DNA from: Hyphomonadaceae bacterium
GTDB lineage: Bacteria > Pseudomonadota > Alphaproteobacteria > Rhizobiales > Hyphomicrobiaceae
Assembly: GCA_019747815.1 (NCBI GenBank)
Contig: JAIEQJ010000050.1
Span: 1-64,000 of the forward strand
Length of the DNA stretch: 64,000 nucleotides
Direction of reading: 5' to 3'
Shown: positions 1-64,000 of the stretch, in pieces
Position numbering within the stretch: the stretch's first letter is position 1
Layout of the letters: the number at the start of each line of letters is the position of its first letter
The notes under the pieces: generated by a model
The model's database searches: none
The model's input: the letters and a program-made list of their open reading frames with translations, nothing else
What the model was told of the DNA's origin: nothing
Made by a program: the position numbers and the translations under genes

Positions 1-67
1 CAATCACCTTGTCCTGCCTCGCGGGTGGAGGAATTTGACTGACCGCACCCGGAGGAATTTGAAGTGA

Positions 68-1072
68 CCCGCGGGGCGCGAGAAGAGACGGCTTTCAGTT
101 GCTCGAAACTTCGGGGCGGTGGGCAAGCGCTGGTTCAAGGAAGCGCGCATGGCGGAAAGCACCCGCGCCATGCGGAAAGCGATTTTCGATCGTGACATTC
201 TTCCTGTCTGGAACAATCGGTTGCTGACCGAGATCACGCCAGACGACCTGCGCGCTCTGTGCGGCAAAGTGAAAAACCGGGGAGCGCCGGCAACGGCCAT
301 TCACGTGCGCGATATCGTCAAGCAGATCTACGCCTTCGCAATCTTGCATGGCGAGAGGGTCAGCAACCCGGCTAACGACGTAGGACCGGCCTCCATTGCC
401 ACCTTTGCACCTAAGGATCGGGCACTATCGCCAGGCGAGATCCGCATCATGCTTCATCAGCTGGAGCATGTTCCGACGCTGCCAACCATCCGATTGGGCC
501 TGCGGTTGATCCTGCTCACCATGGTGCGCAAGAGCGAGCTGCTCGATGCAGTATGGGACGAAGTCGATTTCGAGAATGCGGTTTGGAGCATTCCAAAGGA
601 GCGTATGAAGCGTGGCAAAACGCACAACGTCTACTTGTCGCGGCAGTCACTCGACATCCTGATCGCTCTCAGGACATGCGCGGGGAACTCGCGATACCTG
701 CTCCCGTCACGCTATGACGCAGACGCGCCGATGTCGCGAGCGACCTTCAACCGCATCACGGTCGCAGTGGTCGAGCGAGCTGCGAAGCAGAACTTACGGC
801 TCGGGCCGTTTACGGTTCACGATCTGCGGCGCACCGGCTCCACTCTGTTGAACGAACTCGGTTTCAATCGGGATTGGGTAGAGAAATGTCTCGCGCACGA
901 AGAGGGCCGATCCTCTCGGGGGGTCTATAACAAGGCGGAATACGAGCAACAGCGTCGGCACATGCTGCAGGAATGGGCGGATATGATCGATGCCTGGGTT
1001 GACGGGCGCAAGCATGCGCCGATGCTTTTTCCCATATCCATGCAATTGATTGCGGCGGAACCTACCGCCTGA
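68..1072 (+). CDS. Tyrosine recombinase / P4-like integrase, probably N-terminally truncated (annotatable GTG start at 119; frame open from 68 after a TGA at 65-67)
   Basis: Full catalytic domain: MVRKSELLDAVW (Arg), HDLRRTGSTLLNELG (HxLR), CLAHEE, RGVYNKAEY (Tyr). Residues upstream of GTG (SVARNFGAVGKRWFKEAR) look like continuing integrase SAM-like domain but the arm-binding domain is absent. Confidence 0.85.
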   Translation, partial: PAGREKRRLSVARNFGAVGKRWFKEARMAESTRAMRKAIFDRDILPVWNNRLLTEITPDDLRALCGKVKNRGAPATAIHVRDIVKQIYAFAILHGERVSNPANDVGPASIATFAPKDRALSPGEIRIMLHQLEHVPTLPTIRLGLRLILLTMVRKSELLDAVWDEVDFENAVWSIPKERMKRGKTHNVYLSRQSLDILIALRTCAGNSRYLLPSRYDADAPMSRATFNRITVAVVERAAKQNLRLGPFTVHDLRRTGSTLLNELGFNRDWVEKCLAHEEGRSSRGVYNKAEYEQQRRHMLQEWADMIDAWVDGRKHAPMLFPISMQLIAAEPTA

Positions 1073-1262
1073 CTGGCCGGCTCGTGCGTTTTCGCACGTC
1101 AGGCGAAGGCACCCGCTTGCAGGACGCACTGCGTCTCTCTTCGAGCCAAGCCTCGACCTCCGCAGCGTCCCATGCCACGCATCGTGGGGTCAGATAAAAC
1201 CGCCGAGGGAACTCACCCCGTTGCTCCATTTCATAGATCGTCGTGTCAGCCAGCGGCACCAT
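1062..1262 (-). CDS. AlpA-family phage/ICE regulatory protein (HTH)
   Basis: MVPLADTTIYEMEQRGEFPRRFYLTPRCVAWDAAEVEAWLEERR matches the AlpA pattern (STIYxxxxxGxFPxPxxLxxRxVxWxxxEVxxWxxxR). Start uncertain; may begin further upstream. Confidence 0.75.
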   Translation of the reverse strand: MVPLADTTIYEMEQRGEFPRRFYLTPRCVAWDAAEVEAWLEERRSASCKRVPSPDVRKRTSRPVRR

Positions 1263-1897
1263 TTGTCTGAGCTGATGGCGGCGAATAGATCGCTTGAGAA
1301 GATCTCTTGGTCTGGAATCTATACCGCCAGGCCGCGCATCAATGGCGCTCGGCAATTGGGTTGGCTGGACCAGCGCTCGTCCTGGTTCCCCATGTCGTGT
1401 CAGGCTGTGCCCGCCAAGCGGCCGATCGGATGTCGGATCGGCGGGTGATGCCTCAGCGTCTTCGGGGTGCATCGTCCGGGGCTGGTGGACTTTGATAGTT
1501 TGTGGAGCGCCCTGCGGACCGCTAAAAGCGCCGCCCCTTCTCGTTTTTTGCATTCTTCCTATCCCAAACCTATCTGGCGCATGGATGGAGCGAGCGGCTG
1601 CCACACGCCTCAGTGTCATGGACAGCATCTCGCTTCTGAGGAGGATCGCGACATCTGCGCCGCGGCTCAATTGGGAAAGCCGGGAAGAGGAAAGAGTATC
1701 CGGGAAAGTACAGGGAACCGACCCTGCGGTTATGGTAGGGTGGTTGCGGGGATAGGATTTGGACGAAAGCGCACGCCAATTGAGTTTCTGATGATAGGGT
1801 AGGTGCGAAAGGCGCTTTCCGGCCTGTGACGGCCGACCCCCGCTCATTGCCACCGGGTTAGTCGGTTTGCAGCATGGCTGCAAAACCGCAGCGCAGT

Positions 1898-2773
1898 TCA
1901 ACCTGATCGGAAAGTCAGGGCAAGAGCTTTGCCGAGGTTCTCGGCGGACTCCGATTGCTTTTCGCCGTGATATTTGAAGCGCAACGCGAACATGAAGCTT
2001 GTTGCCTCGTTGTTGGCTTCTCTTCTTTCCAACCCGCGTTCCTCAAGCGTGTCACGGCGTCTCGCGCGCAGCATCTCTATCATGCCGCAAAGCCGCACGT
2101 GGAGCGTAGCGCATTCCCTGGCGATCGCCTCATCGCTTCTGACGATCTCACGGGTCAGGTCGTCGCTCGCCACAAGATCCAGGCTGCTGAAATTGGTCGC
2201 TGCGCCCATCTTGGCCGCAAGCTTGTTGCCCTGCTCCTCGCCCCAACGCTCGGCTTCATCGAACAGGTGGTCATGAGCGTTCGACAACGCCTCATAGAGA
2301 CGGCAATCGTTCGATCCAAATGCCCGTTCATCTACAAGCTGTTTTACCGCCTCAGGTAGGAGGCCTGCGGCAGCCGCCAGCTGGCGGACGGCAAAATCCA
2401 GCACCTTGACGGTCTCGGCGACCCGCCTGCGGGCCACGGTTGGCGAAACATCGAACGTTTCGTAGCGCGCTTTGAGCCACTGCCTGTAGAACTCCTCGAT
2501 CTCGTCCCAAGTCGTTCCGCCCGCAAAGCTGACCCCGTTCTCATGGCTGATCGTGTAGCCGTCGAGGAGTTTCGGGAATCTCGCCTTGACCGCGTCAAGC
2601 TTGGCCTTGTGGTTCCTGGGTGGCGTGGTTCCGGCGAACGTCAGGAGCGCCGAGAACACCGCATCGACAGCAGAGTAACCGTCGGCGATGGCCTGGCGCT
2701 GCGTCCCGGCGTAGGTGGCATGGGCCGCAAACTGGGCCGCTATTGCCAGCGCCTGCAAAACTTCTTCTTTCAT
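1898..2773 (-). CDS. Hypothetical protein, possibly HEPN-like N-terminus
   Basis: Start MKEEVLQALAIAAQFAAHATYAG; ADGYSAVDAVFSALLTFAGTTPPRNHKAKLDAV has HEPN-like layout and RECATLH fits Rx5H, but assignment is weak. Confidence 0.5.
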   Translation of the reverse strand: MKEEVLQALAIAAQFAAHATYAGTQRQAIADGYSAVDAVFSALLTFAGTTPPRNHKAKLDAVKARFPKLLDGYTISHENGVSFAGGTTWDEIEEFYRQWLKARYETFDVSPTVARRRVAETVKVLDFAVRQLAAAAGLLPEAVKQLVDERAFGSNDCRLYEALSNAHDHLFDEAERWGEEQGNKLAAKMGAATNFSSLDLVASDDLTREIVRSDEAIARECATLHVRLCGMIEMLRARRRDTLEERGLERREANNEATSFMFALRFKYHGEKQSESAENLGKALALTFRSG

Positions 2774-2792
2774 GTTCCAACCGGACTTTTCA

Positions 2793-3221
2793 TCAGACGA
2801 TGGCTGGCACGACGAAGGTCCAGCCGTGGTGCTGCTCGATCTCGCCGACCGCGCGGGCGCAGCGCAGGAGGCGCACGGCATCCCGCTTGCGCAAGGCTTC
2901 CTGTCCCGCGCTTTTCAGCCGCTCGATGAACTCCCGGTCGTGATCGCTGTTGAACTCGTCCCGGTAGAGGAAACACTGGCCGATCAGCGTTTTCACGACG
3001 AAGCCGTCGACCTTCCTGTAGAGCACGGCGTCGTCGCGCAGCTCCACCAGCTTCTCGGCCTGGCGGGTGCTCAGCGGCTCTTCGCGCGCCTGCATCGTGT
3101 CAAGAAAATCCAGCTCCCAGTCCGTCCAGTCGACATCGCCGAGTTTCAACAGGTATGCGGCGATCGACCGGGCGCGGCCCGTATTCTTCGCGATCTCATT
3201 GATATCCCGGTAGTCGGTCAT
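2793..3221 (-). CDS. Hypothetical protein (142 aa), upstream partner of 1898..2773
   Basis: MTDYRDINEIAKNTGRARSIAAYLLKL...; same strand, 19 bp upstream of the next start. Confidence 0.6.
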   Translation of the reverse strand: MTDYRDINEIAKNTGRARSIAAYLLKLGDVDWTDWELDFLDTMQAREEPLSTRQAEKLVELRDDAVLYRKVDGFVVKTLIGQCFLYRDEFNSDHDREFIERLKSAGQEALRKRDAVRLLRCARAVGEIEQHHGWTFVVPAIV

Positions 3222-3463
3222 CGGCGGCGGCTGTTCGAAAGCTGTGGAGCAGCTGTTGGGACCCTGAGAACTCCCGCCCACCGGTAGCTGATTCGCGGCT
3301 CACTGGGGATGGGCGACACGCCACCGTCGATCGCTCAGCCGCGCCTATCCCATTGGTGGATAGCAGGGAAAACTCTCCCGAAGATGAAAAGCGCTGGTGC
3401 ATGAACTCGCTGCCGCCGTATCCTTGCTGGTGATTCTCTCGGCAACCGCGCTTTCGGCACAGG

Positions 3464-4642
3464 ATGGACCACCCGCTCGCCCATCTGAGCGGCGATCAGC
3501 TCGATGAATTGGTCGCTCGCTACTACACCACCCGCGAATCCGTCGCGGCGCTCATGCGCGCCTTCGGAATCGAAGGCCGGCCAAGCTCGTTCGTCAGCAT
3601 GTTGCCGCCGGTCGTGCACAAGGATCTGTGCTGCGCGTTCTGCGAGGGCCAGAATCTCGTTTCGCAGCGCCTGAGCCGCGACCGGTCTTCAACTATCTCC
3701 GATCCCTCCTGTCCTTCCTGCGGCCACCGCGCCGACCCGCGATGCACCTGCGCGCATTGCCAGGCGCTGGCCGCGCGCCGGCGGGCGGAGATCGACCGGC
3801 GCAAGCGCGAAGTGATCGGGCGCGTTTTCGCGGTGCCCAAGGAAGTGGAGCGAAACCCGGCCGACCTCAGCCTCCGGGACGCTGTCTACCTGCTGGCCCT
3901 GTTCAGGCACTCAGTCTCCGAGGACCTTTCCTTCGCTGAACCCTATGCGCAACGCCGCGACCGGCTGGCGCCGTCCTCCGAGGACACGCGGCGCGTGGCG
4001 AAGCATCTTTGGTCGAAGCGCCTAATCGTCGTCGGTCCCGACAGCGATACGGATGCGTTCATCTTCAATGACGACCTCACCGACTGCCCGCAGCTCTATC
4101 TGGATAAGGTCGTGTGGGCATTCTTGCCGGGGCAACCGACGCATGAGAAGCGGGAATTCCTGAGCGAGCTTGAGCGGCTGGCGCGTGATGGGCCCTGGCC
4201 GGAGGGGTGGAGCGACCAGTTCAACGTGCTGTGGCATGAGATCGCCAAGGCGGAATGCCTCCAATACTACACCCATTCGCTCGCCGAGCGCGGCTACGAG
4301 CTGGAGACGCTCGGCGAGAAGACGCACGCCGTATTCGATGAGCTGCTGCTGCATTTCTCGATCGGGCAAGTGTTCAACCTCAGCTGGCAGGCCGTCCGCG
4401 ACACGACGGACTACATCGTGAAGGAGCGCCTCCCGAAATACCACGCCAAGAATTCCTTCATCGGAGCGGTCCAGCGCAAGGCCGACAAGGCCCGGGCCGA
4501 AGGATGGACCATCCGCAACTCGCGCCGCGACTTCAACTGCCCCCAGACCGTCGTGAGCTCTGTCTTCTTCGACGTGTTCGCGCAGGTAGGCGGCAATGCG
4601 CTAGAAATGATCCCACCGGCTTCCACCGCCTCCGCGGCGTAA
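3464..4642 (+). CDS. Cys-rich (zinc-ribbon-like) protein of unknown function, paired with CHAT protein
   Basis: DLCCAFCEG ... DPSCPSCGHRADPRCTCAHC (three CxxC-type motifs); 4-bp gap to next CDS start. Confidence 0.7.
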   Translation: MDHPLAHLSGDQLDELVARYYTTRESVAALMRAFGIEGRPSSFVSMLPPVVHKDLCCAFCEGQNLVSQRLSRDRSSTISDPSCPSCGHRADPRCTCAHCQALAARRRAEIDRRKREVIGRVFAVPKEVERNPADLSLRDAVYLLALFRHSVSEDLSFAEPYAQRRDRLAPSSEDTRRVAKHLWSKRLIVVGPDSDTDAFIFNDDLTDCPQLYLDKVVWAFLPGQPTHEKREFLSELERLARDGPWPEGWSDQFNVLWHEIAKAECLQYYTHSLAERGYELETLGEKTHAVFDELLLHFSIGQVFNLSWQAVRDTTDYIVKERLPKYHAKNSFIGAVQRKADKARAEGWTIRNSRRDFNCPQTVVSSVFFDVFAQVGGNALEMIPPASTASAA

Positions 4643-4646
4643 AGCC

Positions 4647-6857
4647 ATGTCGGAACTTGATCCGCTGAAGATCTATTACTTCGTCGTCCTTGCGACCGAC
4701 GATCCTTACGACGTGACTCCTTTCCAAGGTTTTTCGACCAGCTGGAAGACCGTCCACTGGGCGCTCGCTCATCTGCCGTCGCTGCCGTGCGACATACTCG
4801 AGCGCAGCCATCACTTCCCGCAGGTCATCGCCCAAAGAATGGGCGGGTACAGGTCCCTATCCTGGGCGCCCGTAAGCATCCGGTCGCTGGAACAGATCGC
4901 AGCCGACGACCTCGGCGTGTTCGTTGTGTTCTTCACAGGAGAACAAGATTGCGCCACGCGTGTAGCGCGCTGGTCAAAAGCCCTTCAGCGCCCAACGCTG
5001 CACGTCTCGGCCATAGAGGCCGATGGCGCCCTCGATTTCAAAAAGTTCGGGACAGACGCACTTCACGTCTACTGCATAGAGGCCATGAAGTCCTCTCCGG
5101 GTGCATTCTCAGCCGAGCAGAAGCAAGCCGGCGAAACTGCGCTTGCCAACTGGAAAGACCCAGACCCAACACCGTCCGGCATCAAGGCTCACGGGCACAA
5201 TATCGTCCTACCGAACCACATGTCGCTCGAACGCGCCTGCAGGACGCTTGATCCGGGCAAGCCGTTCATCGGGCGAACCGAGGATGAATACACGAAGCTC
5301 ATCCTTGAAAGCGCAGCGGCCGTCTTGCGCGTTCGGGAAGACGTCGGGCTATATCCCGTTCACTTCATGACACTGATAAGGCCAGGCATCGTTCTGGCCG
5401 AGCCCGCCCTGTACCGGATGAACTACGAGCCGTTCAAGCGCGAAGGACCCTTCGACGAGAAGGCGGTCCAGAGAACGATGCGGCGTATCCAGACCCAGAA
5501 GGGACTGTGCTCGTCCGGCGGAAAGGAGATATTGGAGGACCTGTCCGAGTCTCCCGGCGCGCGGACCATCCTGTCGATGCGGCAGGCGGAGCTTGAGACA
5601 TTCACGCTGGCTGTAGGTTTGCACGCCGCCCAGACGACATCTGCCGTGGTCCGGCTGTCACCAGGCGTCAATCACGTCTTTCCGGCGCTGTCCGCCTATG
5701 CGCGGAGTGTGCGGTCCAACACGCTGGAAGCCCGTATGAAGTCGCGGCGGCTCTTCAACTCAATACAGAACGGCTTGCGTGACGCCGTTGGGAAGGAGCG
5801 CATCGCGTTCATCGAGGAACAAGGAGGGTTGTTTAAGATCGTTTCCGACGCGCCCATGGAATGGCTGCCCGTGGGCAACCTGCCCTTGTCGATTCGCTAC
5901 GACTGCTCGCGCATCAACGCGACGCCGGGCAACATGCTGATGGCCCTACTGACCCAGCCCCCAGCAATCGTGGTCCCGCCCGACGCGCTGCATAAGATTC
6001 TGGTCGTATCATCGTTTGCAGATGATGACCCGTTGAGAGAGGTCCTGACCGGTTCGCTGGAGGCGATGAGAGAAGGGTGGGCTGACAAGGCTGAAGTCGT
6101 CTTCAAACGGGTCAGGAACCGCGCCGAGTTCATCGATGCACTCAACAGCTTCGACGGCGGCATTCTGATTTTCGATGGGCATGGGGCCGACAATGCCAGT
6201 GAGCCCATCGGCAAGCTCGTCATCGGCGGCGAGGCCGTAGATGTTTGGGAATTCCGGGGCAAGGTGCGCATACCGCCGATCGTGATCCTGAGCGCATGCG
6301 ACACTCATGGAATCGACGCGTCGTCACAAGCCACAGTTGGGAATGGCTTCCTATTCCTTGGAGCGCGTACCGTCCTTGCAACGCTGCTGCCGGTCAATGG
6401 ACCAGCTTCGGCGGTTTTCATCGCCAGACTACTGCTGCGCATCGTCGAGTTCCTGCCTGCGGCCCTCGCGGAGAAGAAACGCGCGCTAAACTGGACAGAG
6501 GTCGTCTCGGGGATGTTGCGGATGCTGCTTGCCAGCGAAATGCTCGACGCTCTTGTCGGCCCGCCTGCCATACCAGACACGCCCCGCGGAAAGATGCAAT
6601 CGCAGGCCAATATCGACATCAACGTACGCGAGGAAGACGGCTGGTTCGACAACTTGCTTGAACGCATTGCCGCGCATCGCGGCGAAGCGCTCGCAACGGT
6701 AGCGTCCAAGGCCGAGACGGTCATCGCCCGGTCCCAGGCCATTCGGTACGTCCAGCTGGGCAATCCCGAAATGATCCTCATAGAGGACGGAGAGGTCGGA
6801 AAGCGCGTGATGGAGATCTACCGGCAAGCCAACGAAGAACTATGCGCAGGGGGCTGA
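4647..6857 (+). CDS. CHAT-domain (caspase-like) protease
   Basis: C-terminal GGILIFDGHGADN ... IPPIVILSACDTHGIDASSQATVGNGFLFLGARTVLATLLPVNGPASAVF: His (DGHG) and Cys (SACDT) dyad typical of CHAT. Confidence 0.85.
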   Translation: MSELDPLKIYYFVVLATDDPYDVTPFQGFSTSWKTVHWALAHLPSLPCDILERSHHFPQVIAQRMGGYRSLSWAPVSIRSLEQIAADDLGVFVVFFTGEQDCATRVARWSKALQRPTLHVSAIEADGALDFKKFGTDALHVYCIEAMKSSPGAFSAEQKQAGETALANWKDPDPTPSGIKAHGHNIVLPNHMSLERACRTLDPGKPFIGRTEDEYTKLILESAAAVLRVREDVGLYPVHFMTLIRPGIVLAEPALYRMNYEPFKREGPFDEKAVQRTMRRIQTQKGLCSSGGKEILEDLSESPGARTILSMRQAELETFTLAVGLHAAQTTSAVVRLSPGVNHVFPALSAYARSVRSNTLEARMKSRRLFNSIQNGLRDAVGKERIAFIEEQGGLFKIVSDAPMEWLPVGNLPLSIRYDCSRINATPGNMLMALLTQPPAIVVPPDALHKILVVSSFADDDPLREVLTGSLEAMREGWADKAEVVFKRVRNRAEFIDALNSFDGGILIFDGHGADNASEPIGKLVIGGEAVDVWEFRGKVRIPPIVILSACDTHGIDASSQATVGNGFLFLGARTVLATLLPVNGPASAVFIARLLLRIVEFLPAALAEKKRALNWTEVVSGMLRMLLASEMLDALVGPPAIPDTPRGKMQSQANIDINVREEDGWFDNLLERIAAHRGEALATVASKAETVIARSQAIRYVQLGNPEMILIEDGEVGKRVMEIYRQANEELCAGG

Positions 6858-7082
6858 ACTGGGCCCGAAAATTCATCGAGTGGACCGAGGCGTCGCTGCC
6901 GCGGGAAGAGTCCTGCGCGATGTAGGAGTAGCGAGTTGATCTTTGCCAGTATACGGAGATTTATTGCGCGAGCGCATGCGGTTCTTCATCTGGAGAGGCA
7001 AGCTGGCTTGTCTGCGGTGCGCTGATCGCTGAGCTACAGCTTGGCGGAGAACGCGATACAAGAGAGCCGCACAGCATTATCT

Positions 7083-8060
7083 TCATTGAGCAGCCTCCTC
7101 CAACGCGCTGACAATTCGCTTGTCGACGACCAATGGTTCTTGTTCGAGCCAGAGTTCACGCTTCGCTAGGTTTCGCACTAGAACTGGCGTTTCGCGGAGG
7201 TCAAGGTCCGGCGGCCAGGGGCCACGCAGCCCTTTCGATCGTATCGACTCCTGCCAGAACGAAGGAACGAACCACCGCAGGTCGCTCCATTGCTCGCGCA
7301 GATGCAAAAAGATGCGCACTCCATTTGGATCGAGGTCGCCGAAGTGGATAATCGGTATCTGTCGCCCAAAGCAGCCAAGGAATTGCACAACGGTGGCTGT
7401 GTCCCATCCCGGCACGTGAGCCAGCAACCATCCATCAAGCTCGGGCAGATCGCGCCATGCACCCAGATTCTCCACAAGGAGGACCGCGCGAATCCGCCCT
7501 TCCAATACAAGCCCGTCCTTCAAGGCACGCTCGGGGATTGACACTTCGCTGAGAGCAGCAGCGACCGCGGTGAGGTCCACGAGGCCGCGCCGAGTGCGGG
7601 CCTTGATTCCCCGGGGCGGACGAAGCCTCACCGAGCCGTCATGAGTCGATTCTGTGCACCCAAGTACCAACAACCTTCGCTCCGTAAGCCCTGCCTTCGA
7701 ATGTGGCGCAGTGAGCGCTGCGGCCGTACGGCGGTTGAGCCGCTCAGGCAGTGCGGGGAGACCGTCGGCGCGACGTGCGTCTTCAAGCTTGCGCCAGCCA
7801 TCCGGAGTAGGAGGCAGACCTCGGGCGGCGAGGCCGGCAAGCGCTTCGCCCCACTCGGGCCAGACTCTCTCGGTTAGTGTCACAAGCTCGGACCGGCGCT
7901 CCTCAACGAGTGCGATCTCACCGCGCCGGCCCGTCGCTCGTGTCCAAGGCAGCTCCGCAAGCGTATCGTGTGCAGCGGCCTGCCCACGCCGAAGCCTGAG
8001 GGTGCCGCGTACGATAAGCTCGAGCAGGGCGAGACGCTCCTCGGTTGTTTCCCACATCAT
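7083..8060 (-). CDS. jetD: Wadjet JetD-like, Toprim-containing nuclease subunit
   Basis: LLVENLGAW and HFGDLDPNGVRIF (TopoVI/Spo11-like Toprim E...DxD), last gene of a JetABCD-type operon, 4-bp overlap with jetC. Confidence 0.85.
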   Translation of the reverse strand: MMWETTEERLALLELIVRGTLRLRRGQAAAHDTLAELPWTRATGRRGEIALVEERRSELVTLTERVWPEWGEALAGLAARGLPPTPDGWRKLEDARRADGLPALPERLNRRTAAALTAPHSKAGLTERRLLVLGCTESTHDGSVRLRPPRGIKARTRRGLVDLTAVAAALSEVSIPERALKDGLVLEGRIRAVLLVENLGAWRDLPELDGWLLAHVPGWDTATVVQFLGCFGRQIPIIHFGDLDPNGVRIFLHLREQWSDLRWFVPSFWQESIRSKGLRGPWPPDLDLRETPVLVRNLAKRELWLEQEPLVVDKRIVSALEEAAQ

Positions 8061-11000
8061 GCTTCCACTCTCGTGCGCCGTCCGCTGACTAGCACCTCTT
8101 CGCGGCCGTCCGACGTCGTTCTACGCACGAGCCGATACGTTGTGTTGCCCTCAGCGCGTGCGACCTCGGGCGCGGCGATGAGAAGCTGCAAATCCAACGT
8201 CTGGCAGAGATCGAAGAGCACGCCGAGATTGTCCTGAGAGAGCCGATTCGCCTCGTCCAAGAACAGAAAGCGAAGCGACCCATGGGATCTCTTGCCGCGC
8301 AAGAGCGTCGAGTCTCGCTCCCACTCGGTGAGAACAACCATCATGAGTGCGGCGCCGACGCCGATCGCCTCGCCCGTCGAAAGGCGGGTGGGGTTGGCGA
8401 TCTCCCAGTCTGTGCCCGTCTTACGTCGGATCTCCACCTGTAGGTGCACGTACTCACGGTAGTCGAGCAAACGCTGTCCGCCGGTCCGACCACCCCCGTA
8501 GCGGCGGAAAATCTCTCCAAGGGCCTCCTCAATCGGAAGATCCTGTTGGAACAGGATTCCCTGCGCCGAGCCTTCGCGCAGGGCATTCAGAATCTGTTCC
8601 ATGCGTTCGACCGACGTGAGGCGTACGCGGATGCCATGGATGCCGCCAAAACTCACCCCCTCCAGATTCTTGGTCAACCGGTTAACCTGACCGCGCGCCT
8701 TGCGGATTTGCACTTCGATGCCGCGCGCCACATCCTCACTGGCGCCGCGCAAATCGCTCTCCTGGCGTGAGAGCCGCTCCTCGAGGCTCAATAGCTGATC
8801 ACGGAGCCTCAGGAGACCTTCGCGCGGATCATCGACCTCCGCGACCTGCGCGGGAAGACGGCGACGAAGCCAGTCGCGCACAGTGAGCCACAACTCCAAC
8901 ACGCCTTCACCGAAGTCTGCGTCGGAGGTGTCGCGCAGCACCTCGATTTCCGTCAGAAGGGTCGCGCCGCCCTGGGCGCCCCGCAACCTGTCAAACAGGA
9001 GCATCCTGTGGCTCTGGGCCTGCTGCACCAGATTGACGTGACCTCGCATGTCCGAAAGGTTCGTTTGACCGGCAGAAAGTACGCTCTCGAACAGCCCATA
9101 CTTGATGGCCTGTTCTCTTAGGCGTTCCCAGCGGGCAACCGCCGGCTCGGCCTCACGGCGCTCGCTTCCGAGCTTCGTTTCCAGCACTTCCGCAAGCTCC
9201 CGGGCCTTCTGTTGCGCCATTTCCTGGCTCCCGCGAGCAGTGAGCAGCTCGTCGCGACGGATGTTCGCGCTATTTAGCTCGCTTTCGAGGCGGTCGATCT
9301 CCTCCCTGGCAAGCCTAACAGCGTCCTTGCTCGGCGCAGCAATCCCGAACGACTCGAAGCGCTTGACCGCAGCATCGTGTGCTTGGGTCGCAACCCTTCG
9401 TCTGCCGTCGGCATCCTGCCAGCTTGAGTTCGTGGCCTCGTAGCTATCTTCCGCGCTGTCCGCGGCTTCTTGTGCATCTGCTTGTGCAGTCTCCGCCTCG
9501 CGAAGTTGCGCTTCGATCGCCGGGACTAGTGCCTGGCTTTCTGCCAGTCTGCCCGGCGCCTCCGACCAGGTCAGCGCCTCGGCGTTCGCGTGGACGTAAA
9601 CAATAGCATCGACCACCCCGTCCAGACGTTCCCGTTCGCGCCGCAGGTCATCGACGCGCAGCTGCAAGGCAGTAGCCTCATCCTCGGAAAGCGGCAGGGT
9701 TCGAAGGGTCACCAGATTCGTGTCAACGGTGTCTGCGAAACGCGATACGCGAAATACTTCTGCTTGTGCGGCACATGCCGTCTCGTGCTCTCGCTCAAGC
9801 AATCGTACACGCTCAGCGTAGTCGGGCGGGTCCAGGAGCAGCGCCTCCGAAAGCAGGTGCCGCAGTGCGTCGATACGCGGGCGCAGCATCCGAGAGGCTT
9901 CCGAGTGCTGTCCCGCCGCGCCGCGCGAGGCTTCGATGTGCGTCTTCGTGTCCGCGAGCTTCCGTCGCACCTGTGCCAGCTGCTCCGTTGGGTCGGCGGC
10001 GAGCCAGATCAGATGGCCTCCTAGAAGTGCGTCGGCATCGAGTAGCAGCCGCTCAATTCGCCTGCGCTTTGCACGCAATGCCTCGAGTTCTCGTGCCTTG
10101 GTTTCGGCCTCGGCGCGCAGCTCCCCTGCCCTTGCCTCACGGGCCCGCCGCCCCAAGCGGGGGCGCGCAGGAATGCGCGAGACACGCAGCGCACGCCCCT
10201 CATCCACGATGACGTCCGGGGAGCCCTCCTCGGCTTGCGCCACAGCGGACCCCAGCTCCTCCAGGTCGGCATCGCGTGGTAAGAGCCACACATCAGGAAG
10301 CGCTACAGCACGGCCCGCTATCGCACGCGCAGCCGCCAGAGGATCGTCGACGACGAGCGCCTGGGTAAGCGGACCTAGGCAAGCTTCAAGCCTCCCAGCC
10401 TCGCTCAGAGCAGCGTCCTCGAAGCTGCCGGCCACGGCCTCCGCTCCAAGCAAGTCCTTCAAGCGCAGAAGCTCCGGGGCGAATGACCCGCCCGCAGCGA
10501 TAAGCTCGCGCGCATCTCGTACGAGCACCTCCTGGCGCTCGTACGTTGTCTCCTCAGCTCTGCGAACCAATGTAAGGCTCTCGCCAACCGCCGTGCGGGC
10601 ACGTTCGAGGCTAGCGCGATCGACCACAGGAAAGTCCACGTGCCCGCAAAGCCGCGCTGCACGTGCCTGGTGCTCGCGCCACTCGGGCTCACTGTCAGCG
10701 AGCTGTCGTTGCTGCGCCTCAAGATCGTTCAGGACGCGCTGCGCGTTGGTAAGCTCGTTGAGGGCTTTGCGCTCTGCCTCGTCATGGTCTCCACGTTCTG
10801 CTTCCAGACCATCAAGAAGGGAATATATGACAACGCCCGCTGGCTCCTCGGACAACACGATGCCCAGCTTCTGTGCCCGTGCGCGAGCGAATGCCTGACG
10901 CTCAGCAAGTCTACGTGCTTCAGCAAGCTCAGCCGCGAGCGAGGACACACGTCCGGCCAGCGCGACCTGATCACGGTATCTGCGCAAAGCCTCAACTGCG

Positions 11001-12478
11001 ACGCGAGTGGCATCCCCAATAGGCACCTCGCCGCTAACAAGCGATTTCAAAGCACTCAACACTTCGCCGTGACGGCGCCGGTGCTCTTGTGCGTCGGAGA
11101 GACGGATGCTTGCCTCGCGGCGCTCGCGATCGACCGCTTCGAGATCCGCCTGAGCCCGAACACGGTGGAGTTCGAGTTCCCCGACCGTAAGAGGTGGGAC
11201 GCTAAGAAGCCGTTCCGCCTCGCGGAGGCGCCGGATGGCTTGGTGATAGGCACCGGCGCGACGGTGCAGTTCCTCGAGACCGCGCTGCATATCTGCAAGG
11301 CCTCGAGCGGCGCGTTGGTAGTCTTCCTGACAGCGGCTCAGCTCTGCACGGAGCCTGAGCCGTAACTGATCGGCTCTGGCGCGCGCACCGGCGGCTCTAA
11401 CCGTTTGCTCATTTGCGGTATTAAGCTGAGTGAGGTAGTGCCGCACGTCATTGGCCGCGGCGAGGGCCTCGCTGAGGCGGGTATGCCACCTCCTGGCCGC
11501 ATCAAGAGCGCCATCGATTGCTCGTCTTCTTGCGTCGATGCTGCCAATCTCGTCTGTCGTGCGCGCGAGGGCATTCTCGGCAGCCTTCTGCGCCTCAACT
11601 GCTGTGGTCCTGGCAGCCTCGGCCTCGGCAACACGCCGTTCCAGCTCATCGGCCCGCTCTCGCGTTGCGAGAACCGCGGCGGCAAACATCGTGTTGCCCG
11701 CATGGAACACATCGCCAATCTCCCGCTCCAGCCGCCGCGACTCCTGCACCTCTATGCGCGTGCGGCGACACGCATCCAGGTTGGCTTTCATTCGCTGGAG
11801 CGTGTCGGCAAGCCCGCTTTCCTCCTTCAACAGAAAGGCTCGCAGCTCCGATGTGAGGGCTCGCGAGATGCCGCCCGTCATGCTTGTGCGCAGCATCTCG
11901 TTCAGTTTGTTGCGTTCTTCGTCGGTACTAAGCCGCAGCGGAATGACACCTCTATCAAAGAGTGCTGCAAAGTAGTCACGTGCCGATGAGAACACCTGGA
12001 GACGACCGCCTAAGCGGGCGGCACCTTCGCGCAGCTCGGGTAACTCAGGCACGGCCTCCGTATCGCCCTGCGTCACTAGCAACAGATCCTGGAGGCGAAC
12101 ATCGTCGGCCAACCCCCAAACAATAAACGGCGTTGGCTCAACCGAGGGCTCGCCCTTACGCTCAAGATGCACACCGGCGACCAGCCTGTCCCTTCCCGCA
12201 ATCGCAAAGTCGATGGCCGCGTATGAAGGCCGTCCGGATTCGCCTAGTCTGCCCCAGATGCCCTTGTCGCCACCAGTGGCACCGGTCTCGCCGACATTCG
12301 TGAAACGCAAGCGTGACATGTCCGGTAGTAGCACGGCGTAAGCCGCGATCATGACCGTTGTCTTGCCGGCACCATTGGTGCCTTCGAGTGCGGTAACGTG
12401 CCGGTCGAGCAGATAGCGCTCATAGAACACACCATTCCAGTTCACGAGCACCAAAGCCTGCGCGCGCGTGCGGCTCAT
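8057..12478 (-). CDS. jetC: Wadjet JetC-like SMC/MukB-type ATPase (1473 aa)
   Basis: Walker A [26 protein letters not shown], long coiled coil, C-terminal [35 protein letters not shown]. Confidence 0.9.
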   Translation of the reverse strand: [1473 protein letters not shown]

Positions 12479-13146
12479 GGTGCCCGGTCCTCGTCGTTCG
12501 CGTCCTCTTCTTCAACGTTCCCCTCGTCCACTAGCACTTCCCCACGCGCCACGAGGCGCTCGAGAGCGGCACTCGGCTCTTGAAGCCCACGCACCGGCTC
12601 GGCGAAGCGCATCAGCGCGGGTCGCAGCCGCACCCTGGTATCGTCCATCACATCAATGAAGCCGAGATCGCCAAGCCGCCGCAGCGCCTCGCCCACTTGG
12701 CCTCGTATTGTCTCGGCCGCGATGCGTTCGTCGTACTTGCGCTTGCGCGGGTTGAGCGTGCGCACAAGCGTCTGAGTGCTCAGGAGCCCCGACAGGCGCT
12801 GCAACAAGATCTCCTGGCTCACAAGCCCGCCGTGTTGGAGTGTGGCCGGATCTAGGTATAGAAGCGCGAGCGTTTGCCCGACCAGCATCTCGCTGGCCGA
12901 AAGCTGCCTGCGGCCCAGCCGATCACTCAAAGGCAAAAGGTAGAAATAGCCGTCGCTTTGCTGCACGAGCTCGCAGCCGAAGCGTCGATAGAAAGCTTCG
13001 AGCAGCGGCTGCGCATCGACGAGATAGTCGTAGTCGGCGCCATCATCGCGCCCGATGTGGCGGCCCCGCCGCAACATGAGGTCGACATCAGGAAAATGCT
13101 CGTCAGCAACTGCCGCTTCCAGCGTGTCGAAGCTTGAGCCGGTCAC
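12475..13146 (-). CDS. jetB: Wadjet JetB-like (DUF4194-type, MukE/ScpB-like) subunit
   Basis: GTG start at 13146 overlaps jetA TGA (GTGA); ...YRRFGCELVQQSDGYFYLLPLSDRLGRRQLSASEMLVGQTLALLYLDP...; 4-bp overlap with jetC. Confidence 0.8.
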   Translation of the reverse strand: MTGSSFDTLEAAVADEHFPDVDLMLRRGRHIGRDDGADYDYLVDAQPLLEAFYRRFGCELVQQSDGYFYLLPLSDRLGRRQLSASEMLVGQTLALLYLDPATLQHGGLVSQEILLQRLSGLLSTQTLVRTLNPRKRKYDERIAAETIRGQVGEALRRLGDLGFIDVMDDTRVRLRPALMRFAEPVRGLQEPSAALERLVARGEVLVDEGNVEEEDANDEDRAP

Positions 13147-14450
13147 GGGGCCCCTCCAGAACCGCTTGTGATCCAGTCCTCGATCTCCAGCGTCTCGAGA
13201 ACAGGTCGCCAAGGTCGTTCATACTCAGCGCACACGACTGCAAGGCGAGCGACGGCGTCCGCCATGTGCCCTGTGGCGAGGTAATGCATCGAGTGTGGCA
13301 CCATCGGCAAGATAGCCGAGGTGAGGTCTGCCAGCGTTCGCGCGCCGTCATGGATTGCTTTGGCGACTGCCGTCTCGATCTCGGCCAGCATGTTCTCCGT
13401 ATCGACCCACACAGGCTCGATGTCCCGATCGATGCGAATCCTCGCCACCGCCGGGCGTTCGACGCGCGACTCGATCTGCCGTAAGAGTCGGATTGATGGC
13501 GCACGCGCGATGAGTAGGTGGAAATGTCTCGACGGCCAGGCCGCTAACTGGTCGCGGAGGCGCTGACTCAGGGCGCGGTCTGGGTCTAGGCGCACGACGT
13601 CCCGCAGATAGCGGTGCACATATTGATAATATTCAGACCACGCGCGTTGCCGCGCAGCGCCCCACGCCGCTATGCGATCCACATGCTCGATTACGCGTTG
13701 GATCGTCTCCTCCGCCTCGGTCTCGCTGGCTGAGGTGGCAAGCGTTTGGATCTCCTGCAAGAGCGCGACAAAGTGATGTGCGTCGCGAAGGAGCACCTCA
13801 TTGAGCTCCTGCAATGTATCAGTCGTCGTGTCGAGCAGCGCCTGACAGCGGGCGACAGCGCTGAACCAGTCAGCCGACAGCAATGTTGCGATCTCCGCCT
13901 GCACCTCCTCCTGTTGAGTATCGAGCCCGCGTTGCCGGCGCTCGATACCGGCGACTAGGTCGCTCACCGTCACGCGTAAGGGACCGATGACATCCCGGCG
14001 CCAGCGATCCTCACCATTAGCCTTCCTCGCCGAAGCCAGCACTTCAGCGAGTTGCGCCCGCAGCGTACCTGTAAGCAGCGTCAGACTCTCGCGAGTGAGC
14101 GCCTCGTCCGCGAGAAAGTATTCAACAATCGCTGCCGCTAAGCGGGTTAACGTGTACTCTCCCGAACGCACAACGCCTGCCCCGTCTACGCGGGCGAGCA
14201 TGCGTTGGTCGCGCAATCTCTGGATCGCGTGTGTTGCGCGCTTGCGCGGATTCTCTGCACCCGGCTCGACGACGTCGCAGATCTGCTCGAACATGTCGAT
14301 GAGCACGTCCTCATCGAACGAAGCAAGCGCGGCTTTCTCAGCCCGCAGGTGAAGCCCCGCCAGAAAGCACAAGTCGACTGTCTTCAGGTCAACATTGACC
14401 TGATCGCGAGCGAGCGATGCAATGACGCGGCTTGGGTCGGATTGGGTCAT
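13143..14450 (-). CDS. jetA: Wadjet JetA-like (MukF/kleisin-like) subunit
   Basis: First gene of the operon; MTQSDPSRVIASLARDQVNVDLKTVDLCFLAGLHLRAEKAALASFDEDVLIDMFEQIC...; size and context fit JetA/MksF. Confidence 0.75.
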   Translation of the reverse strand: MTQSDPSRVIASLARDQVNVDLKTVDLCFLAGLHLRAEKAALASFDEDVLIDMFEQICDVVEPGAENPRKRATHAIQRLRDQRMLARVDGAGVVRSGEYTLTRLAAAIVEYFLADEALTRESLTLLTGTLRAQLAEVLASARKANGEDRWRRDVIGPLRVTVSDLVAGIERRQRGLDTQQEEVQAEIATLLSADWFSAVARCQALLDTTTDTLQELNEVLLRDAHHFVALLQEIQTLATSASETEAEETIQRVIEHVDRIAAWGAARQRAWSEYYQYVHRYLRDVVRLDPDRALSQRLRDQLAAWPSRHFHLLIARAPSIRLLRQIESRVERPAVARIRIDRDIEPVWVDTENMLAEIETAVAKAIHDGARTLADLTSAILPMVPHSMHYLATGHMADAVARLAVVCAEYERPWRPVLETLEIEDWITSGSGGAP

Positions 14451-14664
14451 CGGCTCACCCTCGCCGACCCTGACGAATTGAGGAAGAGTTGCCGTCGCTC
14501 GCTAGGCTCCCAAGCAGTGACCGCAAGCCGATTCATATGTCCGTTTGACGTCATAGCGGCTCCATGCGGTGCAATATACTGACGCAACCAGAAAAGGGGT
14601 TTGTGCATCCTAATACCCACGAGCTTTTCCCCAGGTCTCTGTTGGCCTTGGAGGCGCTGCGTGA

Positions 14665-15492
14665 TCACACCAACTTGCTCGTCCGGGAGTCCTTGAGACA
14701 TGAGACGAAGGCAAGGAAGCCAGGGATAGGGACCTTCTGCGCCGTGACGGCGGTCACCTCGCCGATCTTCTGCCCGTCGACGACCAGAGCATGACCGCCC
14801 GAGCGGAAGCGCAGCGCGCCACTCAGATTTGCGAGTCCGACGAAGATCGGGCGGAATCCTTTGCCGCGACCCGACTGGGCCCCATAGCGCGAGACGCCAT
14901 CGGTGAGCGCAAGGCGCAGCGCCTTCCCATCGTCGGTGAGATCGGCGTAGTCAGTGCACGAGCGAAGGCTGTTCCGCACACCGATGCCGCTGTCGACTAC
15001 CGCGAACTCGAACCCATCGCCACCGCCCAAGAACGCGGCGATGCCGGACGAGGGCGCGCCTGAGTGTTCGTGCACGTTGCTGAACATCTCGCCGAGCGCT
15101 GCGGCGAACTGAGCGGCAATCCGGCGTTGGAATCCCATCGCGGCTGCGGCCTTCTGCGCCGCAAGCTGAAAACCCATCCAGGGCGTATCGTCTTCCGACC
15201 ACTGCGCTCCCATGCGGAAGAAGCCCGCCGACGCGCCGTCGGGACAGACCCATTGCTTCCGCCCGCTGCGCAGCGCCGTTTCGAATGCCTGCATGCTGCC
15301 CGGCACAAGCCATGGCGCGTCGTCGGGCCGGGGGAACAGCCCGCCCGCCGCAAGCTGCGAGAGCTCGAGAAAAGGGCCGAGAGAACGCCCCGCATAGACC
15401 GTTCCTGCCGGCAGCGCGTCAAGGCGCTTCCGCGCCGCCGCGAACGCAAGGCCGTCGAGCGCAGTAAAAGTCAGGGCCAGCGGCGCGTTCAT
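14665..15492 (-). CDS. GHKL/HATPase_c ATP-binding protein
   Basis: AALGEMFSNVHEHSG (N-box-like), FEFAVVDSGIGVRNSL (G1-like), GRGKGFRPI (G2-like). Start ATG directly follows the TGA of the upstream gene. Confidence 0.7.
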   Translation of the reverse strand: MNAPLALTFTALDGLAFAAARKRLDALPAGTVYAGRSLGPFLELSQLAAGGLFPRPDDAPWLVPGSMQAFETALRSGRKQWVCPDGASAGFFRMGAQWSEDDTPWMGFQLAAQKAAAAMGFQRRIAAQFAAALGEMFSNVHEHSGAPSSGIAAFLGGGDGFEFAVVDSGIGVRNSLRSCTDYADLTDDGKALRLALTDGVSRYGAQSGRGKGFRPIFVGLANLSGALRFRSGGHALVVDGQKIGEVTAVTAQKVPIPGFLAFVSCLKDSRTSKLV

Positions 15493-16635
15493 TCACCCCT
15501 CCGCCGTAACGGGCGCCGGCGAGAGCGGCCCCTCGATCCAGCTTTGTACGCCGGCCCGGTTAACCGCGAAGAGCGGATCGATGGGAGCGCCGAGCGGCGT
15601 TGGCGCGCTGCGCCAGCGCGCGGTGCCGTCCTCGCGCAGGACGATGCGCTGTCGCATCATCGTCTTGAAGAAAGTCATCGTCTCGAGCACCGTCACGGTG
15701 GCGAAGGCCGCCCGCAACCGCGGCAGAACCTCAATGCCGCCGCGCACGAGCAGGCCGAGCGGGCGGCCGGCGGCAGCGGTGACGTCGATCAGATTCTCAA
15801 GATGATAGTCGCGGCGCGCAACACGCGCGGTGCCGGTCGTGAACTCATAGGCGAGGTGCGTCACCTCGGGCCGCTCGCGTACATATTCACCCCAGTTGCG
15901 GAAGTCGGTGTCGGTGCGGCCGTTCACGTGCAGCGCGCAGGGCAGGCCGCCTTGCAGGAACTCCGCATGCACGAGCCCGATGCGCTTGATCGCGTGCAGA
16001 TCGACATGGCGCGGCACGTCGCCGAACAGGCTGAAATTCGGCGTGGTGCTCATGACGACGCCGAGCGCCGGAAGTGCCCCGACGATCTCGCGGCGGCGCG
16101 ATTCCAATCCCCACCAGCGCTCGAGCGGCGGGTCCTGGTCGGTGCCGGTCAGGACGATGGGCGTGCCGGGCACAAGGCCGAACTCGTCGCACAGCTCCTC
16201 GTGGGTCCCGAACCGCAGCTCGCCAGTGCGCCGCCTGAACATGCGGTAGAGCGGCAGCGCCACCGGCGCAGGGCCGATCAGCACCGCCCGGCTGTCGCCG
16301 TGAAAAATCACCGGCACGGAAGCGGGGAGGTCGGGCGCCGCCAGCACCGGCGCTTGCGGCACATCGACCAGATCGAAGCCGCCGATCTCGCGCACCCGCA
16401 GCGCGTAGTCGGGATGATTGCGGCAGGGCTTGTCGCAACTTGATGGGCTGCCGCAGCACAGATCAAGGCAGCTCGTGATCCCCGCCGCCACGGCGAGCGT
16501 GCCGCAGACCTTGCGCTCGGGACAGGCCCAGCACCCAAGGCAGGGCGTGTAACGGCGCTCATCGTGCCAGAGCCTGCGCTCGGCGATCTCGGTGGGGGGC
16601 GCGGCAGCAGCGCGCGCGCCGCGCGCCTTCAGCAT
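15493..16635 (-). CDS. Cys-rich DUF4417-like protein
   Basis: CLGCWACPERKVCGTL...CLDLCCGSPSSCDKPC cluster followed by VVMSTTPNFSLFGDVPRHVDLHAIKRIGLVHAEFLQGGLPCALHVNGRTDTDFRNWGEY. Start (MLKARG) overlaps upstream stop by 7 nt. Confidence 0.6.
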   Translation of the reverse strand: MLKARGARAAAAPPTEIAERRLWHDERRYTPCLGCWACPERKVCGTLAVAAGITSCLDLCCGSPSSCDKPCRNHPDYALRVREIGGFDLVDVPQAPVLAAPDLPASVPVIFHGDSRAVLIGPAPVALPLYRMFRRRTGELRFGTHEELCDEFGLVPGTPIVLTGTDQDPPLERWWGLESRRREIVGALPALGVVMSTTPNFSLFGDVPRHVDLHAIKRIGLVHAEFLQGGLPCALHVNGRTDTDFRNWGEYVRERPEVTHLAYEFTTGTARVARRDYHLENLIDVTAAAGRPLGLLVRGGIEVLPRLRAAFATVTVLETMTFFKTMMRQRIVLREDGTARWRSAPTPLGAPIDPLFAVNRAGVQSWIEGPLSPAPVTAEG

Positions 16636-16976
16636 ATGGAGATCTCCGCAACGCCCGCCGGCTCGTGCACCTGCTCGACCGTGCCGACGGCGACGCCGCA
16701 TCCCTGCCGGACGGCCTCGACGATCTCGGGCGCCGCATCCGGCATCCGCGCGACCTCGGTCAGGCCGCGCCGGGCGATCAGGCCGCGCCCGGCAAACTCC
16801 ACCGTCAGCTTCTCGCCGGGCTCAACTTCCGCACCGGGGACGATATCGCCGGCAACGGACACGCCGGTGCATCCCGGTTCGCGGCGCAGCAGGTCGGGCG
16901 TTGCGAGCGCGACGCGCTCACGGTCCCAGCTGCGCTTGAAGGTCTTCTTCGCGCGTTCGAGGAAATCCACCCCCAT
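16629..16976 (-). CDS. Hypothetical protein (115 aa)
   Basis: MGVDFLERAKKTFKRSWDRERVALATPDLL...; 1-nt gap to upstream STAS-like gene, overlaps downstream gene. Confidence 0.6.
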   Translation of the reverse strand: MGVDFLERAKKTFKRSWDRERVALATPDLLRREPGCTGVSVAGDIVPGAEVEPGEKLTVEFAGRGLIARRGLTEVARMPDAAPEIVEAVRQGCGVAVGTVEQVHEPAGVAEISIC

Positions 16977-16977
16977 C

Positions 16978-17550
16978 TCATACCCCCTCAAGGAGAGGCC
17001 GGTAGCGCTTGAGGCGCCCCTGCCTGGTTTCGATGACAAGACCGAGAGAGGAGAGCGCGGATAACCTGTTGTTCCACGCGGTCGCGTGGCGGACCTTCTC
17101 GCGCTCGCCGTACTTACGCATCAGCTCCCCGGCGTCGGTTTCGCCGTGGTCCTGCACAAGTCGGAACGTCAGTTTCTGCTTTTCCTCAAGCTCGCCGACC
17201 AGCGCCGCCGCGCTGATGCTTCCGTCGGCCCCAAGCGCGCAGGTCAGGAAAACGTCGCCGCGCGCGCGGGCAAGCTCAAGCAGTTCGTCGCGAACGGCCT
17301 CGTTCGCATTGGCAATCACGGGATAATAGAGTGAGTCGCGGCCCCGGATCATCGAGCGGAAGGTGGCGATGCTCTCGCGCAGGTAGCTCGCCGTCGCCGC
17401 GACGATCCCCATGAAGTCGAGGAAGAGGGGGCCGGGTGCGGCCGGTTCGGCCGCCGACCGCTCAAGGAGCCGCCCGAGGTCGCGCCGCCCCGCCATCGCG
17501 CCGGCCAGAACCTCGCCCCCGCCAATCTCAAGCATACTGATCCGGTTCAA
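16978..17550 (-). CDS. STAS-like (DUF4325-type) domain protein with C-terminal winged-helix-like region
   Basis: PLFLDFMGIVAATASYLRESIATFRSMI (STAS-like strand/helix); C-terminus HATAWNNRLSALSSLGLVIETRQGRLKRYRPL (wHTH-like). Confidence 0.6.
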   Translation of the reverse strand: MNRISMLEIGGGEVLAGAMAGRRDLGRLLERSAAEPAAPGPLFLDFMGIVAATASYLRESIATFRSMIRGRDSLYYPVIANANEAVRDELLELARARGDVFLTCALGADGSISAAALVGELEEKQKLTFRLVQDHGETDAGELMRKYGEREKVRHATAWNNRLSALSSLGLVIETRQGRLKRYRPLLEGV

Positions 17551-17714
17551 TTCACGATCCTCACGTTGCTAACGTGAGTTAAATAAGATCGAGTCTACCG
17601 CCCCGTCAAGGCCGGGGCGGGGGCTGTCCACCGCCTAGTTCGTGCGGGGAATAAGGGGTTTAATCTCCGCGCATTGTGCGGCGAATATCCTTGCTTTTGC
17701 GGCGAATAGCAGGC

Positions 17715-17743
17715 ATAATCTCCGCAGGAGATGCGGATATTAT
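17715..17743. promoter_or_regulatory. 29-bp interrupted palindrome overlapping the fic start codon (candidate operator)
   Basis: ATAATCTCCGCA-GGAGA-TGCGGATATTAT; half-sites ATAATnTCCGCA/TGCGGAnATTAT. Related half-sites at ~17659-17687 (TTTAATCTCCGCGCATTGTGCGGCGAATA) and ~17696-17710 (TTTTGCGGCGAATAG). Confidence 0.75.
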
Positions 17744-18851
17744 GCCAACCTACATCCACGAACTGAACGACTGGCCGAAATTCACCTGGGATCACAAGGC
17801 CCTGGAGGAGCGGCTCGCTGCCGTGCGCCACCGGCAGGGGCGGCTCTTCGGCCGCATGGAAGCGCTGGGGCTGCAGCTTCGCAGCGAAGCCATGCTCCAG
17901 ACCCTGACCGAGGACGTGATCAAGTCCAGCGAGATCGAGGGCGAGCAGCTGAGCCGAGATCAGGTCCGGTCCTCGCTGGCCCGCCGCCTTGGCCTGGACA
18001 TCGGGGCACTGACGCCCGCCGACCGCAACGTCGAAGGCGTGGTCGAGATGATGCTGGACGCCACCCAGAACTATAGTGACCCGCTCACCGCCGAGCGCCT
18101 GTACGGCTGGCACGCCGCATTGTTCCCGACCGGTTACAGCGGCCTGCACAAGATCGTCACCGGCGCGTGGCGGGACGATAAGAACGGGCCGATGCAGGTC
18201 GTCTCGGGCCCGGTCGGCAAGGAGCGCGTGCACTACGAGGCCGTGCCAGCCGCGCGCGTCGATGCAGATATGAAGGCGTTCCTCGGCTGGTTCAACGCGG
18301 ACCCGGCCATCGACCCCGTGCTCAAGGCCGGGGTCGCGCACCTGTGGTTCGTCACCATCCATCCGTTCGACGACGGAAACGGCAGGATTGCGCGAGCCAT
18401 CGCCGACATGGCGCTCGCGCGCTCGGAAGGCAGCCCGCAGCGCTTCTACAGCATGTCGGCGCAGATCCGGCTCGAGCGCACCGCCTACTACGACATTCTT
18501 GAAGCTACGCAGAAAGCCGATCTCGACATCACGCGGTGGCTGGACTGGTTTCTTGCGTGCCTTAACCGCGCCTTCGACGGCGCGGAAGTCATCCTTGCCG
18601 GCGTGCTGACGACAGCGCGCTTCTGGGAGAAGCATACGGGCGCGGCGTTCAACGACCGTCAGCGCGACATGCTGAACCGGTTGCTTGGCGACTTCGAAGG
18701 CAAGCTCACATCCTCCAAGTGGGCCAAGATCGAGAAGTGCTCGCAGGACACGGCGCTGCGCGACATCACGGACCTCGTCGAGCGCGGCGTTCTCAGGAGG
18801 GACGAGGGTGGCGGGCGCAGCACCAGCTATTCGCTTGCCGAGGCGGGGTGA
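17742..18851 (+). CDS. Fic-domain AMPylase-type protein with C-terminal winged helix
   Basis: HPFDDGNGRIAR (Fic motif), KSSEIEGE (alpha-inh motif), C-terminal QDTALRDITDLVERGVLRRDEGGGRSTSYSL (wHTH). Confidence 0.92.
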   Translation: MPTYIHELNDWPKFTWDHKALEERLAAVRHRQGRLFGRMEALGLQLRSEAMLQTLTEDVIKSSEIEGEQLSRDQVRSSLARRLGLDIGALTPADRNVEGVVEMMLDATQNYSDPLTAERLYGWHAALFPTGYSGLHKIVTGAWRDDKNGPMQVVSGPVGKERVHYEAVPAARVDADMKAFLGWFNADPAIDPVLKAGVAHLWFVTIHPFDDGNGRIARAIADMALARSEGSPQRFYSMSAQIRLERTAYYDILEATQKADLDITRWLDWFLACLNRAFDGAEVILAGVLTTARFWEKHTGAAFNDRQRDMLNRLLGDFEGKLTSSKWAKIEKCSQDTALRDITDLVERGVLRRDEGGGRSTSYSLAEAG

Positions 18852-19945
18852 CGAACCTCATGCCCACGCGCACAATCTATTTCGACGAATCCGGCTTCAC
18901 GGGTCACAACCTGTTAGATGCGGCCCAGCCGATCTTCACTGTTGCGAGTGCCGCCATCACCGATGAGCGCGCCGAAGTGATACTGATCGAGGCCTTTCCC
19001 GACTACCAGGGGCCCGAGTTCAAGTTCAAGAACATCTGGAACACGAACAACAGGCCCGGCCTGCTCAGGTTCGTCGCTCACCTTGCGGCGTTCGAGGACC
19101 TCGCCTTCATCTACATGATCGACAAGCGCTTTGCCGTCCTGACCAAGATCGTCGATTTCCTGATCGAGCCCTACATCACAGATGCCGGTTACGATTTTTA
19201 CGACGATGGGTTTTGCTGGAAGTACGCCAACTACATTCATTTCGGGCTGACGCAGTTCGCGCCGCCGGCGCTGCTCGATGCGCTGCTCAAGACCTACCAG
19301 GCATTCAGCAGGAACCCCACGCCCGGCACTCTGGCTACACTGCGCAGCAGCCTCAAAATCATGGCGGCGAGCACCGAGGAGCCCGTCAAAATCTTCTTCG
19401 AGCAGATGGAGCTCGGGGCGCGGCTCTTCGACCGCTACAACAACCTTGCCAAGTTCAAGGGCTCGGATGAGCTGCAGACGACCGCCATGATCGCCGTCGT
19501 CGCGCACTGGCGGCAGCGCTACAGCGAAGATTTCGCGGTCGTGCACGATTCCTCCTCAAACTTCCTTCGCAGCCGGGATCTTTGGCAGCGCATCACCAAC
19601 AACAACGTACCCAAGCAAAAGCACCGGCTGGGCGACGGCACCTTCGTCGAGTACCCCTTGCGCGTCGTCGCAACGCAAGCCGTCAACTCCGCCGACAGCC
19701 GCGCGATCCAGTTCTGCGATGTGCTTGCCGGTATCGGGACGCGCTATTTCGATCCGCGCACCGTGGAGGGCAACAGGGAATTCATGGACAGCCTTGTCGA
19801 AGCCGGACTCAGGCACATCTCGTACAACGGCATCCGGCCTGCGCCGGTGTTTCCCGACCGCATCCCGCCGAAGCGCCTGTCGGGACCGGACACCGTCGAT
19901 CAGATGACGCACATCATCTTCGGACGGCACAACGAGCTGCGCTGA
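18848..19945 (+). CDS. DUF3800-like (RNase H-fold) protein; GTG 18848 or ATG 18860
   Basis: TRTIYFDESGFTG at N-terminus and NSADSRAIQFCDVLAGIGTRYF near C-terminus; 4-bp overlap with fic stop. Confidence 0.75.
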   Translation: MTNLMPTRTIYFDESGFTGHNLLDAAQPIFTVASAAITDERAEVILIEAFPDYQGPEFKFKNIWNTNNRPGLLRFVAHLAAFEDLAFIYMIDKRFAVLTKIVDFLIEPYITDAGYDFYDDGFCWKYANYIHFGLTQFAPPALLDALLKTYQAFSRNPTPGTLATLRSSLKIMAASTEEPVKIFFEQMELGARLFDRYNNLAKFKGSDELQTTAMIAVVAHWRQRYSEDFAVVHDSSSNFLRSRDLWQRITNNNVPKQKHRLGDGTFVEYPLRVVATQAVNSADSRAIQFCDVLAGIGTRYFDPRTVEGNREFMDSLVEAGLRHISYNGIRPAPVFPDRIPPKRLSGPDTVDQMTHIIFGRHNELR

Positions 19946-20164
19946 AGGCTGCGCGCGCAGACTGCGGTCTTGACGCTCTCCTCGGAAACCTGAATATTGA
20001 TCCGCATTGCCGTGTAATGAGTACATTTTACGTAGTTTGCTGAGTGGAAGTCTCCGGTAGCGCCCGGGCGCACCGGACTGCCTGTGGCACGTCAGCTTGG
20101 CTCACCGAACACCGCACGACGCCACGCAACTGGCGGTCGTTCCAGGAATTGCCGCGAGGGGGAG

Positions 20165-22165
20165 ATGTTCATTGCGGAACTGCGAATAGAGAACTTCAGA
20201 ATCTTTGGAGAAGGGGACAAAGGCCTTCTCCTCAAACTCACGCCGGGCCTCACGGCGCTGGTCGGCGAGAACGACTCCGGCAAGACCGCAATTATCGACG
20301 CTCTGCGCCTCGTTCTCGGCACGAGGGATCAGGAAGCCTACAGGGTCGATGACGCAGACTTTCACCAGCCCGCCGAGGGAGAGCGGCGCCAGGAAATCCG
20401 CATCACCAGCAAGTTCGAGGAACTCACGCTGGCCGATACCGCCGCGTTCGCCGAATACCTCACGTACGAAGACCGGGAAGGCGAAAAGCACCCTGTCCTC
20501 TACGTCAACTGGAAAGCGGTCGCGAACGCGAGGGCCGCGGGGCAGCGCCGCTATACGCTCATCGAGGTCAGGTCTGGCAAAAAAGCGGATGGCCCGCAGC
20601 TTGACCAGGCTGCCCGCCTGCTTCTTTGCACGACATACCTTCGCCCGCTTCGCGACGCCGAACGTGCGATGTCCGCGGGAAGGGGATCGCGCCTCTCCCA
20701 GATCCTGCAGCACACCAGGGAAGCGCAGGAGGGCACGGACTTCGATCCCAACACCGGGCCGCCGGATGACCTGTCGACGTTGAGCGTCCTCGGCATTGGC
20801 GACTTCGCGAACGCGCTGCTCCGCGACCACCCCGGCCTCCGCGGCGCGCGCGACCGGCTCAACACGGACTATCTGAGCAACCTGGCATTCGCCGGTAAGG
20901 GCCTCGAAGGACAAATTTCCGTCAGCGGCGGCGAGGGCGACCTGAGAAGAAGGCAGCTGCTCGAAAAGCTCGAGCTGGAGCTACGCGACCCGGATGCGCA
21001 GAATATGCCGCCCAACCGCGGCCTCGGGTCAAACAATCTGCTGTTTATGACTTGCGAGCTCCTCCTTCTCGGATCGGAAGAGGACGGGTTCCCGCTGCTG
21101 ATCATCGAAGAGCCTGAAGCCCACCTGCATCCCCAGCGCCAGCTCAGGCTCATCCAGTTCCTCCAGCAGCAAGTCAGCGCCGAGCGCGCCGACGGCCAGT
21201 CCATCCAGGTGTTGCTGACGACACATAGCCCGAACCTCGCCTCAGCCATCAAGCTGGACAACCTCGTGCTCCTGCAGCGGGGCAAGGCCTATCCGTTGGC
21301 CCTCGGCCGCACCATGCTCGATGCGGGCGACTACGCCTTTCTCGAGCGCTTTCTCGACGTGACAAAAGCCAATCTCTTCTTCGCGCGCGGCGTGCTCATC
21401 GTGGAAGGGGATGCCGAGAATATCCTTCTGCCGACCATTGCGAGGCTGATCGGGCGCGACCTGACCGAGAACGGTGTATCCATCGTTAACGTCGGAACGG
21501 TCGGTCTTCGCCGCTACGCCCGCATATACCAAAGGAAGGATGCGGCCGCTGACGGGACTATCGATGTCCCGGTCGCCTGCGTTGCGGACCTGGATGTCAT
21601 GCCGGACTGCGCGCCGGCGATCCTGGGCAAGGTGTCTGCCGGGCAACCGTTGCCGGCCGCAAACCAGCGGCGCTGGCGCGCACTCTCCGATTTCCCGAAC
21701 AACACGCTTGCCACGCGCCGGGAGGACATAAGGGCCAGGGCGGCGGGACAAAAGGTGGAAACCTTTGTCTCCGACAAATGGACGCTCGAGTACGATCTGG
21801 CCCGCTGCGGACTCGCCAAAGAAATGTGGCTTGCTGTTCAGCTTGCGCAGGATGACGACAAGATCACGAAGGGATCAAGGTCGCGGTTCGGCGTCACGCG
21901 CGATGCGCTCAAGTCGTGGGAAGCTCTTGCGGAACAGAACTACAGCGACGACGAGCGCGCAACTCACGTCTACGCGACCCTTGCCAACGAGGACGCATCG
22001 AAGCCGATAACAGCGCAGTATCTTGCGCGTCTCCTCGAACTCGGCGGGAAGGGGCGGGTGAGAACGCCGGAGCAATGGCGCACTGTACTACCGCCGTATC
22101 TTGTCGCCGCGATCGATTACGTGACTGTACCGGCGGCCCCGGGCGACGGCGGAGCGGCGCCGTGA
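20165..22165 (+). CDS. gajA: Gabija GajA-like OLD-family ATPase/Toprim nuclease
   Basis: FRIFGEGDKGLLLKLTPGLTALVGENDSGKTAIIDALRLVLG (Walker A), LLIIEEPEAHLHPQRQ, Toprim VLIVEGDAENILLP ... VADLDVMPD; overlaps helicase by GTGA. Confidence 0.85.
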   Translation: MFIAELRIENFRIFGEGDKGLLLKLTPGLTALVGENDSGKTAIIDALRLVLGTRDQEAYRVDDADFHQPAEGERRQEIRITSKFEELTLADTAAFAEYLTYEDREGEKHPVLYVNWKAVANARAAGQRRYTLIEVRSGKKADGPQLDQAARLLLCTTYLRPLRDAERAMSAGRGSRLSQILQHTREAQEGTDFDPNTGPPDDLSTLSVLGIGDFANALLRDHPGLRGARDRLNTDYLSNLAFAGKGLEGQISVSGGEGDLRRRQLLEKLELELRDPDAQNMPPNRGLGSNNLLFMTCELLLLGSEEDGFPLLIIEEPEAHLHPQRQLRLIQFLQQQVSAERADGQSIQVLLTTHSPNLASAIKLDNLVLLQRGKAYPLALGRTMLDAGDYAFLERFLDVTKANLFFARGVLIVEGDAENILLPTIARLIGRDLTENGVSIVNVGTVGLRRYARIYQRKDAAADGTIDVPVACVADLDVMPDCAPAILGKVSAGQPLPAANQRRWRALSDFPNNTLATRREDIRARAAGQKVETFVSDKWTLEYDLARCGLAKEMWLAVQLAQDDDKITKGSRSRFGVTRDALKSWEALAEQNYSDDERATHVYATLANEDASKPITAQYLARLLELGGKGRVRTPEQWRTVLPPYLVAAIDYVTVPAAPGDGGAAP

Positions 22166-24195
22166 CCGCCAGTCCCTTCACGCCGCCCGAAATCACGGAT
22201 GAAGATGTCGCCTGGGCCGCCAAGACCCTGGGGCTGCCCGCAGATGCCTTTAGCGGACCGGATGGAACCGACCCGCGGCTGCATATTCTCAAGTCTGTCG
22301 AGACGCTCGACGTTGAGGCCTGCCCGGGCAGCGGCAAGACGACTTTGCTGGTTGCAAAGCTCGCCATCCTTGCGCGCAAGTGGACGGATGCCCGGCGCGG
22401 CGTCTGCATCCTGTCGCACACGAACGTCGCCCGGCGCGAGATCGAAACCTCGCTCGGCTTCACGCCCGAAGGGAGAAGGTTGCTTTGCTACCCGCACTAT
22501 GTCGGCACCATCCATGGCTTCGTAAATGAATTCCTGGCCGTTCCATGGCTGCGCTCGCTGGGCTATCCGGCTTCCACGATCGACGATCAGCAGTGCGAGG
22601 CGCACCGGCGACGCCTGCTGCAACTCAATCAATTTATCACGCTGCGCAACTACGTCGGCGCGCGCGAAAACAACCCTCAGACAAACCTCGTTGCCGCCTG
22701 GCACGTCAACTCGCCCACATTCGACGTAATCAAGGACAGCGGTCAGCCGGAAATCGCCAATGCAAACGCGCCTTCGGCGCAGCAGCTTCGCGCCCTGGCG
22801 AAGAAGTGCGCGGAAGACGGTTTTCACCGTTACCGGGAAGTGTTCATGTGGGCGAACGACCTGCTGGACAAGCATCCCCTGATAGCCGCCACCATCAAGC
22901 AGCGATTTCCGATGCTCTTCATCGACGAGGTGCAGGACAACAACGAGTTCCAGTCAGCCCTTATCCACCGCCTTTTCATCGAAGGGGACCGGGTCGCCGT
23001 CCGGCAGCGCTACGGCGACTCGAACCAGGCCATCTACGGTCATGCGAATGACAAGGGTGCCGAAAGCGACGTCTTTCCGCAGGACGAGATCAGGAAGGAC
23101 GTTCCCAACAGTCACCGGTTTGGGCAGCAGATCGCCGACATAGCAAATCCGCTCGGGCTTGTCCCGCACGGGCTGCAGGGGCGCGGGCCGTCCTCTGCTA
23201 AGATCGCCAGCGATACAAGCAACAAGCACGCAATCTTCCTGTTCACGGACCAGACGGTCACTCGTGTTCTCGAGGCCTACGCCGCACACCTCAGCGAAAC
23301 GTTTACCGAGCAGGAGCTACGGGACGGGGTCTTTACCGCGGTCGGGGCCGTGCACCGCCCCGGAGCGGAAGATAACGTGCCGAGGTTTGTCCGGCACTAC
23401 TGGCCGGAGTACGATCACGAACTCACGTCGAGCGAGCCAAAGCCTGCGACCTTCTTTCAGTACGTGACTGCGGGCCGCAAGACGACTTTCGAGAGCGGAG
23501 AGGCGCATCAGGCTGTCGAAAAAATCGCCGAAGGGACCATCCGGCTCGCGCGGCTCGTCAACCCCGCCGCCCGCCTTGCTGCGCGGCGGCGAAGGCATTC
23601 CCAAATTCTGGAAGCTCTGGTGCCGCAACCCGAAGTGAGAGAGCACTATCGCGCACTTGTCAGCCTGTTGGTGCACCCCAAAACGGACCTTGCCGCTAAC
23701 AAATGGGATAACGAGTGGTGCGGTAAGGTGATCGCGATTGCCGGATCGCTTGCGGGTACGGCTTTCACCCGCAGTCAACAAGCTGAATTCCTCACCTGGC
23801 CAGTTGCCGCCCAGGCCGGGCAGCAGGCCCAGAAGCCGCGCCGCGATAATTTCTACAGATACCCGGCGGCGTCGCCGACAGTCGCAATTCGCGTCGGATC
23901 GATACACTCCGTCAAGGGTGAGACGCACACTGCTACCATGCTGCTCGACACCTTTTTTCACGAGCATCACTTGCAGGAGCTGAAACCGTGGCTTATCGGC
24001 GCGAATGCCGGGCGCGGAAACTCAGGAGTTCGGATGCAGGCCCGGCTCAAGCAGCATTACGTTGGGATGACAAGGCCCTCACATCTGCTTTGCCTGGCCA
24101 TGAGAGACACGTTTACGCCTCAGGAAATCGAGACACTTAAGGCGCGCGCCTGGCGCGTCGGGCGCATTGAGCAAGCGGCGGTGAACTGGCTGTAG
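22162..24195 (+). CDS. gajB: Gabija GajB-like UvrD/Rep superfamily 1 helicase
   Basis: ACPGSGKTTLLVAKLAIL, MLFIDEVQDNNEFQ, GDSNQAIYG, HYVGMTRPSHLLCLAM; GTG start overlaps gajA stop. Confidence 0.85.
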   Translation: MTASPFTPPEITDEDVAWAAKTLGLPADAFSGPDGTDPRLHILKSVETLDVEACPGSGKTTLLVAKLAILARKWTDARRGVCILSHTNVARREIETSLGFTPEGRRLLCYPHYVGTIHGFVNEFLAVPWLRSLGYPASTIDDQQCEAHRRRLLQLNQFITLRNYVGARENNPQTNLVAAWHVNSPTFDVIKDSGQPEIANANAPSAQQLRALAKKCAEDGFHRYREVFMWANDLLDKHPLIAATIKQRFPMLFIDEVQDNNEFQSALIHRLFIEGDRVAVRQRYGDSNQAIYGHANDKGAESDVFPQDEIRKDVPNSHRFGQQIADIANPLGLVPHGLQGRGPSSAKIASDTSNKHAIFLFTDQTVTRVLEAYAAHLSETFTEQELRDGVFTAVGAVHRPGAEDNVPRFVRHYWPEYDHELTSSEPKPATFFQYVTAGRKTTFESGEAHQAVEKIAEGTIRLARLVNPAARLAARRRRHSQILEALVPQPEVREHYRALVSLLVHPKTDLAANKWDNEWCGKVIAIAGSLAGTAFTRSQQAEFLTWPVAAQAGQQAQKPRRDNFYRYPAASPTVAIRVGSIHSVKGETHTATMLLDTFFHEHHLQELKPWLIGANAGRGNSGVRMQARLKQHYVGMTRPSHLLCLAMRDTFTPQEIETLKARAWRVGRIEQAAVNWL

Positions 24196-24374
24196 CCTTA
24201 GCGCCGACAGGCATCCCGCGGTGGTGCGACGCCGGGTTCTAACCCCGGCTTCGCCCCGTTGCACGCCACATCGAAATCACGCGGAGGATCAGGGCAAGCG
24301 TCGCCTCACGGCGCTGCGGTGTGCCTTCACCGCAGCCGGCGAGCGCATAGGCCGGTCAATGTTCGAAGCACAAA

Positions 24375-25635
24375 TCACAGATTCTTCTCAGCGAGCTGAC
24401 GGAAATCGTCCGGAATCGACCGCGGGATGCCCAAGGCGACCGATCCGTAGCCGATCGCCTCCCATCCAAAGCGATCGCGGACGGCGTCGATCGCGCGGTC
24501 CGCGGCCCAGCGCGCCATCCCGCTCCTGCAACCTGGACGACACCTGCCATCTTCCAATTCAAACGGGAGCTCGAGCTGCAGGACCGGATGCTCCTCCAAG
24601 TTCGATACTGAAATTGCCAACAACGAGATGGTTTTCTCATGCGGGTGATCCGCCAGGGCCGCATGGACCAGTGCCTCGGCGACCTCGGCCAGCATTCTCG
24701 TTGCCGAGATCGGTGCCGCCAACGTGACGGAGCGCGTGACCGAGCACATATCCGCAAAGCGCACGCGCGCGGTTACCGTCCGTCCCGGTCGCGATTTGGC
24801 GCGGAGGTGGGTGGCGATCCTGTCGGCAAGATGGAGGAGCGCCGGCCGAATGACCCGCTCCTCGGCGGGCCTTCTGCCGAGCGCCGACTGGGCGCCGGCC
24901 GAGTGTGACCGCCGCTGCGTCTTGATCTCGCGCGGATCGCGGTTCCACGCCAGCGCCGAGAGCTTCCGGCCCAACGCGTGCCCGAGAAGGTTTTCAAGCC
25001 CCCATGGCTGAACGTGCGCCAACTGTCCCGATGGTGGCCACCGGCATCGGCCAACTGCGCCTTGGTGACGGAGCCCACGCCCCACATCAACTCGACCGGC
25101 AGGTCGTGCAGGAAAGCGAGCTCGGCTGCCGGGTCCACAACCACCAGGCCATCTGGTTTTGCGACCTGAGAGGCGATCTTGGCGAGGTGTTTGGTGCGCG
25201 CCACGCCCACGGAGATCGGAAGTCCCAGCTCCATCCGGACGCCCGGCGTATCTGCGTTGCAATCTGGACCGGCGGACCGAACAGGCGTTCGCACCCGGCA
25301 ACGTCAGCGAAGGCCTCATCGATCGACAGACGTTCGACGAGCGGCGTGAAATCTCCCAGCACCTTGATCGCAGCATCGCCGAGGCGTTGGTATTCCTTGA
25401 AGTTGCCGCCGACGAATTGCAGCTGCGGGCACAGCTCACGGGCGCGCCGTCCCGACATGCCTCCCCGCACGCCGAAGGCCTTAGCCTCATAGGAGGCCGC
25501 GAGCACGACGCCGCCGCCGACGGCGATGGGCTTGCCGCGCAAGGACGGGTCGAGCAGTTGCTCGACCGAGGCGTAGAAGGCGTCGAGGTCAGCGTGCAGG
25601 ATGGTGCCGGCACGGATCACATCGGGCTCGTTCAT
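24375..25635 (-). pseudogene. dinB: Y-family DNA polymerase IV (DinB), disrupted by at least two frameshifts
   Basis: ILHADLDAFYASVEQLLDPSLRGKPIAVGG...LSIDEAFADVAGC in one frame, LGLPISVGVARTKHLAKIASQVAKPDGLVVVDP in a second, GQLAHVQPWGLENLLGHALGRKLSALAWNRDPREIKTQRR to C-terminus in a third. Confidence 0.85.
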
Positions 25636-25649
25636 GGCCCGCCACCCCA

Positions 25650-25868
25650 TCAGCGCCGGGCTTCGGGCTTCTCCCATTGCGCAATCTGCAGCGAAAGCTC
25701 GACGCGGCGCTGGCCAACGCGCATCGCCTGGGCTTGCATCAGTTGGAAGGCAGCCGCATCACCCTGCTCGGCCCTGGCACGCGCCACGGTGTTGAGCGCG
25801 TCGTGCAGCCATTGCCATTCCCTGGCGACCTCGGCTTCTCGCGCCCGCAGCTCCGCCAGGCTTTCCAT
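25650..25868 (-). CDS. Small hypothetical protein (72 aa)
   Basis: MESLAELRAREAEVAREWQWLHDALNTVARARAEQ...; ends just upstream of dinB start. Confidence 0.5.
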   Translation of the reverse strand: MESLAELRAREAEVAREWQWLHDALNTVARARAEQGDAAAFQLMQAQAMRVGQRRVELSLQIAQWEKPEARR

Positions 25869-26012
25869 GTCGCGGCTCCGTCTATGTTCTCTTTTTGTTC
25901 TGTACCGTTATCCTCACTGTATGTCCGGGGCTCGAACGCCCACTCTTAATAGGTGTGAGCCTTTACAGGTGAGGTTGGGTGGCTGATCGACGACTGCGGG
26001 AGAGCGCATGCT

Positions 26013-26708
26013 TTGATACGCGTGATCGACATCGAGACCACAGGCATTGATCCTGCGACGGATGCGATCATCGAGATTGCCAGCGTCGACATGGTGCGGG
26101 ACGGCGGCATTACCAATGCCATGGACACGCTGGTCCGATCGACCAAGCCGATTCCGGCTGGCGCCTCGGCCGTGCACCACATCGTCGATGAGGATGTCGC
26201 GAATGCTCCGACCTTTGCGGAGGTGATCGACCGCTTCAAGGGCGCCGACTTCTATGTCGCCCACAACTGCGAATTCGAGCACAGCTTCCTAGCCGCCCAG
26301 GACGTCGAGCTTGGGCCGTGGATCTGCACGTACAAATGCGCGCTGCGGGTGTGGCCCGAGCTTGAAGGGCACTCGAACCAGGAGCTGCGCTATGCCCTCG
26401 GACGCGCGACCCCGTTCCCGGGGTTCGAGCGCGGCTCGATCTCACCGCATCGGGCGGCGTTCGACGTCGTCGTGACGGCCGCGATCTTCGAAGAGCTGAT
26501 CAAGAAAGCGCGCTGGAGCGAGCTGGTGCACTGGTCGATGGAGCCGGCGCTGCACACGCGCTTTCACTTCGGCAAGTACCGCGGCAAGCGCTACGCCGAC
26601 ATCGCTGCGAGCGACCCCGAATATCTGCAGTGGATCGTCGACAAGTCCGAGCTCGAGGACGGCATCAAGTACAGTGCGCGCCATTGGCTGGCGGAGGTCG
26701 GACGCTGA
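26013..26708 (+). CDS. DnaQ-like DEDDh 3'-5' exonuclease
   Basis: IRVIDIETTGIDPATDAIIEIA, YVAHNCEFEHSFL, SPHRAAFDVVVTA. Confidence 0.85.
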   Translation: MIRVIDIETTGIDPATDAIIEIASVDMVRDGGITNAMDTLVRSTKPIPAGASAVHHIVDEDVANAPTFAEVIDRFKGADFYVAHNCEFEHSFLAAQDVELGPWICTYKCALRVWPELEGHSNQELRYALGRATPFPGFERGSISPHRAAFDVVVTAAIFEELIKKARWSELVHWSMEPALHTRFHFGKYRGKRYADIAASDPEYLQWIVDKSELEDGIKYSARHWLAEVGR

Positions 26709-26734
26709 GGCGTGGCCGGAATGAGAAATACCCG

Positions 26735-27613
26735 ATGAGCCGGTCAACTCCAAGCAAGCAACAGCCCCTGCTGGTGGTCGATGGCGACTCGTTTGCGCAT
26801 CGCGCCTACCACGGCTTACCCAAGACCATCCGGCGGACGGGCGGCAAGGGCGCCGGCGCCATCTTGGGCTTTGCCAACTTCCTTTTGAAGTTCTACGAGG
26901 CCGAGCGGCCGAGGGCGGTGCTGGTGGGTTGGGATACCCTCGACGAGCCGACTTACCGGCACGAAGCGCTGCCGAGCTATCAAGCGGGCCGTGAGTTCGA
27001 GGACGACATCGTCGAGCAGCTCGACGTGCTGCCGGCATTCGTGTCGGCCTGCGGTTTCGCCAACGCCAAGGCAGCTGGTTATGAGGCCGACGACTTTCTG
27101 GCGGCAGCCGTGGCCAAGGAGGAGAAGCGCGGCGGCGCGGCTGTGGTCGCGACCGGCGACCGCGACGCGTACCAGCTGGCGTCCGCGCGCACCATAATCC
27201 TGCAGCCGGTGAAGGCGGGCGAGCTGGCCCGCATCGGTCCGGCCGAGGTGCTGCAGCGCTATGGCGTGGAGCCGAAGCAAGTGCCGGATTTCATCGCGTT
27301 GCGCGGCGACGCATCCGATCGCATTCCCGGTGCACTCGGCGTTGGGCCCAAGACCGCCGCGGCGCTGTTGCGCCGCCATGGCTCCTTAGAGGCCTTGCTG
27401 AAGGCGGGGCGCTTCGAGAGGCAGGCCAAGGAGCTACGGCTCTATCGGTCGATTGCCACCATGGACAAGTCGGCGCCGCTGCCGGCGCTGCGCAACCAGA
27501 CGCCCACCTGGGATCGTGCAGCCGAGCTGGCCCACGGCTGGGGATTGAACAAACTGGCGGAGCGGCTCGTTGGATTGGCAGAGGCTTCCCAGCGCCGTCG
27601 GAGCAAGACATGA
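26735..27613 (+). CDS. FEN-like 5'-3' exonuclease (Pol I N-domain family)
   Basis: LLVVDGDSFAHRAYHGLP, AAGYEADDFLAA, VATGDRDAYQLAS, GDASDRIPGALGVGPKTAAALL. Confidence 0.9.
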   Translation: MSRSTPSKQQPLLVVDGDSFAHRAYHGLPKTIRRTGGKGAGAILGFANFLLKFYEAERPRAVLVGWDTLDEPTYRHEALPSYQAGREFEDDIVEQLDVLPAFVSACGFANAKAAGYEADDFLAAAVAKEEKRGGAAVVATGDRDAYQLASARTIILQPVKAGELARIGPAEVLQRYGVEPKQVPDFIALRGDASDRIPGALGVGPKTAAALLRRHGSLEALLKAGRFERQAKELRLYRSIATMDKSAPLPALRNQTPTWDRAAELAHGWGLNKLAERLVGLAEASQRRRSKT

Positions 27614-27951
27614 AACGCACGCAGCTCGCCTTCCAAGCGGGGTTTCGCCTTGGCGTCGGCAACGACCGCTCGCAATGCGCGGTCATGGTGCTGGCGCGAG
27701 GTGGTGTGGAGGGCGACAGCGAGAACCGGCATCGCGGCGCCGATCAATGGCTGTATGTCGTGTCTGGGACGGGTTCCGCCAAGATCAACGGCCGCGAGGT
27801 GCCATTGAGTGCCGGCACCATGGTGTTGATCGAGCGCGGCGATACGCATGAAATCCGCAACACCGGCCGCTCGCTGCTCAAGACCGCCAGCGTGTACGTG
27901 CCGCCAGCTTACCGGGACGAGGAGACCGAGCTGCCCGCCGGAAAGCGGTAG
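27610..27951 (+). CDS. Cupin-domain protein
   Basis: HRGADQWLYVVSGTGSAKINGREVPLSAGTMVLIERGDTHEIRNTG. Confidence 0.85.
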   Translation: MKRTQLAFQAGFRLGVGNDRSQCAVMVLARGGVEGDSENRHRGADQWLYVVSGTGSAKINGREVPLSAGTMVLIERGDTHEIRNTGRSLLKTASVYVPPAYRDEETELPAGKR

Positions 27952-29442
27952 TTAGCGTGACGACTGGATGACGTGGGCGGCGATGCCGGCATGACCGCTC
28001 GCTAGGGTCAAGCACCCCAACAGCACCATGCTGATCAGCATGGCGGTCACGGTTGCGGCGCGCCAGCCGTTGCTCGACACCGGCACGGGCATCCGAAGTT
28101 GGCTAGGCGCTCTGCCGTAGCTGCCATGCTCACGCGTGTAATGCGCGAGCTGCGACTGCAGTGTCTGCCGATAGTGGGCAAGCGGCTTATGCCTCGCAGC
28201 AAGACAGAACCAGGAAAGCGCTACCGCCTGCAGCATGAGCATGATCGCCATGGCGCAGCGATGCGCTTCGACGGGATAGTGGTCCTGCACCGGAGGCCAC
28301 TGCTCGATGACGAGCCCGGTGGCGCATTGGATGGCGAAAGCTGACCCCACGTGCAGAATGTTGAGCGCCGCGTTGGCGCGTCCTGATGCTTCCTTTGGGA
28401 AGTATTCGGCAAGGGTGGCGTAGCTCAACACCGTCGCGGCGCCCGCTGCAGCGATCAGGGCCCATGGCAGTAATGCCGGAACGGCCCAGCCGAGGACGAG
28501 GACCATCTGTGCCAGCATGGAAACGCCGAGGGTGGCCGCGAGCACCTGGTGCGTCTTGATGCCGTGCCGGCGCAAGCGGTCGGCGGCGAGGCCGAGCAAC
28601 AAGCCACTGGCACTGACGGCGATCGCCATGATCCCCAGCATGTGCACGACACCACCGCGATCCAAACCGTCGACGTCCTTCAACCAGGGTGCTGCCCATA
28701 GGCCCTGCAGCGACCAGGATGTCCCCACACCAAGCGCCGAGAGGGGCGCAAGGCGCCAGAAGCGTCGGTCGCAATAGATGGCTCCGAGACCGAGCGGGCG
28801 CCGACCGTTCTTGGGCTTCGGCAGGCAGCAGTCCGGCACGAGGAGCAGCACCAGGATGGCTGCGACTGCGCTCAATCCGCCCAGGAGCGCAAACAGGCCG
28901 CGCCAGCCGACGACCTGCACCACGACTTCGGCTGGGGCGGTCGCGGTCACGGCACCGAGTGCCCCGAGCATGACGAACCAACCGTTGACGAGGGCTACCC
29001 GCTCCGGCGGGAACCACAGCACGATGGCCTTGAAGCCGGCCATCAGGGCCAAGGCGACGCCGAGCCCAATCACGGCGCGTCCGACGATCAGGCCGGTCAG
29101 GCTGTCGGCGAGGGCGAACACCAGCGCGCCGGCGCTGGCGAGCAGCAACAGCACGCTTTGGATGGTGCGCGGCCCGTGGCGGTCGAGCAGCACGCCGAAC
29201 GGCAGCTGTGCCGCGGCGAACACCAGGAAGTAGACCGACGTCAGCAGACCCAGATCAGCGGCGCCGAGGCCGAGCTCGGCCGTCAGGTCAGTTGCGATCA
29301 ACGCGTTGATGGTGCGGAACAGATAGGACAGGTAGTAGCCGGCGGCGAACGGCAGTAGCACGCAGCCGACAAGGCGCGATCGAGTCACGGTTCCCCCAAG
29401 GCGATAGTTCGGCGCGCGAGCAGCGCGCGATAGGTCCCTCAC
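27952..29442 (-). CDS. MFS transporter (start uncertain; may begin ~29388)
   Basis: Multiple TM helices; LGLLTSVYFLVFAAAQLPFGVLLDRHGPRTIQSVLLLLASAGALVFA signature. Confidence 0.85.
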   Translation of the reverse strand: MRDLSRAARAPNYRLGGTVTRSRLVGCVLLPFAAGYYLSYLFRTINALIATDLTAELGLGAADLGLLTSVYFLVFAAAQLPFGVLLDRHGPRTIQSVLLLLASAGALVFALADSLTGLIVGRAVIGLGVALALMAGFKAIVLWFPPERVALVNGWFVMLGALGAVTATAPAEVVVQVVGWRGLFALLGGLSAVAAILVLLLVPDCCLPKPKNGRRPLGLGAIYCDRRFWRLAPLSALGVGTSWSLQGLWAAPWLKDVDGLDRGGVVHMLGIMAIAVSASGLLLGLAADRLRRHGIKTHQVLAATLGVSMLAQMVLVLGWAVPALLPWALIAAAGAATVLSYATLAEYFPKEASGRANAALNILHVGSAFAIQCATGLVIEQWPPVQDHYPVEAHRCAMAIMLMLQAVALSWFCLAARHKPLAHYRQTLQSQLAHYTREHGSYGRAPSQLRMPVPVSSNGWRAATVTAMLISMVLLGCLTLASGHAGIAAHVIQSSR

Positions 29443-29454
29443 GTGCGGGCGGTT

Positions 29455-29775
29455 TCAGCCTTCGTCTTTGCGGTCGCGCCGCCACAGCAGGCGTGCCACG
29501 CCGTCCTCGGACGTTTCCAGCAGTGCGCCCCAGATCGGCTGCGGCAGGGTAGGATCGTCGAGCTTGACGCGCAGGTAGGTCTCCTCAGAGTTCTGCTTGG
29601 TCTTGCGCCAGGCCGCGCCGATCTCCGAGGCGCCGGCCATGATGCGGAAATCTGGCGACGCATTCCCCTCCTTGCGGTCGTTGGCGAGGATGCTGACTTT
29701 GGCGGTCAGCGTGAGGGTGCGAATCGTGCCGGCGTAGCCGTCCTTCACGGCCGAGAATGTTCCGATCACAGGCAT
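29455..29775 (-). CDS. DUF736 family protein
   Basis: MPVIGTFSAVKDGYAGTIRTLTLTAKVSILAND...SPDFRIMAGASEIGAAWRKT. Confidence 0.9.
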   Translation of the reverse strand: MPVIGTFSAVKDGYAGTIRTLTLTAKVSILANDRKEGNASPDFRIMAGASEIGAAWRKTKQNSEETYLRVKLDDPTLPQPIWGALLETSEDGVARLLWRRDRKDEG

Positions 29776-29788
29776 GAGCTGTCCTCCC

Positions 29789-31057
29789 TTACTGGCTGGA
29801 CGGTTGGCGATAGGGTCGCAGGACCAGGTCCTTGTGCACGATCACGCGCAGCGGCCAGCCCGGCCGCACGGTGATGGTGGGCTGCACGTTGAGGTTCTTC
29901 TCGACCAGGCGCTGGCCGGCACGGTTGGTGGTGGCCTGCGTCGACTGCTGCAAGGCTCGGATGAGGTCGCTGTCGGAGGAGCCGAACGCGAGCTGGCTGC
30001 CGACGCCGAGCACGGTGGCCAGCGCCACGCCCTTCAGCAGCTTCCACGTGTGGAGGTCGACCTGATCGGCGAGGCCGGCATAGCCGGCGGTATCGGTGGC
30101 CGGCAGGTTGTCGATCACGACAGAGCTGCCGTCGGGCAGGATGATGCGCTGCCAGATGACGAGCGCACGCTCCTGGCCGAAGGCGACGACGTTGTCGTAA
30201 CGGCCAAGCAGGCGCGACCCCTGCGGGATCAGGAGAAAGCGTCCGGAGACCGTGTCGTAGACGTTCTCCGTGACCTGGGCGATGACGAAGCCCGGCAGAT
30301 CGGAGTTGAGCCCGCTCACCATGCTGGCGGCGATGATGGTGCCGGCCATAAGCTGGTATGGCGAGATCGGCTTCTGCAGGGCGTGCGGATTATAAATCTC
30401 CTTTTCGGGCCCGGACTTGAGGAAGCTCAGCTTACGCCCCTGGTCGGCCGCGCCATCGTTGCCCAGGCCCTCGAGGTCGCCTGCGGCCAAAGCCTTGGCA
30501 CGTTCGGCGGCGCGCAACGCCGACAGGCTCGTCAGGTCGCCGTCCGTTGTTGTCGGAGTGGGCCGCGGCACGGGGTCCGGGCGCGGCACCGGCAGCACGT
30601 CGGTGTGTGAAGGAGCCTTGGCCTGGATGCGGAAGAACACCTGGGACTCGCGCGCCTGCAGTCCCAAGCGCGCCAGTTTGGCCTTCTCCAGCGCCTCCGC
30701 GTCGTCGAGCGCGTCGGGTCGCGGGATCAGCTTCGGCACGCTGGCCGGAAGCTTCGGGTCATCGCCCTTCTTCTCGGTGCGCATGCTGTCGTAGGTTGCC
30801 GGCAGCTTGGAGAGCCCGTCGGTGACGGGCTTATGCTCGACGTTGAAGAGCTCCGGGCGATCGCGCAGCCGCAGGCTCGGCGGCTTCAGCGCGACCAGAA
30901 CCAGGGCGGAGATGAACATCAGCACGACCGCGGCGCCACCGATGAGGACGCGGCGGTTGATGCGGGTTACGGGCTGCGGGCGTGCGCGCAGCTCCAGCGT
31001 TTCAGGAGGAACCTTGGGCTCACCGCCGCCGCCTGACTCTGGTCCTTGGCCTGTCAC
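29789..31057 (-). CDS. trbI: Conjugal transfer protein TrbI (VirB10-like)
   Basis: AGTIIAASMVSGLNSDLPGFVIAQVTENVYDTVSGRFLLIPQGSRLLGRYDN; GTG 31057 overlaps trbG stop (alternative ATG 31075). Confidence 0.93.
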   Translation of the reverse strand: MTGQGPESGGGGEPKVPPETLELRARPQPVTRINRRVLIGGAAVVLMFISALVLVALKPPSLRLRDRPELFNVEHKPVTDGLSKLPATYDSMRTEKKGDDPKLPASVPKLIPRPDALDDAEALEKAKLARLGLQARESQVFFRIQAKAPSHTDVLPVPRPDPVPRPTPTTTDGDLTSLSALRAAERAKALAAGDLEGLGNDGAADQGRKLSFLKSGPEKEIYNPHALQKPISPYQLMAGTIIAASMVSGLNSDLPGFVIAQVTENVYDTVSGRFLLIPQGSRLLGRYDNVVAFGQERALVIWQRIILPDGSSVVIDNLPATDTAGYAGLADQVDLHTWKLLKGVALATVLGVGSQLAFGSSDSDLIRALQQSTQATTNRAGQRLVEKNLNVQPTITVRPGWPLRVIVHKDLVLRPYRQPSSQ

Positions 31058-32052
31058 GGCTGGACCTCGCGCCATACGGCATCGGTGCGAATGATGCGCA
31101 CGACGCGTTGCGGGGCCGTGCCGAGGCGCAGCTCGGCGGCAGCGAACAGCCGGTCGACGATGTAGGTGGTGCCGCGCACGCGATAGTTGACGAGCGCCGA
31201 TTTGCCGTCGGGGCCGATCACGAACAGCGGCGGCGCCTCACTTTGGGCGAGCCCGGAGGGGAACAGGATGTAGACCTTGGCGCCGTCGTCGAACACTTGG
31301 CGCGGCTTCCAAGGCGCATCGCCCTCGATGCGGTAGCGAAAGCGCAGCTGCTCGACGTTGACGCCGGTGTCCGCCACGGCCGCCGCCACGCTGTCGGCGT
31401 CCGCGTTCTGCTTCTTGAGCGCAATCAGGCTAGCGGCCGGGTAGGTCCAGGACACCGAGGCCATGTATGTCCCGGCCGAGGAATGCATCTCGAGGTGGTA
31501 GGTGCGCCGGTCTGTCGTGATGACCAGGTTGGTGTCGAGATCGGCGGCGATCGGCTTGACCAGGATATGGACGACGGCGTCCTTGCCTTCGCCGCTGGTG
31601 GTGTCGCCGACCACCCAGCGCACGGTGTCGCCGGCCGAGACCGACACCAGCTTCTCGCCGGGCTGTAGGGCGATGTCGGTGACCTGGTTGACCGCGGCGT
31701 ACAGCTGGTAGAGCGCGCCCGGTGTGTAGGGATAGACCTGGATGGCATTGATGTAGCCATCCTTGGTCGGCTCGAAGCGCGCGGACTTATGCGCGTCGGC
31801 GATGCGGTCCTTGGGCGGCGTCTCGTCCTTGGCCTCGCCGCGCTTGGGCAACGGCTTCAGCTGGCCGGGCAACGGCAGGGGCTTCGGCACCTCCACGTAT
31901 TGCACCGGCGCTTTGGCCTCGGGCTCACGTCTCGCGGCCTTGAAGGCGGGCGAGTCGAGGATGGGGATCTCTGGCACCTGCACACGGGTGGCGCAGGCGC
32001 CGGCGGCGGCTGCCAAGGTGATGCCGAGCGCGAGCGGACGCAGCGGCGTCAT
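31054..32052 (-). CDS. trbG: Conjugal transfer protein TrbG (VirB9-like)
   Basis: Lipoprotein-like N-terminus, VFDDGAKVYILFPSG...LFVIGPDGKSALVNYRVRGTTYIVDRLF. Confidence 0.92.
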   Translation of the reverse strand: MTPLRPLALGITLAAAAGACATRVQVPEIPILDSPAFKAARREPEAKAPVQYVEVPKPLPLPGQLKPLPKRGEAKDETPPKDRIADAHKSARFEPTKDGYINAIQVYPYTPGALYQLYAAVNQVTDIALQPGEKLVSVSAGDTVRWVVGDTTSGEGKDAVVHILVKPIAADLDTNLVITTDRRTYHLEMHSSAGTYMASVSWTYPAASLIALKKQNADADSVAAAVADTGVNVEQLRFRYRIEGDAPWKPRQVFDDGAKVYILFPSGLAQSEAPPLFVIGPDGKSALVNYRVRGTTYIVDRLFAAAELRLGTAPQRVVRIIRTDAVWREVQP

Positions 32053-32747
32053 TTTTGCTCTCCTGTGGTGACGTCCTGCGACCAATTGAAGGCGTGTACG
32101 TAGATCCCGAGGGGGTTCTTGCGCACGGACTCGACGGTGCGGGGCGGGGTGATGACGATGGAGAACAGGCCCGTCAGCCGGCGCGTGTCCTTGAGGGCGC
32201 CGCCCTCGAAGATGCGTTCTAGCCAGCGCACCTGAAACGATGCCTCCGAGGCGCGCACCACGCTGGTGACCTCAACGGCGACGGTCTCGCGGCCGACGCG
32301 CGCGAATGGGTCGTTGTCGCGCGCGTATTCGTTGAGGGTCAGGGCGGCGCGATCGGTGACGAAGTCGTAGGCCTTGAGCCAGTTCTGCCGCACGACCACC
32401 GGATCGAACGACAGCGAGCGCACGTTCTCGACGAAGCGCGCCAGGTGGAAGGCGATCTGCGCGTCGTTGGGCTTGTAGGCTTCGGCTGCTGGTCCGACCG
32501 CGCGGGCGCCACCCTTGGGGTCGACCTCGACGATGTAGGGCGTGGCCGATCCCGAACGTCCCAGCCACAACAGTATGCCGGCGAGCACTAGCGACAGCAG
32601 CAACGAGCCTAGTGCCATCAGGCGCCAGTTGTGCGCCTGCACGCGGGCGCTGCCGATGCGCTCGTCCCAGACCTGCGCGGCCTTCTGGTAGGGCGTCACC
32701 GGCTCGGGCGTTTCGCCGTAGCGCAATCCGGCGCGTTTGAATGACAT
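32049..32747 (-). CDS. trbF: Conjugal transfer protein TrbF (VirB8-like)
   Basis: TPYQKAAQVWDERIGSARVQAHNWRLMALGSLLLS... Confidence 0.92.
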   Translation of the reverse strand: MSFKRAGLRYGETPEPVTPYQKAAQVWDERIGSARVQAHNWRLMALGSLLLSLVLAGILLWLGRSGSATPYIVEVDPKGGARAVGPAAEAYKPNDAQIAFHLARFVENVRSLSFDPVVVRQNWLKAYDFVTDRAALTLNEYARDNDPFARVGRETVAVEVTSVVRASEASFQVRWLERIFEGGALKDTRRLTGLFSIVITPPRTVESVRKNPLGIYVHAFNWSQDVTTGEQK

Positions 32748-32756
32748 GGGATGCCT

Positions 32757-34058
32757 CTAGGTCTTGTCCTTGAGATCGGGTCCTCCGCCGGCGGCGGGGC
32801 GGTCGCCCTCGCGCAGGGCATGCGCCGCCACCAGGCCGGCCTGGGTTGCGCGCTGACGACGCGCCAGGCTCCGCGCCCAACCCGGTGCACCGCCCGACGG
32901 CGTTCCGCCGCTCGGCGTGCCACCGCCCGGAGTGCCCCCATCGGGCGGACCGTCCGTTCCGGACGTGGGCGCGGCATCGCGGTAGCCTTGCGCCGCGCCG
33001 TGCCGGTAGGCATCGCGCACGGGGCCGGTGTAGGCAGCGAGCGCCCGCGATGCCGGCGCGCTGACCGTAGTGCGGCCCACGCCGCGCATGCCGCCGGCTT
33101 CGTAGGCGGCGCCGACACGTCCAGTCAGAGAAGCAGCCGCTTGCACGGTGCTACCGGCAGTACGTCCCGCGAGCCGCGCGGCGCCGCCCGCGAGCATGCC
33201 GCCGGCGATGCCCGTACCGGCGAGTGCCGCCGTCGTGGCAACGGCCGAGCCGGCGCCCAGCTGTGGCGCACCGGAGATGAGGCCTGCGGCGAGGGCAGGC
33301 ACGAACATGGCGAGACCGAACACCGCGATGGCGGCGAGGATGGTGGAGGCGGCCTGCGTCAGCGTGATCTCGCCGGTCGGCCGGATCAGGGTGCCGAACA
33401 GCGTGGCACCGATGCCGACGACGATGGCCAGCACCATCAGCTTGATGCCGGAGGAGATGACGTTGCCGAGCACGCGCTCGGCCAGGAAGGCGGTGTGGCC
33501 GAACAGGGCGAACGGCACCAGCACGAAGCCGGCGAGCACGGTCAGCTTGAACTCGATGATGGTGATGAAGAGCTGCACCGACAGGACGAAGAAGGCGAGC
33601 AGCACGATCAGCCAGGCCAGCATCAGCACGGCGATGGTGACGAAGTTGGAGAAGAAGGTGGTGATGCCGATCAGCTCGCCGGCCTTCTCGAGTAGGGGCC
33701 GCGACGCGGTGAAGCCGGTCGAGGCAACGAACCCGGGCCGCATCAGATCGGCAGCCGTCAACGCCGTGCCGCTGGCCTTGAGCCCGAGGCCGGCGAAGGA
33801 CTGGAAGATGATGTCGGCCAGCCCCTTGAAGTTATTCAGCAGCAGGGCGAAGAAGCCGACGTACAGGACCTTGCGGATCAGCTGGGCGATGACGTTGTCG
33901 TCGCCCATCAGCGCCCAGAACAGGCCGGCCAGCGTGATGTCGATGGCGACCAGGATGCTGGTCAGGAAGGCGACCTCCCCGGAGATCAACCCGAAGCCGG
34001 AGTCGATGTAGCGGCTGAAGGTCTCGGTGAAGCGGTCGATGATGGCGAGGTCGTCCAT
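32757..34058 (-). CDS. trbL: Conjugal transfer protein TrbL (VirB6-like)
   Basis: MDDLAIIDRFTETFSRYIDSGFGLISGEVAFLTSILVAIDITLAGLFWAL. Confidence 0.92.
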   Translation of the reverse strand: MDDLAIIDRFTETFSRYIDSGFGLISGEVAFLTSILVAIDITLAGLFWALMGDDNVIAQLIRKVLYVGFFALLLNNFKGLADIIFQSFAGLGLKASGTALTAADLMRPGFVASTGFTASRPLLEKAGELIGITTFFSNFVTIAVLMLAWLIVLLAFFVLSVQLFITIIEFKLTVLAGFVLVPFALFGHTAFLAERVLGNVISSGIKLMVLAIVVGIGATLFGTLIRPTGEITLTQAASTILAAIAVFGLAMFVPALAAGLISGAPQLGAGSAVATTAALAGTGIAGGMLAGGAARLAGRTAGSTVQAAASLTGRVGAAYEAGGMRGVGRTTVSAPASRALAAYTGPVRDAYRHGAAQGYRDAAPTSGTDGPPDGGTPGGGTPSGGTPSGGAPGWARSLARRQRATQAGLVAAHALREGDRPAAGGGPDLKDKT

Positions 34059-34156
34059 GGCTGGTTCCCGCGTGGTTCGTTCTTCGGGCAAAGCTTCGCT
34101 GGTGGCGTGCCTCGGGCGGCACGCCGGTTGCAGGCTCGATGCGGGTCAAATTTCGG

Positions 34157-34879
34157 CTAGCGGCTGTAGGCGGTGCCGATGCCGAGGAAGCTTTTGAACC
34201 GCTGGCGCGCCTCGTCCTCGCCGGCGATATCGCGGGCTCGTTGCATCGTGTCGGCGCGATGCTGAGCGGCCAGCAGGCTTTGCAGGGCGAGGGCCTGTTT
34301 CACGCTGAGGCCGACCAGCTCGTTGCCGGCTTGCGCCACCTCCAGGGCGCCGCTGGCTAAGCGAGAACGGTCCATGGCCTGACCGAGGAGCAGACTGTCG
34401 GCTGCAATGCCGTCGCCGATCTGGCCTTGCAGCAGGGCGGCGCGCCGCAGCGCGTCGTACTGCTCCTGCCAGCGCAGCTGCGCGTTGCGCAGCACCGCAT
34501 CACTCGACAGGCTGAGCGCCACCTCGCGTGGGAACAGGCGCTCGTAGGCCCCTTGCGTGGCCTGCAGGTTGAGCGCGATGCCATTGCCTTGTTGCAGTTG
34601 TCCCTGGAGGGCGGCGAGCGTGCGCTGCAGATCCGGACTGATGCTGCCGCCGAGCCGGGCCAGATTCAGGTCCATGCGTGCGAGCATCTGCGCCTGCGCC
34701 TGCAGCTGGCGAACCTGATTGTTGATCTGCTCCAGCGCGCGCGTGGCGGACAGGAGGTTCTCCTGATAGTTGACCGGATCGAACACGGTGAGCTGTGCCG
34801 CGGTGCGCGGCACGCAGCTCGACAGGGTCATCACCACCACGGGGATTGCCAGCGTCATGCGGCGGCGGGCCAACCTCAT
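34157..34879 (-). CDS. trbJ: Conjugal transfer protein TrbJ (VirB5-like)
   Basis: AQLTVFDPVNYQENLLSATRALEQINNQVRQLQAQAQML. Confidence 0.9.
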   Translation of the reverse strand: MRLARRRMTLAIPVVVMTLSSCVPRTAAQLTVFDPVNYQENLLSATRALEQINNQVRQLQAQAQMLARMDLNLARLGGSISPDLQRTLAALQGQLQQGNGIALNLQATQGAYERLFPREVALSLSSDAVLRNAQLRWQEQYDALRRAALLQGQIGDGIAADSLLLGQAMDRSRLASGALEVAQAGNELVGLSVKQALALQSLLAAQHRADTMQRARDIAGEDEARQRFKSFLGIGTAYSR

Positions 34880-37521
34880 CCTCCCCTCCTCTTGCTCTTG
34901 GGCTGTGTGACGCGGAACGGCGACAGGCGCTCGCTGAGCGGCGGGCCGCCGGGAAGGCCAGGCAGCGGCGTCGCGTCGGTGCGGGGTTCGACGCGGGGCG
35001 CCGCTGCCTTCGGTGAAGATGCTGCCGCCGGCAGGGCTTGCTCGGCGGGGGGCGCATCTTCAGCCGGATCGATGGGCGTGCGCGGTGGCAGGGGCGGTGG
35101 CAGCGCTGGCGCTTGCCAGCGTGCGATCAACTCGGCGGCCCAGGCCAGGTCCTTGGCTTCGAGAAAGCGCGCGGCGAAGCCCTGCGGTGTGCCGCCGGCC
35201 ATGCAGCGATCGATGAGGCGCTGGTCATCGGGCGATGAGGCTCCGCACAACGCCAGCGCCACCGGTCCCAGGCCGAGTTCGAACAGTCGATTGCCGCGCG
35301 CGGTCTGGGCGTAGTAGTCGCGTTTGGGGGCGGCCAGGCTCAGGATCTCGACCTGGCGGGTATTGAGGCCGAAGCGCTCGTAGACCGTGCGCGCCTGCGG
35401 TTCCAGCGCCCGGTCGTTGGGCAGGAAGATGCGGGTCGGGCAACTTTCGATCAGGGCGGGCGCGATGCTGGAGCGCTCGATGTCGGCCAGCGACTGCGTG
35501 GCGAACAACACCGCGACGTTCTTCTTGCGCAGGGTCTTCAGCCATTCACGGATGCGGGCCGCGAACAGGGCGTCGTCGAGAAAGGTCCAGGCCTCGTCCA
35601 GGATCAGCAGGGTGGGGCGGCCGTCGAAGCGCGCTTCGAGGCGATGGAATAGGTAGGTCAGCACTGGCGCGATCAGCGCCTTGTGCTGCATCAAGTGCTC
35701 CATCTCGAAGTGCAGCACGTCGGCCGTTGCCAGGGCTTCGCTGGCCCCGTCGAGCAGCCGGCCGTAGGCGCCCTCCAGGGTGTAGGGTGTGAGCGCCGCG
35801 ACCAGCGCGTTGGACTGCATGAGGACGGCGAGGCCGGTGAGCGTGCGCTCCTGTTTGGGTGCGGAGGCCAGGCTGCGCAGCGCGGTCCATACGATATCCT
35901 TCACGTCCGGCGTCACGCGCACGCCTTCGGCCGTGAGCAGGGCGGTGACCCATTGCAGGGCAAAGGCGATCTCGGCGGGCTCGTCGATGCGCGCCAGCGG
36001 CTGCAGCGACAGCGTGCCTTCGAGCCCGAGCTCGATGCTCTCGCCACCCATGGCAAGGGCCGCAGCGCGCGCCGAGCGGCCGCGATCGAACAACACGACC
36101 TGCGCGCCGATGAAGCGGCGGAACTGCAGGGCGAGCAGGGCCAGCAGCACCGACTTGCCGGCGCCGGTCGGGCCGACCACGAGCGCGTGGCCGACGTCGC
36201 CGACATGCAGGTCGAGCCTAAACGGGGTGCTGCCCCGCGTTTCGGTCATCATCAGCGCTGGGCCTGCGAGATGGCGGTTGGCCTCGGGTCCTGCCCACAC
36301 GGCTGACACCGGCATCATGTGTGCGAGGTTGAGGCTGTGCACGATCGGCTGGCGCACATTGGCGTAGGGGTTGCCGGGCAGGCTGCCGAGCCAAGCCTCC
36401 ACGGCGTTGAGGCTCTCGCGGATGGTGACGAAGCCGCGACCGTTGATGATGCGCTCGACGGCCAGCAGCTTGTCGGCGGCATGCTTGGCATCGGCGTCCG
36501 CGACGATGACGGTGGTGGTCAGGAAGCCGAAGGCGACATCGTCCTGGCCGAGCTCCTGCAGCGCCTCGTCGGCGTCGGTCGCCTTGTTGTCGGCATCGGG
36601 ATCGACCAGCGTCGTCTCGCGATTGAACATCACCTCGCGCAGGATCACCGACACCGACTTGCGCTTGGCGAACCACTGCCGCCGCAGTCTGGTCAGCTGG
36701 CGCGTTGCGTCGGTTTTCCCAATGGCGATCCATCGTGTGGTCCAGCGATAGGCGAAACCCAGATCGTTGAGCGCATCGAGCACGCCGGGGGTGGTGACAT
36801 TGGGGAAACCCAGCACTGTGAGCGCGCGCAGGTGCTGGCTGCCTAGCTTGGGATCGACGCCGCCGAGGAAGGGCGTATCGCACAGGATGGCGTCGAGGTG
36901 GGTAGGGATCGCCGGCACGGCGACGGTATGGCGTTTGTCGGAGATGGTGTCGTGCAGGTAGGTGAGCGTGCCGGCGTCGTCGAGAGCCTCGACCTCGGGC
37001 AGGATGCCGGCCAGCATCTGCAGGGCGCGTTCGGTCTCGGTGGCGAACAGGGCGAGCTGCGCCCGCGGCTCGGGCTCCAGGTCGCTGTCGTCGGTGCGCT
37101 CGTAGAGCAACCGCTCGGCGCGGCCCTCGTGCTCAGGGGGCGGCAGGTACAGGAAGGTCAGGTAGTAGCGGCTTTCATGGTGCGCACCGTCGGCGCTGAA
37201 GGAGGCGTAGCGTTCCTGATCGACGAGCCAGCTCGCGGCGTCGGCAAAGCGCGCGCCGGGATACTGGTTGGCCGGCACGCGTTCGGCCTCGAAGAACAGC
37301 GCCCAACCGGCGCCAAAGCGTTTCAGGACATTGTTGAGGCGGGCGCTGACAGAGACCAGCTCGGCCTCGGTAGCGCTGTCGAGGTCGGGCCCGCGATAGC
37401 GCAGCGTGCGCTGGAAGGAGCCATCCTTGTTGAGGACGATGCCGGGCGCCACCAGGCAGGCCCACGGCATGTAGTCGGTGAAACCGAAGGTCTTGCGGCG
37501 GTATTCGGAGAGGTTCAGCAC
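34876..37521 (-). CDS. trbE: Conjugal transfer ATPase TrbE (VirB4-like)
   Basis: VLNLSEYRRKTFGFTDYMPWA; Walker A VVGPTGAGKSVLLALLALQF; ILDEAWTFLDDALF. Confidence 0.93.
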   Translation of the reverse strand: MLNLSEYRRKTFGFTDYMPWACLVAPGIVLNKDGSFQRTLRYRGPDLDSATEAELVSVSARLNNVLKRFGAGWALFFEAERVPANQYPGARFADAASWLVDQERYASFSADGAHHESRYYLTFLYLPPPEHEGRAERLLYERTDDSDLEPEPRAQLALFATETERALQMLAGILPEVEALDDAGTLTYLHDTISDKRHTVAVPAIPTHLDAILCDTPFLGGVDPKLGSQHLRALTVLGFPNVTTPGVLDALNDLGFAYRWTTRWIAIGKTDATRQLTRLRRQWFAKRKSVSVILREVMFNRETTLVDPDADNKATDADEALQELGQDDVAFGFLTTTVIVADADAKHAADKLLAVERIINGRGFVTIRESLNAVEAWLGSLPGNPYANVRQPIVHSLNLAHMMPVSAVWAGPEANRHLAGPALMMTETRGSTPFRLDLHVGDVGHALVVGPTGAGKSVLLALLALQFRRFIGAQVVLFDRGRSARAAALAMGGESIELGLEGTLSLQPLARIDEPAEIAFALQWVTALLTAEGVRVTPDVKDIVWTALRSLASAPKQERTLTGLAVLMQSNALVAALTPYTLEGAYGRLLDGASEALATADVLHFEMEHLMQHKALIAPVLTYLFHRLEARFDGRPTLLILDEAWTFLDDALFAARIREWLKTLRKKNVAVLFATQSLADIERSSIAPALIESCPTRIFLPNDRALEPQARTVYERFGLNTRQVEILSLAAPKRDYYAQTARGNRLFELGLGPVALALCGASSPDDQRLIDRCMAGGTPQGFAARFLEAKDLAWAAELIARWQAPALPPPLPPRTPIDPAEDAPPAEQALPAAASSPKAAAPRVEPRTDATPLPGLPGGPPLSERLSPFRVTQPKSKRRGG

Positions 37522-37787
37522 GACAGCACCCCCTTGTGACGGGCGTGCCGCGACAGCACGGTGAGGAAGGCCGGATCCTTGCGCGTCACCCACACGGCGA
37601 TGGCATGCCCGACCAGCCAGATCAGGCCGCCGGCAATCCACAACCGCAATCCGAGCCCGATCGAGGCGGCCAGCGTGCCGTTGAGGATGGCGAAGCTGCG
37701 CGGCGCGCCGCCGAGCAGGATCGGCTCGGTCAGGGCGCGATGCAGCACGACCTCGAAGCCGGGGACGGAGGAAGGTTGACCAAGCAT
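37515..37787 (-). CDS. trbD: Conjugal transfer protein TrbD (VirB3-like)
   Basis: VLHRALTEPILLGGAPRSFAILNGTLAASIGLGLRLW. Confidence 0.9.
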   Translation of the reverse strand: MLGQPSSVPGFEVVLHRALTEPILLGGAPRSFAILNGTLAASIGLGLRLWIAGGLIWLVGHAIAVWVTRKDPAFLTVLSRHARHKGVLSC

Positions 37788-37810
37788 GCGGTGTGCGCTC
37801 CCGTGTGGGT

Positions 37811-38152
37811 TCAGTTGATCAAGGCGCCGCCGGCGAAGGAGAAGAACGAGAGAAAGAACGAGGTGGCGGCGAAGGCGATGGAGAGGCCGAACACGATCTG
37901 GATCAAGCGTCGGAGGCCGCCACCCATGTCGCCGAAGGCGAGGCTCAGGCCGGTGACAATGATGATCACCACCGCCACGACCTTGGCGACGGGGCCCTCG
38001 ATCGATTCCAGGATGCGCTGCAGAGGCGCTTCCCAGGGCATGCCCGAGCCGGCGGCTTGCGCGGCATCCGTGACGATGACGGTCACCATGGCCACCGCCC
38101 AGCCTGCGAGCGTGGCTCGCAGCAGCGCGGGAAGCAGGGGGCTATCGCACAT
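37811..38152 (-). CDS. trbC: Conjugal transfer protein TrbC (VirB2-like pilin)
   Basis: Signal peptide, GSGMPWEAPLQRILESIEGPVAKVVAVVIIIVTGLSLAFGDMGGGLRRLIQIVFGLSIAF. Confidence 0.9.
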   Translation of the reverse strand: MCDSPLLPALLRATLAGWAVAMVTVIVTDAAQAAGSGMPWEAPLQRILESIEGPVAKVVAVVIIIVTGLSLAFGDMGGGLRRLIQIVFGLSIAFAATSFFLSFFSFAGGALIN

Positions 38153-38159
38153 GGCTGTC

Positions 38160-39149
38160 TCACACGGTGTGCAGGATCGGCGGCGCGATCGGCTTGAGGA
38201 CGTAGTCGCCGTCGGGCCCGAGGCCGGACAGCTCGAGCATGGTCTCGACGCGGCGCTGCGCTCCGCGGCCCTGCAGGAAAACGACGACGTCAATGGCCTG
38301 CACGATCAGGTCGCGCGGCACCGTCACCACGGCCTCCTGCACCAGCTGCTCCAGGCGGAAGAGACCGCCCAACGCGGAGTTGGCGTGCACGGTCGTAATG
38401 CCGCCGGGATGCCCGGTATTCCAGGCCTTGAGCATGTCGAGGGCTTCGGCACCGCGCACCTCGCCGACGATGATGCGGTCGGGGCGTAGGCGCAGGGTTG
38501 AGCGCACCAGGTCGGCCAGGGTGGCGACGCCGGGCTTGGTGCGCAGCGCCACGCAGTCCGCTGCGGCGCATTTGAGCTCGCGGGTGTCCTCCAGGATAAC
38601 GACGCGCTCGCTGAGATCGGCGATTTCGGCGAGCAGGGCATTGACCAGCGTGGTCTTGCCCGACGAGGTGCCGCCGACCACCAGGATGTTCTTGCGTTCG
38701 CGCACGGCCAACGCCAGTGCAGCAGCTTGGCGCACCGATACGATGCGGCTCGCCACGTAGTCGCTCAAGCGATAGAACACGTCGGCGGGCTTGCGCACGG
38801 CAAAGCAGGGCGCCGGCGCGACGGGCGGCATCACGCCTTCGAAGCGCTCGCCGGTTTCGGGCAGCTCGGCCGAGACGATCGGCATCTTGTCCGTGACCTC
38901 GCGACGCACGTGCGCCGCGACCAGGCGGATGATGCGTTCGGCCTCGGCAGGGCCGATGCGCTCGCCGCTGTCGACGCGACCGATGCTGGCCCGCTCGATC
39001 CAAAGGCGACCGTCGGGATTGACCATCACCTCGATCACGGTGGGGTCGGTCAGGGCGGCGGCGATGGTCGGTCCGAAGGCGGTGCGCAGCATCTGCCGGC
39101 GACGTCCCTGGGCTTCTTCAGCAGGAGCGAGCATGATCAGATCAGCCAT
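38160..39149 (-). CDS. trbB: Conjugal transfer ATPase TrbB (VirB11-like)
   Basis: VVGGTSSGKTTLVNALLAEIA, LILEDTRELKC-type motif, RLRPDRIIVGEVRGAEALDMLKAWNTGHPGGITTVHAN. Confidence 0.94.
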   Translation of the reverse strand: MADLIMLAPAEEAQGRRRQMLRTAFGPTIAAALTDPTVIEVMVNPDGRLWIERASIGRVDSGERIGPAEAERIIRLVAAHVRREVTDKMPIVSAELPETGERFEGVMPPVAPAPCFAVRKPADVFYRLSDYVASRIVSVRQAAALALAVRERKNILVVGGTSSGKTTLVNALLAEIADLSERVVILEDTRELKCAAADCVALRTKPGVATLADLVRSTLRLRPDRIIVGEVRGAEALDMLKAWNTGHPGGITTVHANSALGGLFRLEQLVQEAVVTVPRDLIVQAIDVVVFLQGRGAQRRVETMLELSGLGPDGDYVLKPIAPPILHTV

Positions 39150-39663
39150 TGCCGCGCTCTCCTTCGGATGGATTGGGTGATGCTTGCCCGTTGCGGTGAC
39201 CGGGCCGGCTTTTCAGCGGCGCATCGTCCGAAGCGGTGGCGAACAGGTCCGGCTCGTTCTGGGCGATGCTCTCAAGGACCTCCGAGACGAGCCGGTGGTC
39301 GCCGGCCAGGCGGCGGCCGATCTGGGCAACGAAGACCTGAAATCGCTCCTTGCCGAGCAGGCGCGCCGGCTCCTGCTCGCTCTGAGGCAGGGGTGGGGTG
39401 ATGGTCAGGAAGTAGCGCACGAACAGCGCCAGTGTCTCCGTGGCGATCGCCACGTCGCGCTTGATGCTCGCCACCGATTTGTTGAGGTCATTGAGCCGGC
39501 GGGCCAACCCCTCCTCGACGCCAGGGTGCTGCTGCGGCTCGAGGCTGGCGCGCAGGGCCTCTTCGACCAGGGCCGACTTGGCGCCCTGGCGCTGTTGCGC
39601 CACCAGGTCGAACTTCCGGGCCAGTGGACGCGACAGATATAGAGTGTAGCGCTTCTTGCCCAT
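39142..39663 (-). CDS. CopG/ribbon-helix-helix family regulator
   Basis: MGKKRYTLYLSRPLARKFDLVAQQRQGAKSALVEEALRASL. Confidence 0.8.
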   Translation of the reverse strand: MGKKRYTLYLSRPLARKFDLVAQQRQGAKSALVEEALRASLEPQQHPGVEEGLARRLNDLNKSVASIKRDVAIATETLALFVRYFLTITPPLPQSEQEPARLLGKERFQVFVAQIGRRLAGDHRLVSEVLESIAQNEPDLFATASDDAPLKSRPGHRNGQASPNPSEGERGNG

Positions 39664-41700
39664 CTAAAGACGCAGCCCCGGAAACTGGATGACCTTGTCG
39701 AGCGTCTCGCCGGGCGGCGCGTCTTCCTCGACGGTGGGTTCAGCGAGGCTTGCTGCGAACAGCGGCAGGTCGTTGAGTGGCCGTTCTTCCTTGTCTTTTT
39801 TCCTTCGCGGGATGGTCCGGCTCAGGGGTCGCGTTTCCTCGCTGTCTCCGCTCGTTACGAGCTCCGACCATGGCTTGTCGAGGCGTGCATCCATGCTGCG
39901 GACCTGGCCCGACCAATCGTCGCCGCGCGCGGTCGGCACATCCAGGCATCTGTCCGTTCCCAGCATCGGCGCAGGCAAGCACCGCGCCAGGAAATTCCGA
40001 TCGACGTAATACCTGAGCTTGCAAGCACGGATGGGCGGCACACCCGAGACCAGCACCAGGGCGTCGTCCGGCGCGAGCTGCAGCACTTCGCCGGGCGTCA
40101 GGAGCGGGCGAGGCGTCTCCTGCTCGGAGATCGAGGTATGCGACAGCCAGGCCGACAGGCGCCGCCCCGACAAGTTCCTCTGCGCGCGCAACTCGGTGGC
40201 CGTTCCCAGCGCGTCGGATAGACGCTTGGCGGTGCGCTCATCATTGGGCGCAAAGGCAACGCGGACATGGCAGTTGTCGAGGATGGCGTGGTACTGGCCA
40301 TAAGCGCGGTCAATCTGGTGCAGCGACTGCGCCACCAGCAATGCGCGGATTCCATAGCCCGCCATGAAGGCCAGCGACGACTCGAAGAAGTCCAGCCGTC
40401 CGAGCGCCGGGAACTCGTCGAGCATGAGCAGCAACTGGCGTTGCGGCGTGTTGTCGTTGGCAACCTGCAACGTCTCGGTGAGACGGCGGGCGATCTGGTT
40501 GAGGATCAGCCGGACCAGCGGCTTGGTGCGGGAGATGTCGGACGGCGGCACCACCAGGTAGAGTGACACCGGCCGTTGCGCCGTCATCAGGTCGGCGATG
40601 CGCCAGTCGGAGCGCGCCGTGTTGGCGGCGATCAACGGATCGCGGTATAGGCCGAGGAAGCTCATGGCGGTCGACACCACGCCCGAGCGCTCGTTGTCGG
40701 ACTTGTTGAGCAGCTCGCGCGCGATCGAGGCCACTACCGGGTGCGCGAGAGGCGCCTCCTCGGTGCCGTGGTGGTTGGTGGTCAGCATGATCTTGAGGGT
40801 GCGCAGGATGGACCGCGAGGGGTCGGCCAGGAACGTGGCAACGCGAGCCAGCGTCTTCTCCTGCTCGGCGTAGAGAACGTGCAGGATGGCGCCGGTCAGC
40901 AGCGCATGCGCGGTCTTCTCCCAGTGGTCGCGCCGCTCCTTGGCACCTTCCGGGTCGACCAGGATGTCGGCGATGTTCTGCACATCCCGCACCTCGTGCG
41001 TGCCCTTGCGTACCTCGAGCAGCGGGTTGAAGCGTGCAGACAGAGGATTGGTCGGATCGAACAGCAGGCAGTACGAGAAGCGAGCGCGCCAGCCGGCGGT
41101 GAGCGTCCAGTTCTCACCCTTGATGTCGTGAATGACCGCCGAGCCAGGCCAGGTCAGCAGCGTCGGCAGCACAAGCCCCACGCCCTTGCCCGACCGTGTC
41201 GGCGCCACGGCGAGCACGTGCTCCGGTCCGTCGTGACGCAGATAGCGATTGTCATAGACACCCAGCACGATGCCTCGATCACCCAGCAGCTTTGCCGCGC
41301 GCACATCTGCAATGTCCGCCCAGCGGGCCGAGCCGTAGGTCGTGGGCTGGACCTTGCGGCCCGTCCGCCGGGCGGCTCCCCCGATGGCAACCACTCCGCA
41401 GGCCAATCCGCCTGATGCTGCGATGACGCCAGCGCGCGCAAACACGTCAGGCGCTTGCGCCTCGAAGGCCAGCCACCAGGCGAACAGCTGCCACGGCGCA
41501 TAGATCCTGAGGCCGAGGACTTCGAGCCAGGCGCCGCCAAGGGCCGGCTGGTAACCGAGCGCGGCGGCCGCCCATTGCGTCGCCGCCCACATGCTGGCGA
41601 CAACCAGTGCGATGGCAGTGCCAAGCTGGAGCCCGTATGTGCGAGCCGACGTCATCCCTCGTTTCCCCGTTTGGCGCGAGCGCTCAAGTGAGGTCAGCAT
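39664..41700 (-). CDS. traG: Conjugal transfer coupling protein TraG (VirD4-like); alternative start 41655
   Basis: VLAVAPTRSGKGVGLVLPTLLTWPGSAVIHDIKGENW, LLMLDEFPALGRLDFFE. Confidence 0.93.
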   Translation of the reverse strand: MLTSLERSRQTGKRGMTSARTYGLQLGTAIALVVASMWAATQWAAAALGYQPALGGAWLEVLGLRIYAPWQLFAWWLAFEAQAPDVFARAGVIAASGGLACGVVAIGGAARRTGRKVQPTTYGSARWADIADVRAAKLLGDRGIVLGVYDNRYLRHDGPEHVLAVAPTRSGKGVGLVLPTLLTWPGSAVIHDIKGENWTLTAGWRARFSYCLLFDPTNPLSARFNPLLEVRKGTHEVRDVQNIADILVDPEGAKERRDHWEKTAHALLTGAILHVLYAEQEKTLARVATFLADPSRSILRTLKIMLTTNHHGTEEAPLAHPVVASIARELLNKSDNERSGVVSTAMSFLGLYRDPLIAANTARSDWRIADLMTAQRPVSLYLVVPPSDISRTKPLVRLILNQIARRLTETLQVANDNTPQRQLLLMLDEFPALGRLDFFESSLAFMAGYGIRALLVAQSLHQIDRAYGQYHAILDNCHVRVAFAPNDERTAKRLSDALGTATELRAQRNLSGRRLSAWLSHTSISEQETPRPLLTPGEVLQLAPDDALVLVSGVPPIRACKLRYYVDRNFLARCLPAPMLGTDRCLDVPTARGDDWSGQVRSMDARLDKPWSELVTSGDSEETRPLSRTIPRRKKDKEERPLNDLPLFAASLAEPTVEEDAPPGETLDKVIQFPGLRL

Positions 41701-41878
41701 GCGGGACGATCGCGTCCCGCGTTAATGGGGAAACGCCGTGAAAAACGGGAAGCCGAGAGAAGCACTGGGAAGACCGGGGAAGGCATGCCGTCGAACGCTT
41801 TCGCCACATGCCGCCGCTGGCGTTTGCAGACGCGGTCTCCTACGTTGATGGGTGATCAACCGCGAGGAGGCCAGCACC

Positions 41879-42430
41879 ATGGCTGCGACCGCCGCATCGA
41901 CCGTCCTGGGCACCTCGGCGCCGGATTTCAGGCTGCCTGCCACGGACGGCAAGACCTACGCGTTGAACGAAATTGCAGGACCGAAGGGCACGGTGATCGT
42001 CTTCATCTGCAACCACTGCCCCTACGTGAAGGCTGTCATCGACCGGCTGGTGGCGGACGCCAGAAACCTGATAGCCGAGGGCATCGGCTTTGCGGCGGTA
42101 TGCTCCAACGACGCCGAGGCCTACCCCGATGACTCCTTTGACAACATGCAGCGCTTCGCCAGCGCTCACGCGTTTCCGTTCCCCTACCTGCACGACGGCA
42201 GCCAATCTGTGGCCCGCGTCTATGGTGCGGTCTGCACGCCTGACTTCTTCGGCTACGACGCCGACCGCAAGCTGCGTTATCGCGGCCGCCTGGACGAGGG
42301 CCGCACCGCGCCGATTTCTTCGACGGCGCGCCGCGAACTCGTGGAGGCGATGCGGGCGATCGTGGCTGGCAAGGCACCGTCCGAGCAGGTCCCATCGGTG
42401 GGCTGCTCCATCAAGTGGAAGGCGGCGTAG
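41879..42430 (+). CDS. Thioredoxin-family / peroxiredoxin-like protein
   Basis: TSAPDFRLPATDGKTYALNEIAGPKGTVIVFICNHCPYVKAVIDRL. Confidence 0.85.
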   Translation: MAATAASTVLGTSAPDFRLPATDGKTYALNEIAGPKGTVIVFICNHCPYVKAVIDRLVADARNLIAEGIGFAAVCSNDAEAYPDDSFDNMQRFASAHAFPFPYLHDGSQSVARVYGAVCTPDFFGYDADRKLRYRGRLDEGRTAPISSTARRELVEAMRAIVAGKAPSEQVPSVGCSIKWKAA

Positions 42431-42450
42431 GCATCGTCGCCGACCCATGC

Positions 42451-43326
42451 ATGCAAAGTCTCACGCTCAGCGGCAAGCAGGTCCTGATCACCGGTGCCAC
42501 CAACGGCATCGGCCTGGCCGCGGCCGAGGCCCTGGCGGCACGCGGCGCCGACGTGGCGATCGTCGGCCGCAACGAGACCCGAGCGAAAATTGCCGCGGCG
42601 CGAGTGAGAACGGTAGCCGCGGGCGGCGCAACTGTCGGCACGCTCATCGCCGACCTGTCGTCGCAGGCGGCCGTGCGCAAACTGGCCGCGGAGGTGCTGG
42701 CGCGCTATCCCCGCCTCGACATCCTCGTCAACAACGCCGGCGCCATGCACACAACCCGGAAGCTGAGCGACGACGGCATCGAGCTGACCTGGGCCCTCAA
42801 CCACCTGGCGCCATTCCTGCTGACCACGCTGCTGCTGGACCGGCTGAAGGCGTGCGCGCCGTCGCGCATCATCACGACGGCCTCGGAGGTCCACCAGGGC
42901 GCCGACATTCCGTTCGATGACTTGAATGCGGAACGCTCCTATCGCGGCTTCAACCGCTACAAGCAGAGCAAGCTTGCCAACATCCTGTTTACGAGCGAGC
43001 TGGGGCGCCGCCTCGACGTCACTTGCGTGACGGCCCACTGCTTCCACCCGGGATTGGTGGCGAGCGGTTTCAACCGCAACAACGGCCTGCTGATGGACTT
43101 GGCCATGACGCTGCTCAGACCGGTGGCGCGCAGCGTCGAGCAGGGTGCCGAAACGCTGGTGTGGCTCGCCGAGGCACCGGACGTGACAAGGACCAACGGC
43201 GGCTACTACGTGGACATCGAGTGGCGGCCGCCGAGCCCGCAAGGTCAGGATATCGCGGCCGCGCGACGACTGTGGGAGATCAGCGAGGCGCAGTGTGCTG
43301 GCCCGGTAGACGCGCCCCGCTCATGA
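42451..43326 (+). CDS. Short-chain dehydrogenase/reductase
   Basis: VLITGATNGIGLAAAEALAARGADVAIVGRN, ILVNNAGAM, YKQSKLANILF. Confidence 0.9.
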   Translation: MQSLTLSGKQVLITGATNGIGLAAAEALAARGADVAIVGRNETRAKIAAARVRTVAAGGATVGTLIADLSSQAAVRKLAAEVLARYPRLDILVNNAGAMHTTRKLSDDGIELTWALNHLAPFLLTTLLLDRLKACAPSRIITTASEVHQGADIPFDDLNAERSYRGFNRYKQSKLANILFTSELGRRLDVTCVTAHCFHPGLVASGFNRNNGLLMDLAMTLLRPVARSVEQGAETLVWLAEAPDVTRTNGGYYVDIEWRPPSPQGQDIAAARRLWEISEAQCAGPVDAPRS

Positions 43327-44148
43327 TGCCACCTCCAGCGCCTCGGGCGCGATCCGCTCCGTATCGCCCGGAGCGGGCAAGTGCGCTTTCCAGCGCACGA
43401 GCGCGGCGGTGCCTGCGTCCGTCAACCCATAGAGTCCGCGCTCGATCCTGACGAACCAGCCGTAGACGTTGCGCTGCAGGATTTTCGCTGCATCGGGGGC
43501 GTCGCCCCTGAGATCGCGCGGACGCGCCGGGGTGTGCGACAGCGCCGATGCACATGTCAGGGCTTGCTGTCGATAGGCGGTCATGATCGGCTGGCGCGTG
43601 CTGCCGCCAATGGCGGGATCGCCGAGGCGCCGCCGATGCTCGGCGACGATCCTGGAGCGGCGCTTGGCGTCGCGGCGCGGACGCCACGGCGCCGGCTCGA
43701 CCAGGACCTCGACCTTGCCTCTGGCCGACACGCTGAGCAGGCCGAGCCCGAGCAGGCGGCAGAGCTTGCGCACGCGCGGATCATGCTCGCGGCCCCGGCC
43801 GCGCCGCGAGGCGCGCACCGCAAGCCATATCTCGTCACAGGCGGCAAAGCGATCGACTGCCTGCAGGACCAGATCGAGGGTGAAGGAGAGTTTCAGCTCG
43901 CCGATGACGACGGCGGTCGGCTCCTTGCCGTCGAGCGCAACCAGGTCGCAGCCGCAAATCTCGCCCTTGACCTCGAAGCCCAGCTTTTCGAGGAAGCGCT
44001 TGACCGGCGGATAGAGGCTCGATTCCAAGACGTATCGCTTGCTGCAAATCAAGAACAGCAAGCGCGTAGCGGTGATTCGCCGTCCTGTCGAGGCGCTGGC
44101 GCAGCGTTCCGCCGCGCACCGAGCGGCGGAACGATCTTGTAGCGCCAT
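43321..44148 (-). CDS. DUF2161-like protein (start uncertain)
   Basis: ESSLYPPVKRFLEKLGFEVKGEICGCDLVALDGKEPTAVVIGELKLSFTLDLVLQAVDR. Confidence 0.7.
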   Translation of the reverse strand: MALQDRSAARCAAERCASASTGRRITATRLLFLICSKRYVLESSLYPPVKRFLEKLGFEVKGEICGCDLVALDGKEPTAVVIGELKLSFTLDLVLQAVDRFAACDEIWLAVRASRRGRGREHDPRVRKLCRLLGLGLLSVSARGKVEVLVEPAPWRPRRDAKRRSRIVAEHRRRLGDPAIGGSTRQPIMTAYRQQALTCASALSHTPARPRDLRGDAPDAAKILQRNVYGWFVRIERGLYGLTDAGTAALVRWKAHLPAPGDTERIAPEALEVAS

Positions 44149-44151
44149 TCC

Positions 44152-45855
44152 TCACGCGGCTGTGGGCGTGACGGCAACGGTGGGCCGTCCGGTGTAGCCG
44201 CGTCGCGGGAACGTCATGTAGCGTGGCGTCCAGTTGTCCACCTTGGTCCGGCCATCCCCGGCAAGGGCCTTGCGGATGATCGCCTTTTTCTTGGTTCCGG
44301 GCTCGGTCAGATAGGTATTGGCGGCGGTCTCGCCGATCACCTCGGCCAGCATGCCGCTCACGGCCTCGCGGTCCTTGACCAGCGCGAAGTAGGTATCGTC
44401 GGGTTGCCAGTGCTGGAGGCAATCGACGCCGAGACGCTGACCCAACGTGTCGATCAGGTCGGTTCCGACCGCCATTGTCTCGGCCATCACCATGGCCACC
44501 ACCTGCATCACCTGCGCGTCGCTCATGTCGAGCAAGCGCGCGAACACCTCCGCCGTGCGGGCGCCGCTGGCGTCGTGACAAACGATGCTCCCGGCGTCCG
44601 CCTCGACGCGCAGCAGCTTGGCGGCCCTGGCCCGGCGCTTGGCGAACACTCCCTGGCTGGCGAGCTTGCTCGCCGCCTCGCCGATCTCGGCTGTCGCTGG
44701 CCGTTGCGGCTCGGCCTCGACCTTCCACCAGCGTCCCCCACCGATGGCGTGCGCCAACATCAGGCGCAGCGCCGTCTCTGGCGCGTCGGCAACGGCAAGG
44801 CGCACGGCGCTGTGGCGCACCAGATCGACATAGTTGGCCAGCGGAGCGCTCAATTCAGATCGTTCGACCGCAATGGAAGCTTCGCGGCCTACATCGCCGG
44901 CATCGGCCCCGCGCTTTGCGCGCCGAACCTCGGAGCGCGGCTTGAGGCCCTTGTGCACGGTGACATGTCCATCCGGCTCCACCACGACATAGACTTGACC
45001 ACCATCAGCCTTCGCCACGTTCTCATAATCCCACGGCTGAAAGCGCCGGTCGGGCTCGATGATGTGCACGTCACTCCAGCCGGACTGGAGAAGCTGCTCG
45101 CGCCGCTCGGCAATTGTGGCGTTCTGCAAGCGCCAGAACTCCTCCGCGTCGGTGAAGTAGCGCTGCTCCCCGAACAGGTCGGCGGTGATGCCGCCTTGGT
45201 AGGCGGCCTCGTCGAACAAAGCCGCCGTGGTCGCGATCTCGGCGCCGCCCAGCAGCCAAGCCTTGAGCTGCCAGGGTGGCGGCGGCTCCTGGTGCGGATC
45301 GTTGTTGAGGGCCAACCATGCCTTTTGCCGCTCCTTGGTGGCCAGCGTCAGCAATTGCAGGGTCTGCGTCTCGATGTCCCCGGCCCGGTATAGCCGCCGG
45401 ATATCGGGGTGCAGGTTGGCGATGGCGAGCCGGCGTTTGACGATCTGCTCGGAGATGCCGAAGTGCGCGGCAATGTCGGCCTCGGGCATGCCTTTGCGGC
45501 GCAGCGCCGCGAACGCCTCGTACTGCTCCAGGTCGTCCATCGGCAAGCGCTCGACGTTCTCGGCCAGCGAGGCCTCGATGGCAGTAGCGTCGTCGTCTGC
45601 CTCCAGCAGCACGCATGGCAGCTTGTCGACATCATTGACGCCGCGTGCGTCGAGCGCCCTGGCAGCGAGGTAGCGCCGCCGTCCGGCGACGATCTCGTAG
45701 GCGTTGCCGTCGCGCCGCACCAGCAGCGGCTGGATGATGCCGAGCGCGGCGATGGAAGCCGCGAGGCTGTCAATCTCCTTGGCTCCGTGGCGGCGCACGT
45801 TGAGCTTGGACACGGCCAGCTCGGCTAGGGGAATGTGATGCAGCTTGCGTAGCAT
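44152..45855 (-). CDS. ParB/RepB-like partition-family protein
   Basis: HIPLAELAVSKLNVRRHGAKEIDSLAASIAALGIIQPLLVRRDGNAYEIVAGRRRYLAARAL. Confidence 0.9.
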   Translation of the reverse strand: MLRKLHHIPLAELAVSKLNVRRHGAKEIDSLAASIAALGIIQPLLVRRDGNAYEIVAGRRRYLAARALDARGVNDVDKLPCVLLEADDDATAIEASLAENVERLPMDDLEQYEAFAALRRKGMPEADIAAHFGISEQIVKRRLAIANLHPDIRRLYRAGDIETQTLQLLTLATKERQKAWLALNNDPHQEPPPPWQLKAWLLGGAEIATTAALFDEAAYQGGITADLFGEQRYFTDAEEFWRLQNATIAERREQLLQSGWSDVHIIEPDRRFQPWDYENVAKADGGQVYVVVEPDGHVTVHKGLKPRSEVRRAKRGADAGDVGREASIAVERSELSAPLANYVDLVRHSAVRLAVADAPETALRLMLAHAIGGGRWWKVEAEPQRPATAEIGEAASKLASQGVFAKRRARAAKLLRVEADAGSIVCHDASGARTAEVFARLLDMSDAQVMQVVAMVMAETMAVGTDLIDTLGQRLGVDCLQHWQPDDTYFALVKDREAVSGMLAEVIGETAANTYLTEPGTKKKAIIRKALAGDGRTKVDNWTPRYMTFPRRGYTGRPTVAVTPTAA

Positions 45856-45871
45856 GCGAACCTCCTTGTGT

Positions 45872-46794
45872 TCAGGCGGCGGAGCGATGAGCGGTGGTGT
45901 CCTGCAGGCCGTCGAGATAGGCGACGGCTTCCTGCGCCTTGGCGGCGGCAGAGAAGATGGCGCGCGGGTCGGCCTTCATGACATCGAGCCAATGGTGGAT
46001 GTAGCGGGCGTGGTCGGGGTGCGGCTCGATGGCGATGGCGAGACGCGCGCACAGGAAGGCGGCACCGATCTCGGCGCAGCTTCCTCGAAACAGTAGGCCT
46101 TGTCGCCGAAGCGCTTGCCGAACTCGCGGTTCAGGCGATGCGGCGCACCAGACCAGTGCGTTGCCTCGTGTCCGAGCACGCCATACCAGGACTCGGTGCG
46201 CGTGCGCCCGTCGCTGGCAATGAAGCGCGCCTCGTCGGGCATATGCACGGTATCGGTGGCGCGCCGATAGCACGCCTGCGTCCCGCCGACGATGACCTTC
46301 GCGCCGGTGGCCGCGAAATAGGCTTCGGCGGCTGCGATGCGCTCGATGGGATCGGGCGGCAGCGCCATGGCGGGCTGGTAGCCGTCCACTTGCTCGGCGG
46401 CGAACACCCAATAGCCGCGCGCAAAGCGCCGCCGCTCCGTCTCTCCTTCTCCGTCGTCGCCATCGGACTCGGCCGCAACGGTGATCTCCTTGTAGAACAC
46501 GATTGGGCTGGCCTTCTCGCCCTTGCGCACACGCGCGCCCTTCTCGTTCCACTGGCGCAGCGTCGCCCACTCCCCTGAATCGTAGCCGCGCTCCAGCGCG
46601 CTCACCCACAGGCTCAGGACGTTGACGCCGCGATAGGCTTGGCCCGTGACGGCATTGCTCGGCAGCACGGGCCGCGTGCCGCCTCGCTGCCACGGCATGA
46701 TGGGATCGCCGGGGCTCGCCTCGATGGCGGCGAGCAGCTTGGCGGTGATGGTCTCGTAAATGTCGGAACGCGGTTTTTGAGCTTTCGAGCGCAT
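45872..46794 (-). pseudogene. ArdC-like antirestriction protein with C-terminal frameshift near 46085-46100
   Basis: SDIYETITAKLLAAIEASPGDPIMPWQ...GVLGHEATHWSGAPHRLNREFGKRFGDKAYCFEE then reading continues in another frame as EIGAAFLCARLAIAIEPHPDHARYIHHWLDVMKADPRAIFSAAAKAQEAVAYLDGL. Confidence 0.85.
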
Positions 46795-47023
46795 GACGCG
46801 GTACTCCTAGAAGGGAGGACAAAACCCGAGAATTCAGCGCTGATCTCAGTGTTAAGATAATAGCAGATGTTCCTGTTGTGTTCTATTCGAAAATGGCCCT
46901 ATCTATCGGAAACTAAATCACATTTTGTTTCAGCCACCACGCAATGGATGCGCCCCGATGTTTCAAATTGCAATTTGCATCGACCGCGCTTTTTCTTTTC
47001 AAAACGGATTGCCCAATTCATGT

Positions 47024-47086
47024 GTCTGCCTCCTGGAGCCGCCCTTGCCTCCGGCCCCTTCAGGGGGGCGGCTTCAGGAGGCAGAC
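47024..47086. repeat. Large hairpin: 21-bp inverted repeat with one mismatch, 21-nt loop
   Basis: GTCTGCCTCCTGGAGCCGCCC / GGGCGGCTTCAGGAGGCAGAC. Confidence 0.9.
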
Positions 47087-47286
47087 CATGGGCCCTGCCT
47101 CTTGGTGAGCCCGGCGTCGTCGCTTTGTCGGCGCGGCCGCGTGGCGTCGTTGTCGCCCCTGACTGTCTTGGAGCTTTCACGCGATGATGTGATCGGCCGG
47201 AGCATCGCTGGCAGCGAAGGCGGTCGCGGCAACGATCGTGACCCCGAAGGGGCGGAGACGCCGGCCTTCCGGGCACGGCGGCTCCG

Positions 47287-47314
47287 GTCGCCGGCCGCTT
47301 TTTTGGCCGGCGAC
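47287..47314 (+). terminator. Hairpin with 10-bp perfect stem and T-rich loop (terminator-like or structural)
   Basis: GTCGCCGGCC-GCTTTTTT-GGCCGGCGAC; no 3' U-tract, so function is uncertain. Confidence 0.4.
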
Positions 47315-47881
47315 TAGAGCGTGACCCTCCGCGGCCGCGGGCCGTGGAGGGAGCCGCCCAGAACAAGATATTGGACATCCCAAAGAGCTGATGGCGACGG
47401 ACAGCCAACGCTCGCAGCGGCGCCTTTCTCTTCCCTCAGTTGGCAGACAAGCAGCCGCGCCGTCGCCTTTCGGCTCTTGACTATTTGCAGTGCTTCGGTC
47501 AAACACACCGTCCGCTGAAAAGCGTTTCAGCGAGACAACTGAGGAAGCCGATGCGTATCGCATCACATATCGCCACCGCGCTCAGCGCCGCCACCGGACG
47601 GTCGGATCGACCGAACGGGTGGCCGCGTATTGGCGTGTGCATGGCCTATTGGGGCTTCTCCTTCCGCATGAATGATCGGGCCAGCCAAGGCTCGAGACTG
47701 AAACCGGAATAACCGGCGCAGGGCATCCCCTCCGCCGATCAGGCAGGAGGGCAGATGGCCCGCACATCACCGCCAAGACGATCCCGACATCACCCGTGTG
47801 CTGCGAGCACGCGCGCGTTCGCTCGCGCGCATGTCCGCGACCGCGAACGCGCATGACTGACTACGGCGCCGGTGGCGCCGC

Positions 47882-47892
47882 GCTCTTTGACA
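47882..47892 (+). promoter_or_regulatory. boxA-like antitermination motif upstream of the tRNA array
   Basis: GCTCTTTGACA, compared with E. coli rrn boxA TGCTCTTTAACA; ~105 nt upstream of the first tRNA. Confidence 0.55.
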
Positions 47893-47997
47893 TTGTGAAC
47901 GTCCAGATTTGGACGCGGCGCCGGATTCCGGCCCGTTCAGCAAGCTCGCTCTCAGGTCGAGAGCGGCGCCGCGATCCTTTTGTCAATTTTCTCAAGG

Positions 47998-48073
47998 GCT
48001 GGCTTAGCTCATCGGGCAGAGCACTCGCCTTGTAAGCGAGAGGCGGGAGGTTCGAGTCCTCCAGCCAGCACCA
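47998..48073 (+). tRNA. tRNA-Thr(TGT)
   Basis: GCTGGCT/AGCCAGC acceptor, CTCGC-CTTGTAA-GCGAG anticodon arm, encoded CCA. Confidence 0.95.
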
Positions 48074-48081
48074 GCATCGAT

Positions 48082-48166
48082 GCACTCGTGGCGAAACGGC
48101 AGACGCAGCCGCCTCAGAAGCGGCCGCCCTCGCGGCATGGAGGTTCAAGTCCTCCCGGGTGCACCA
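48082..48166 (+). tRNA. tRNA-Leu(CAG)
   Basis: GCACTCG/CGGGTGC, GCCGC-CTCAGAA-GCGGC, long variable arm, CCA. Confidence 0.95.
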
Positions 48167-48232
48167 TATTTGCTTGCGCGCAGTCACGCCGAAGGCGTGC
48201 TTTCAGCACGACACACCAACCCTGCGCGCACC

Positions 48233-48309
48233 GCTCGCTTCGCCAAGCGGCCAAGGCATCGGTCTTACACACCGACATTTCCCAGGTTCGAGTCCTGGAG
48301 CGAGCACCA
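48233..48309 (+). tRNA. tRNA-Val(TAC)
   Basis: GCTCGCT/AGCGAGC, TCGGT-CTTACAC-ACCGA, CCA. Confidence 0.9.
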
Positions 48310-48314
48310 AATCG

Positions 48315-48388
48315 TCTCCCGTAGCTCAATGGCAGAGCGCCCGGCCGATAACCGGAAGACCGCGGTTCGATACCGTGCGGGAGAACCA
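48315..48388 (+). tRNA. tRNA-Ile(GAT)
   Basis: TCTCCCG/CGGGAGA, CCCGG-CCGATAA-CCGGA, CCA. Confidence 0.92.
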
Positions 48389-48459
48389 ACATCAGAACAG
48401 GAAACCCATCATGACCATCAAAGAAACGAAGCGGCTTGCCGCCGCATCTCCACTAGCGT

Positions 48460-48544
48460 GGACCCGGAGCGTTCAAGCCTGAGACGGTTGGGCAGCGGGC
48501 TTTTAATCCGTGCGCCAGAGGTTCAACTCCTCCCGGGTTCTCCA
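48460..48544 (+). tRNA. tRNA-Lys(TTT)-like, atypical D-region
   Basis: GGACCCG/CGGGTTC, GCGGG-CTTTTAA-TCCGT, AGAGG-TTCAACT-CCTCC, CCA; ~85 nt with expanded D-region. Confidence 0.65.
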
Positions 48545-48561
48545 ACCGCAACACCACATAC

Positions 48562-48638
48562 ACACGACTAGCTCAATCGGTCAGAGCGCCGTCCTCTTAA
48601 GTCGGAGGTTCGCGGTTCGAGTCCGCGGTCGTGTACCA
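48562..48638 (+). tRNA. tRNA-Lys(CTT)
   Basis: ACACGAC/GTCGTGT, loop CTCTTAA, GCGG-TTCGAGT-CCGC, CCA. Confidence 0.9.
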
Positions 48639-48646
48639 AATGCATT

Positions 48647-48721
48647 GGCCTGCTACGCATCTGCTGAGGCGAGCCCGTTGTCTGCGGGTCGAGACGGGTT
48701 GGATTCCCGTGCAGGCCGCCA
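48647..48721 (+). tRNA. tRNA-Asp(GTC), atypical T-loop
   Basis: GGCCTGC/GCAGGCC, GCCCG-TTGTCTG-CGGGT, T-arm ACGGG-TTGGATT-CCCGT, GCCA. Confidence 0.75.
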
Positions 48722-48755
48722 GCTTCATTCACCTGTCATCGAAAGGAGGTCAGCG

Positions 48756-49298
48756 ATGTCCATCTCAGCGCATCCCGCGCTCGTGCTCAACGCCGACTTC
48801 CGGCCGATGAGCTACTTCCCGCTCTCGCTGCTGTCGTGGCAGGATGCGGTGCATGCCGTGTTCAGTGACCGCGTCTCGGTGGTGGCCGAGTACGACGTGT
48901 GGGCGCGCAGCCCGTCCACGCAAATCCGGCTGCCGTCCGTCGTGGCGCTGCGCAAGTACCAGCGTGCGTCGCGGCGTGTTGCTTTCACGCGCTTCAACGT
49001 GTTCCTACGCGATCGCTTCACCTGCCAATATTGCGGCGAGGAGTTTGCGTCATCGGAGCTGACGTTCGAGCACGTGATCCCGCGCTCGCGCGGCGGCCAG
49101 ACGGCCTGGTCGAACATCGTCACCGCGTGCGTGCCGTGCAACACGGGCAAGGGCAGCTCCCTGCGCGTCAAGCCGCGCCGGATGCCGAAGGAGCCCACGA
49201 CCCGCGAGCTGCTGGCGGCCAAGCGAGCGTTCCCGTCCGGCTATCTGCATGAGAGCTGGGCGGACTACCTCTACTGGAACACCCAACTCGAGGCCTGA
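48756..49298 (+). CDS. HNH endonuclease encoded inside the tRNA array
   Basis: FLRDRFTCQYCGEEFASSELTFEHVIPRSRGGQTAWSNIVTACVPCNTGKG. Confidence 0.92.
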   Translation: MSISAHPALVLNADFRPMSYFPLSLLSWQDAVHAVFSDRVSVVAEYDVWARSPSTQIRLPSVVALRKYQRASRRVAFTRFNVFLRDRFTCQYCGEEFASSELTFEHVIPRSRGGQTAWSNIVTACVPCNTGKGSSLRVKPRRMPKEPTTRELLAAKRAFPSGYLHESWADYLYWNTQLEA

Positions 49299-49328
49299 TT
49301 TCCTCTCCTCACGCATGGGGAGAGGAAA
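49299..49328 (+). repeat. 10-bp perfect inverted repeat just after the HNH stop (terminator or processing hairpin)
   Basis: TTTCCTCTCC-TCACGCATGG-GGAGAGGAAA. Confidence 0.6.
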
Positions 49329-49334
49329 CAATAC

Positions 49335-49412
49335 CGTCTCGTAGCTCAGTCGGACCAGAGCGCCGCCGTCCGAAGGCGGAGGTCGCGCGTTCAAGTCGCG
49401 CCGAGACGTCCA
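49335..49412 (+). tRNA. tRNA-Arg(CCG)
   Basis: CGTCTCG/CGAGACG, CCGCC-GTCCGAA-GGCGG, CCA. Confidence 0.93.
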
Positions 49413-49529
49413 GTTTGGTTCCGCGCGCGTTCATGCCGGACGCCCACTCCGGCATGCCCATCAATCGCGCGTCGATGGCGCCGCGCCGTTCGTCGTGCCC
49501 ACGCGAACAGGCGCGGCGCTTAGTTCTCA

Positions 49530-49617
49530 GGAAGGCTCCGCTGGAGTGGCCGGCACCCCGTCTTGAAAACGGGTGGGCACCGCAAGGTGTGGCGTTCGAA
49601 CCGTCAGCCTTCCGCCA
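49530..49617 (+). tRNA. tRNA-Ser(TGA)
   Basis: GGAAGGC/GCCTTCC, CCCGT-CTTGAAA-ACGGG, long variable arm, GCCA. Confidence 0.93.
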
Positions 49618-49667
49618 ATACCGGCGCGGGTGATCGCAAGGTGGCCCGCACCAATCCGAACAAGCAC

Positions 49668-49752
49668 GCACAGATACTCAAGCGGCAACGAGGCCTGATT
49701 GTAGATCAGGTGCCTTCGGGCTCCGCAGGTTCGAGTCCTGCTCTGTGCACCA
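49668..49752 (+). tRNA. tRNA-Tyr(GTA)
   Basis: GCACAGA/TCTGTGC, CCTGA-TTGTAGA-TCAGG, long variable arm, CCA. Confidence 0.93.
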
Positions 49753-49826
49753 GCGTCCGTAGCTCAATGGCAGAGCCGCGCGTTGCCGACGCGCAGACAT
49801 GGGTTCGATTCCCATCGGCCGCACCA
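49753..49826 (+). tRNA. tRNA-Gly(GCC)
   Basis: GCGTCCG/CGGCCGC (one mismatch), GCGCG-TTGCCGA-CGCGC, CCA; abuts tRNA-Tyr. Confidence 0.88.
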
Positions 49827-49837
49827 ATTGTGAATTC

Positions 49838-49910
49838 GCCTGGGAAGCTAATCTGGTGAAAGCGCCGCGTTGAAGCCGCGGAGAGGTGGGCTCGAAACCT
49901 ACCCCAGGCA
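49838..49910 (+). tRNA. tRNA-Phe(GAA)
   Basis: GCCTGGG/CCCAGGC, CCGCG-TTGAAGC-CGCGG; no encoded CCA. Confidence 0.85.
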
Positions 49911-49924
49911 CCCACCGTATTCGC

Positions 49925-49982
49925 GGGGGTCGGACCCGTCTCGCCACCGCTCCGTTGCACGCGGAGCAGGGTCTGGCCCCCT
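49925..49982 (+). tRNA. tRNA-Cys(GCA)-like, ~58 nt, lacks a recognisable T-arm
   Basis: GGGGGTC/GGCCCCC acceptor-like stem extending to 13 bp, GCTCCG-TTGCACG-CGGAGC anticodon arm, T at discriminator position. Confidence 0.45.
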
Positions 49983-49995
49983 AGGCAACCCAATC

Positions 49996-50068
49996 GGGGT
50001 ACGCGCAGGGTCCGCAGATCTCCCTTGCAAGGAGATTGAGCTCGGTTCGAGTCCGAGGTGCTCCACCA
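49996..50068 (+). tRNA. tRNA-Ala(TGC), reduced D-arm
   Basis: GGGGTAC/GTGCTCC, ATCTCC-CTTGCAA-GGAGAT, CTCGG-TTCGAGT-CCGAG, CCA. Confidence 0.85.
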
Positions 50069-50069
50069 T

Positions 50070-50143
50070 TCCCTGATCGTCCAACGGCAGGACGCCCGGT
50101 TGTTAACCGGTCAATCCAGGTTCGAGTCCTGGTCGGGGAGCCA
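50070..50143 (+). tRNA. tRNA-Asn(GTT)
   Basis: TCCCTGA/TCGGGGA, CCGG-TTGTTAA-CCGG, GCCA. Confidence 0.93.
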
Positions 50144-50153
50144 ATTCACATGC

Positions 50154-50229
50154 GTCGCGATCGTCTAGTGGCAAGGACACGCCGGCTCTCAACCGGCAGA
50201 CCGGAGTTCGAGTCTCCGTCGCGGCACCA
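50154..50229 (+). tRNA. tRNA-Glu(CTC)
   Basis: GTCGCGA/TCGCGGC, GCCGG-CTCTCAA-CCGGC, CCA. Confidence 0.92.
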
Positions 50230-50234
50230 ACAAT

Positions 50235-50311
50235 GCACACGTAGCTCAATTGGACTGAGCACCTGATTACGGATCAGGAGGATGCAGGTTCGAGGCCTGC
50301 CGTGTGCGCCA
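50235..50311 (+). tRNA. tRNA-Arg(ACG)
   Basis: GCACACG/CGTGTGC, CCTGA-TTACGGA-TCAGG, GCCA. Confidence 0.95.
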
Positions 50312-50317
50312 CATCAT

Positions 50318-50396
50318 CAGCGTGTAGGGGAGCCTGGCCGTCCCTGCCTGGCTTGGAACCAGGAGATCGGTGGTTCAAATCCACCCACGCTGACCA
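50318..50396 (+). tRNA. tRNA-Pro(TGG)
   Basis: CAGCGTG/CACGCTG, CCTGG-CTTGGAA-CCAGG, CCA. Confidence 0.94.
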
Positions 50397-50399
50397 ATT

Positions 50400-50476
50400 G
50401 CCCTCGTAGCTCAGCGGATGAGAGCGGCTGCCTTCTAAGCGGCAGGTCGGGTGTTCAAGTCACCCCGAGGGCTCCA
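50400..50476 (+). tRNA. tRNA-Arg(TCT)
   Basis: GCCCTCG/CGAGGGC, GCTGC-CTTCTAA-GCGGC, CCA. Confidence 0.94.
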
Positions 50477-50481
50477 AGAGA

Positions 50482-50570
50482 GGATGGTTGGCCGAGCGGT
50501 AAGGCAGCGCGATGCTAATGCGCCGAGACCTCCAGGGGTCGCGCAGGTTCGATCCCTGCACCATCCGCCA
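50482..50570 (+). tRNA. tRNA-Ser(GCT)
   Basis: GGATGGT/ACCATCC, GCGCG-ATGCTAA-TGCGC, variable arm, GCCA. Confidence 0.94.
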
Positions 50571-50572
50571 GC

Positions 50573-50646
50573 GCGGGCGTAGCTTAATGGCAGAGCTGCT
50601 GCCTTCCAAGCAGACGACGCGAGTTCGATTCTCGCTGCCCGCTCCA
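50573..50646 (+). tRNA. tRNA-Gly(TCC)
   Basis: GCGGGCG/TGCCCGC, CTGC-CTTCCAA-GCAG, CCA. Confidence 0.94.
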
Positions 50647-50651
50647 ACATC

Positions 50652-50728
50652 GCCACGTTCGTCTAGCGGCCGAGGACACCGGTCCTTCAAATCGGATGGC
50701 GCGGGTTCGAATCCCGCACGTGGCTCCA
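50652..50728 (+). tRNA. tRNA-Glu(TTC), unusual C33
   Basis: GCCACGT/ACGTGGC, CCGGT-CCTTCAA-ATCGG, CCA. Confidence 0.88.
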
Positions 50729-50734
50729 CTGTAT

Positions 50735-50809
50735 TGCCCCTTCGCCTAGCAGGTAGGGCACCGGGCTTTGAACTCGGGCGGCTTGGTTCGAAACCAAGAG
50801 GGGCAGCCA
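50735..50809 (+). tRNA. tRNA-Gln(TTG)
   Basis: TGCCCCT/AGGGGCA, CCGGG-CTTTGAA-CTCGG, GCCA. Confidence 0.93.
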
Positions 50810-50819
50810 CCTTCAACTC

Positions 50820-50894
50820 CGCGGAATAGCTCAGTCGGTAGAGCGGGGGTTTCATACGCCTCGTCAGCCGCAGGTTCGAGTCCTGCTTCCGCGA
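50820..50894 (+). tRNA. tRNA with CAT anticodon (Met; Ile2 not excluded)
   Basis: CGCGGAA/TTCCGCG, GGGGT-TTCATAC-GCCTC, GCAGG-TTCGAGT-CCTGC; no encoded CCA. Confidence 0.88.
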
Positions 50895-50902
50895 CTTTTT
50901 TT

Positions 50903-50974
50903 GCCGGCTTAGCCAAGTGGGAAGGCAACGGGTCGTGGCCCCGTCACGAGGCGGTTCGACTCCGCCAGCCGGTA
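50903..50974 (+). tRNA. tRNA-His(GTG)
   Basis: GCCGGCT/AGCCGGT, ACGGG-TCGTGGC-CCCGT, GGCGG-TTCGACT-CCGCC; no encoded CCA, no encoded G-1. Confidence 0.85.
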
Positions 50975-50975
50975 C

Positions 50976-51051
50976 GGGCGTGTAGCTCATCGGTAGAGCG
51001 GCGGATTCCAAATCCGCGCCAGAGAGGGTTCAATTCCTTCCTCGCCCGCCA
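50976..51051 (+). tRNA. tRNA-Trp(CCA)
   Basis: GGGCGTG/CTCGCCC (one mismatch), GCGGA-TTCCAAA-TCCGC, GCCA. Confidence 0.88.
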
Positions 51052-51236
51052 TTTCATCAACGCTCGTATACAGAGGCCAACCGTCTTACTCTGATGCGCA
51101 AGACGCCGATTTGGGCGCCGAAGCCATGTTCCTCCCGCCGGAACTTCAGTCATTATTGCTGTGTCGGCCTACGGCAGCGGATTGCAATGTCAGAGGGACT
51201 TTACGACACCGCTTGGCAACGTCAGCTGACTGGCCG

Positions 51237-51650
51237 CTACCACCCGGCCCAATTCTTCAGTGCTTGCCATATGCCTTTATGCTGCGGAGTTTCCGTGCTG
51301 AGCTTCTTCCTCTCGTAGAAATTCTTCTTCGCGCTCTCGTCGAAGGACTTGGCCGACCTGATCTGCGCTTCGGTCCAGCGAGGCGCCCACTCAATACGGT
51401 TCTCACGAATCCAATAGTGGGACTGGCAGCGAAAGTCCCAATTGCCTATCGACGGGTACAAAGAGATGGTCTCACCGTCAAACGTGAGCTTCCAGTCTGT
51501 CGGACTGAGTGGGGTGACCACTTTCTCTCCGCAGCCGCAGCAACATTTGTGAATCGCCGAAGCGTAGGACATCGACACGTACAATACACCCTCCTCGAGC
51601 GCCGGCGGCACGAACTCGATAAACTCTGGCCTGAGATCCCGCTGCTTCAT
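51237..51650 (-). CDS. DUF6527-like Cys-rich protein of a ubiquitin-like system
   Basis: EFVPPALEEGVLYVSMSYASAIHKCCCGCGEKVVTPLSPTDWKLTFDGETISLYPSIGNWDFRCQSHYWIRENRIEW; ATGA overlap with ThiF gene. Confidence 0.75.
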   Translation of the reverse strand: MKQRDLRPEFIEFVPPALEEGVLYVSMSYASAIHKCCCGCGEKVVTPLSPTDWKLTFDGETISLYPSIGNWDFRCQSHYWIRENRIEWAPRWTEAQIRSAKSFDESAKKNFYERKKLSTETPQHKGIWQALKNWAGW

Positions 51651-52837
51651 GCGTTGTCGTCGCCCGTCAATAGATGGCAATCAATCGTGTAAGTAGAATA
51701 GTGCTCCTTCTCGCTATCAGCGTAGAACCCGCGAAGCTTCTTCCACTTCCCCACCGCGAGCGCCGCGTTCAACGCATTGAGGTCGGCAACCTGGATGTTG
51801 CGATCATATTCGTCGTTCTCGGCGGCCTTCCCCAAAGGAATGCGGTGCTTCTCATGCACATGCTTGCGGTGCGTGGGTGTGCTGGCCGTGACCCTCAAGA
51901 TGCCGGCGATGCTTTCGTCCTTCATGTAAAGTCCCATGCCCACATCGATGAACGGCACTCCGTATTCTTCCAGCTTTTTGACAATGAGCGCCTTCGCTTC
52001 CCCGACATCCAAGCAAAGGAAGACGAAACTCATGCCATTGAGCAGGTGAACATTCGTGTCATCGATGTACACGGGATGGGCCACAATGCCCTTGTGCATC
52101 CTTGAATAGATGCTCTTGAAGTAGTCCACCTTCAGTGGCTGTTCCCGCAGCTGCTCGATTGAGGGCGCTCCGGGCGCACGAAAGGCATTGTGGGTGTTGA
52201 ACACATCGCCATCGAACAGATGGATTTCCTGACTAGGCGCCTTGGCGACGAGGTCCAACACGTAAGCACCCGTTCCGCCGAGACCGACAATGCCCGTCTT
52301 GGGAAGGGCTAGCTTCGCCGTCGCGCTGTTTATGTCAGCGCGGCCCGATGCCGTATCGATGTAGTGAAAGGGCGAGTTGTCCACGGGGTCAGCTTCTTCA
52401 ACGCGATTGACCCGCGCGCTCAAGCCCGGCTCTAGCGCGGCGGCGTGGCTCTCAAGAATTGCCGCATACGTAGCCATCTTCTCATAGTAGTCGAGATAGT
52501 GTCCTCGCTGCGGTTTCTGCGAGAACGAGAAGCTTGCAATAAGCCCTTCGGCCAGCTTGTTCTGGTTGTTGCCACTGATGATCTCCGTCATCAGCGAACC
52601 GTCCTTGTGGCACGGGTGCTCACCCACAAACTGAACCTGGTGATCGTCAGGTTGCTTGGTAACGTCCCCCGCCAGGTTGAGGCTGGAAACGAGGATGCCA
52701 TCCCGCTTAACCTGCCGCTGAGCATTCACATACGGAACGCTTCTCAGCAGCAGGTAGCTGGCGCGAACTTCGACATGATACCCGTCCTCCCGCAACCGCT
52801 TAAGGTCGGCGTTACGATTTATAAGTTCTCGTGACAT
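51647..52837 (-). CDS. ThiF/E1-like adenylyltransferase with N-terminal E2/DUF6791-like region
   Basis: KTGIVGLGGTGAYVLDLVAKAPSQEIHLFDGDVFNTHNAFRAPGAPS (Rossmann GxGGxG); N-terminal VGEHPCHKDGS. Confidence 0.85.
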   Translation of the reverse strand: MSRELINRNADLKRLREDGYHVEVRASYLLLRSVPYVNAQRQVKRDGILVSSLNLAGDVTKQPDDHQVQFVGEHPCHKDGSLMTEIISGNNQNKLAEGLIASFSFSQKPQRGHYLDYYEKMATYAAILESHAAALEPGLSARVNRVEEADPVDNSPFHYIDTASGRADINSATAKLALPKTGIVGLGGTGAYVLDLVAKAPSQEIHLFDGDVFNTHNAFRAPGAPSIEQLREQPLKVDYFKSIYSRMHKGIVAHPVYIDDTNVHLLNGMSFVFLCLDVGEAKALIVKKLEEYGVPFIDVGMGLYMKDESIAGILRVTASTPTHRKHVHEKHRIPLGKAAENDEYDRNIQVADLNALNAALAVGKWKKLRGFYADSEKEHYSTYTIDCHLLTGDDNA

Positions 52838-53342
52838 TGAAGATGGTCCCGTTCTTGACCTCGACGGTTTCACCTTCAGTCAGCGTGCCCTCGCGGTTTG
52901 GTCCGGCAGCCTTCTTGTAAGTGACCGTGTAGACCCACTCAGAACCATCGGTCTGCGGAAACGCCAGCTTTACGACTTCGCGAAAAGTCAGCTCCTTCTT
53001 GTCGACCACCTTCTCTTCGAGGTTGACGACAATCTTGAAGTGGCGATCGTGAGCCTTGCCGCTATGGAAGTGCTCGTCCTGCCGGAGGTGCACACGCGTC
53101 GCCTCCCGGGAGACTGGTTCATCCTCCCGGTTCCCATCGACTTCCCGGTAAAGAACGTAATGGTCCTTCACATGCCCAAGGGCGTAAAGCGCAGCCCCCG
53201 TGGTCGGATTAGGCGACCGGTACGCCTTCTGATCAATATGGACGCGAACCTCGTCCAGGTGGCGTTCTGTGGAGCCCGCCGGGGGGTGATTCCCTCCGGC
53301 AACATGATGCGGGTCACCAGACCCCGAATTACCCTCAGCCAT
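52812..53342 (-). CDS. Multi-ubiquitin-domain protein (tandem ubiquitin-like repeats)
   Basis: DEVRVHIDQKAYRSPNPTTGAALYALG... and HFKIVVNLEEKVVDKKELTFREVVKLAFPQTDGSEWVYTVTYKKAAG; immediately upstream of and overlapping ThiF gene. Confidence 0.8.
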   Translation of the reverse strand: MAEGNSGSGDPHHVAGGNHPPAGSTERHLDEVRVHIDQKAYRSPNPTTGAALYALGHVKDHYVLYREVDGNREDEPVSREATRVHLRQDEHFHSGKAHDRHFKIVVNLEEKVVDKKELTFREVVKLAFPQTDGSEWVYTVTYKKAAGPNREGTLTEGETVEVKNGTIFNVTRTYKS

Positions 53343-53506
53343 TGCTACCCCCTTTCGATGGTGGCAAAACTATTCTTGTGATTCCGCCTGTTCCTCATGT
53401 AAGACGTGCCGAACAAGAGACACATTGTCTTAGTAACGAGACACTCTAATGATGGAGCACGGAGTCGTCAAGGGCTCTTTGATGTTCCGCGTGCACGGGA
53501 GAACGC

Positions 53507-53857
53507 ATGACGCTGACGATTGAGGAATTTGGCCGCCTGGTTGCGGCCAAGCGTGGGACCCGCGGCGTTCGCGCGGCCGCAATGGACGCTAACGTAAGCC
53601 CCGCGACGCTGTCGCGAGTCGAAAATGGGCACATGCCCGATCTCAAAACGTTCGCTGCTCTTTGCAAATGGATCGAACGAGACCCCCGCGAATTCCTAGG
53701 CATGGAGATCTCTGACGACGCCACCCCACGACCCAATGCCGTTGTCCACTTCAAGAAGAAGAAGACAGTTCAAGCCGAGACAGCGAAGGCTCTCGGCGAG
53801 CTGATCCTTGCCGCTCAAAAGGCGTTACGAGCGCGCGAAGAACTGGTGGGGCGGTGA
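53507..53857 (+). CDS. XRE-family transcriptional regulator
   Basis: LTIEEFGRLVAAKRGTRGVRAAAMDANVSPATLSRVENGHMPDLKTFAALCKW (HTH_3). Confidence 0.88.
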   Translation: MTLTIEEFGRLVAAKRGTRGVRAAAMDANVSPATLSRVENGHMPDLKTFAALCKWIERDPREFLGMEISDDATPRPNAVVHFKKKKTVQAETAKALGELILAAQKALRAREELVGR

Positions 53858-53863
53858 CGACCC

Positions 53864-54427
53864 TTGCGCCGTGGGTTCAAAAGTGAAGCCGAAAGATGTG
53901 CTATCGCAGCCCGCCAGAAGCTCGGCATCGCGATGTCCGCGCCTTTTGATTCATGGGCCTACGCTACGCATCTGAATGTGATATTGCTCGACTTTAATGC
54001 GCTACAGTTGAGCGCGGCCACGGTACGACAGCTCACGGTTGTTGACGACGACAGCTGGTCGGCCATGACTCTCAACGAGGACGGAGTTCTCGGTGTCGTT
54101 CTCAATCCCGCGCACGCGCTCACCCGGCAACGCTACGACCTCATGCATGAGCTAGCACACATCGAGCTGAAGCATGTCCCTGCACGAGTTGAAGTGTCCA
54201 AGACAGGAATGCTTCTGCTCAGCGACTTTTCCGACGAACAAGAGCAAGAGGCTGACTGGTACGCGAGCTCGTTCTTGCTTCCAAGGGACGGAATTTACGC
54301 CCTTCGCTCACGCGGGAAGTCTCCCGCCGAGATTGCCGCCAACTACGGCGTAAGTCCGGCGCTGTGTGAAATGCGCCTCCGGTTGACTGGTGTTGAAATA
54401 CAAATGCGTCGAGCTTCTGCGCGCTAG
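53864..54427 (+). CDS. ImmA/IrrE-family metallopeptidase
   Basis: YDLMHELAHIELKHV (HExxH), DEQEQEADWYASSFLLP. Confidence 0.9.
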   Translation: MRRGFKSEAERCAIAARQKLGIAMSAPFDSWAYATHLNVILLDFNALQLSAATVRQLTVVDDDSWSAMTLNEDGVLGVVLNPAHALTRQRYDLMHELAHIELKHVPARVEVSKTGMLLLSDFSDEQEQEADWYASSFLLPRDGIYALRSRGKSPAEIAANYGVSPALCEMRLRLTGVEIQMRRASAR

Positions 54428-54468
54428 TCGCGGTCATTGCGCCAAGCGCTCCAGAAGCAATCACAGGC

Positions 54469-56220
54469 TCATGTCCTACCGGGCAGACCGCGGCCGCGAT
54501 CGAGTGTCCAGGTGACACGGCTAGGGCCAATCAGTCCGACGACGGGGCGGCCCCGCATGGGCTCAAGCGCCGATTTCCAGGGCGCGAGCGTGAAGGTGTC
54601 CTCACGCCGGATAACAGCGATCCTCCCGGTCGGCGTGGCGAAGGCATGGTCATAGGTCCCGGAGACGCGATGTCCGGGTGGCGTGGCAATGAAAGTGGCG
54701 TTCAGACGCTTGGAGAGATCCCAGACGATCCGCTCCGTCTCTGCTTCCCGCAGTCCTCTCATCATATGCGGTTCTGGCCGCACGCCGGCCGACGACCAAT
54801 GAGCGAGCTGACGCTCTGCGAGCCAGCGACCACGCGCGGATAGTGCCTCCTGTAATTCGCCTGCAAAGCCCGGCATCCCGGCCTCGGGCCGCCAGTTGGA
54901 GATGATGGCCTGATCAAGCCATGTCGGCCCATTGTATTCGAGCTGCTGCTCCAACTGGACCGGCGAGAGCTCCTGGAGCCTGGGGGTCGGCGATGGCCGC
55001 CCCGCCTTGAGGCTGTCGCTTGCCAGGGCGACGATGGTACCGCGGACTGGAAGATCGGCCGATCCGAGCCAGCCAAGCTCGGCATAGTGAACGCGTCCAT
55101 CGACGGCATCGACCACAACCCAGGTGTGGTCGCTGATCTCGTCGACCAGACCGACGCCCACGACCCTGCCGATGAGCGGCGCCTTGCGCGGACCCCGCTC
55201 GAACAGTGCCATGGCGGCAGCGCTGCGATCGATGCCGGCTTCCTGCAAGGCGCGCTGCATCATCTTGAACTTGTCGGCGCGGGCCCCGAGCTGGCGCAGC
55301 TTGTCCTCGGCCTTGGGATCAAGGGCCCAGACGCCCCGTTGCCGTTCCTCAGCAAGGCCGAGCCGTTCCAGCGTCTTGAGGCGGCCGACCCGCAACGTCT
55401 GCTGGGTTGGATCCAGCTCCTCACCGAACGTGACCACGAGGACGCCGTTCTTGGCGCGCGCCACCAACGCCCGGTCGAGCCGCGTGAGGCGCTCCTGGCT
55501 GACCTCGTTGAACAGTTTCTGCATGCGCTCGAGGTCGCTCTCGGGCCCCAGCTCGAGCGTAACCAGGGATTGCGCCCGGGATCGCACGCCATAGGCGATG
55601 TAGTCCCGAGCCATGACGAGGTCCTTGCCCTGATCGTCGCGGCCGCGGATGACGATGTGGGTGTGGGGATGTCCCGTGTTGAAGTGGTCGACCGCGACCC
55701 AATCGAGCTTGGTGTCGAGGTCGCGTTCCATCTGGGCGAGCAGATCGCGGATGAAGGGCTTGAGGTCGGTGAGCTGGGCACCCTCGTCGGCGGAGACGAC
55801 GAAGCGGAACTGGTGCGGGTCCTTCTCGGAGCGATCGAGAAACAAGCCTGCATCGACGTCCTCGCCGGACGCGTCGTAGAGCCGGCCCGGCGCACCCTCC
55901 CGGGTGACGCCATCGCGCACGATGTATTTCAGGTGCGCTCGGGCCGCGCCAAGATCGCCGGCGGCGATCCGGGTGTATCGGGCCTTGACGATGACGCGTC
56001 GGCTGCCAGGCGCGATCAACCCTGCCGCTGCACGCACGCCGGCACCCATGCCGCGCTTGGGCATCTCAGCCAAAACGTGGCCTTTGTGCCTCAGGGCGCG
56101 GGCGCCGTGTTTGCGGGCCTGCCGAAAGACGAGTGCCGCATGTCGTTCGGCCCGGGCGCGACGCGCGTCGCGGATGCGTCCGAGCTTGGGATCGAAGTCG
56201 TCTTGCGCCATGCGTGCCAT
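54469..56220 (-). CDS. Conjugative relaxase/mobilisation protein with DUF3363-like C-terminus
   Basis: ARAHLKYIVRDGVTREG, DPHQFRFVVSADEGAQL, VDHFNTGHPHTHIVIRGRDDQGKDLVMARDYIAYGVRSRAQSLVTLELGPES. Confidence 0.88.
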   Translation of the reverse strand: MARMAQDDFDPKLGRIRDARRARAERHAALVFRQARKHGARALRHKGHVLAEMPKRGMGAGVRAAAGLIAPGSRRVIVKARYTRIAAGDLGAARAHLKYIVRDGVTREGAPGRLYDASGEDVDAGLFLDRSEKDPHQFRFVVSADEGAQLTDLKPFIRDLLAQMERDLDTKLDWVAVDHFNTGHPHTHIVIRGRDDQGKDLVMARDYIAYGVRSRAQSLVTLELGPESDLERMQKLFNEVSQERLTRLDRALVARAKNGVLVVTFGEELDPTQQTLRVGRLKTLERLGLAEERQRGVWALDPKAEDKLRQLGARADKFKMMQRALQEAGIDRSAAAMALFERGPRKAPLIGRVVGVGLVDEISDHTWVVVDAVDGRVHYAELGWLGSADLPVRGTIVALASDSLKAGRPSPTPRLQELSPVQLEQQLEYNGPTWLDQAIISNWRPEAGMPGFAGELQEALSARGRWLAERQLAHWSSAGVRPEPHMMRGLREAETERIVWDLSKRLNATFIATPPGHRVSGTYDHAFATPTGRIAVIRREDTFTLAPWKSALEPMRGRPVVGLIGPSRVTWTLDRGRGLPGRT

Positions 56221-56723
56221 TGCCATCGACCTGATGGCAAAGCGAGATGGCGCAGCGCGCAAGAAGTTCAAGACGGCGTCAAGCAAGACGTTGGGTGCGA
56301 AGGCGGATTTCTGATGCTGACGCCATGGACGCACGCTTGACGTCGTCGGCAAGCCAGGCGTTGCGGCCTTTGGCGCTCAACCGACGTCACTCTTTTATCC
56401 TGGTGTCCAAAAGTGAGCTCTCAAACTTCCTGCAACTTCCTCAGATGGATTCCCAGTTCATCAGCACTGAATGGCCGCCAAGGAGCACACTGCGAGCGTG
56501 CAAGCACGAACCGAGGATGATCGAGACGACCATGCCGCGGATCACGTGATGGAGCAGGAAGCGGACGCGCAGTATCCATGTCTTCGATGCCACACCCGCC
56601 GTGGCGCACGAATGACATGGGACCACTGCGGACCGGAAGCAGGGCGGGTGGGTGGGGGAGGTTGGCGGAAGAGAAAGAAGAGCCTCCGCCCCGCCGCAAT
56701 CGGAGCGGAGGCGATGAGTGCGC

Positions 56724-57047
56724 TTAGTCTTGCGGACTCCAGATCAGCGCGTAGACGTCAGGATCGGACTGGCCCGCAGCGCGGCCGAGGTTCGCGTACA
56801 GCGTCCTCGAGCCGAACTCAGGCGCCGCGATCGACAGCGATACATACGGCTTGCCGGAGGTCTGCCCAACCCGGTTCCAGCCAGCGCCGATCTCGATGCC
56901 TTGCGACATGACGCGGAAGTCCGGCTGGCTGTCGGCCGCCTTGTCGGTCACCGGCAGAATGGCGATGTCGGCCCGAATGGAAAGCGTCTTGAGCTCACCC
57001 TCGTAGCGTCCGTCCTCGCGCTTGGTCACGTATCCGATGGTAGCCAT
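56724..57047 (-). CDS. DUF736 family protein (second copy)
   Basis: MATIGYVTKREDGRYEGELKTLSIRADIAILPV...QPDFRVMSQGIEIGAGWNR. Confidence 0.9.
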   Translation of the reverse strand: MATIGYVTKREDGRYEGELKTLSIRADIAILPVTDKAADSQPDFRVMSQGIEIGAGWNRVGQTSGKPYVSLSIAAPEFGSRTLYANLGRAAGQSDPDVYALIWSPQD

Positions 57048-57672
57048 GTTGCTAGTCCTCTTGGTTGTCCGGCGGAGGCCTATTCCTCGCCGGCGCGCGC
57101 GAGATCGTGGCGGGCTGGAGCCTGAGGCATCCCAAGCGACGCTTGCGTCGCGCCGGGACCGCAACGCAGTGGAGGACCCGCCGCAGGCGGGTTGCCTCTA
57201 AGGCGACGCCTGCCACAGGCTCGCAAAAGCATAGGTGGGGCAATGGGCCGTCCAGTCAGACATGAGGGTCGAGCAGCATGGCGTCGGTGGGTGAGTGCGG
57301 GATGCCGGTGCGACGGAGCTCTTGCGACCGACCATTAGCCGTTAGCGCGCCGTTCACGCTGAGGCGGATGAGAACCTTGCCGCGGGTGTAGAGATTGACG
57401 TCATGACCGAGCAGCGGGCTGCGCGGTAGGGATCGTGACCCGCAGGGCCGAGACGCCGAATGGCGGCTCGGTGGCGCACTTGGCGCCATAGAGCCCGACC
57501 GACCGAGAGCTTATCGAGGGCGGGACCGCCCAGATATCGCAATCACTGACCTTGAATCGTAGCGTCAAACAACTGGAAGGGTGGCAACCTCTTTTGGTGC
57601 CATCGTCGGCAAATTTTTATCTTGCGTGTCAGGTACGAAGACCGGAGGGCACTCCAGTGCCCCTGATTGGAC

Positions 57673-58161
57673 TCACCAGATATGCGTAGCGCGTCCAGCG
57701 ACTGAGCCGACATGAACCGTGCCGAAGTAACGGCTGTCGAAGCTGCCGGGATCATTGGCCAGTAGGAAAATCTCGCCGGGCTGCAGCACCCTGCATCCCT
57801 GCCAAAATGGCAACGGTCGGGCCGCCCCATCGCGCAGGCGTGCACGTGCGACCAGCTTGGCGCCTACGAAGATGTGGCCGCCGCGGCGACAGACCGTCAT
57901 ACCTGCTGTTGCGGCGACCGGTTTGAGCAGGTAGGCGCCTCGCGGCAAATAATTCTGGCGTGCAGCGAGGGCTGCATAGCGTGACGGTAGCTGGACAAGG
58001 ACAAGCTCCGCCACGACCGGCGTCGCGCGAGCAATGAGATAGAGACCGGGGGGAACGCTGGGCGACGCATTCCAAATCAGGGTTGGATCCGGGCTGCGCA
58101 GGTAGGGCGCGGCGAGAAGGCCCAGAGCAACGGCGCTTGCCAACAACGGTTGCCACCGCAT
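57673..58161 (-). CDS. traF: Conjugal transfer TraF-like S26 signal peptidase
   Basis: NASPSVPPGLYLI (Ser), LPRGAYLLKPVAATAGMTVC (Lys), LLANDPGSFDSRYFGTV. Confidence 0.88.
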   Translation of the reverse strand: MRWQPLLASAVALGLLAAPYLRSPDPTLIWNASPSVPPGLYLIARATPVVAELVLVQLPSRYAALAARQNYLPRGAYLLKPVAATAGMTVCRRGGHIFVGAKLVARARLRDGAARPLPFWQGCRVLQPGEIFLLANDPGSFDSRYFGTVHVGSVAGRATHIW

Positions 58162-58162
58162 G

Positions 58163-58366
58163 TCATGCCTTTTGCCCAGAAGAGGAACGACGGCGTGCCT
58201 GGTCGGACCACTGCTTGAGTTCGGTGCGGTGATAGAACACCCGCCCTCCATGCTTGCGAAAGGGAGGCCCTGTACCCTGCCAGCGCATGTTCTCGAGCGT
58301 ATGTTTCCTGAGACGCAAGTAGTCGGCCGCCTCGATTGTCGTCAACAGAAAGTGTCGCTTCGGCAC
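58163..58366 (-). CDS. Small HTH/excisionase-like DNA-binding protein (GTG start)
   Basis: LLTTIEAADYLRLRKHTLENMRWQGTGPPFRKHGGRVFYHRTELKQW. Confidence 0.8.
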   Translation of the reverse strand: MPKRHFLLTTIEAADYLRLRKHTLENMRWQGTGPPFRKHGGRVFYHRTELKQWSDQARRRSSSGQKA

Positions 58367-58462
58367 AGGCGCGCTCCGTTGGTGGGAGGGAACACGCGAG
58401 AAGATCGAGGAAGACCGGGTGATAGGGGAGTGTGATACTGCGGGCGGGCAAAACCACACGCG

Positions 58463-59269
58463 TTATTCGAGAAGTGTGCGATAGCCGCCGTCGCGCAACG
58501 TGTGCGCACGCTTGAGGATGTGGCGCATTCGTTCTTTCATTGCGGTACTGGGGCTTGCCCACGCAGACCGGACTCGGCCTTGGCCGTAGATCACCGCCGC
58601 CGTTTCACGATAGCTCGCGCCGAGTTGAAATGCGTCAAGCGCCACCAGCGCGTCGCGCAGGAACAGACGGGACCGCGATCGGTCGGCTCGTGCTCGTGGG
58701 CACTGCAGCAGCTTGGTCAGCGCACGGAACCGTTGGGCGATGCAGTCGGGGTCTGGCAATCCAGGTATTGTGAACGTGAGCTCGACGTTGCCGAGGCTGG
58801 CGCGCGCGCCTTGCAAGTGTAATGTCACGGAATGAATTGCATCGCGCAGCAGCACGAACTCCTGGCCGGTCGGGCCGAGGATGACATGCTTGGCTGCGAT
58901 ATGACCGACAATTCCTAGATCCGCCGAAGGGCCGTCGCCAGCCCGCGTCGCGACCGCATCGAGCGACCGCCCGTGCCCTGTCCAGCAGACGGGGGCGTCC
59001 GGCGCCGGTAATTTCGGATCGACAAAAGGGTGGACACCCCAATGACCACATCGTGTTGGGTGGCGGCGCAAGCGTGTGAGGTGCTGGCCGGTTTTCAGGC
59101 GGCGAGGACGCTGTCTGCCACGCAATGCGACTCTGTAGTCGCGCTGGTAGTCGGGATTGCGGCGCAGGAACTCCCATGCCACGTCACTTGGAGCCAAATC
59201 CAACACGTACTCATAGGCTGCAATGTCCAGCGGCCAGATTGGGCCGACGTAGTGGCGCAAGCGGGGCAT
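58463..59269 (-). CDS. DUF2285-containing protein
   Basis: WEFLRRNPDYQRDY N-terminus, C-terminal LFLRDALVALDAFQLGASYRETAAVIYGQGRVRSAWASPSTAMKERMRHILKRAHTLRDGGYRTLL. Confidence 0.8.
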   Translation of the reverse strand: MPRLRHYVGPIWPLDIAAYEYVLDLAPSDVAWEFLRRNPDYQRDYRVALRGRQRPRRLKTGQHLTRLRRHPTRCGHWGVHPFVDPKLPAPDAPVCWTGHGRSLDAVATRAGDGPSADLGIVGHIAAKHVILGPTGQEFVLLRDAIHSVTLHLQGARASLGNVELTFTIPGLPDPDCIAQRFRALTKLLQCPRARADRSRSRLFLRDALVALDAFQLGASYRETAAVIYGQGRVRSAWASPSTAMKERMRHILKRAHTLRDGGYRTLLE

Positions 59270-59517
59270 GGGTCGCGGGCGGGCGGCTTAATACGCTGTT
59301 TACGTCTTAATACAGAAATCCGAGTTTCGGCAAACGGGTGCTTCAGCAAACTTTCGCCAGCAGGATGGATGCTGAACACCTTTTCAGGTCGCGCGGACCC
59401 ACCGATCGGCAAAATTCGTTCCATAGCGAACAGCTCGTGCAGAAAATGTTTGCACGAGGAAGAACTCCGCGTCGTCCGGGAAATATCCGTAGTAAGATTA
59501 AAGTGAGCGGTGACGGC

Positions 59518-60111
59518 TCATTTTTGCATCGTGGCTAGCAGCAGGTGCTGCAATCGGGCGCGTTTGACGGGATCTGCGGTGTGCATCATCCACTCGTGGA
59601 TGACCTGGCTAATGACCACGGGCGTACCCCCGGCCTGACTGAGTCGCTCCTGCGCCGGCGTGGCCGCATGCGCTGACCGTGGCGGCGTGGCGTCCAGGAT
59701 AACACAAACGTCGTAGCCTTCGGCCAAGCCATGCAGTGCTGTGCCGAGCACCTGGTGCTCCAACCAGGAACCGGCAAACAGGAGGATGGAACGGTCCTCC
59801 CCGCGCAGGGCATCCACGAAGGTCGGTTCCGACCACGGACAAACGTGTTCCGCAAATAGGAACCTATGCTGGAAGGAAATTTCTGGCGCGAGTGCGAATG
59901 CTGGTGCGATGTGCTCGGGACCGTGGCGCAGCAGGGAGAATGTCGGGACGCCCATGTCCTCGGCCGCCGCCGTTATGGCGGCGCGCCAATGGTGGTGATC
60001 TTGGGACGTAGTGTCTTGCTCGTTTACCGCCGCCATGATGATGAGAGCGCTGACGGCAGGGTCAATCAACGGCGAATTGCTGATGCGTCGCGGTTTCACT
60101 AGGTCCCCCAA
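59518..60111 (-). CDS. Isochorismatase/cysteine-hydrolase-like protein lacking the expected catalytic Cys (start uncertain)
   Basis: ILLFAGSWLEHQVLGTALHGLAEGYDVCVILDATPPRSAHAATPAQERLSQAGGTPVVISQVIHEWM. Confidence 0.65.
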   Translation of the reverse strand: MGDLVKPRRISNSPLIDPAVSALIIMAAVNEQDTTSQDHHHWRAAITAAAEDMGVPTFSLLRHGPEHIAPAFALAPEISFQHRFLFAEHVCPWSEPTFVDALRGEDRSILLFAGSWLEHQVLGTALHGLAEGYDVCVILDATPPRSAHAATPAQERLSQAGGTPVVISQVIHEWMMHTADPVKRARLQHLLLATMQK

Positions 60112-60264
60112 GAATGTGCTTGGCCTGAATAGAGGTACAAAACGAAACGGTCAGGTCGAGCCCATTATGGCGATGAGTGGTTCACACATCGCGAAAGTCG
60201 ATTGTCAAAAACAACGGGATCAAGGCAGTGGCGCTCTACGCGGTCCTCTAGAAGATCTCGTCGG

Positions 60265-60528
60265 CTAAGGGTCAAGCAGAAGACGATATCCGTGCTGTGC
60301 CATCCACCGCGCGCGGGCAAGATGGGCGTCGTAGCACTGTTTGGCCCCGGCGAAGTTCGAGTTCGGGTCCAGCGCGAGAACACGCCGCGCGGTCTCTTTC
60401 CAATCGATCTGCAATGTGTCGGCGTCGAGCAGCTGCAGATAAACCGTCACGTGAGCGCGATCATAGGGCGTCAACCGATCGCCGTCAGGTGGGGCATCGG
60501 CAAGCTGGTCGGTCGGTTGATCTGACAT
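60265..60528 (-). CDS. DUF2285-type small protein
   Basis: LTPYDRAHVTVYLQLLDADTLQIDWKETARRVLALDPNSNFAGAKQCYDAHLARARWMAQHGYRLLL. Confidence 0.8.
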   Translation of the reverse strand: MSDQPTDQLADAPPDGDRLTPYDRAHVTVYLQLLDADTLQIDWKETARRVLALDPNSNFAGAKQCYDAHLARARWMAQHGYRLLLDP

Positions 60529-60568
60529 CGAGTCTGTTCTGCTGCCAAAACCGGCTGCCACGATTGTA

Positions 60569-60578
60569 GAGTATACTC
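60569..60578. promoter_or_regulatory. Palindromic candidate operator between divergent DUF2285 and XRE genes
   Basis: GAGTATACTC, perfect 10-bp palindrome 39 bp upstream of the XRE start. Confidence 0.5.
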
Positions 60579-60616
60579 CGTGGTGAAATGCGCCTCAAGG
60601 CGCTGGCCTCTCGTGC

Positions 60617-60853
60617 ATGGATATACGAGAGGTGTTCGCTCGCAATTTGCGCAAGCTCCGGCAGGCCAAAGGTCTATCTCAAGAAGCTTTGGCGCACGAA
60701 GCTGGTATCGATCGGACATACATCAGCGCGTTAGAGCGCAGTGTGTATAGCGCAAGCATCACCACGGTGGACAAGTTGGCGTCAATCCTCGGCGTCGACG
60801 CTGCAGCGCTTTTGCAGCGACCGCCCAAGTCGCGCGGATCCACAAGAACGTGA
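60617..60853 (+). CDS. XRE-family regulator (ICE-type)
   Basis: FARNLRKLRQAKGLSQEALAHEAGIDRTYISALERSVYSASITTVDKLASILGV. Confidence 0.92.
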   Translation: MDIREVFARNLRKLRQAKGLSQEALAHEAGIDRTYISALERSVYSASITTVDKLASILGVDAAALLQRPPKSRGSTRT

Positions 60854-61022
60854 GGGCAGAACGGGTGCCTGCAAGAGGGTCATTGCGAGCGCCTTCCATC
60901 TTGGAAGACGAGCGAGCAAGTCAGCAAAGCGGTTCTGAATCGGTGTAGCTGCGGTTCTAGAAACTACAAATCGGCTTACCGTTGGGGCTTGCCAGCCCCA
61001 AAACGGAGGGTTCCGGATTGAC

Positions 61023-61847
61023 CTATCCAGGCTTCTTGCGCTTGAGCGACGGCCACGCTGTATGCTGCTCCTCGAAAAGTTCGCTGAATTTATATCCCAC
61101 GCCCAATACGGTTCGGATCGGATCGGGAAGAACGCCCCTATTAATGGCTTTCCTCAATCGTGTGACCATTGCGTCCACCGTGCGTAGGTCGATTTCGGAA
61201 CTGCCCCACACTACTTTGGCGATCTGTTCACGCGTGAAGATCCGACCGGGGTTGGAAATGAGTAGGTCGAGCACAGCAAAAGGCTTGGGGCTTAGGGGTA
61301 GATCGCGTCCTAACCTGCGAACGCACAGCCGACCGCGGTCGATTTGGATGTCCGGCAAGCCATTGCGTTGCTCGCTTGTTCGGCGGGGCACACCTGAGCC
61401 GGAGCGAACCCGACGAAGCTTGGCCGGTGGCAAAGAGTCACCCCGTGACATCGGTTGCGGCACAACGAGGGGAGTGTGCGCTACCGCCGACGGCACTGCA
61501 CGGACACAATCGGGGCCTGCACCGAGAATATAGCCGGCTCCGCGCACGGTCCTGATCGGATCGCGTTCTTTGTGGTCGGTTAAGGCCTTTCTGAGACGTC
61601 CAACCTGTATGTCAATGGTTCGGGAGCAGGCCGGAGGCTGCGAGCCCCATGCGGCGCCCGAGAGTTCCTGCCGGGACAGCACCCGACCGGGATTGTTCAG
61701 AAAGAAGTCGAGCAACTTGAATTCAATCGGGCCAAGGCGCACCTCTCGAGCACGCCGTGCTACGCTCCGGGCGGCGCGGTCGAGCACAATGTCATCGAAG
61801 TGCAGCGCTAACGCGGCCGGCGACAGTGCGGTCACGATCGGTATCAT
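61023..61847 (-). CDS. Protein of two tandem OmpR/PhoB-type winged-helix DNA-binding domains, no receiver domain
   Basis: Domain 1: VRLGPIEFKLLDFFLNNPGRVLSRQEL...TIDIQVGRLRKAL...DPIRTVRGAGYIL. Domain 2: LPLSPKPFAVLDLLISNPGRIFTREQIAKVVWGSS...TVDAMVTRLRKAI...DPIRTVLGVGYKF. Confidence 0.85.
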   Translation of the reverse strand: MIPIVTALSPAALALHFDDIVLDRAARSVARRAREVRLGPIEFKLLDFFLNNPGRVLSRQELSGAAWGSQPPACSRTIDIQVGRLRKALTDHKERDPIRTVRGAGYILGAGPDCVRAVPSAVAHTPLVVPQPMSRGDSLPPAKLRRVRSGSGVPRRTSEQRNGLPDIQIDRGRLCVRRLGRDLPLSPKPFAVLDLLISNPGRIFTREQIAKVVWGSSEIDLRTVDAMVTRLRKAINRGVLPDPIRTVLGVGYKFSELFEEQHTAWPSLKRKKPG

Positions 61848-61874
61848 GAGGGATCTGCCGATACTGAGCCAGTT

Positions 61875-62561
61875 CTAGCCTGTGTTCAGACTATAGCCTG
61901 CGCCCCGCACGGTGCGGATCGGATCGCTTTTCCACGCCTGCAGCAACGCCTTGCGCAATCGCCCGATGTGCACGTCGACGGTGCGGTCGTCGATGTAGAC
62001 GTCGTCGCCCCACACGTTGTTGAGCAGCTGTTCGCGGGTGAACACCCGTCCGGGCGCCTGCATCATGAACTCCAGCAGGCGGTAGTCGGTAGGGCCGAGG
62101 TGCACCATCTGGCCGCGGCGCCTGACCACCATGGCGGCCCGGTCGAGCTCGATGTCGCCGACATTTATGACCTCGGCCATTAGCTGGGGGTTGGTGCGCT
62201 GCAAAAGCCGACTGGCTCGCGCCACCAGCTCGTTGACCGAGAACGGCTTGACCACATAGTCGTCGGCGCCGGTTTCGAAGCCGCGCAGTTTGTCCGGCTC
62301 CTCGCCGCGTGCTGTCAGCATGATGACAGGTAATGTTTGGGTTTTGGGCTTTTGCCGCAGACGCCGGCACAGCTCGATTCCCGACAGTCCCGGCAACATC
62401 CAGTCGAGGATCAGCAGGTCCGGCACGTTCTCCTTGAGCCGGGCTTCGGCCTCGTCGCCGTGCATAACGGTTTCTACCACGAACCCGGCAGCGGCAAAGT
62501 TGTAGCGCAGAAGCTCGACCAGAGCTTCATCGTCTTCGACGACCATCACGCGCAGAGGCAT
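61875..62561 (-). CDS. phoB: Phosphate regulon response regulator PhoB
   Basis: VMVVEDDEALVELLRYNFAAAGF...LLILDWMLPGLSGIELCRRLR...RTVRGAGYSLN; next to phoU/pstB. Confidence 0.95.
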   Translation of the reverse strand: MPLRVMVVEDDEALVELLRYNFAAAGFVVETVMHGDEAEARLKENVPDLLILDWMLPGLSGIELCRRLRQKPKTQTLPVIMLTARGEEPDKLRGFETGADDYVVKPFSVNELVARASRLLQRTNPQLMAEVINVGDIELDRAAMVVRRRGQMVHLGPTDYRLLEFMMQAPGRVFTREQLLNNVWGDDVYIDDRTVDVHIGRLRKALLQAWKSDPIRTVRGAGYSLNTG

Positions 62562-62579
62562 TGCTCGTCCATTGCTCCA

Positions 62580-63290
62580 TCAAGACTGCGGGGAACGCAT
62601 GGCGCTCGACTCGTCGGCTTTGGGGCGTTCGGCTGAAAGAGTGTCGCCGGTGACGACGTAGTGCGCCGTCTCGGCGATATTGGTGGCATGGTCGCCGACG
62701 CGTTCCAGGTTCTTGGCGCAGAACAGCAGGTGCGTGCAGAAGCCGATGCTGCGCGGGTCTTCCATCATGTAGGTCAGCAGCTCGCGGAACAGCGACGTGA
62801 ACAGGACGTCGATGGCCCCGTCGGCCCGCCACACATCCAAAGCGCCCTCGTCATCGCGGTTGCGATAGGCGCCGAGTACAGCCGACAACTGCTCGCCTAC
62901 CCGGGTGGATAGCGTACCCAACCCGGACGCGACATTGACCGGGGACGGCTGGTCGCCGATCGCGATCACGCGCTTGGCGACGTTCTTGGCCAGATCGCCC
63001 ACGCGCTCCAGATCGTTGGCAATGCGAATGGTGGAGATGATCTCGCGCAGGTCGATGGCCATCGGCTGCCGCTTGGCAATGGTCGCGACGGCTTTCTCCT
63101 CTATCAGATGTTGCAGATCATCGATGTTCCGATCCGCAGCAATGACCTGCTGAGCAAGCTGAACGTTGCGTTCCAGCAGCGCCTTGGTCGCATCGGCCAA
63201 CGAATGGACCGCACGCTTGCCCATCTCGCCGATCATTCCGGCCAGTGTCTGCAGGTCGGCATCAAAGGATGCAACGGTATGTTGGGTCAT
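62580..63290 (-). CDS. phoU: Phosphate transport regulator PhoU
   Basis: DADLQTLAGMIGEMGKRAVHSLADATKALLERNVQLAQQVIAADRNIDDLQHLIEEKAVATIAKRQPMAIDLREIISTIRIANDLERVGDLAKN. Confidence 0.95.
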   Translation of the reverse strand: MTQHTVASFDADLQTLAGMIGEMGKRAVHSLADATKALLERNVQLAQQVIAADRNIDDLQHLIEEKAVATIAKRQPMAIDLREIISTIRIANDLERVGDLAKNVAKRVIAIGDQPSPVNVASGLGTLSTRVGEQLSAVLGAYRNRDDEGALDVWRADGAIDVLFTSLFRELLTYMMEDPRSIGFCTHLLFCAKNLERVGDHATNIAETAHYVVTGDTLSAERPKADESSAMRSPQS

Positions 63291-63346
63291 GACAGGTGGT
63301 TCCCCGCTTCTTGGGCCGGTGCGTGCAATGAGGCGTGAGAGCAGGC

Positions 63347-64000
63347 TCACCCGAACCGTCCGGTGATGTAATCCTGTGTGCGCTTGTCCTTGGGGTTGTT
63401 GAAGATCACGTCGGTTGGCCCGTCTTCAACGAGATTGCCCAGGTGGAAGAATGCCGTGCGCTGAGAAACCCGGGCGGCCTGCTGCATGGAATGCGTAACG
63501 ATGACGATCGTGTAGATTTTGGCCAGCTCCTCCATCAACTCTTCGATGCGAGCCGTGGCGATGGGGTCCAGAGCGGAACAGGGCTCGTCCATGAGGATGA
63601 TCTCCGGCTCGACGGCAATCGCCCGCGCGATGCATAGGCGCTGCTGTTGGCCACCCGAGAGTCCTGTACCGGCGTCGTGCAAGCGTTCCTTGACCTCATC
63701 GAACAGGCCTGCACGCTTGAGGCTGGAAACGACGATTTCCTCCAGCGCCGACTTAGACGTGGCCAGGCCATGAATTCGCGGGCCATAAGCGACATTCTCA
63801 AAAATCGATTTCGGGAACGGGTTTGGTTTTTGGAACACCATGCCGATGCGCGATCGGAGTTCGACGACGTCCACTTTCCGATCGTTGATGTTCTCTCCGT
63901 CGATGACGATGCGACCGGTGACCTTGGCGATCGCAATGGTATCGTTCATGCGATTGATGCAGCGCAGGAAAGTCGTCTTGCCGCAGCCGGAAGGTCCTAT
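63347..64000 (-). CDS. pstB: Phosphate ABC transporter ATPase PstB (5' end beyond window)
   Basis: Reverse strand of window end encodes [63 protein letters not shown]. Confidence 0.95.

Follow-up and report, generated by a model that had tools for sequence, protein, structure and literature searches.

Results

The window, by which we mean the whole stretch of 64,000 nucleotides that was analysed, contains 23 tRNA genes recognized by ARAGORN, all on the + strand and spanning exactly positions 47998–51051. Unless another basis is given, each gene below was found by both ARAGORN and the Rfam tRNA model (cut-off 29 bits). The array starts with tRNA-Thr(TGT) (47998–48073; Rfam 68.2 bits), followed by tRNA-Leu(CAG) (48082–48166), tRNA-Val(TAC) (48233–48309), tRNA-Ile(GAT) (48315–48388), a doubtful, near-cloverleaf tRNA-Lys(TTT) (48460–48544), tRNA-Lys(CTT) (48562–48638) and tRNA-Asp(GTC) (48647–48721), which has a T at position 37 and was called by ARAGORN only, with no Rfam match listed. 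After an HNH endonuclease gene (48756–49298) come tRNA-Arg(CCG) (49335–49412; 58.1 bits in Rfam with laxer filters), tRNA-Ser(TGA) (49530–49617; ARAGORN only, with a weak tRNA-Sec-like match in Rfam), tRNA-Tyr(GTA) (49668–49752), tRNA-Gly(GCC) (49753–49826), tRNA-Phe(GAA) (49838–49912), tRNA-Ala(TGC) (49996–50068), tRNA-Asn(GTT) (50070–50143), tRNA-Glu(CTC) (50154–50229), tRNA-Arg(ACG) (50235–50311), tRNA-Pro(TGG) (50318–50396), tRNA-Arg(TCT) (50400–50476), tRNA-Ser(GCT) (50482–50570), tRNA-Gly(TCC) (50573–50646), tRNA-Glu(TTC) (50652–50728), tRNA-Gln(TTG) (50735–50809), tRNA-Met(CAT) (50820–50895), tRNA-His(GTG) (50903–50975) and, last, tRNA-Trp(CCA) (50976–51051). CCA is not encoded in the Met and His genes; tRNA-His has A73, like the host tRNA-His, and positions 1 and 72 of tRNA-Met are paired, so that it is not a typical initiator.

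The initial annotation had read 26 cloverleaf or near-cloverleaf units on one strand in about 3 kb. The strand and extent are exactly those given by ARAGORN, and most units were accepted by the programs: 20 tRNAs scored above the Rfam gathering score in the whole window and 21 were found with laxer filters. Comparison with homologous arrays adds two genes to the 23. tRNA-Ala(TGC), at 27 bits, lies under the cut-off but closely matches the Ala genes of the L179 and L069 arrays, and its odd D-arm region is kept in phage arrays. tRNA-Lys(TTT), which is not called by ARAGORN and has only a weak tRNA-Sec-like match, was recognized by alignment; it has the same synteny as the phage-array Lys(TTT) gene, its D arm is enlarged and it remains a weak case. 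The 26th unit, a Cys(GCA)-like sequence at about 49918–49990, was rejected: it has no T arm, aligns with no array tRNA-Cys and is misplaced, as homologous arrays carry Cys between Gln(CTG) and Arg(TCT), in a segment absent from the window array. The array therefore consists of about 25, and at most 25, tRNA genes for 19 amino acids, as had been expected if the Cys unit was left out, and the alternative count of all 20 amino acids falls with that unit. The missing Cys was counted against the explanation of the array preferred below. With 23–25 tRNA genes in 3.05 kb, the array has the density of a tRNA array unit (at least 20 genes, about two or more per kb) and a coverage within the 19–20 amino acids of such units, as in Mycobacterium avium. 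It is not a chance assembly: when 398 genomes from the order were scanned for three closely spaced T loops, few such clusters were found.

The array lies among genes of a mobile element, between an antirestriction gene and a ubiquitin-like operon, as first described. Upstream are a tyrosine recombinase (integrase) near the contig end (119–1072, + strand; Pfam Phage_integrase, 8.4e-21), the Trb mating-pair genes (TrbI, TrbG-like, TrbL, TrbE and TrbB-like; 29789–39149, − strand), a TraG/VirD4 coupling protein (39664–41700, − strand; T4SS-DNA_transf, 1.2e-100) and an ArdC-type antirestriction protein (45976–46794, − strand; ArdcN, 4.6e-34). Downstream are multiubiquitin and E1-like genes (51647–53342) and a relaxase with DUF3363 (54469–56352, − strand). 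Together with ParB and a TraF-like S26 peptidase, also in the window, this gene content is that of a Tn4371-like integrative conjugative element. The array is carried by a mobile element, as tRNA array units are. In plasmid records, megablast detected no similar DNA and a more sensitive search gave short matches only, the best covering 18% of the query; a search for phages carrying the ubiquitin-like gene found none.

The relatives of the array are found elsewhere, on phages and prophages of 90–132 kb from Bradyrhizobium-type hosts (L171–L179, L069). These are phages with terminase, portal, head, tape-measure and tail genes, and no coupling protein was found in them. The order of the shared tRNA genes is collinear with the window for 22 of 22 genes in L178, 21 of 21 in L175 and 20 of 21 in L069, and similarly in others, and none of 2000 shuffled orders matched the observed collinearity. 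No such order was seen in Mycobacterium, Nostoc, Acidiphilium or two distant viral arrays. The phage arrays have 22–37 tRNA genes in the stretches compared, dispersed among other genes across as much as 12 kb; the window array is denser.

The gene embedded in the array, which is absent from the initial annotation, encodes a 180 amino acid protein of the HNH_5 family (Pfam HNH_5, 1.3e-17; HNH, 2.6e-15) in an intact open frame. Embedded HNH genes are a frequent feature of tRNA array units, and in the related alphaproteobacterial arrays the gene occupies the same position. The HNH proteins of these arrays and of the window form one clade (support 99/99) in a tree with 47 other sequences outside the clade, from which long-branch sequences were left out; when very distant long-branch sequences were included, the window protein was not placed. 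The host's own paralogue falls outside the clade, and a recent duplication of the chromosomal HNH gene was accordingly rejected as its origin. Gene order, HNH position and HNH phylogeny all indicate that the window array and those of large phages infecting related bacteria descend, as whole units, from a common ancestor. It would have been brought into, or exchanged with, the conjugative element, a direction of transfer that we infer.

The array tRNAs are not copies of those of the host. Their best identity with host tRNAs is 66–79%, several match phage-array tRNAs at 81–92%, and about half clearly resemble phage-array tRNAs more than those of the host: for example 83% versus 65% for Val, 85% versus 65% for Lys(CTT), 81% versus 63% for Phe, 83% versus 67% for Asn and 92% versus 68% for Pro. 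Despite this divergence the cloverleaf stems are maintained in the helices tested. Compared with the nearest phage-array homologue, 254 stem pairs are unchanged, 107 have changed on both sides and still pair, 17 have changed on one side and 4 are broken. The 23 tRNAs pair nearly as well as host tRNAs (acceptor stem 6.91/7, anticodon stem 4.83/5, T stem 5.00/5), and amino acid coverage was retained better than under random loss (P = 0.018).

These properties bear on two explanations in which the tRNAs serve the element little or not at all. The array might be what remains on the element of a phage array that has lost its function and is decaying, since some 14 of the 39 ancestral slots are empty, the Cys gene has gone, Lys(TTT) is of poor quality and another array, G277, is even shorter; however, 23 tRNAs with near-host pairing, an open HNH frame and a density above that of phage arrays make such a remnant very improbable. 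Alternatively, the HNH gene and the tRNA genes could form a homing unit in which the tRNAs mainly provide homology for recombination, with little benefit to the element. The constant position of the HNH gene in alphaproteobacterial arrays and its single clade agree with this idea, as do HNH genes of the same family in otherwise unrelated arrays and the link between mycobacteriophage HNH endonucleases and changes in tRNA repertoire (PMC5966550). Recombination alone, however, does not need the compensatory changes that keep the tRNA folds in the helices tested. The better than random retention of amino acid coverage also counts against this explanation, which we regard as unlikely.

Comparison with host anticodons showed that most array anticodons are also present on the host chromosome. 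This duplication counts against codon compensation, in which array tRNAs would serve codons commoner in the element than in the host. The arrays do cover nearly all amino acids, and AGA, AGG and ACA are slightly commoner in the element than in nearby chromosomal genes, but the fractions of codons within amino acids show a correlation of 0.97 between element and host, the excess of the element lies in common G/C-ending codons, and AAA, TTA and ATA are rarer than in host genes, which makes compensation quite improbable. A general support of translation after transfer to foreign hosts, independent of any tRNA-cleaving defence, fits carriers that are conjugative or phages, a near-complete coverage and the host-like A73 of tRNA-His. 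Since the array largely repeats anticodons that the host already has, an ordinary recipient of the same order would gain little, and we consider such an extension of host range distinctly unlikely.

Arg(TCT) and Thr(TGT) were found only in the array by a pattern search of the host genome, with no second copy of Arg(TCT) in the host assembly, and other species of the host genus have chromosomal copies of both. The array may thus have taken over essential decoding as the only source of these two tRNAs, and the element would then be impossible to lose. This is most improbable, and a gap in the assembly or in the search is likelier, because other indispensable host tRNAs were also not seen intact. 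Two host tRNA genes are broken; group I introns were rejected as the reason, with no match in Rfam.

The anticodon loops changed at a ratio of 0.90 in the array, compared with 0.14 and 0.45 in two controls (P = 0.0003 and 0.066). The excess is clear against one chromosomal control and unclear against the more distant one, and other arrays showed no excess against the latter. This signal is suggestive only, as a hint of an anti-defence role. The discriminator base differs from that of the host tRNA with the same anticodon in four array tRNAs, so some may be charged poorly. A scan found no sigma-70 consensus promoter for the array.

Discussion

The locus had been presented as striking. The near-complete set is real, but it is not unique, and the array is of the same kind as published tRNA array units. 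Units of 26–37 genes have been reported from plasmids and phages of mycobacteria, and many of these units enclose an HNH gene (Morgado and Vicente, 2018, PMC5966550; Yano et al., 2026, PMC12803027). As in the window, they have at least 20 dense tRNA genes on mobile elements, with 26–27 genes for 19–20 amino acids in M. avium. The mycobacterial units further resemble the window array in one embedded HNH gene and in tRNAs unlike those of the host, and mycobacterial phages and plasmids share isotype order among themselves as the window array does with its phage relatives. In contrast, the gene orders of the mycobacterial arrays L182 and L183 match that of the window no better than shuffled orders do, the mycobacterial HNH protein is only about 40% identical to that of the window, and the phylum and type of carrier differ. 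An Acidithiobacillus ICE and islands related to it also carry a tRNA array (Levican et al., 2009; Tran et al., 2015, as cited in PMC5468388); the 26 tRNA genes on a putative ICE of At. ferrivorans CF27 (PMC5468388) are likened to the window by their description only, and PMC10322971 cites a functional study of the Acidithiobacillus ICE tRNAs (Alamos et al., 2018). The direct homologues are the Bradyrhizobium-type arrays, which share order, HNH position and HNH clade with the window and reside in phages that have genes for capsids and tails, whereas the window array is on a conjugative element. Our literature search found no paper describing these phage arrays, and the match in order and HNH position between them and the array of a conjugative element appears, from the sequences compared, to be new.

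We propose, with a probability of roughly 60%, that the array is a horizontally moved tRNA cassette with an HNH gene, which supplies non-host tRNAs when a tRNA-cutting defence or toxin depletes those of the host. The array would probably be transcribed into a single long RNA or a few of them, which host RNases would cut. When the element enters a cell or is under attack, the tRNAs supplied, being distinct from those of the host, would allow its genes to be translated although host tRNAs are depleted. We infer this transcription, the charging of the tRNAs, the counter-defence role and that of the HNH protein, which most likely cleaves DNA and stimulates recombination, leading to spread, rearrangement or amplification of the array. 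The initial annotation had already seen a mobile-element tRNA set that could replace host tRNAs, and the homologous phage arrays, the conjugative carrier and the non-host tRNAs support the mobile-set part of that view. Replacement is the best explanation because the array occurs in phages too, does not consist of copied host tRNAs and has been structurally maintained, and because codon compensation is unsupported; a pool of tRNAs brought along by the element to withstand tRNA-depleting defences would be a plausible function.

Phage tRNAs have been shown by experiment to rescue phages from tRNA-depleting defences (Azam et al., 2024, PMC11555353), and defence-resisting phage tRNAs have altered anticodon loops, with compensation for depletion proposed or shown (van den Berg et al., 2023, PMC10264068; Azam et al., 2024). 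The window differs in that its carrier is conjugative and that neither a tRNA-cleaving enzyme linked to the array nor a target nuclease was identified. Since the carrier has defence systems of its own, the array might also protect against toxins of the element itself or of a rival. In phage T6, the homing endonuclease SegB amplifies a tRNA locus and thereby allows escape from Septu (Chihara et al., 2026, PMC13096335). SegB is free-standing and adjoins anti-defence tRNA genes, and the window HNH protein is likewise encoded by a free-standing gene among tRNA genes. SegB belongs to the GIY-YIG family, in line with the grouping in PMC13096335, whereas the window protein is HNH_5 by Pfam and not GIY-YIG; it may nonetheless have a role similar to that of SegB.

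The sharing of arrays between phages and plasmids was reported earlier for mycobacteria. In Alphaproteobacteria, one tRNA-array lineage, including its order and its endonuclease, is common to large phages and a conjugative element. The counter-defence idea thereby becomes testable outside Actinobacteria, using homologous arrays that differ in content, and the question is raised of whether tRNA-depleting defences block conjugation too.

Results

The initial annotation described some 26 tRNA units on the + strand, covering all 20 amino acids if a degenerate Cys unit is counted. The check that it proposed, by ARAGORN and a covariance model, gives 23 tRNA genes with exactly its limits (47998–51051, +), 21 of which also match the Rfam tRNA model at 50–68 bits in a search of this short region. 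Comparison with homologous arrays adds two units, Ala(TGC) (49996–50068, +; 27 bits), which outside the anticodon stem is almost identical to the Ala genes of two further arrays, and Lys(TTT) (48460–48544, +), whose position fits the homologous arrays and whose D arm is enlarged. The Lys(TTT) tRNAs of the related arrays (L136 and L171) are unusually long, and their variable region apparently includes an additional arm. The Cys-like unit is rejected: it lacks a T arm, matches none of the array tRNA-Cys genes and is not where Cys would be expected. In related arrays, Cys is flanked by Gln(CTG) and Arg(TCT); here that segment has lost Cys together with Gln(CTG). With this unit rejected and two added to the 23, the array has at most 25 genes, and covers 19 amino acids rather than 20. 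When 25 of the 39 ancestral slots are retained at random, at least 19 amino acids are covered in 1.8% of draws, a rough figure from a slot list assembled by hand from related arrays. An intact HNH_5 endonuclease gene (48756–49298, +), absent from the initial annotation, lies within the array. A run of T directly follows tRNA-Met (50896–50902) and, with the acceptor stem of this tRNA, could be a candidate terminator or processing signal.

Mean pairing in the array tRNAs (acceptor 6.91/7, anticodon stem 4.83/5, T stem 5.00/5) is close to that of host chromosomal tRNAs. In comparison with the closest array homologue, both bases of 107 stem pairs have changed and still pair, 17 pairs have changed at one base, and 4 no longer pair. 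That stems are kept in tRNAs that differ by 21–34% from any host tRNA argues for selection on the folded RNAs.

A search with the array HNH protein and a T-loop pattern located related arrays in Bradyrhizobium sp. C9 (L069), nine IMG/VR records (L171–L179) and two other genomes of the same order (G277 and G403), L172 and L069 being one locus. The order of the tRNA genes is conserved (22/22 shared with L178, 21/21 with L175, 20/21 with L069), and for none of the eleven arrays compared was any of 2000 shuffles as good. Among the virus records, G424 and G425 have genes for a terminase, a portal or major head protein and a tail fibre, with a tape measure protein in G424, and G429 has a terminase gene; no virus record encodes a coupling protein. 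On these grounds they are phages or prophages. A related HNH gene also lies in or next to the arrays of Mycobacterium plasmids, one plasmid each of Acidiphilium and Nostoc, and two further viral records, but the gene order of these arrays is not that of the window. Two viral arrays (L180 and L181) agree with each other in a different order, in which Trp(CCA) and Thr(TGT) flank a distant HNH of this family. The Acidiphilium multivorum (L184) and Nostoc (L190) plasmids carry 31 and 24 tRNA genes, with the HNH gene inside or directly adjoining; the former array also contains a GIY-YIG nuclease gene.

The window makes up one end of a contig of 167 kb, part of a 5.4 Mb draft genome. As initially proposed, the array sits on a conjugative element, which encodes an integrase, TrbI, TrbG-like, TrbL, TrbE and TrbB-like proteins, TraG, ParB, ArdC, a relaxase with DUF3363 and an S26 signal peptidase, a set resembling that of Tn4371-type ICEs. 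The proposed context of ArdC and a ubiquitin-like operon also holds: genes for a multiubiquitin protein, a ThiF/E1-like protein with DUF6791 and a DUF6527 protein (51237–53342, −) adjoin the array and form a predicted bacterial ubiquitin-like conjugation operon. The element also has a complete Gabija system (20084–24195, +; GajA 4e-210, GajB 2e-185) and a CHAT-domain protein that matches PADLOC BovA (1e-197), with a 392-aa partner upstream (3464–6857, +). Consecutive genes for MukB, MukF and a JetD-like protein (7083–14450, −) make up a MukBEF-JetD (Wadjet-like) set, to which PADLOC models give only weak matches.

Discussion

The array would provide the element with its own tRNA pool, which is the best explanation of its role. 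In experiments, phage tRNAs rescue phages when a defence depletes tRNAs (PMC11555353), and a proposal for altered anticodon loops is that they resist cleavage (PMC10264068). Of 20 comparable array tRNAs, 17 differ at one or more loop positions other than the anticodon. Their loop-to-stem change ratio is 0.90; the corresponding values are 0.14 for the chromosomal tRNAs of a different family within the order (P = 0.0003) and 0.45 for a control genome elsewhere in the phylum (P = 0.066). For the other arrays the ratio is 0.59, with no significant excess over this second control. We regard the excess as no more than suggestive. Codon compensation, in which the array would serve codons used more by the element than by the host, is unlikely because the codon fractions of the element closely follow those of the chromosome (correlation 0.97).

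Within the host assembly (G000), the only copies of Arg(TCT) and Thr(TGT) detected are those of the array, whereas in some other species of the genus both are chromosomal. No intact chromosomal Ile(GAT), Ala(TGC), Lys(TTT), Leu(TAA) or Thr(GGT) was seen in this assembly. A 5′ half of tRNA-Thr(GGT) (C82:70446–70482) and a 3′ half of tRNA-Lys(TTT) (C80:1486–1530) are each split at the anticodon region, with no match to a group I intron. The host might depend on the array for Arg(TCT) and Thr(TGT); a gap in the assembly or the search is the simpler reading of the absences, because no cell should be able to do without Lys(TTT) and Thr(GGT).

In a tree without the very long branches, the 13 HNHs of the arrays lie together on one side of a branch (support 99/99), and the chromosomal HNH of the host groups with its own relatives. 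The tree is unrooted, and the window protein branches off outside the twelve remaining array HNHs. The chromosomal gene (C102:11441–11963) belongs to the same family, at about 60% identity, and such chromosomal HNH_5 genes (L205, L046–L125) are widespread in Alphaproteobacteria. The T6 homing endonuclease SegB amplifies and recombines a tRNA block (PMC13096335); although the two proteins are unrelated, it is an attractive possibility that the array HNH may act likewise on its own tRNA genes.

Units of tRNA genes with an embedded HNH gene have already been published, including on plasmids related to conjugation (PMC12803027, PMC5966550) and on an ICE (PMC5468388). It is well supported that the present array is a further member of these units; what is new is that it links alphaproteobacterial phages with a conjugative element.
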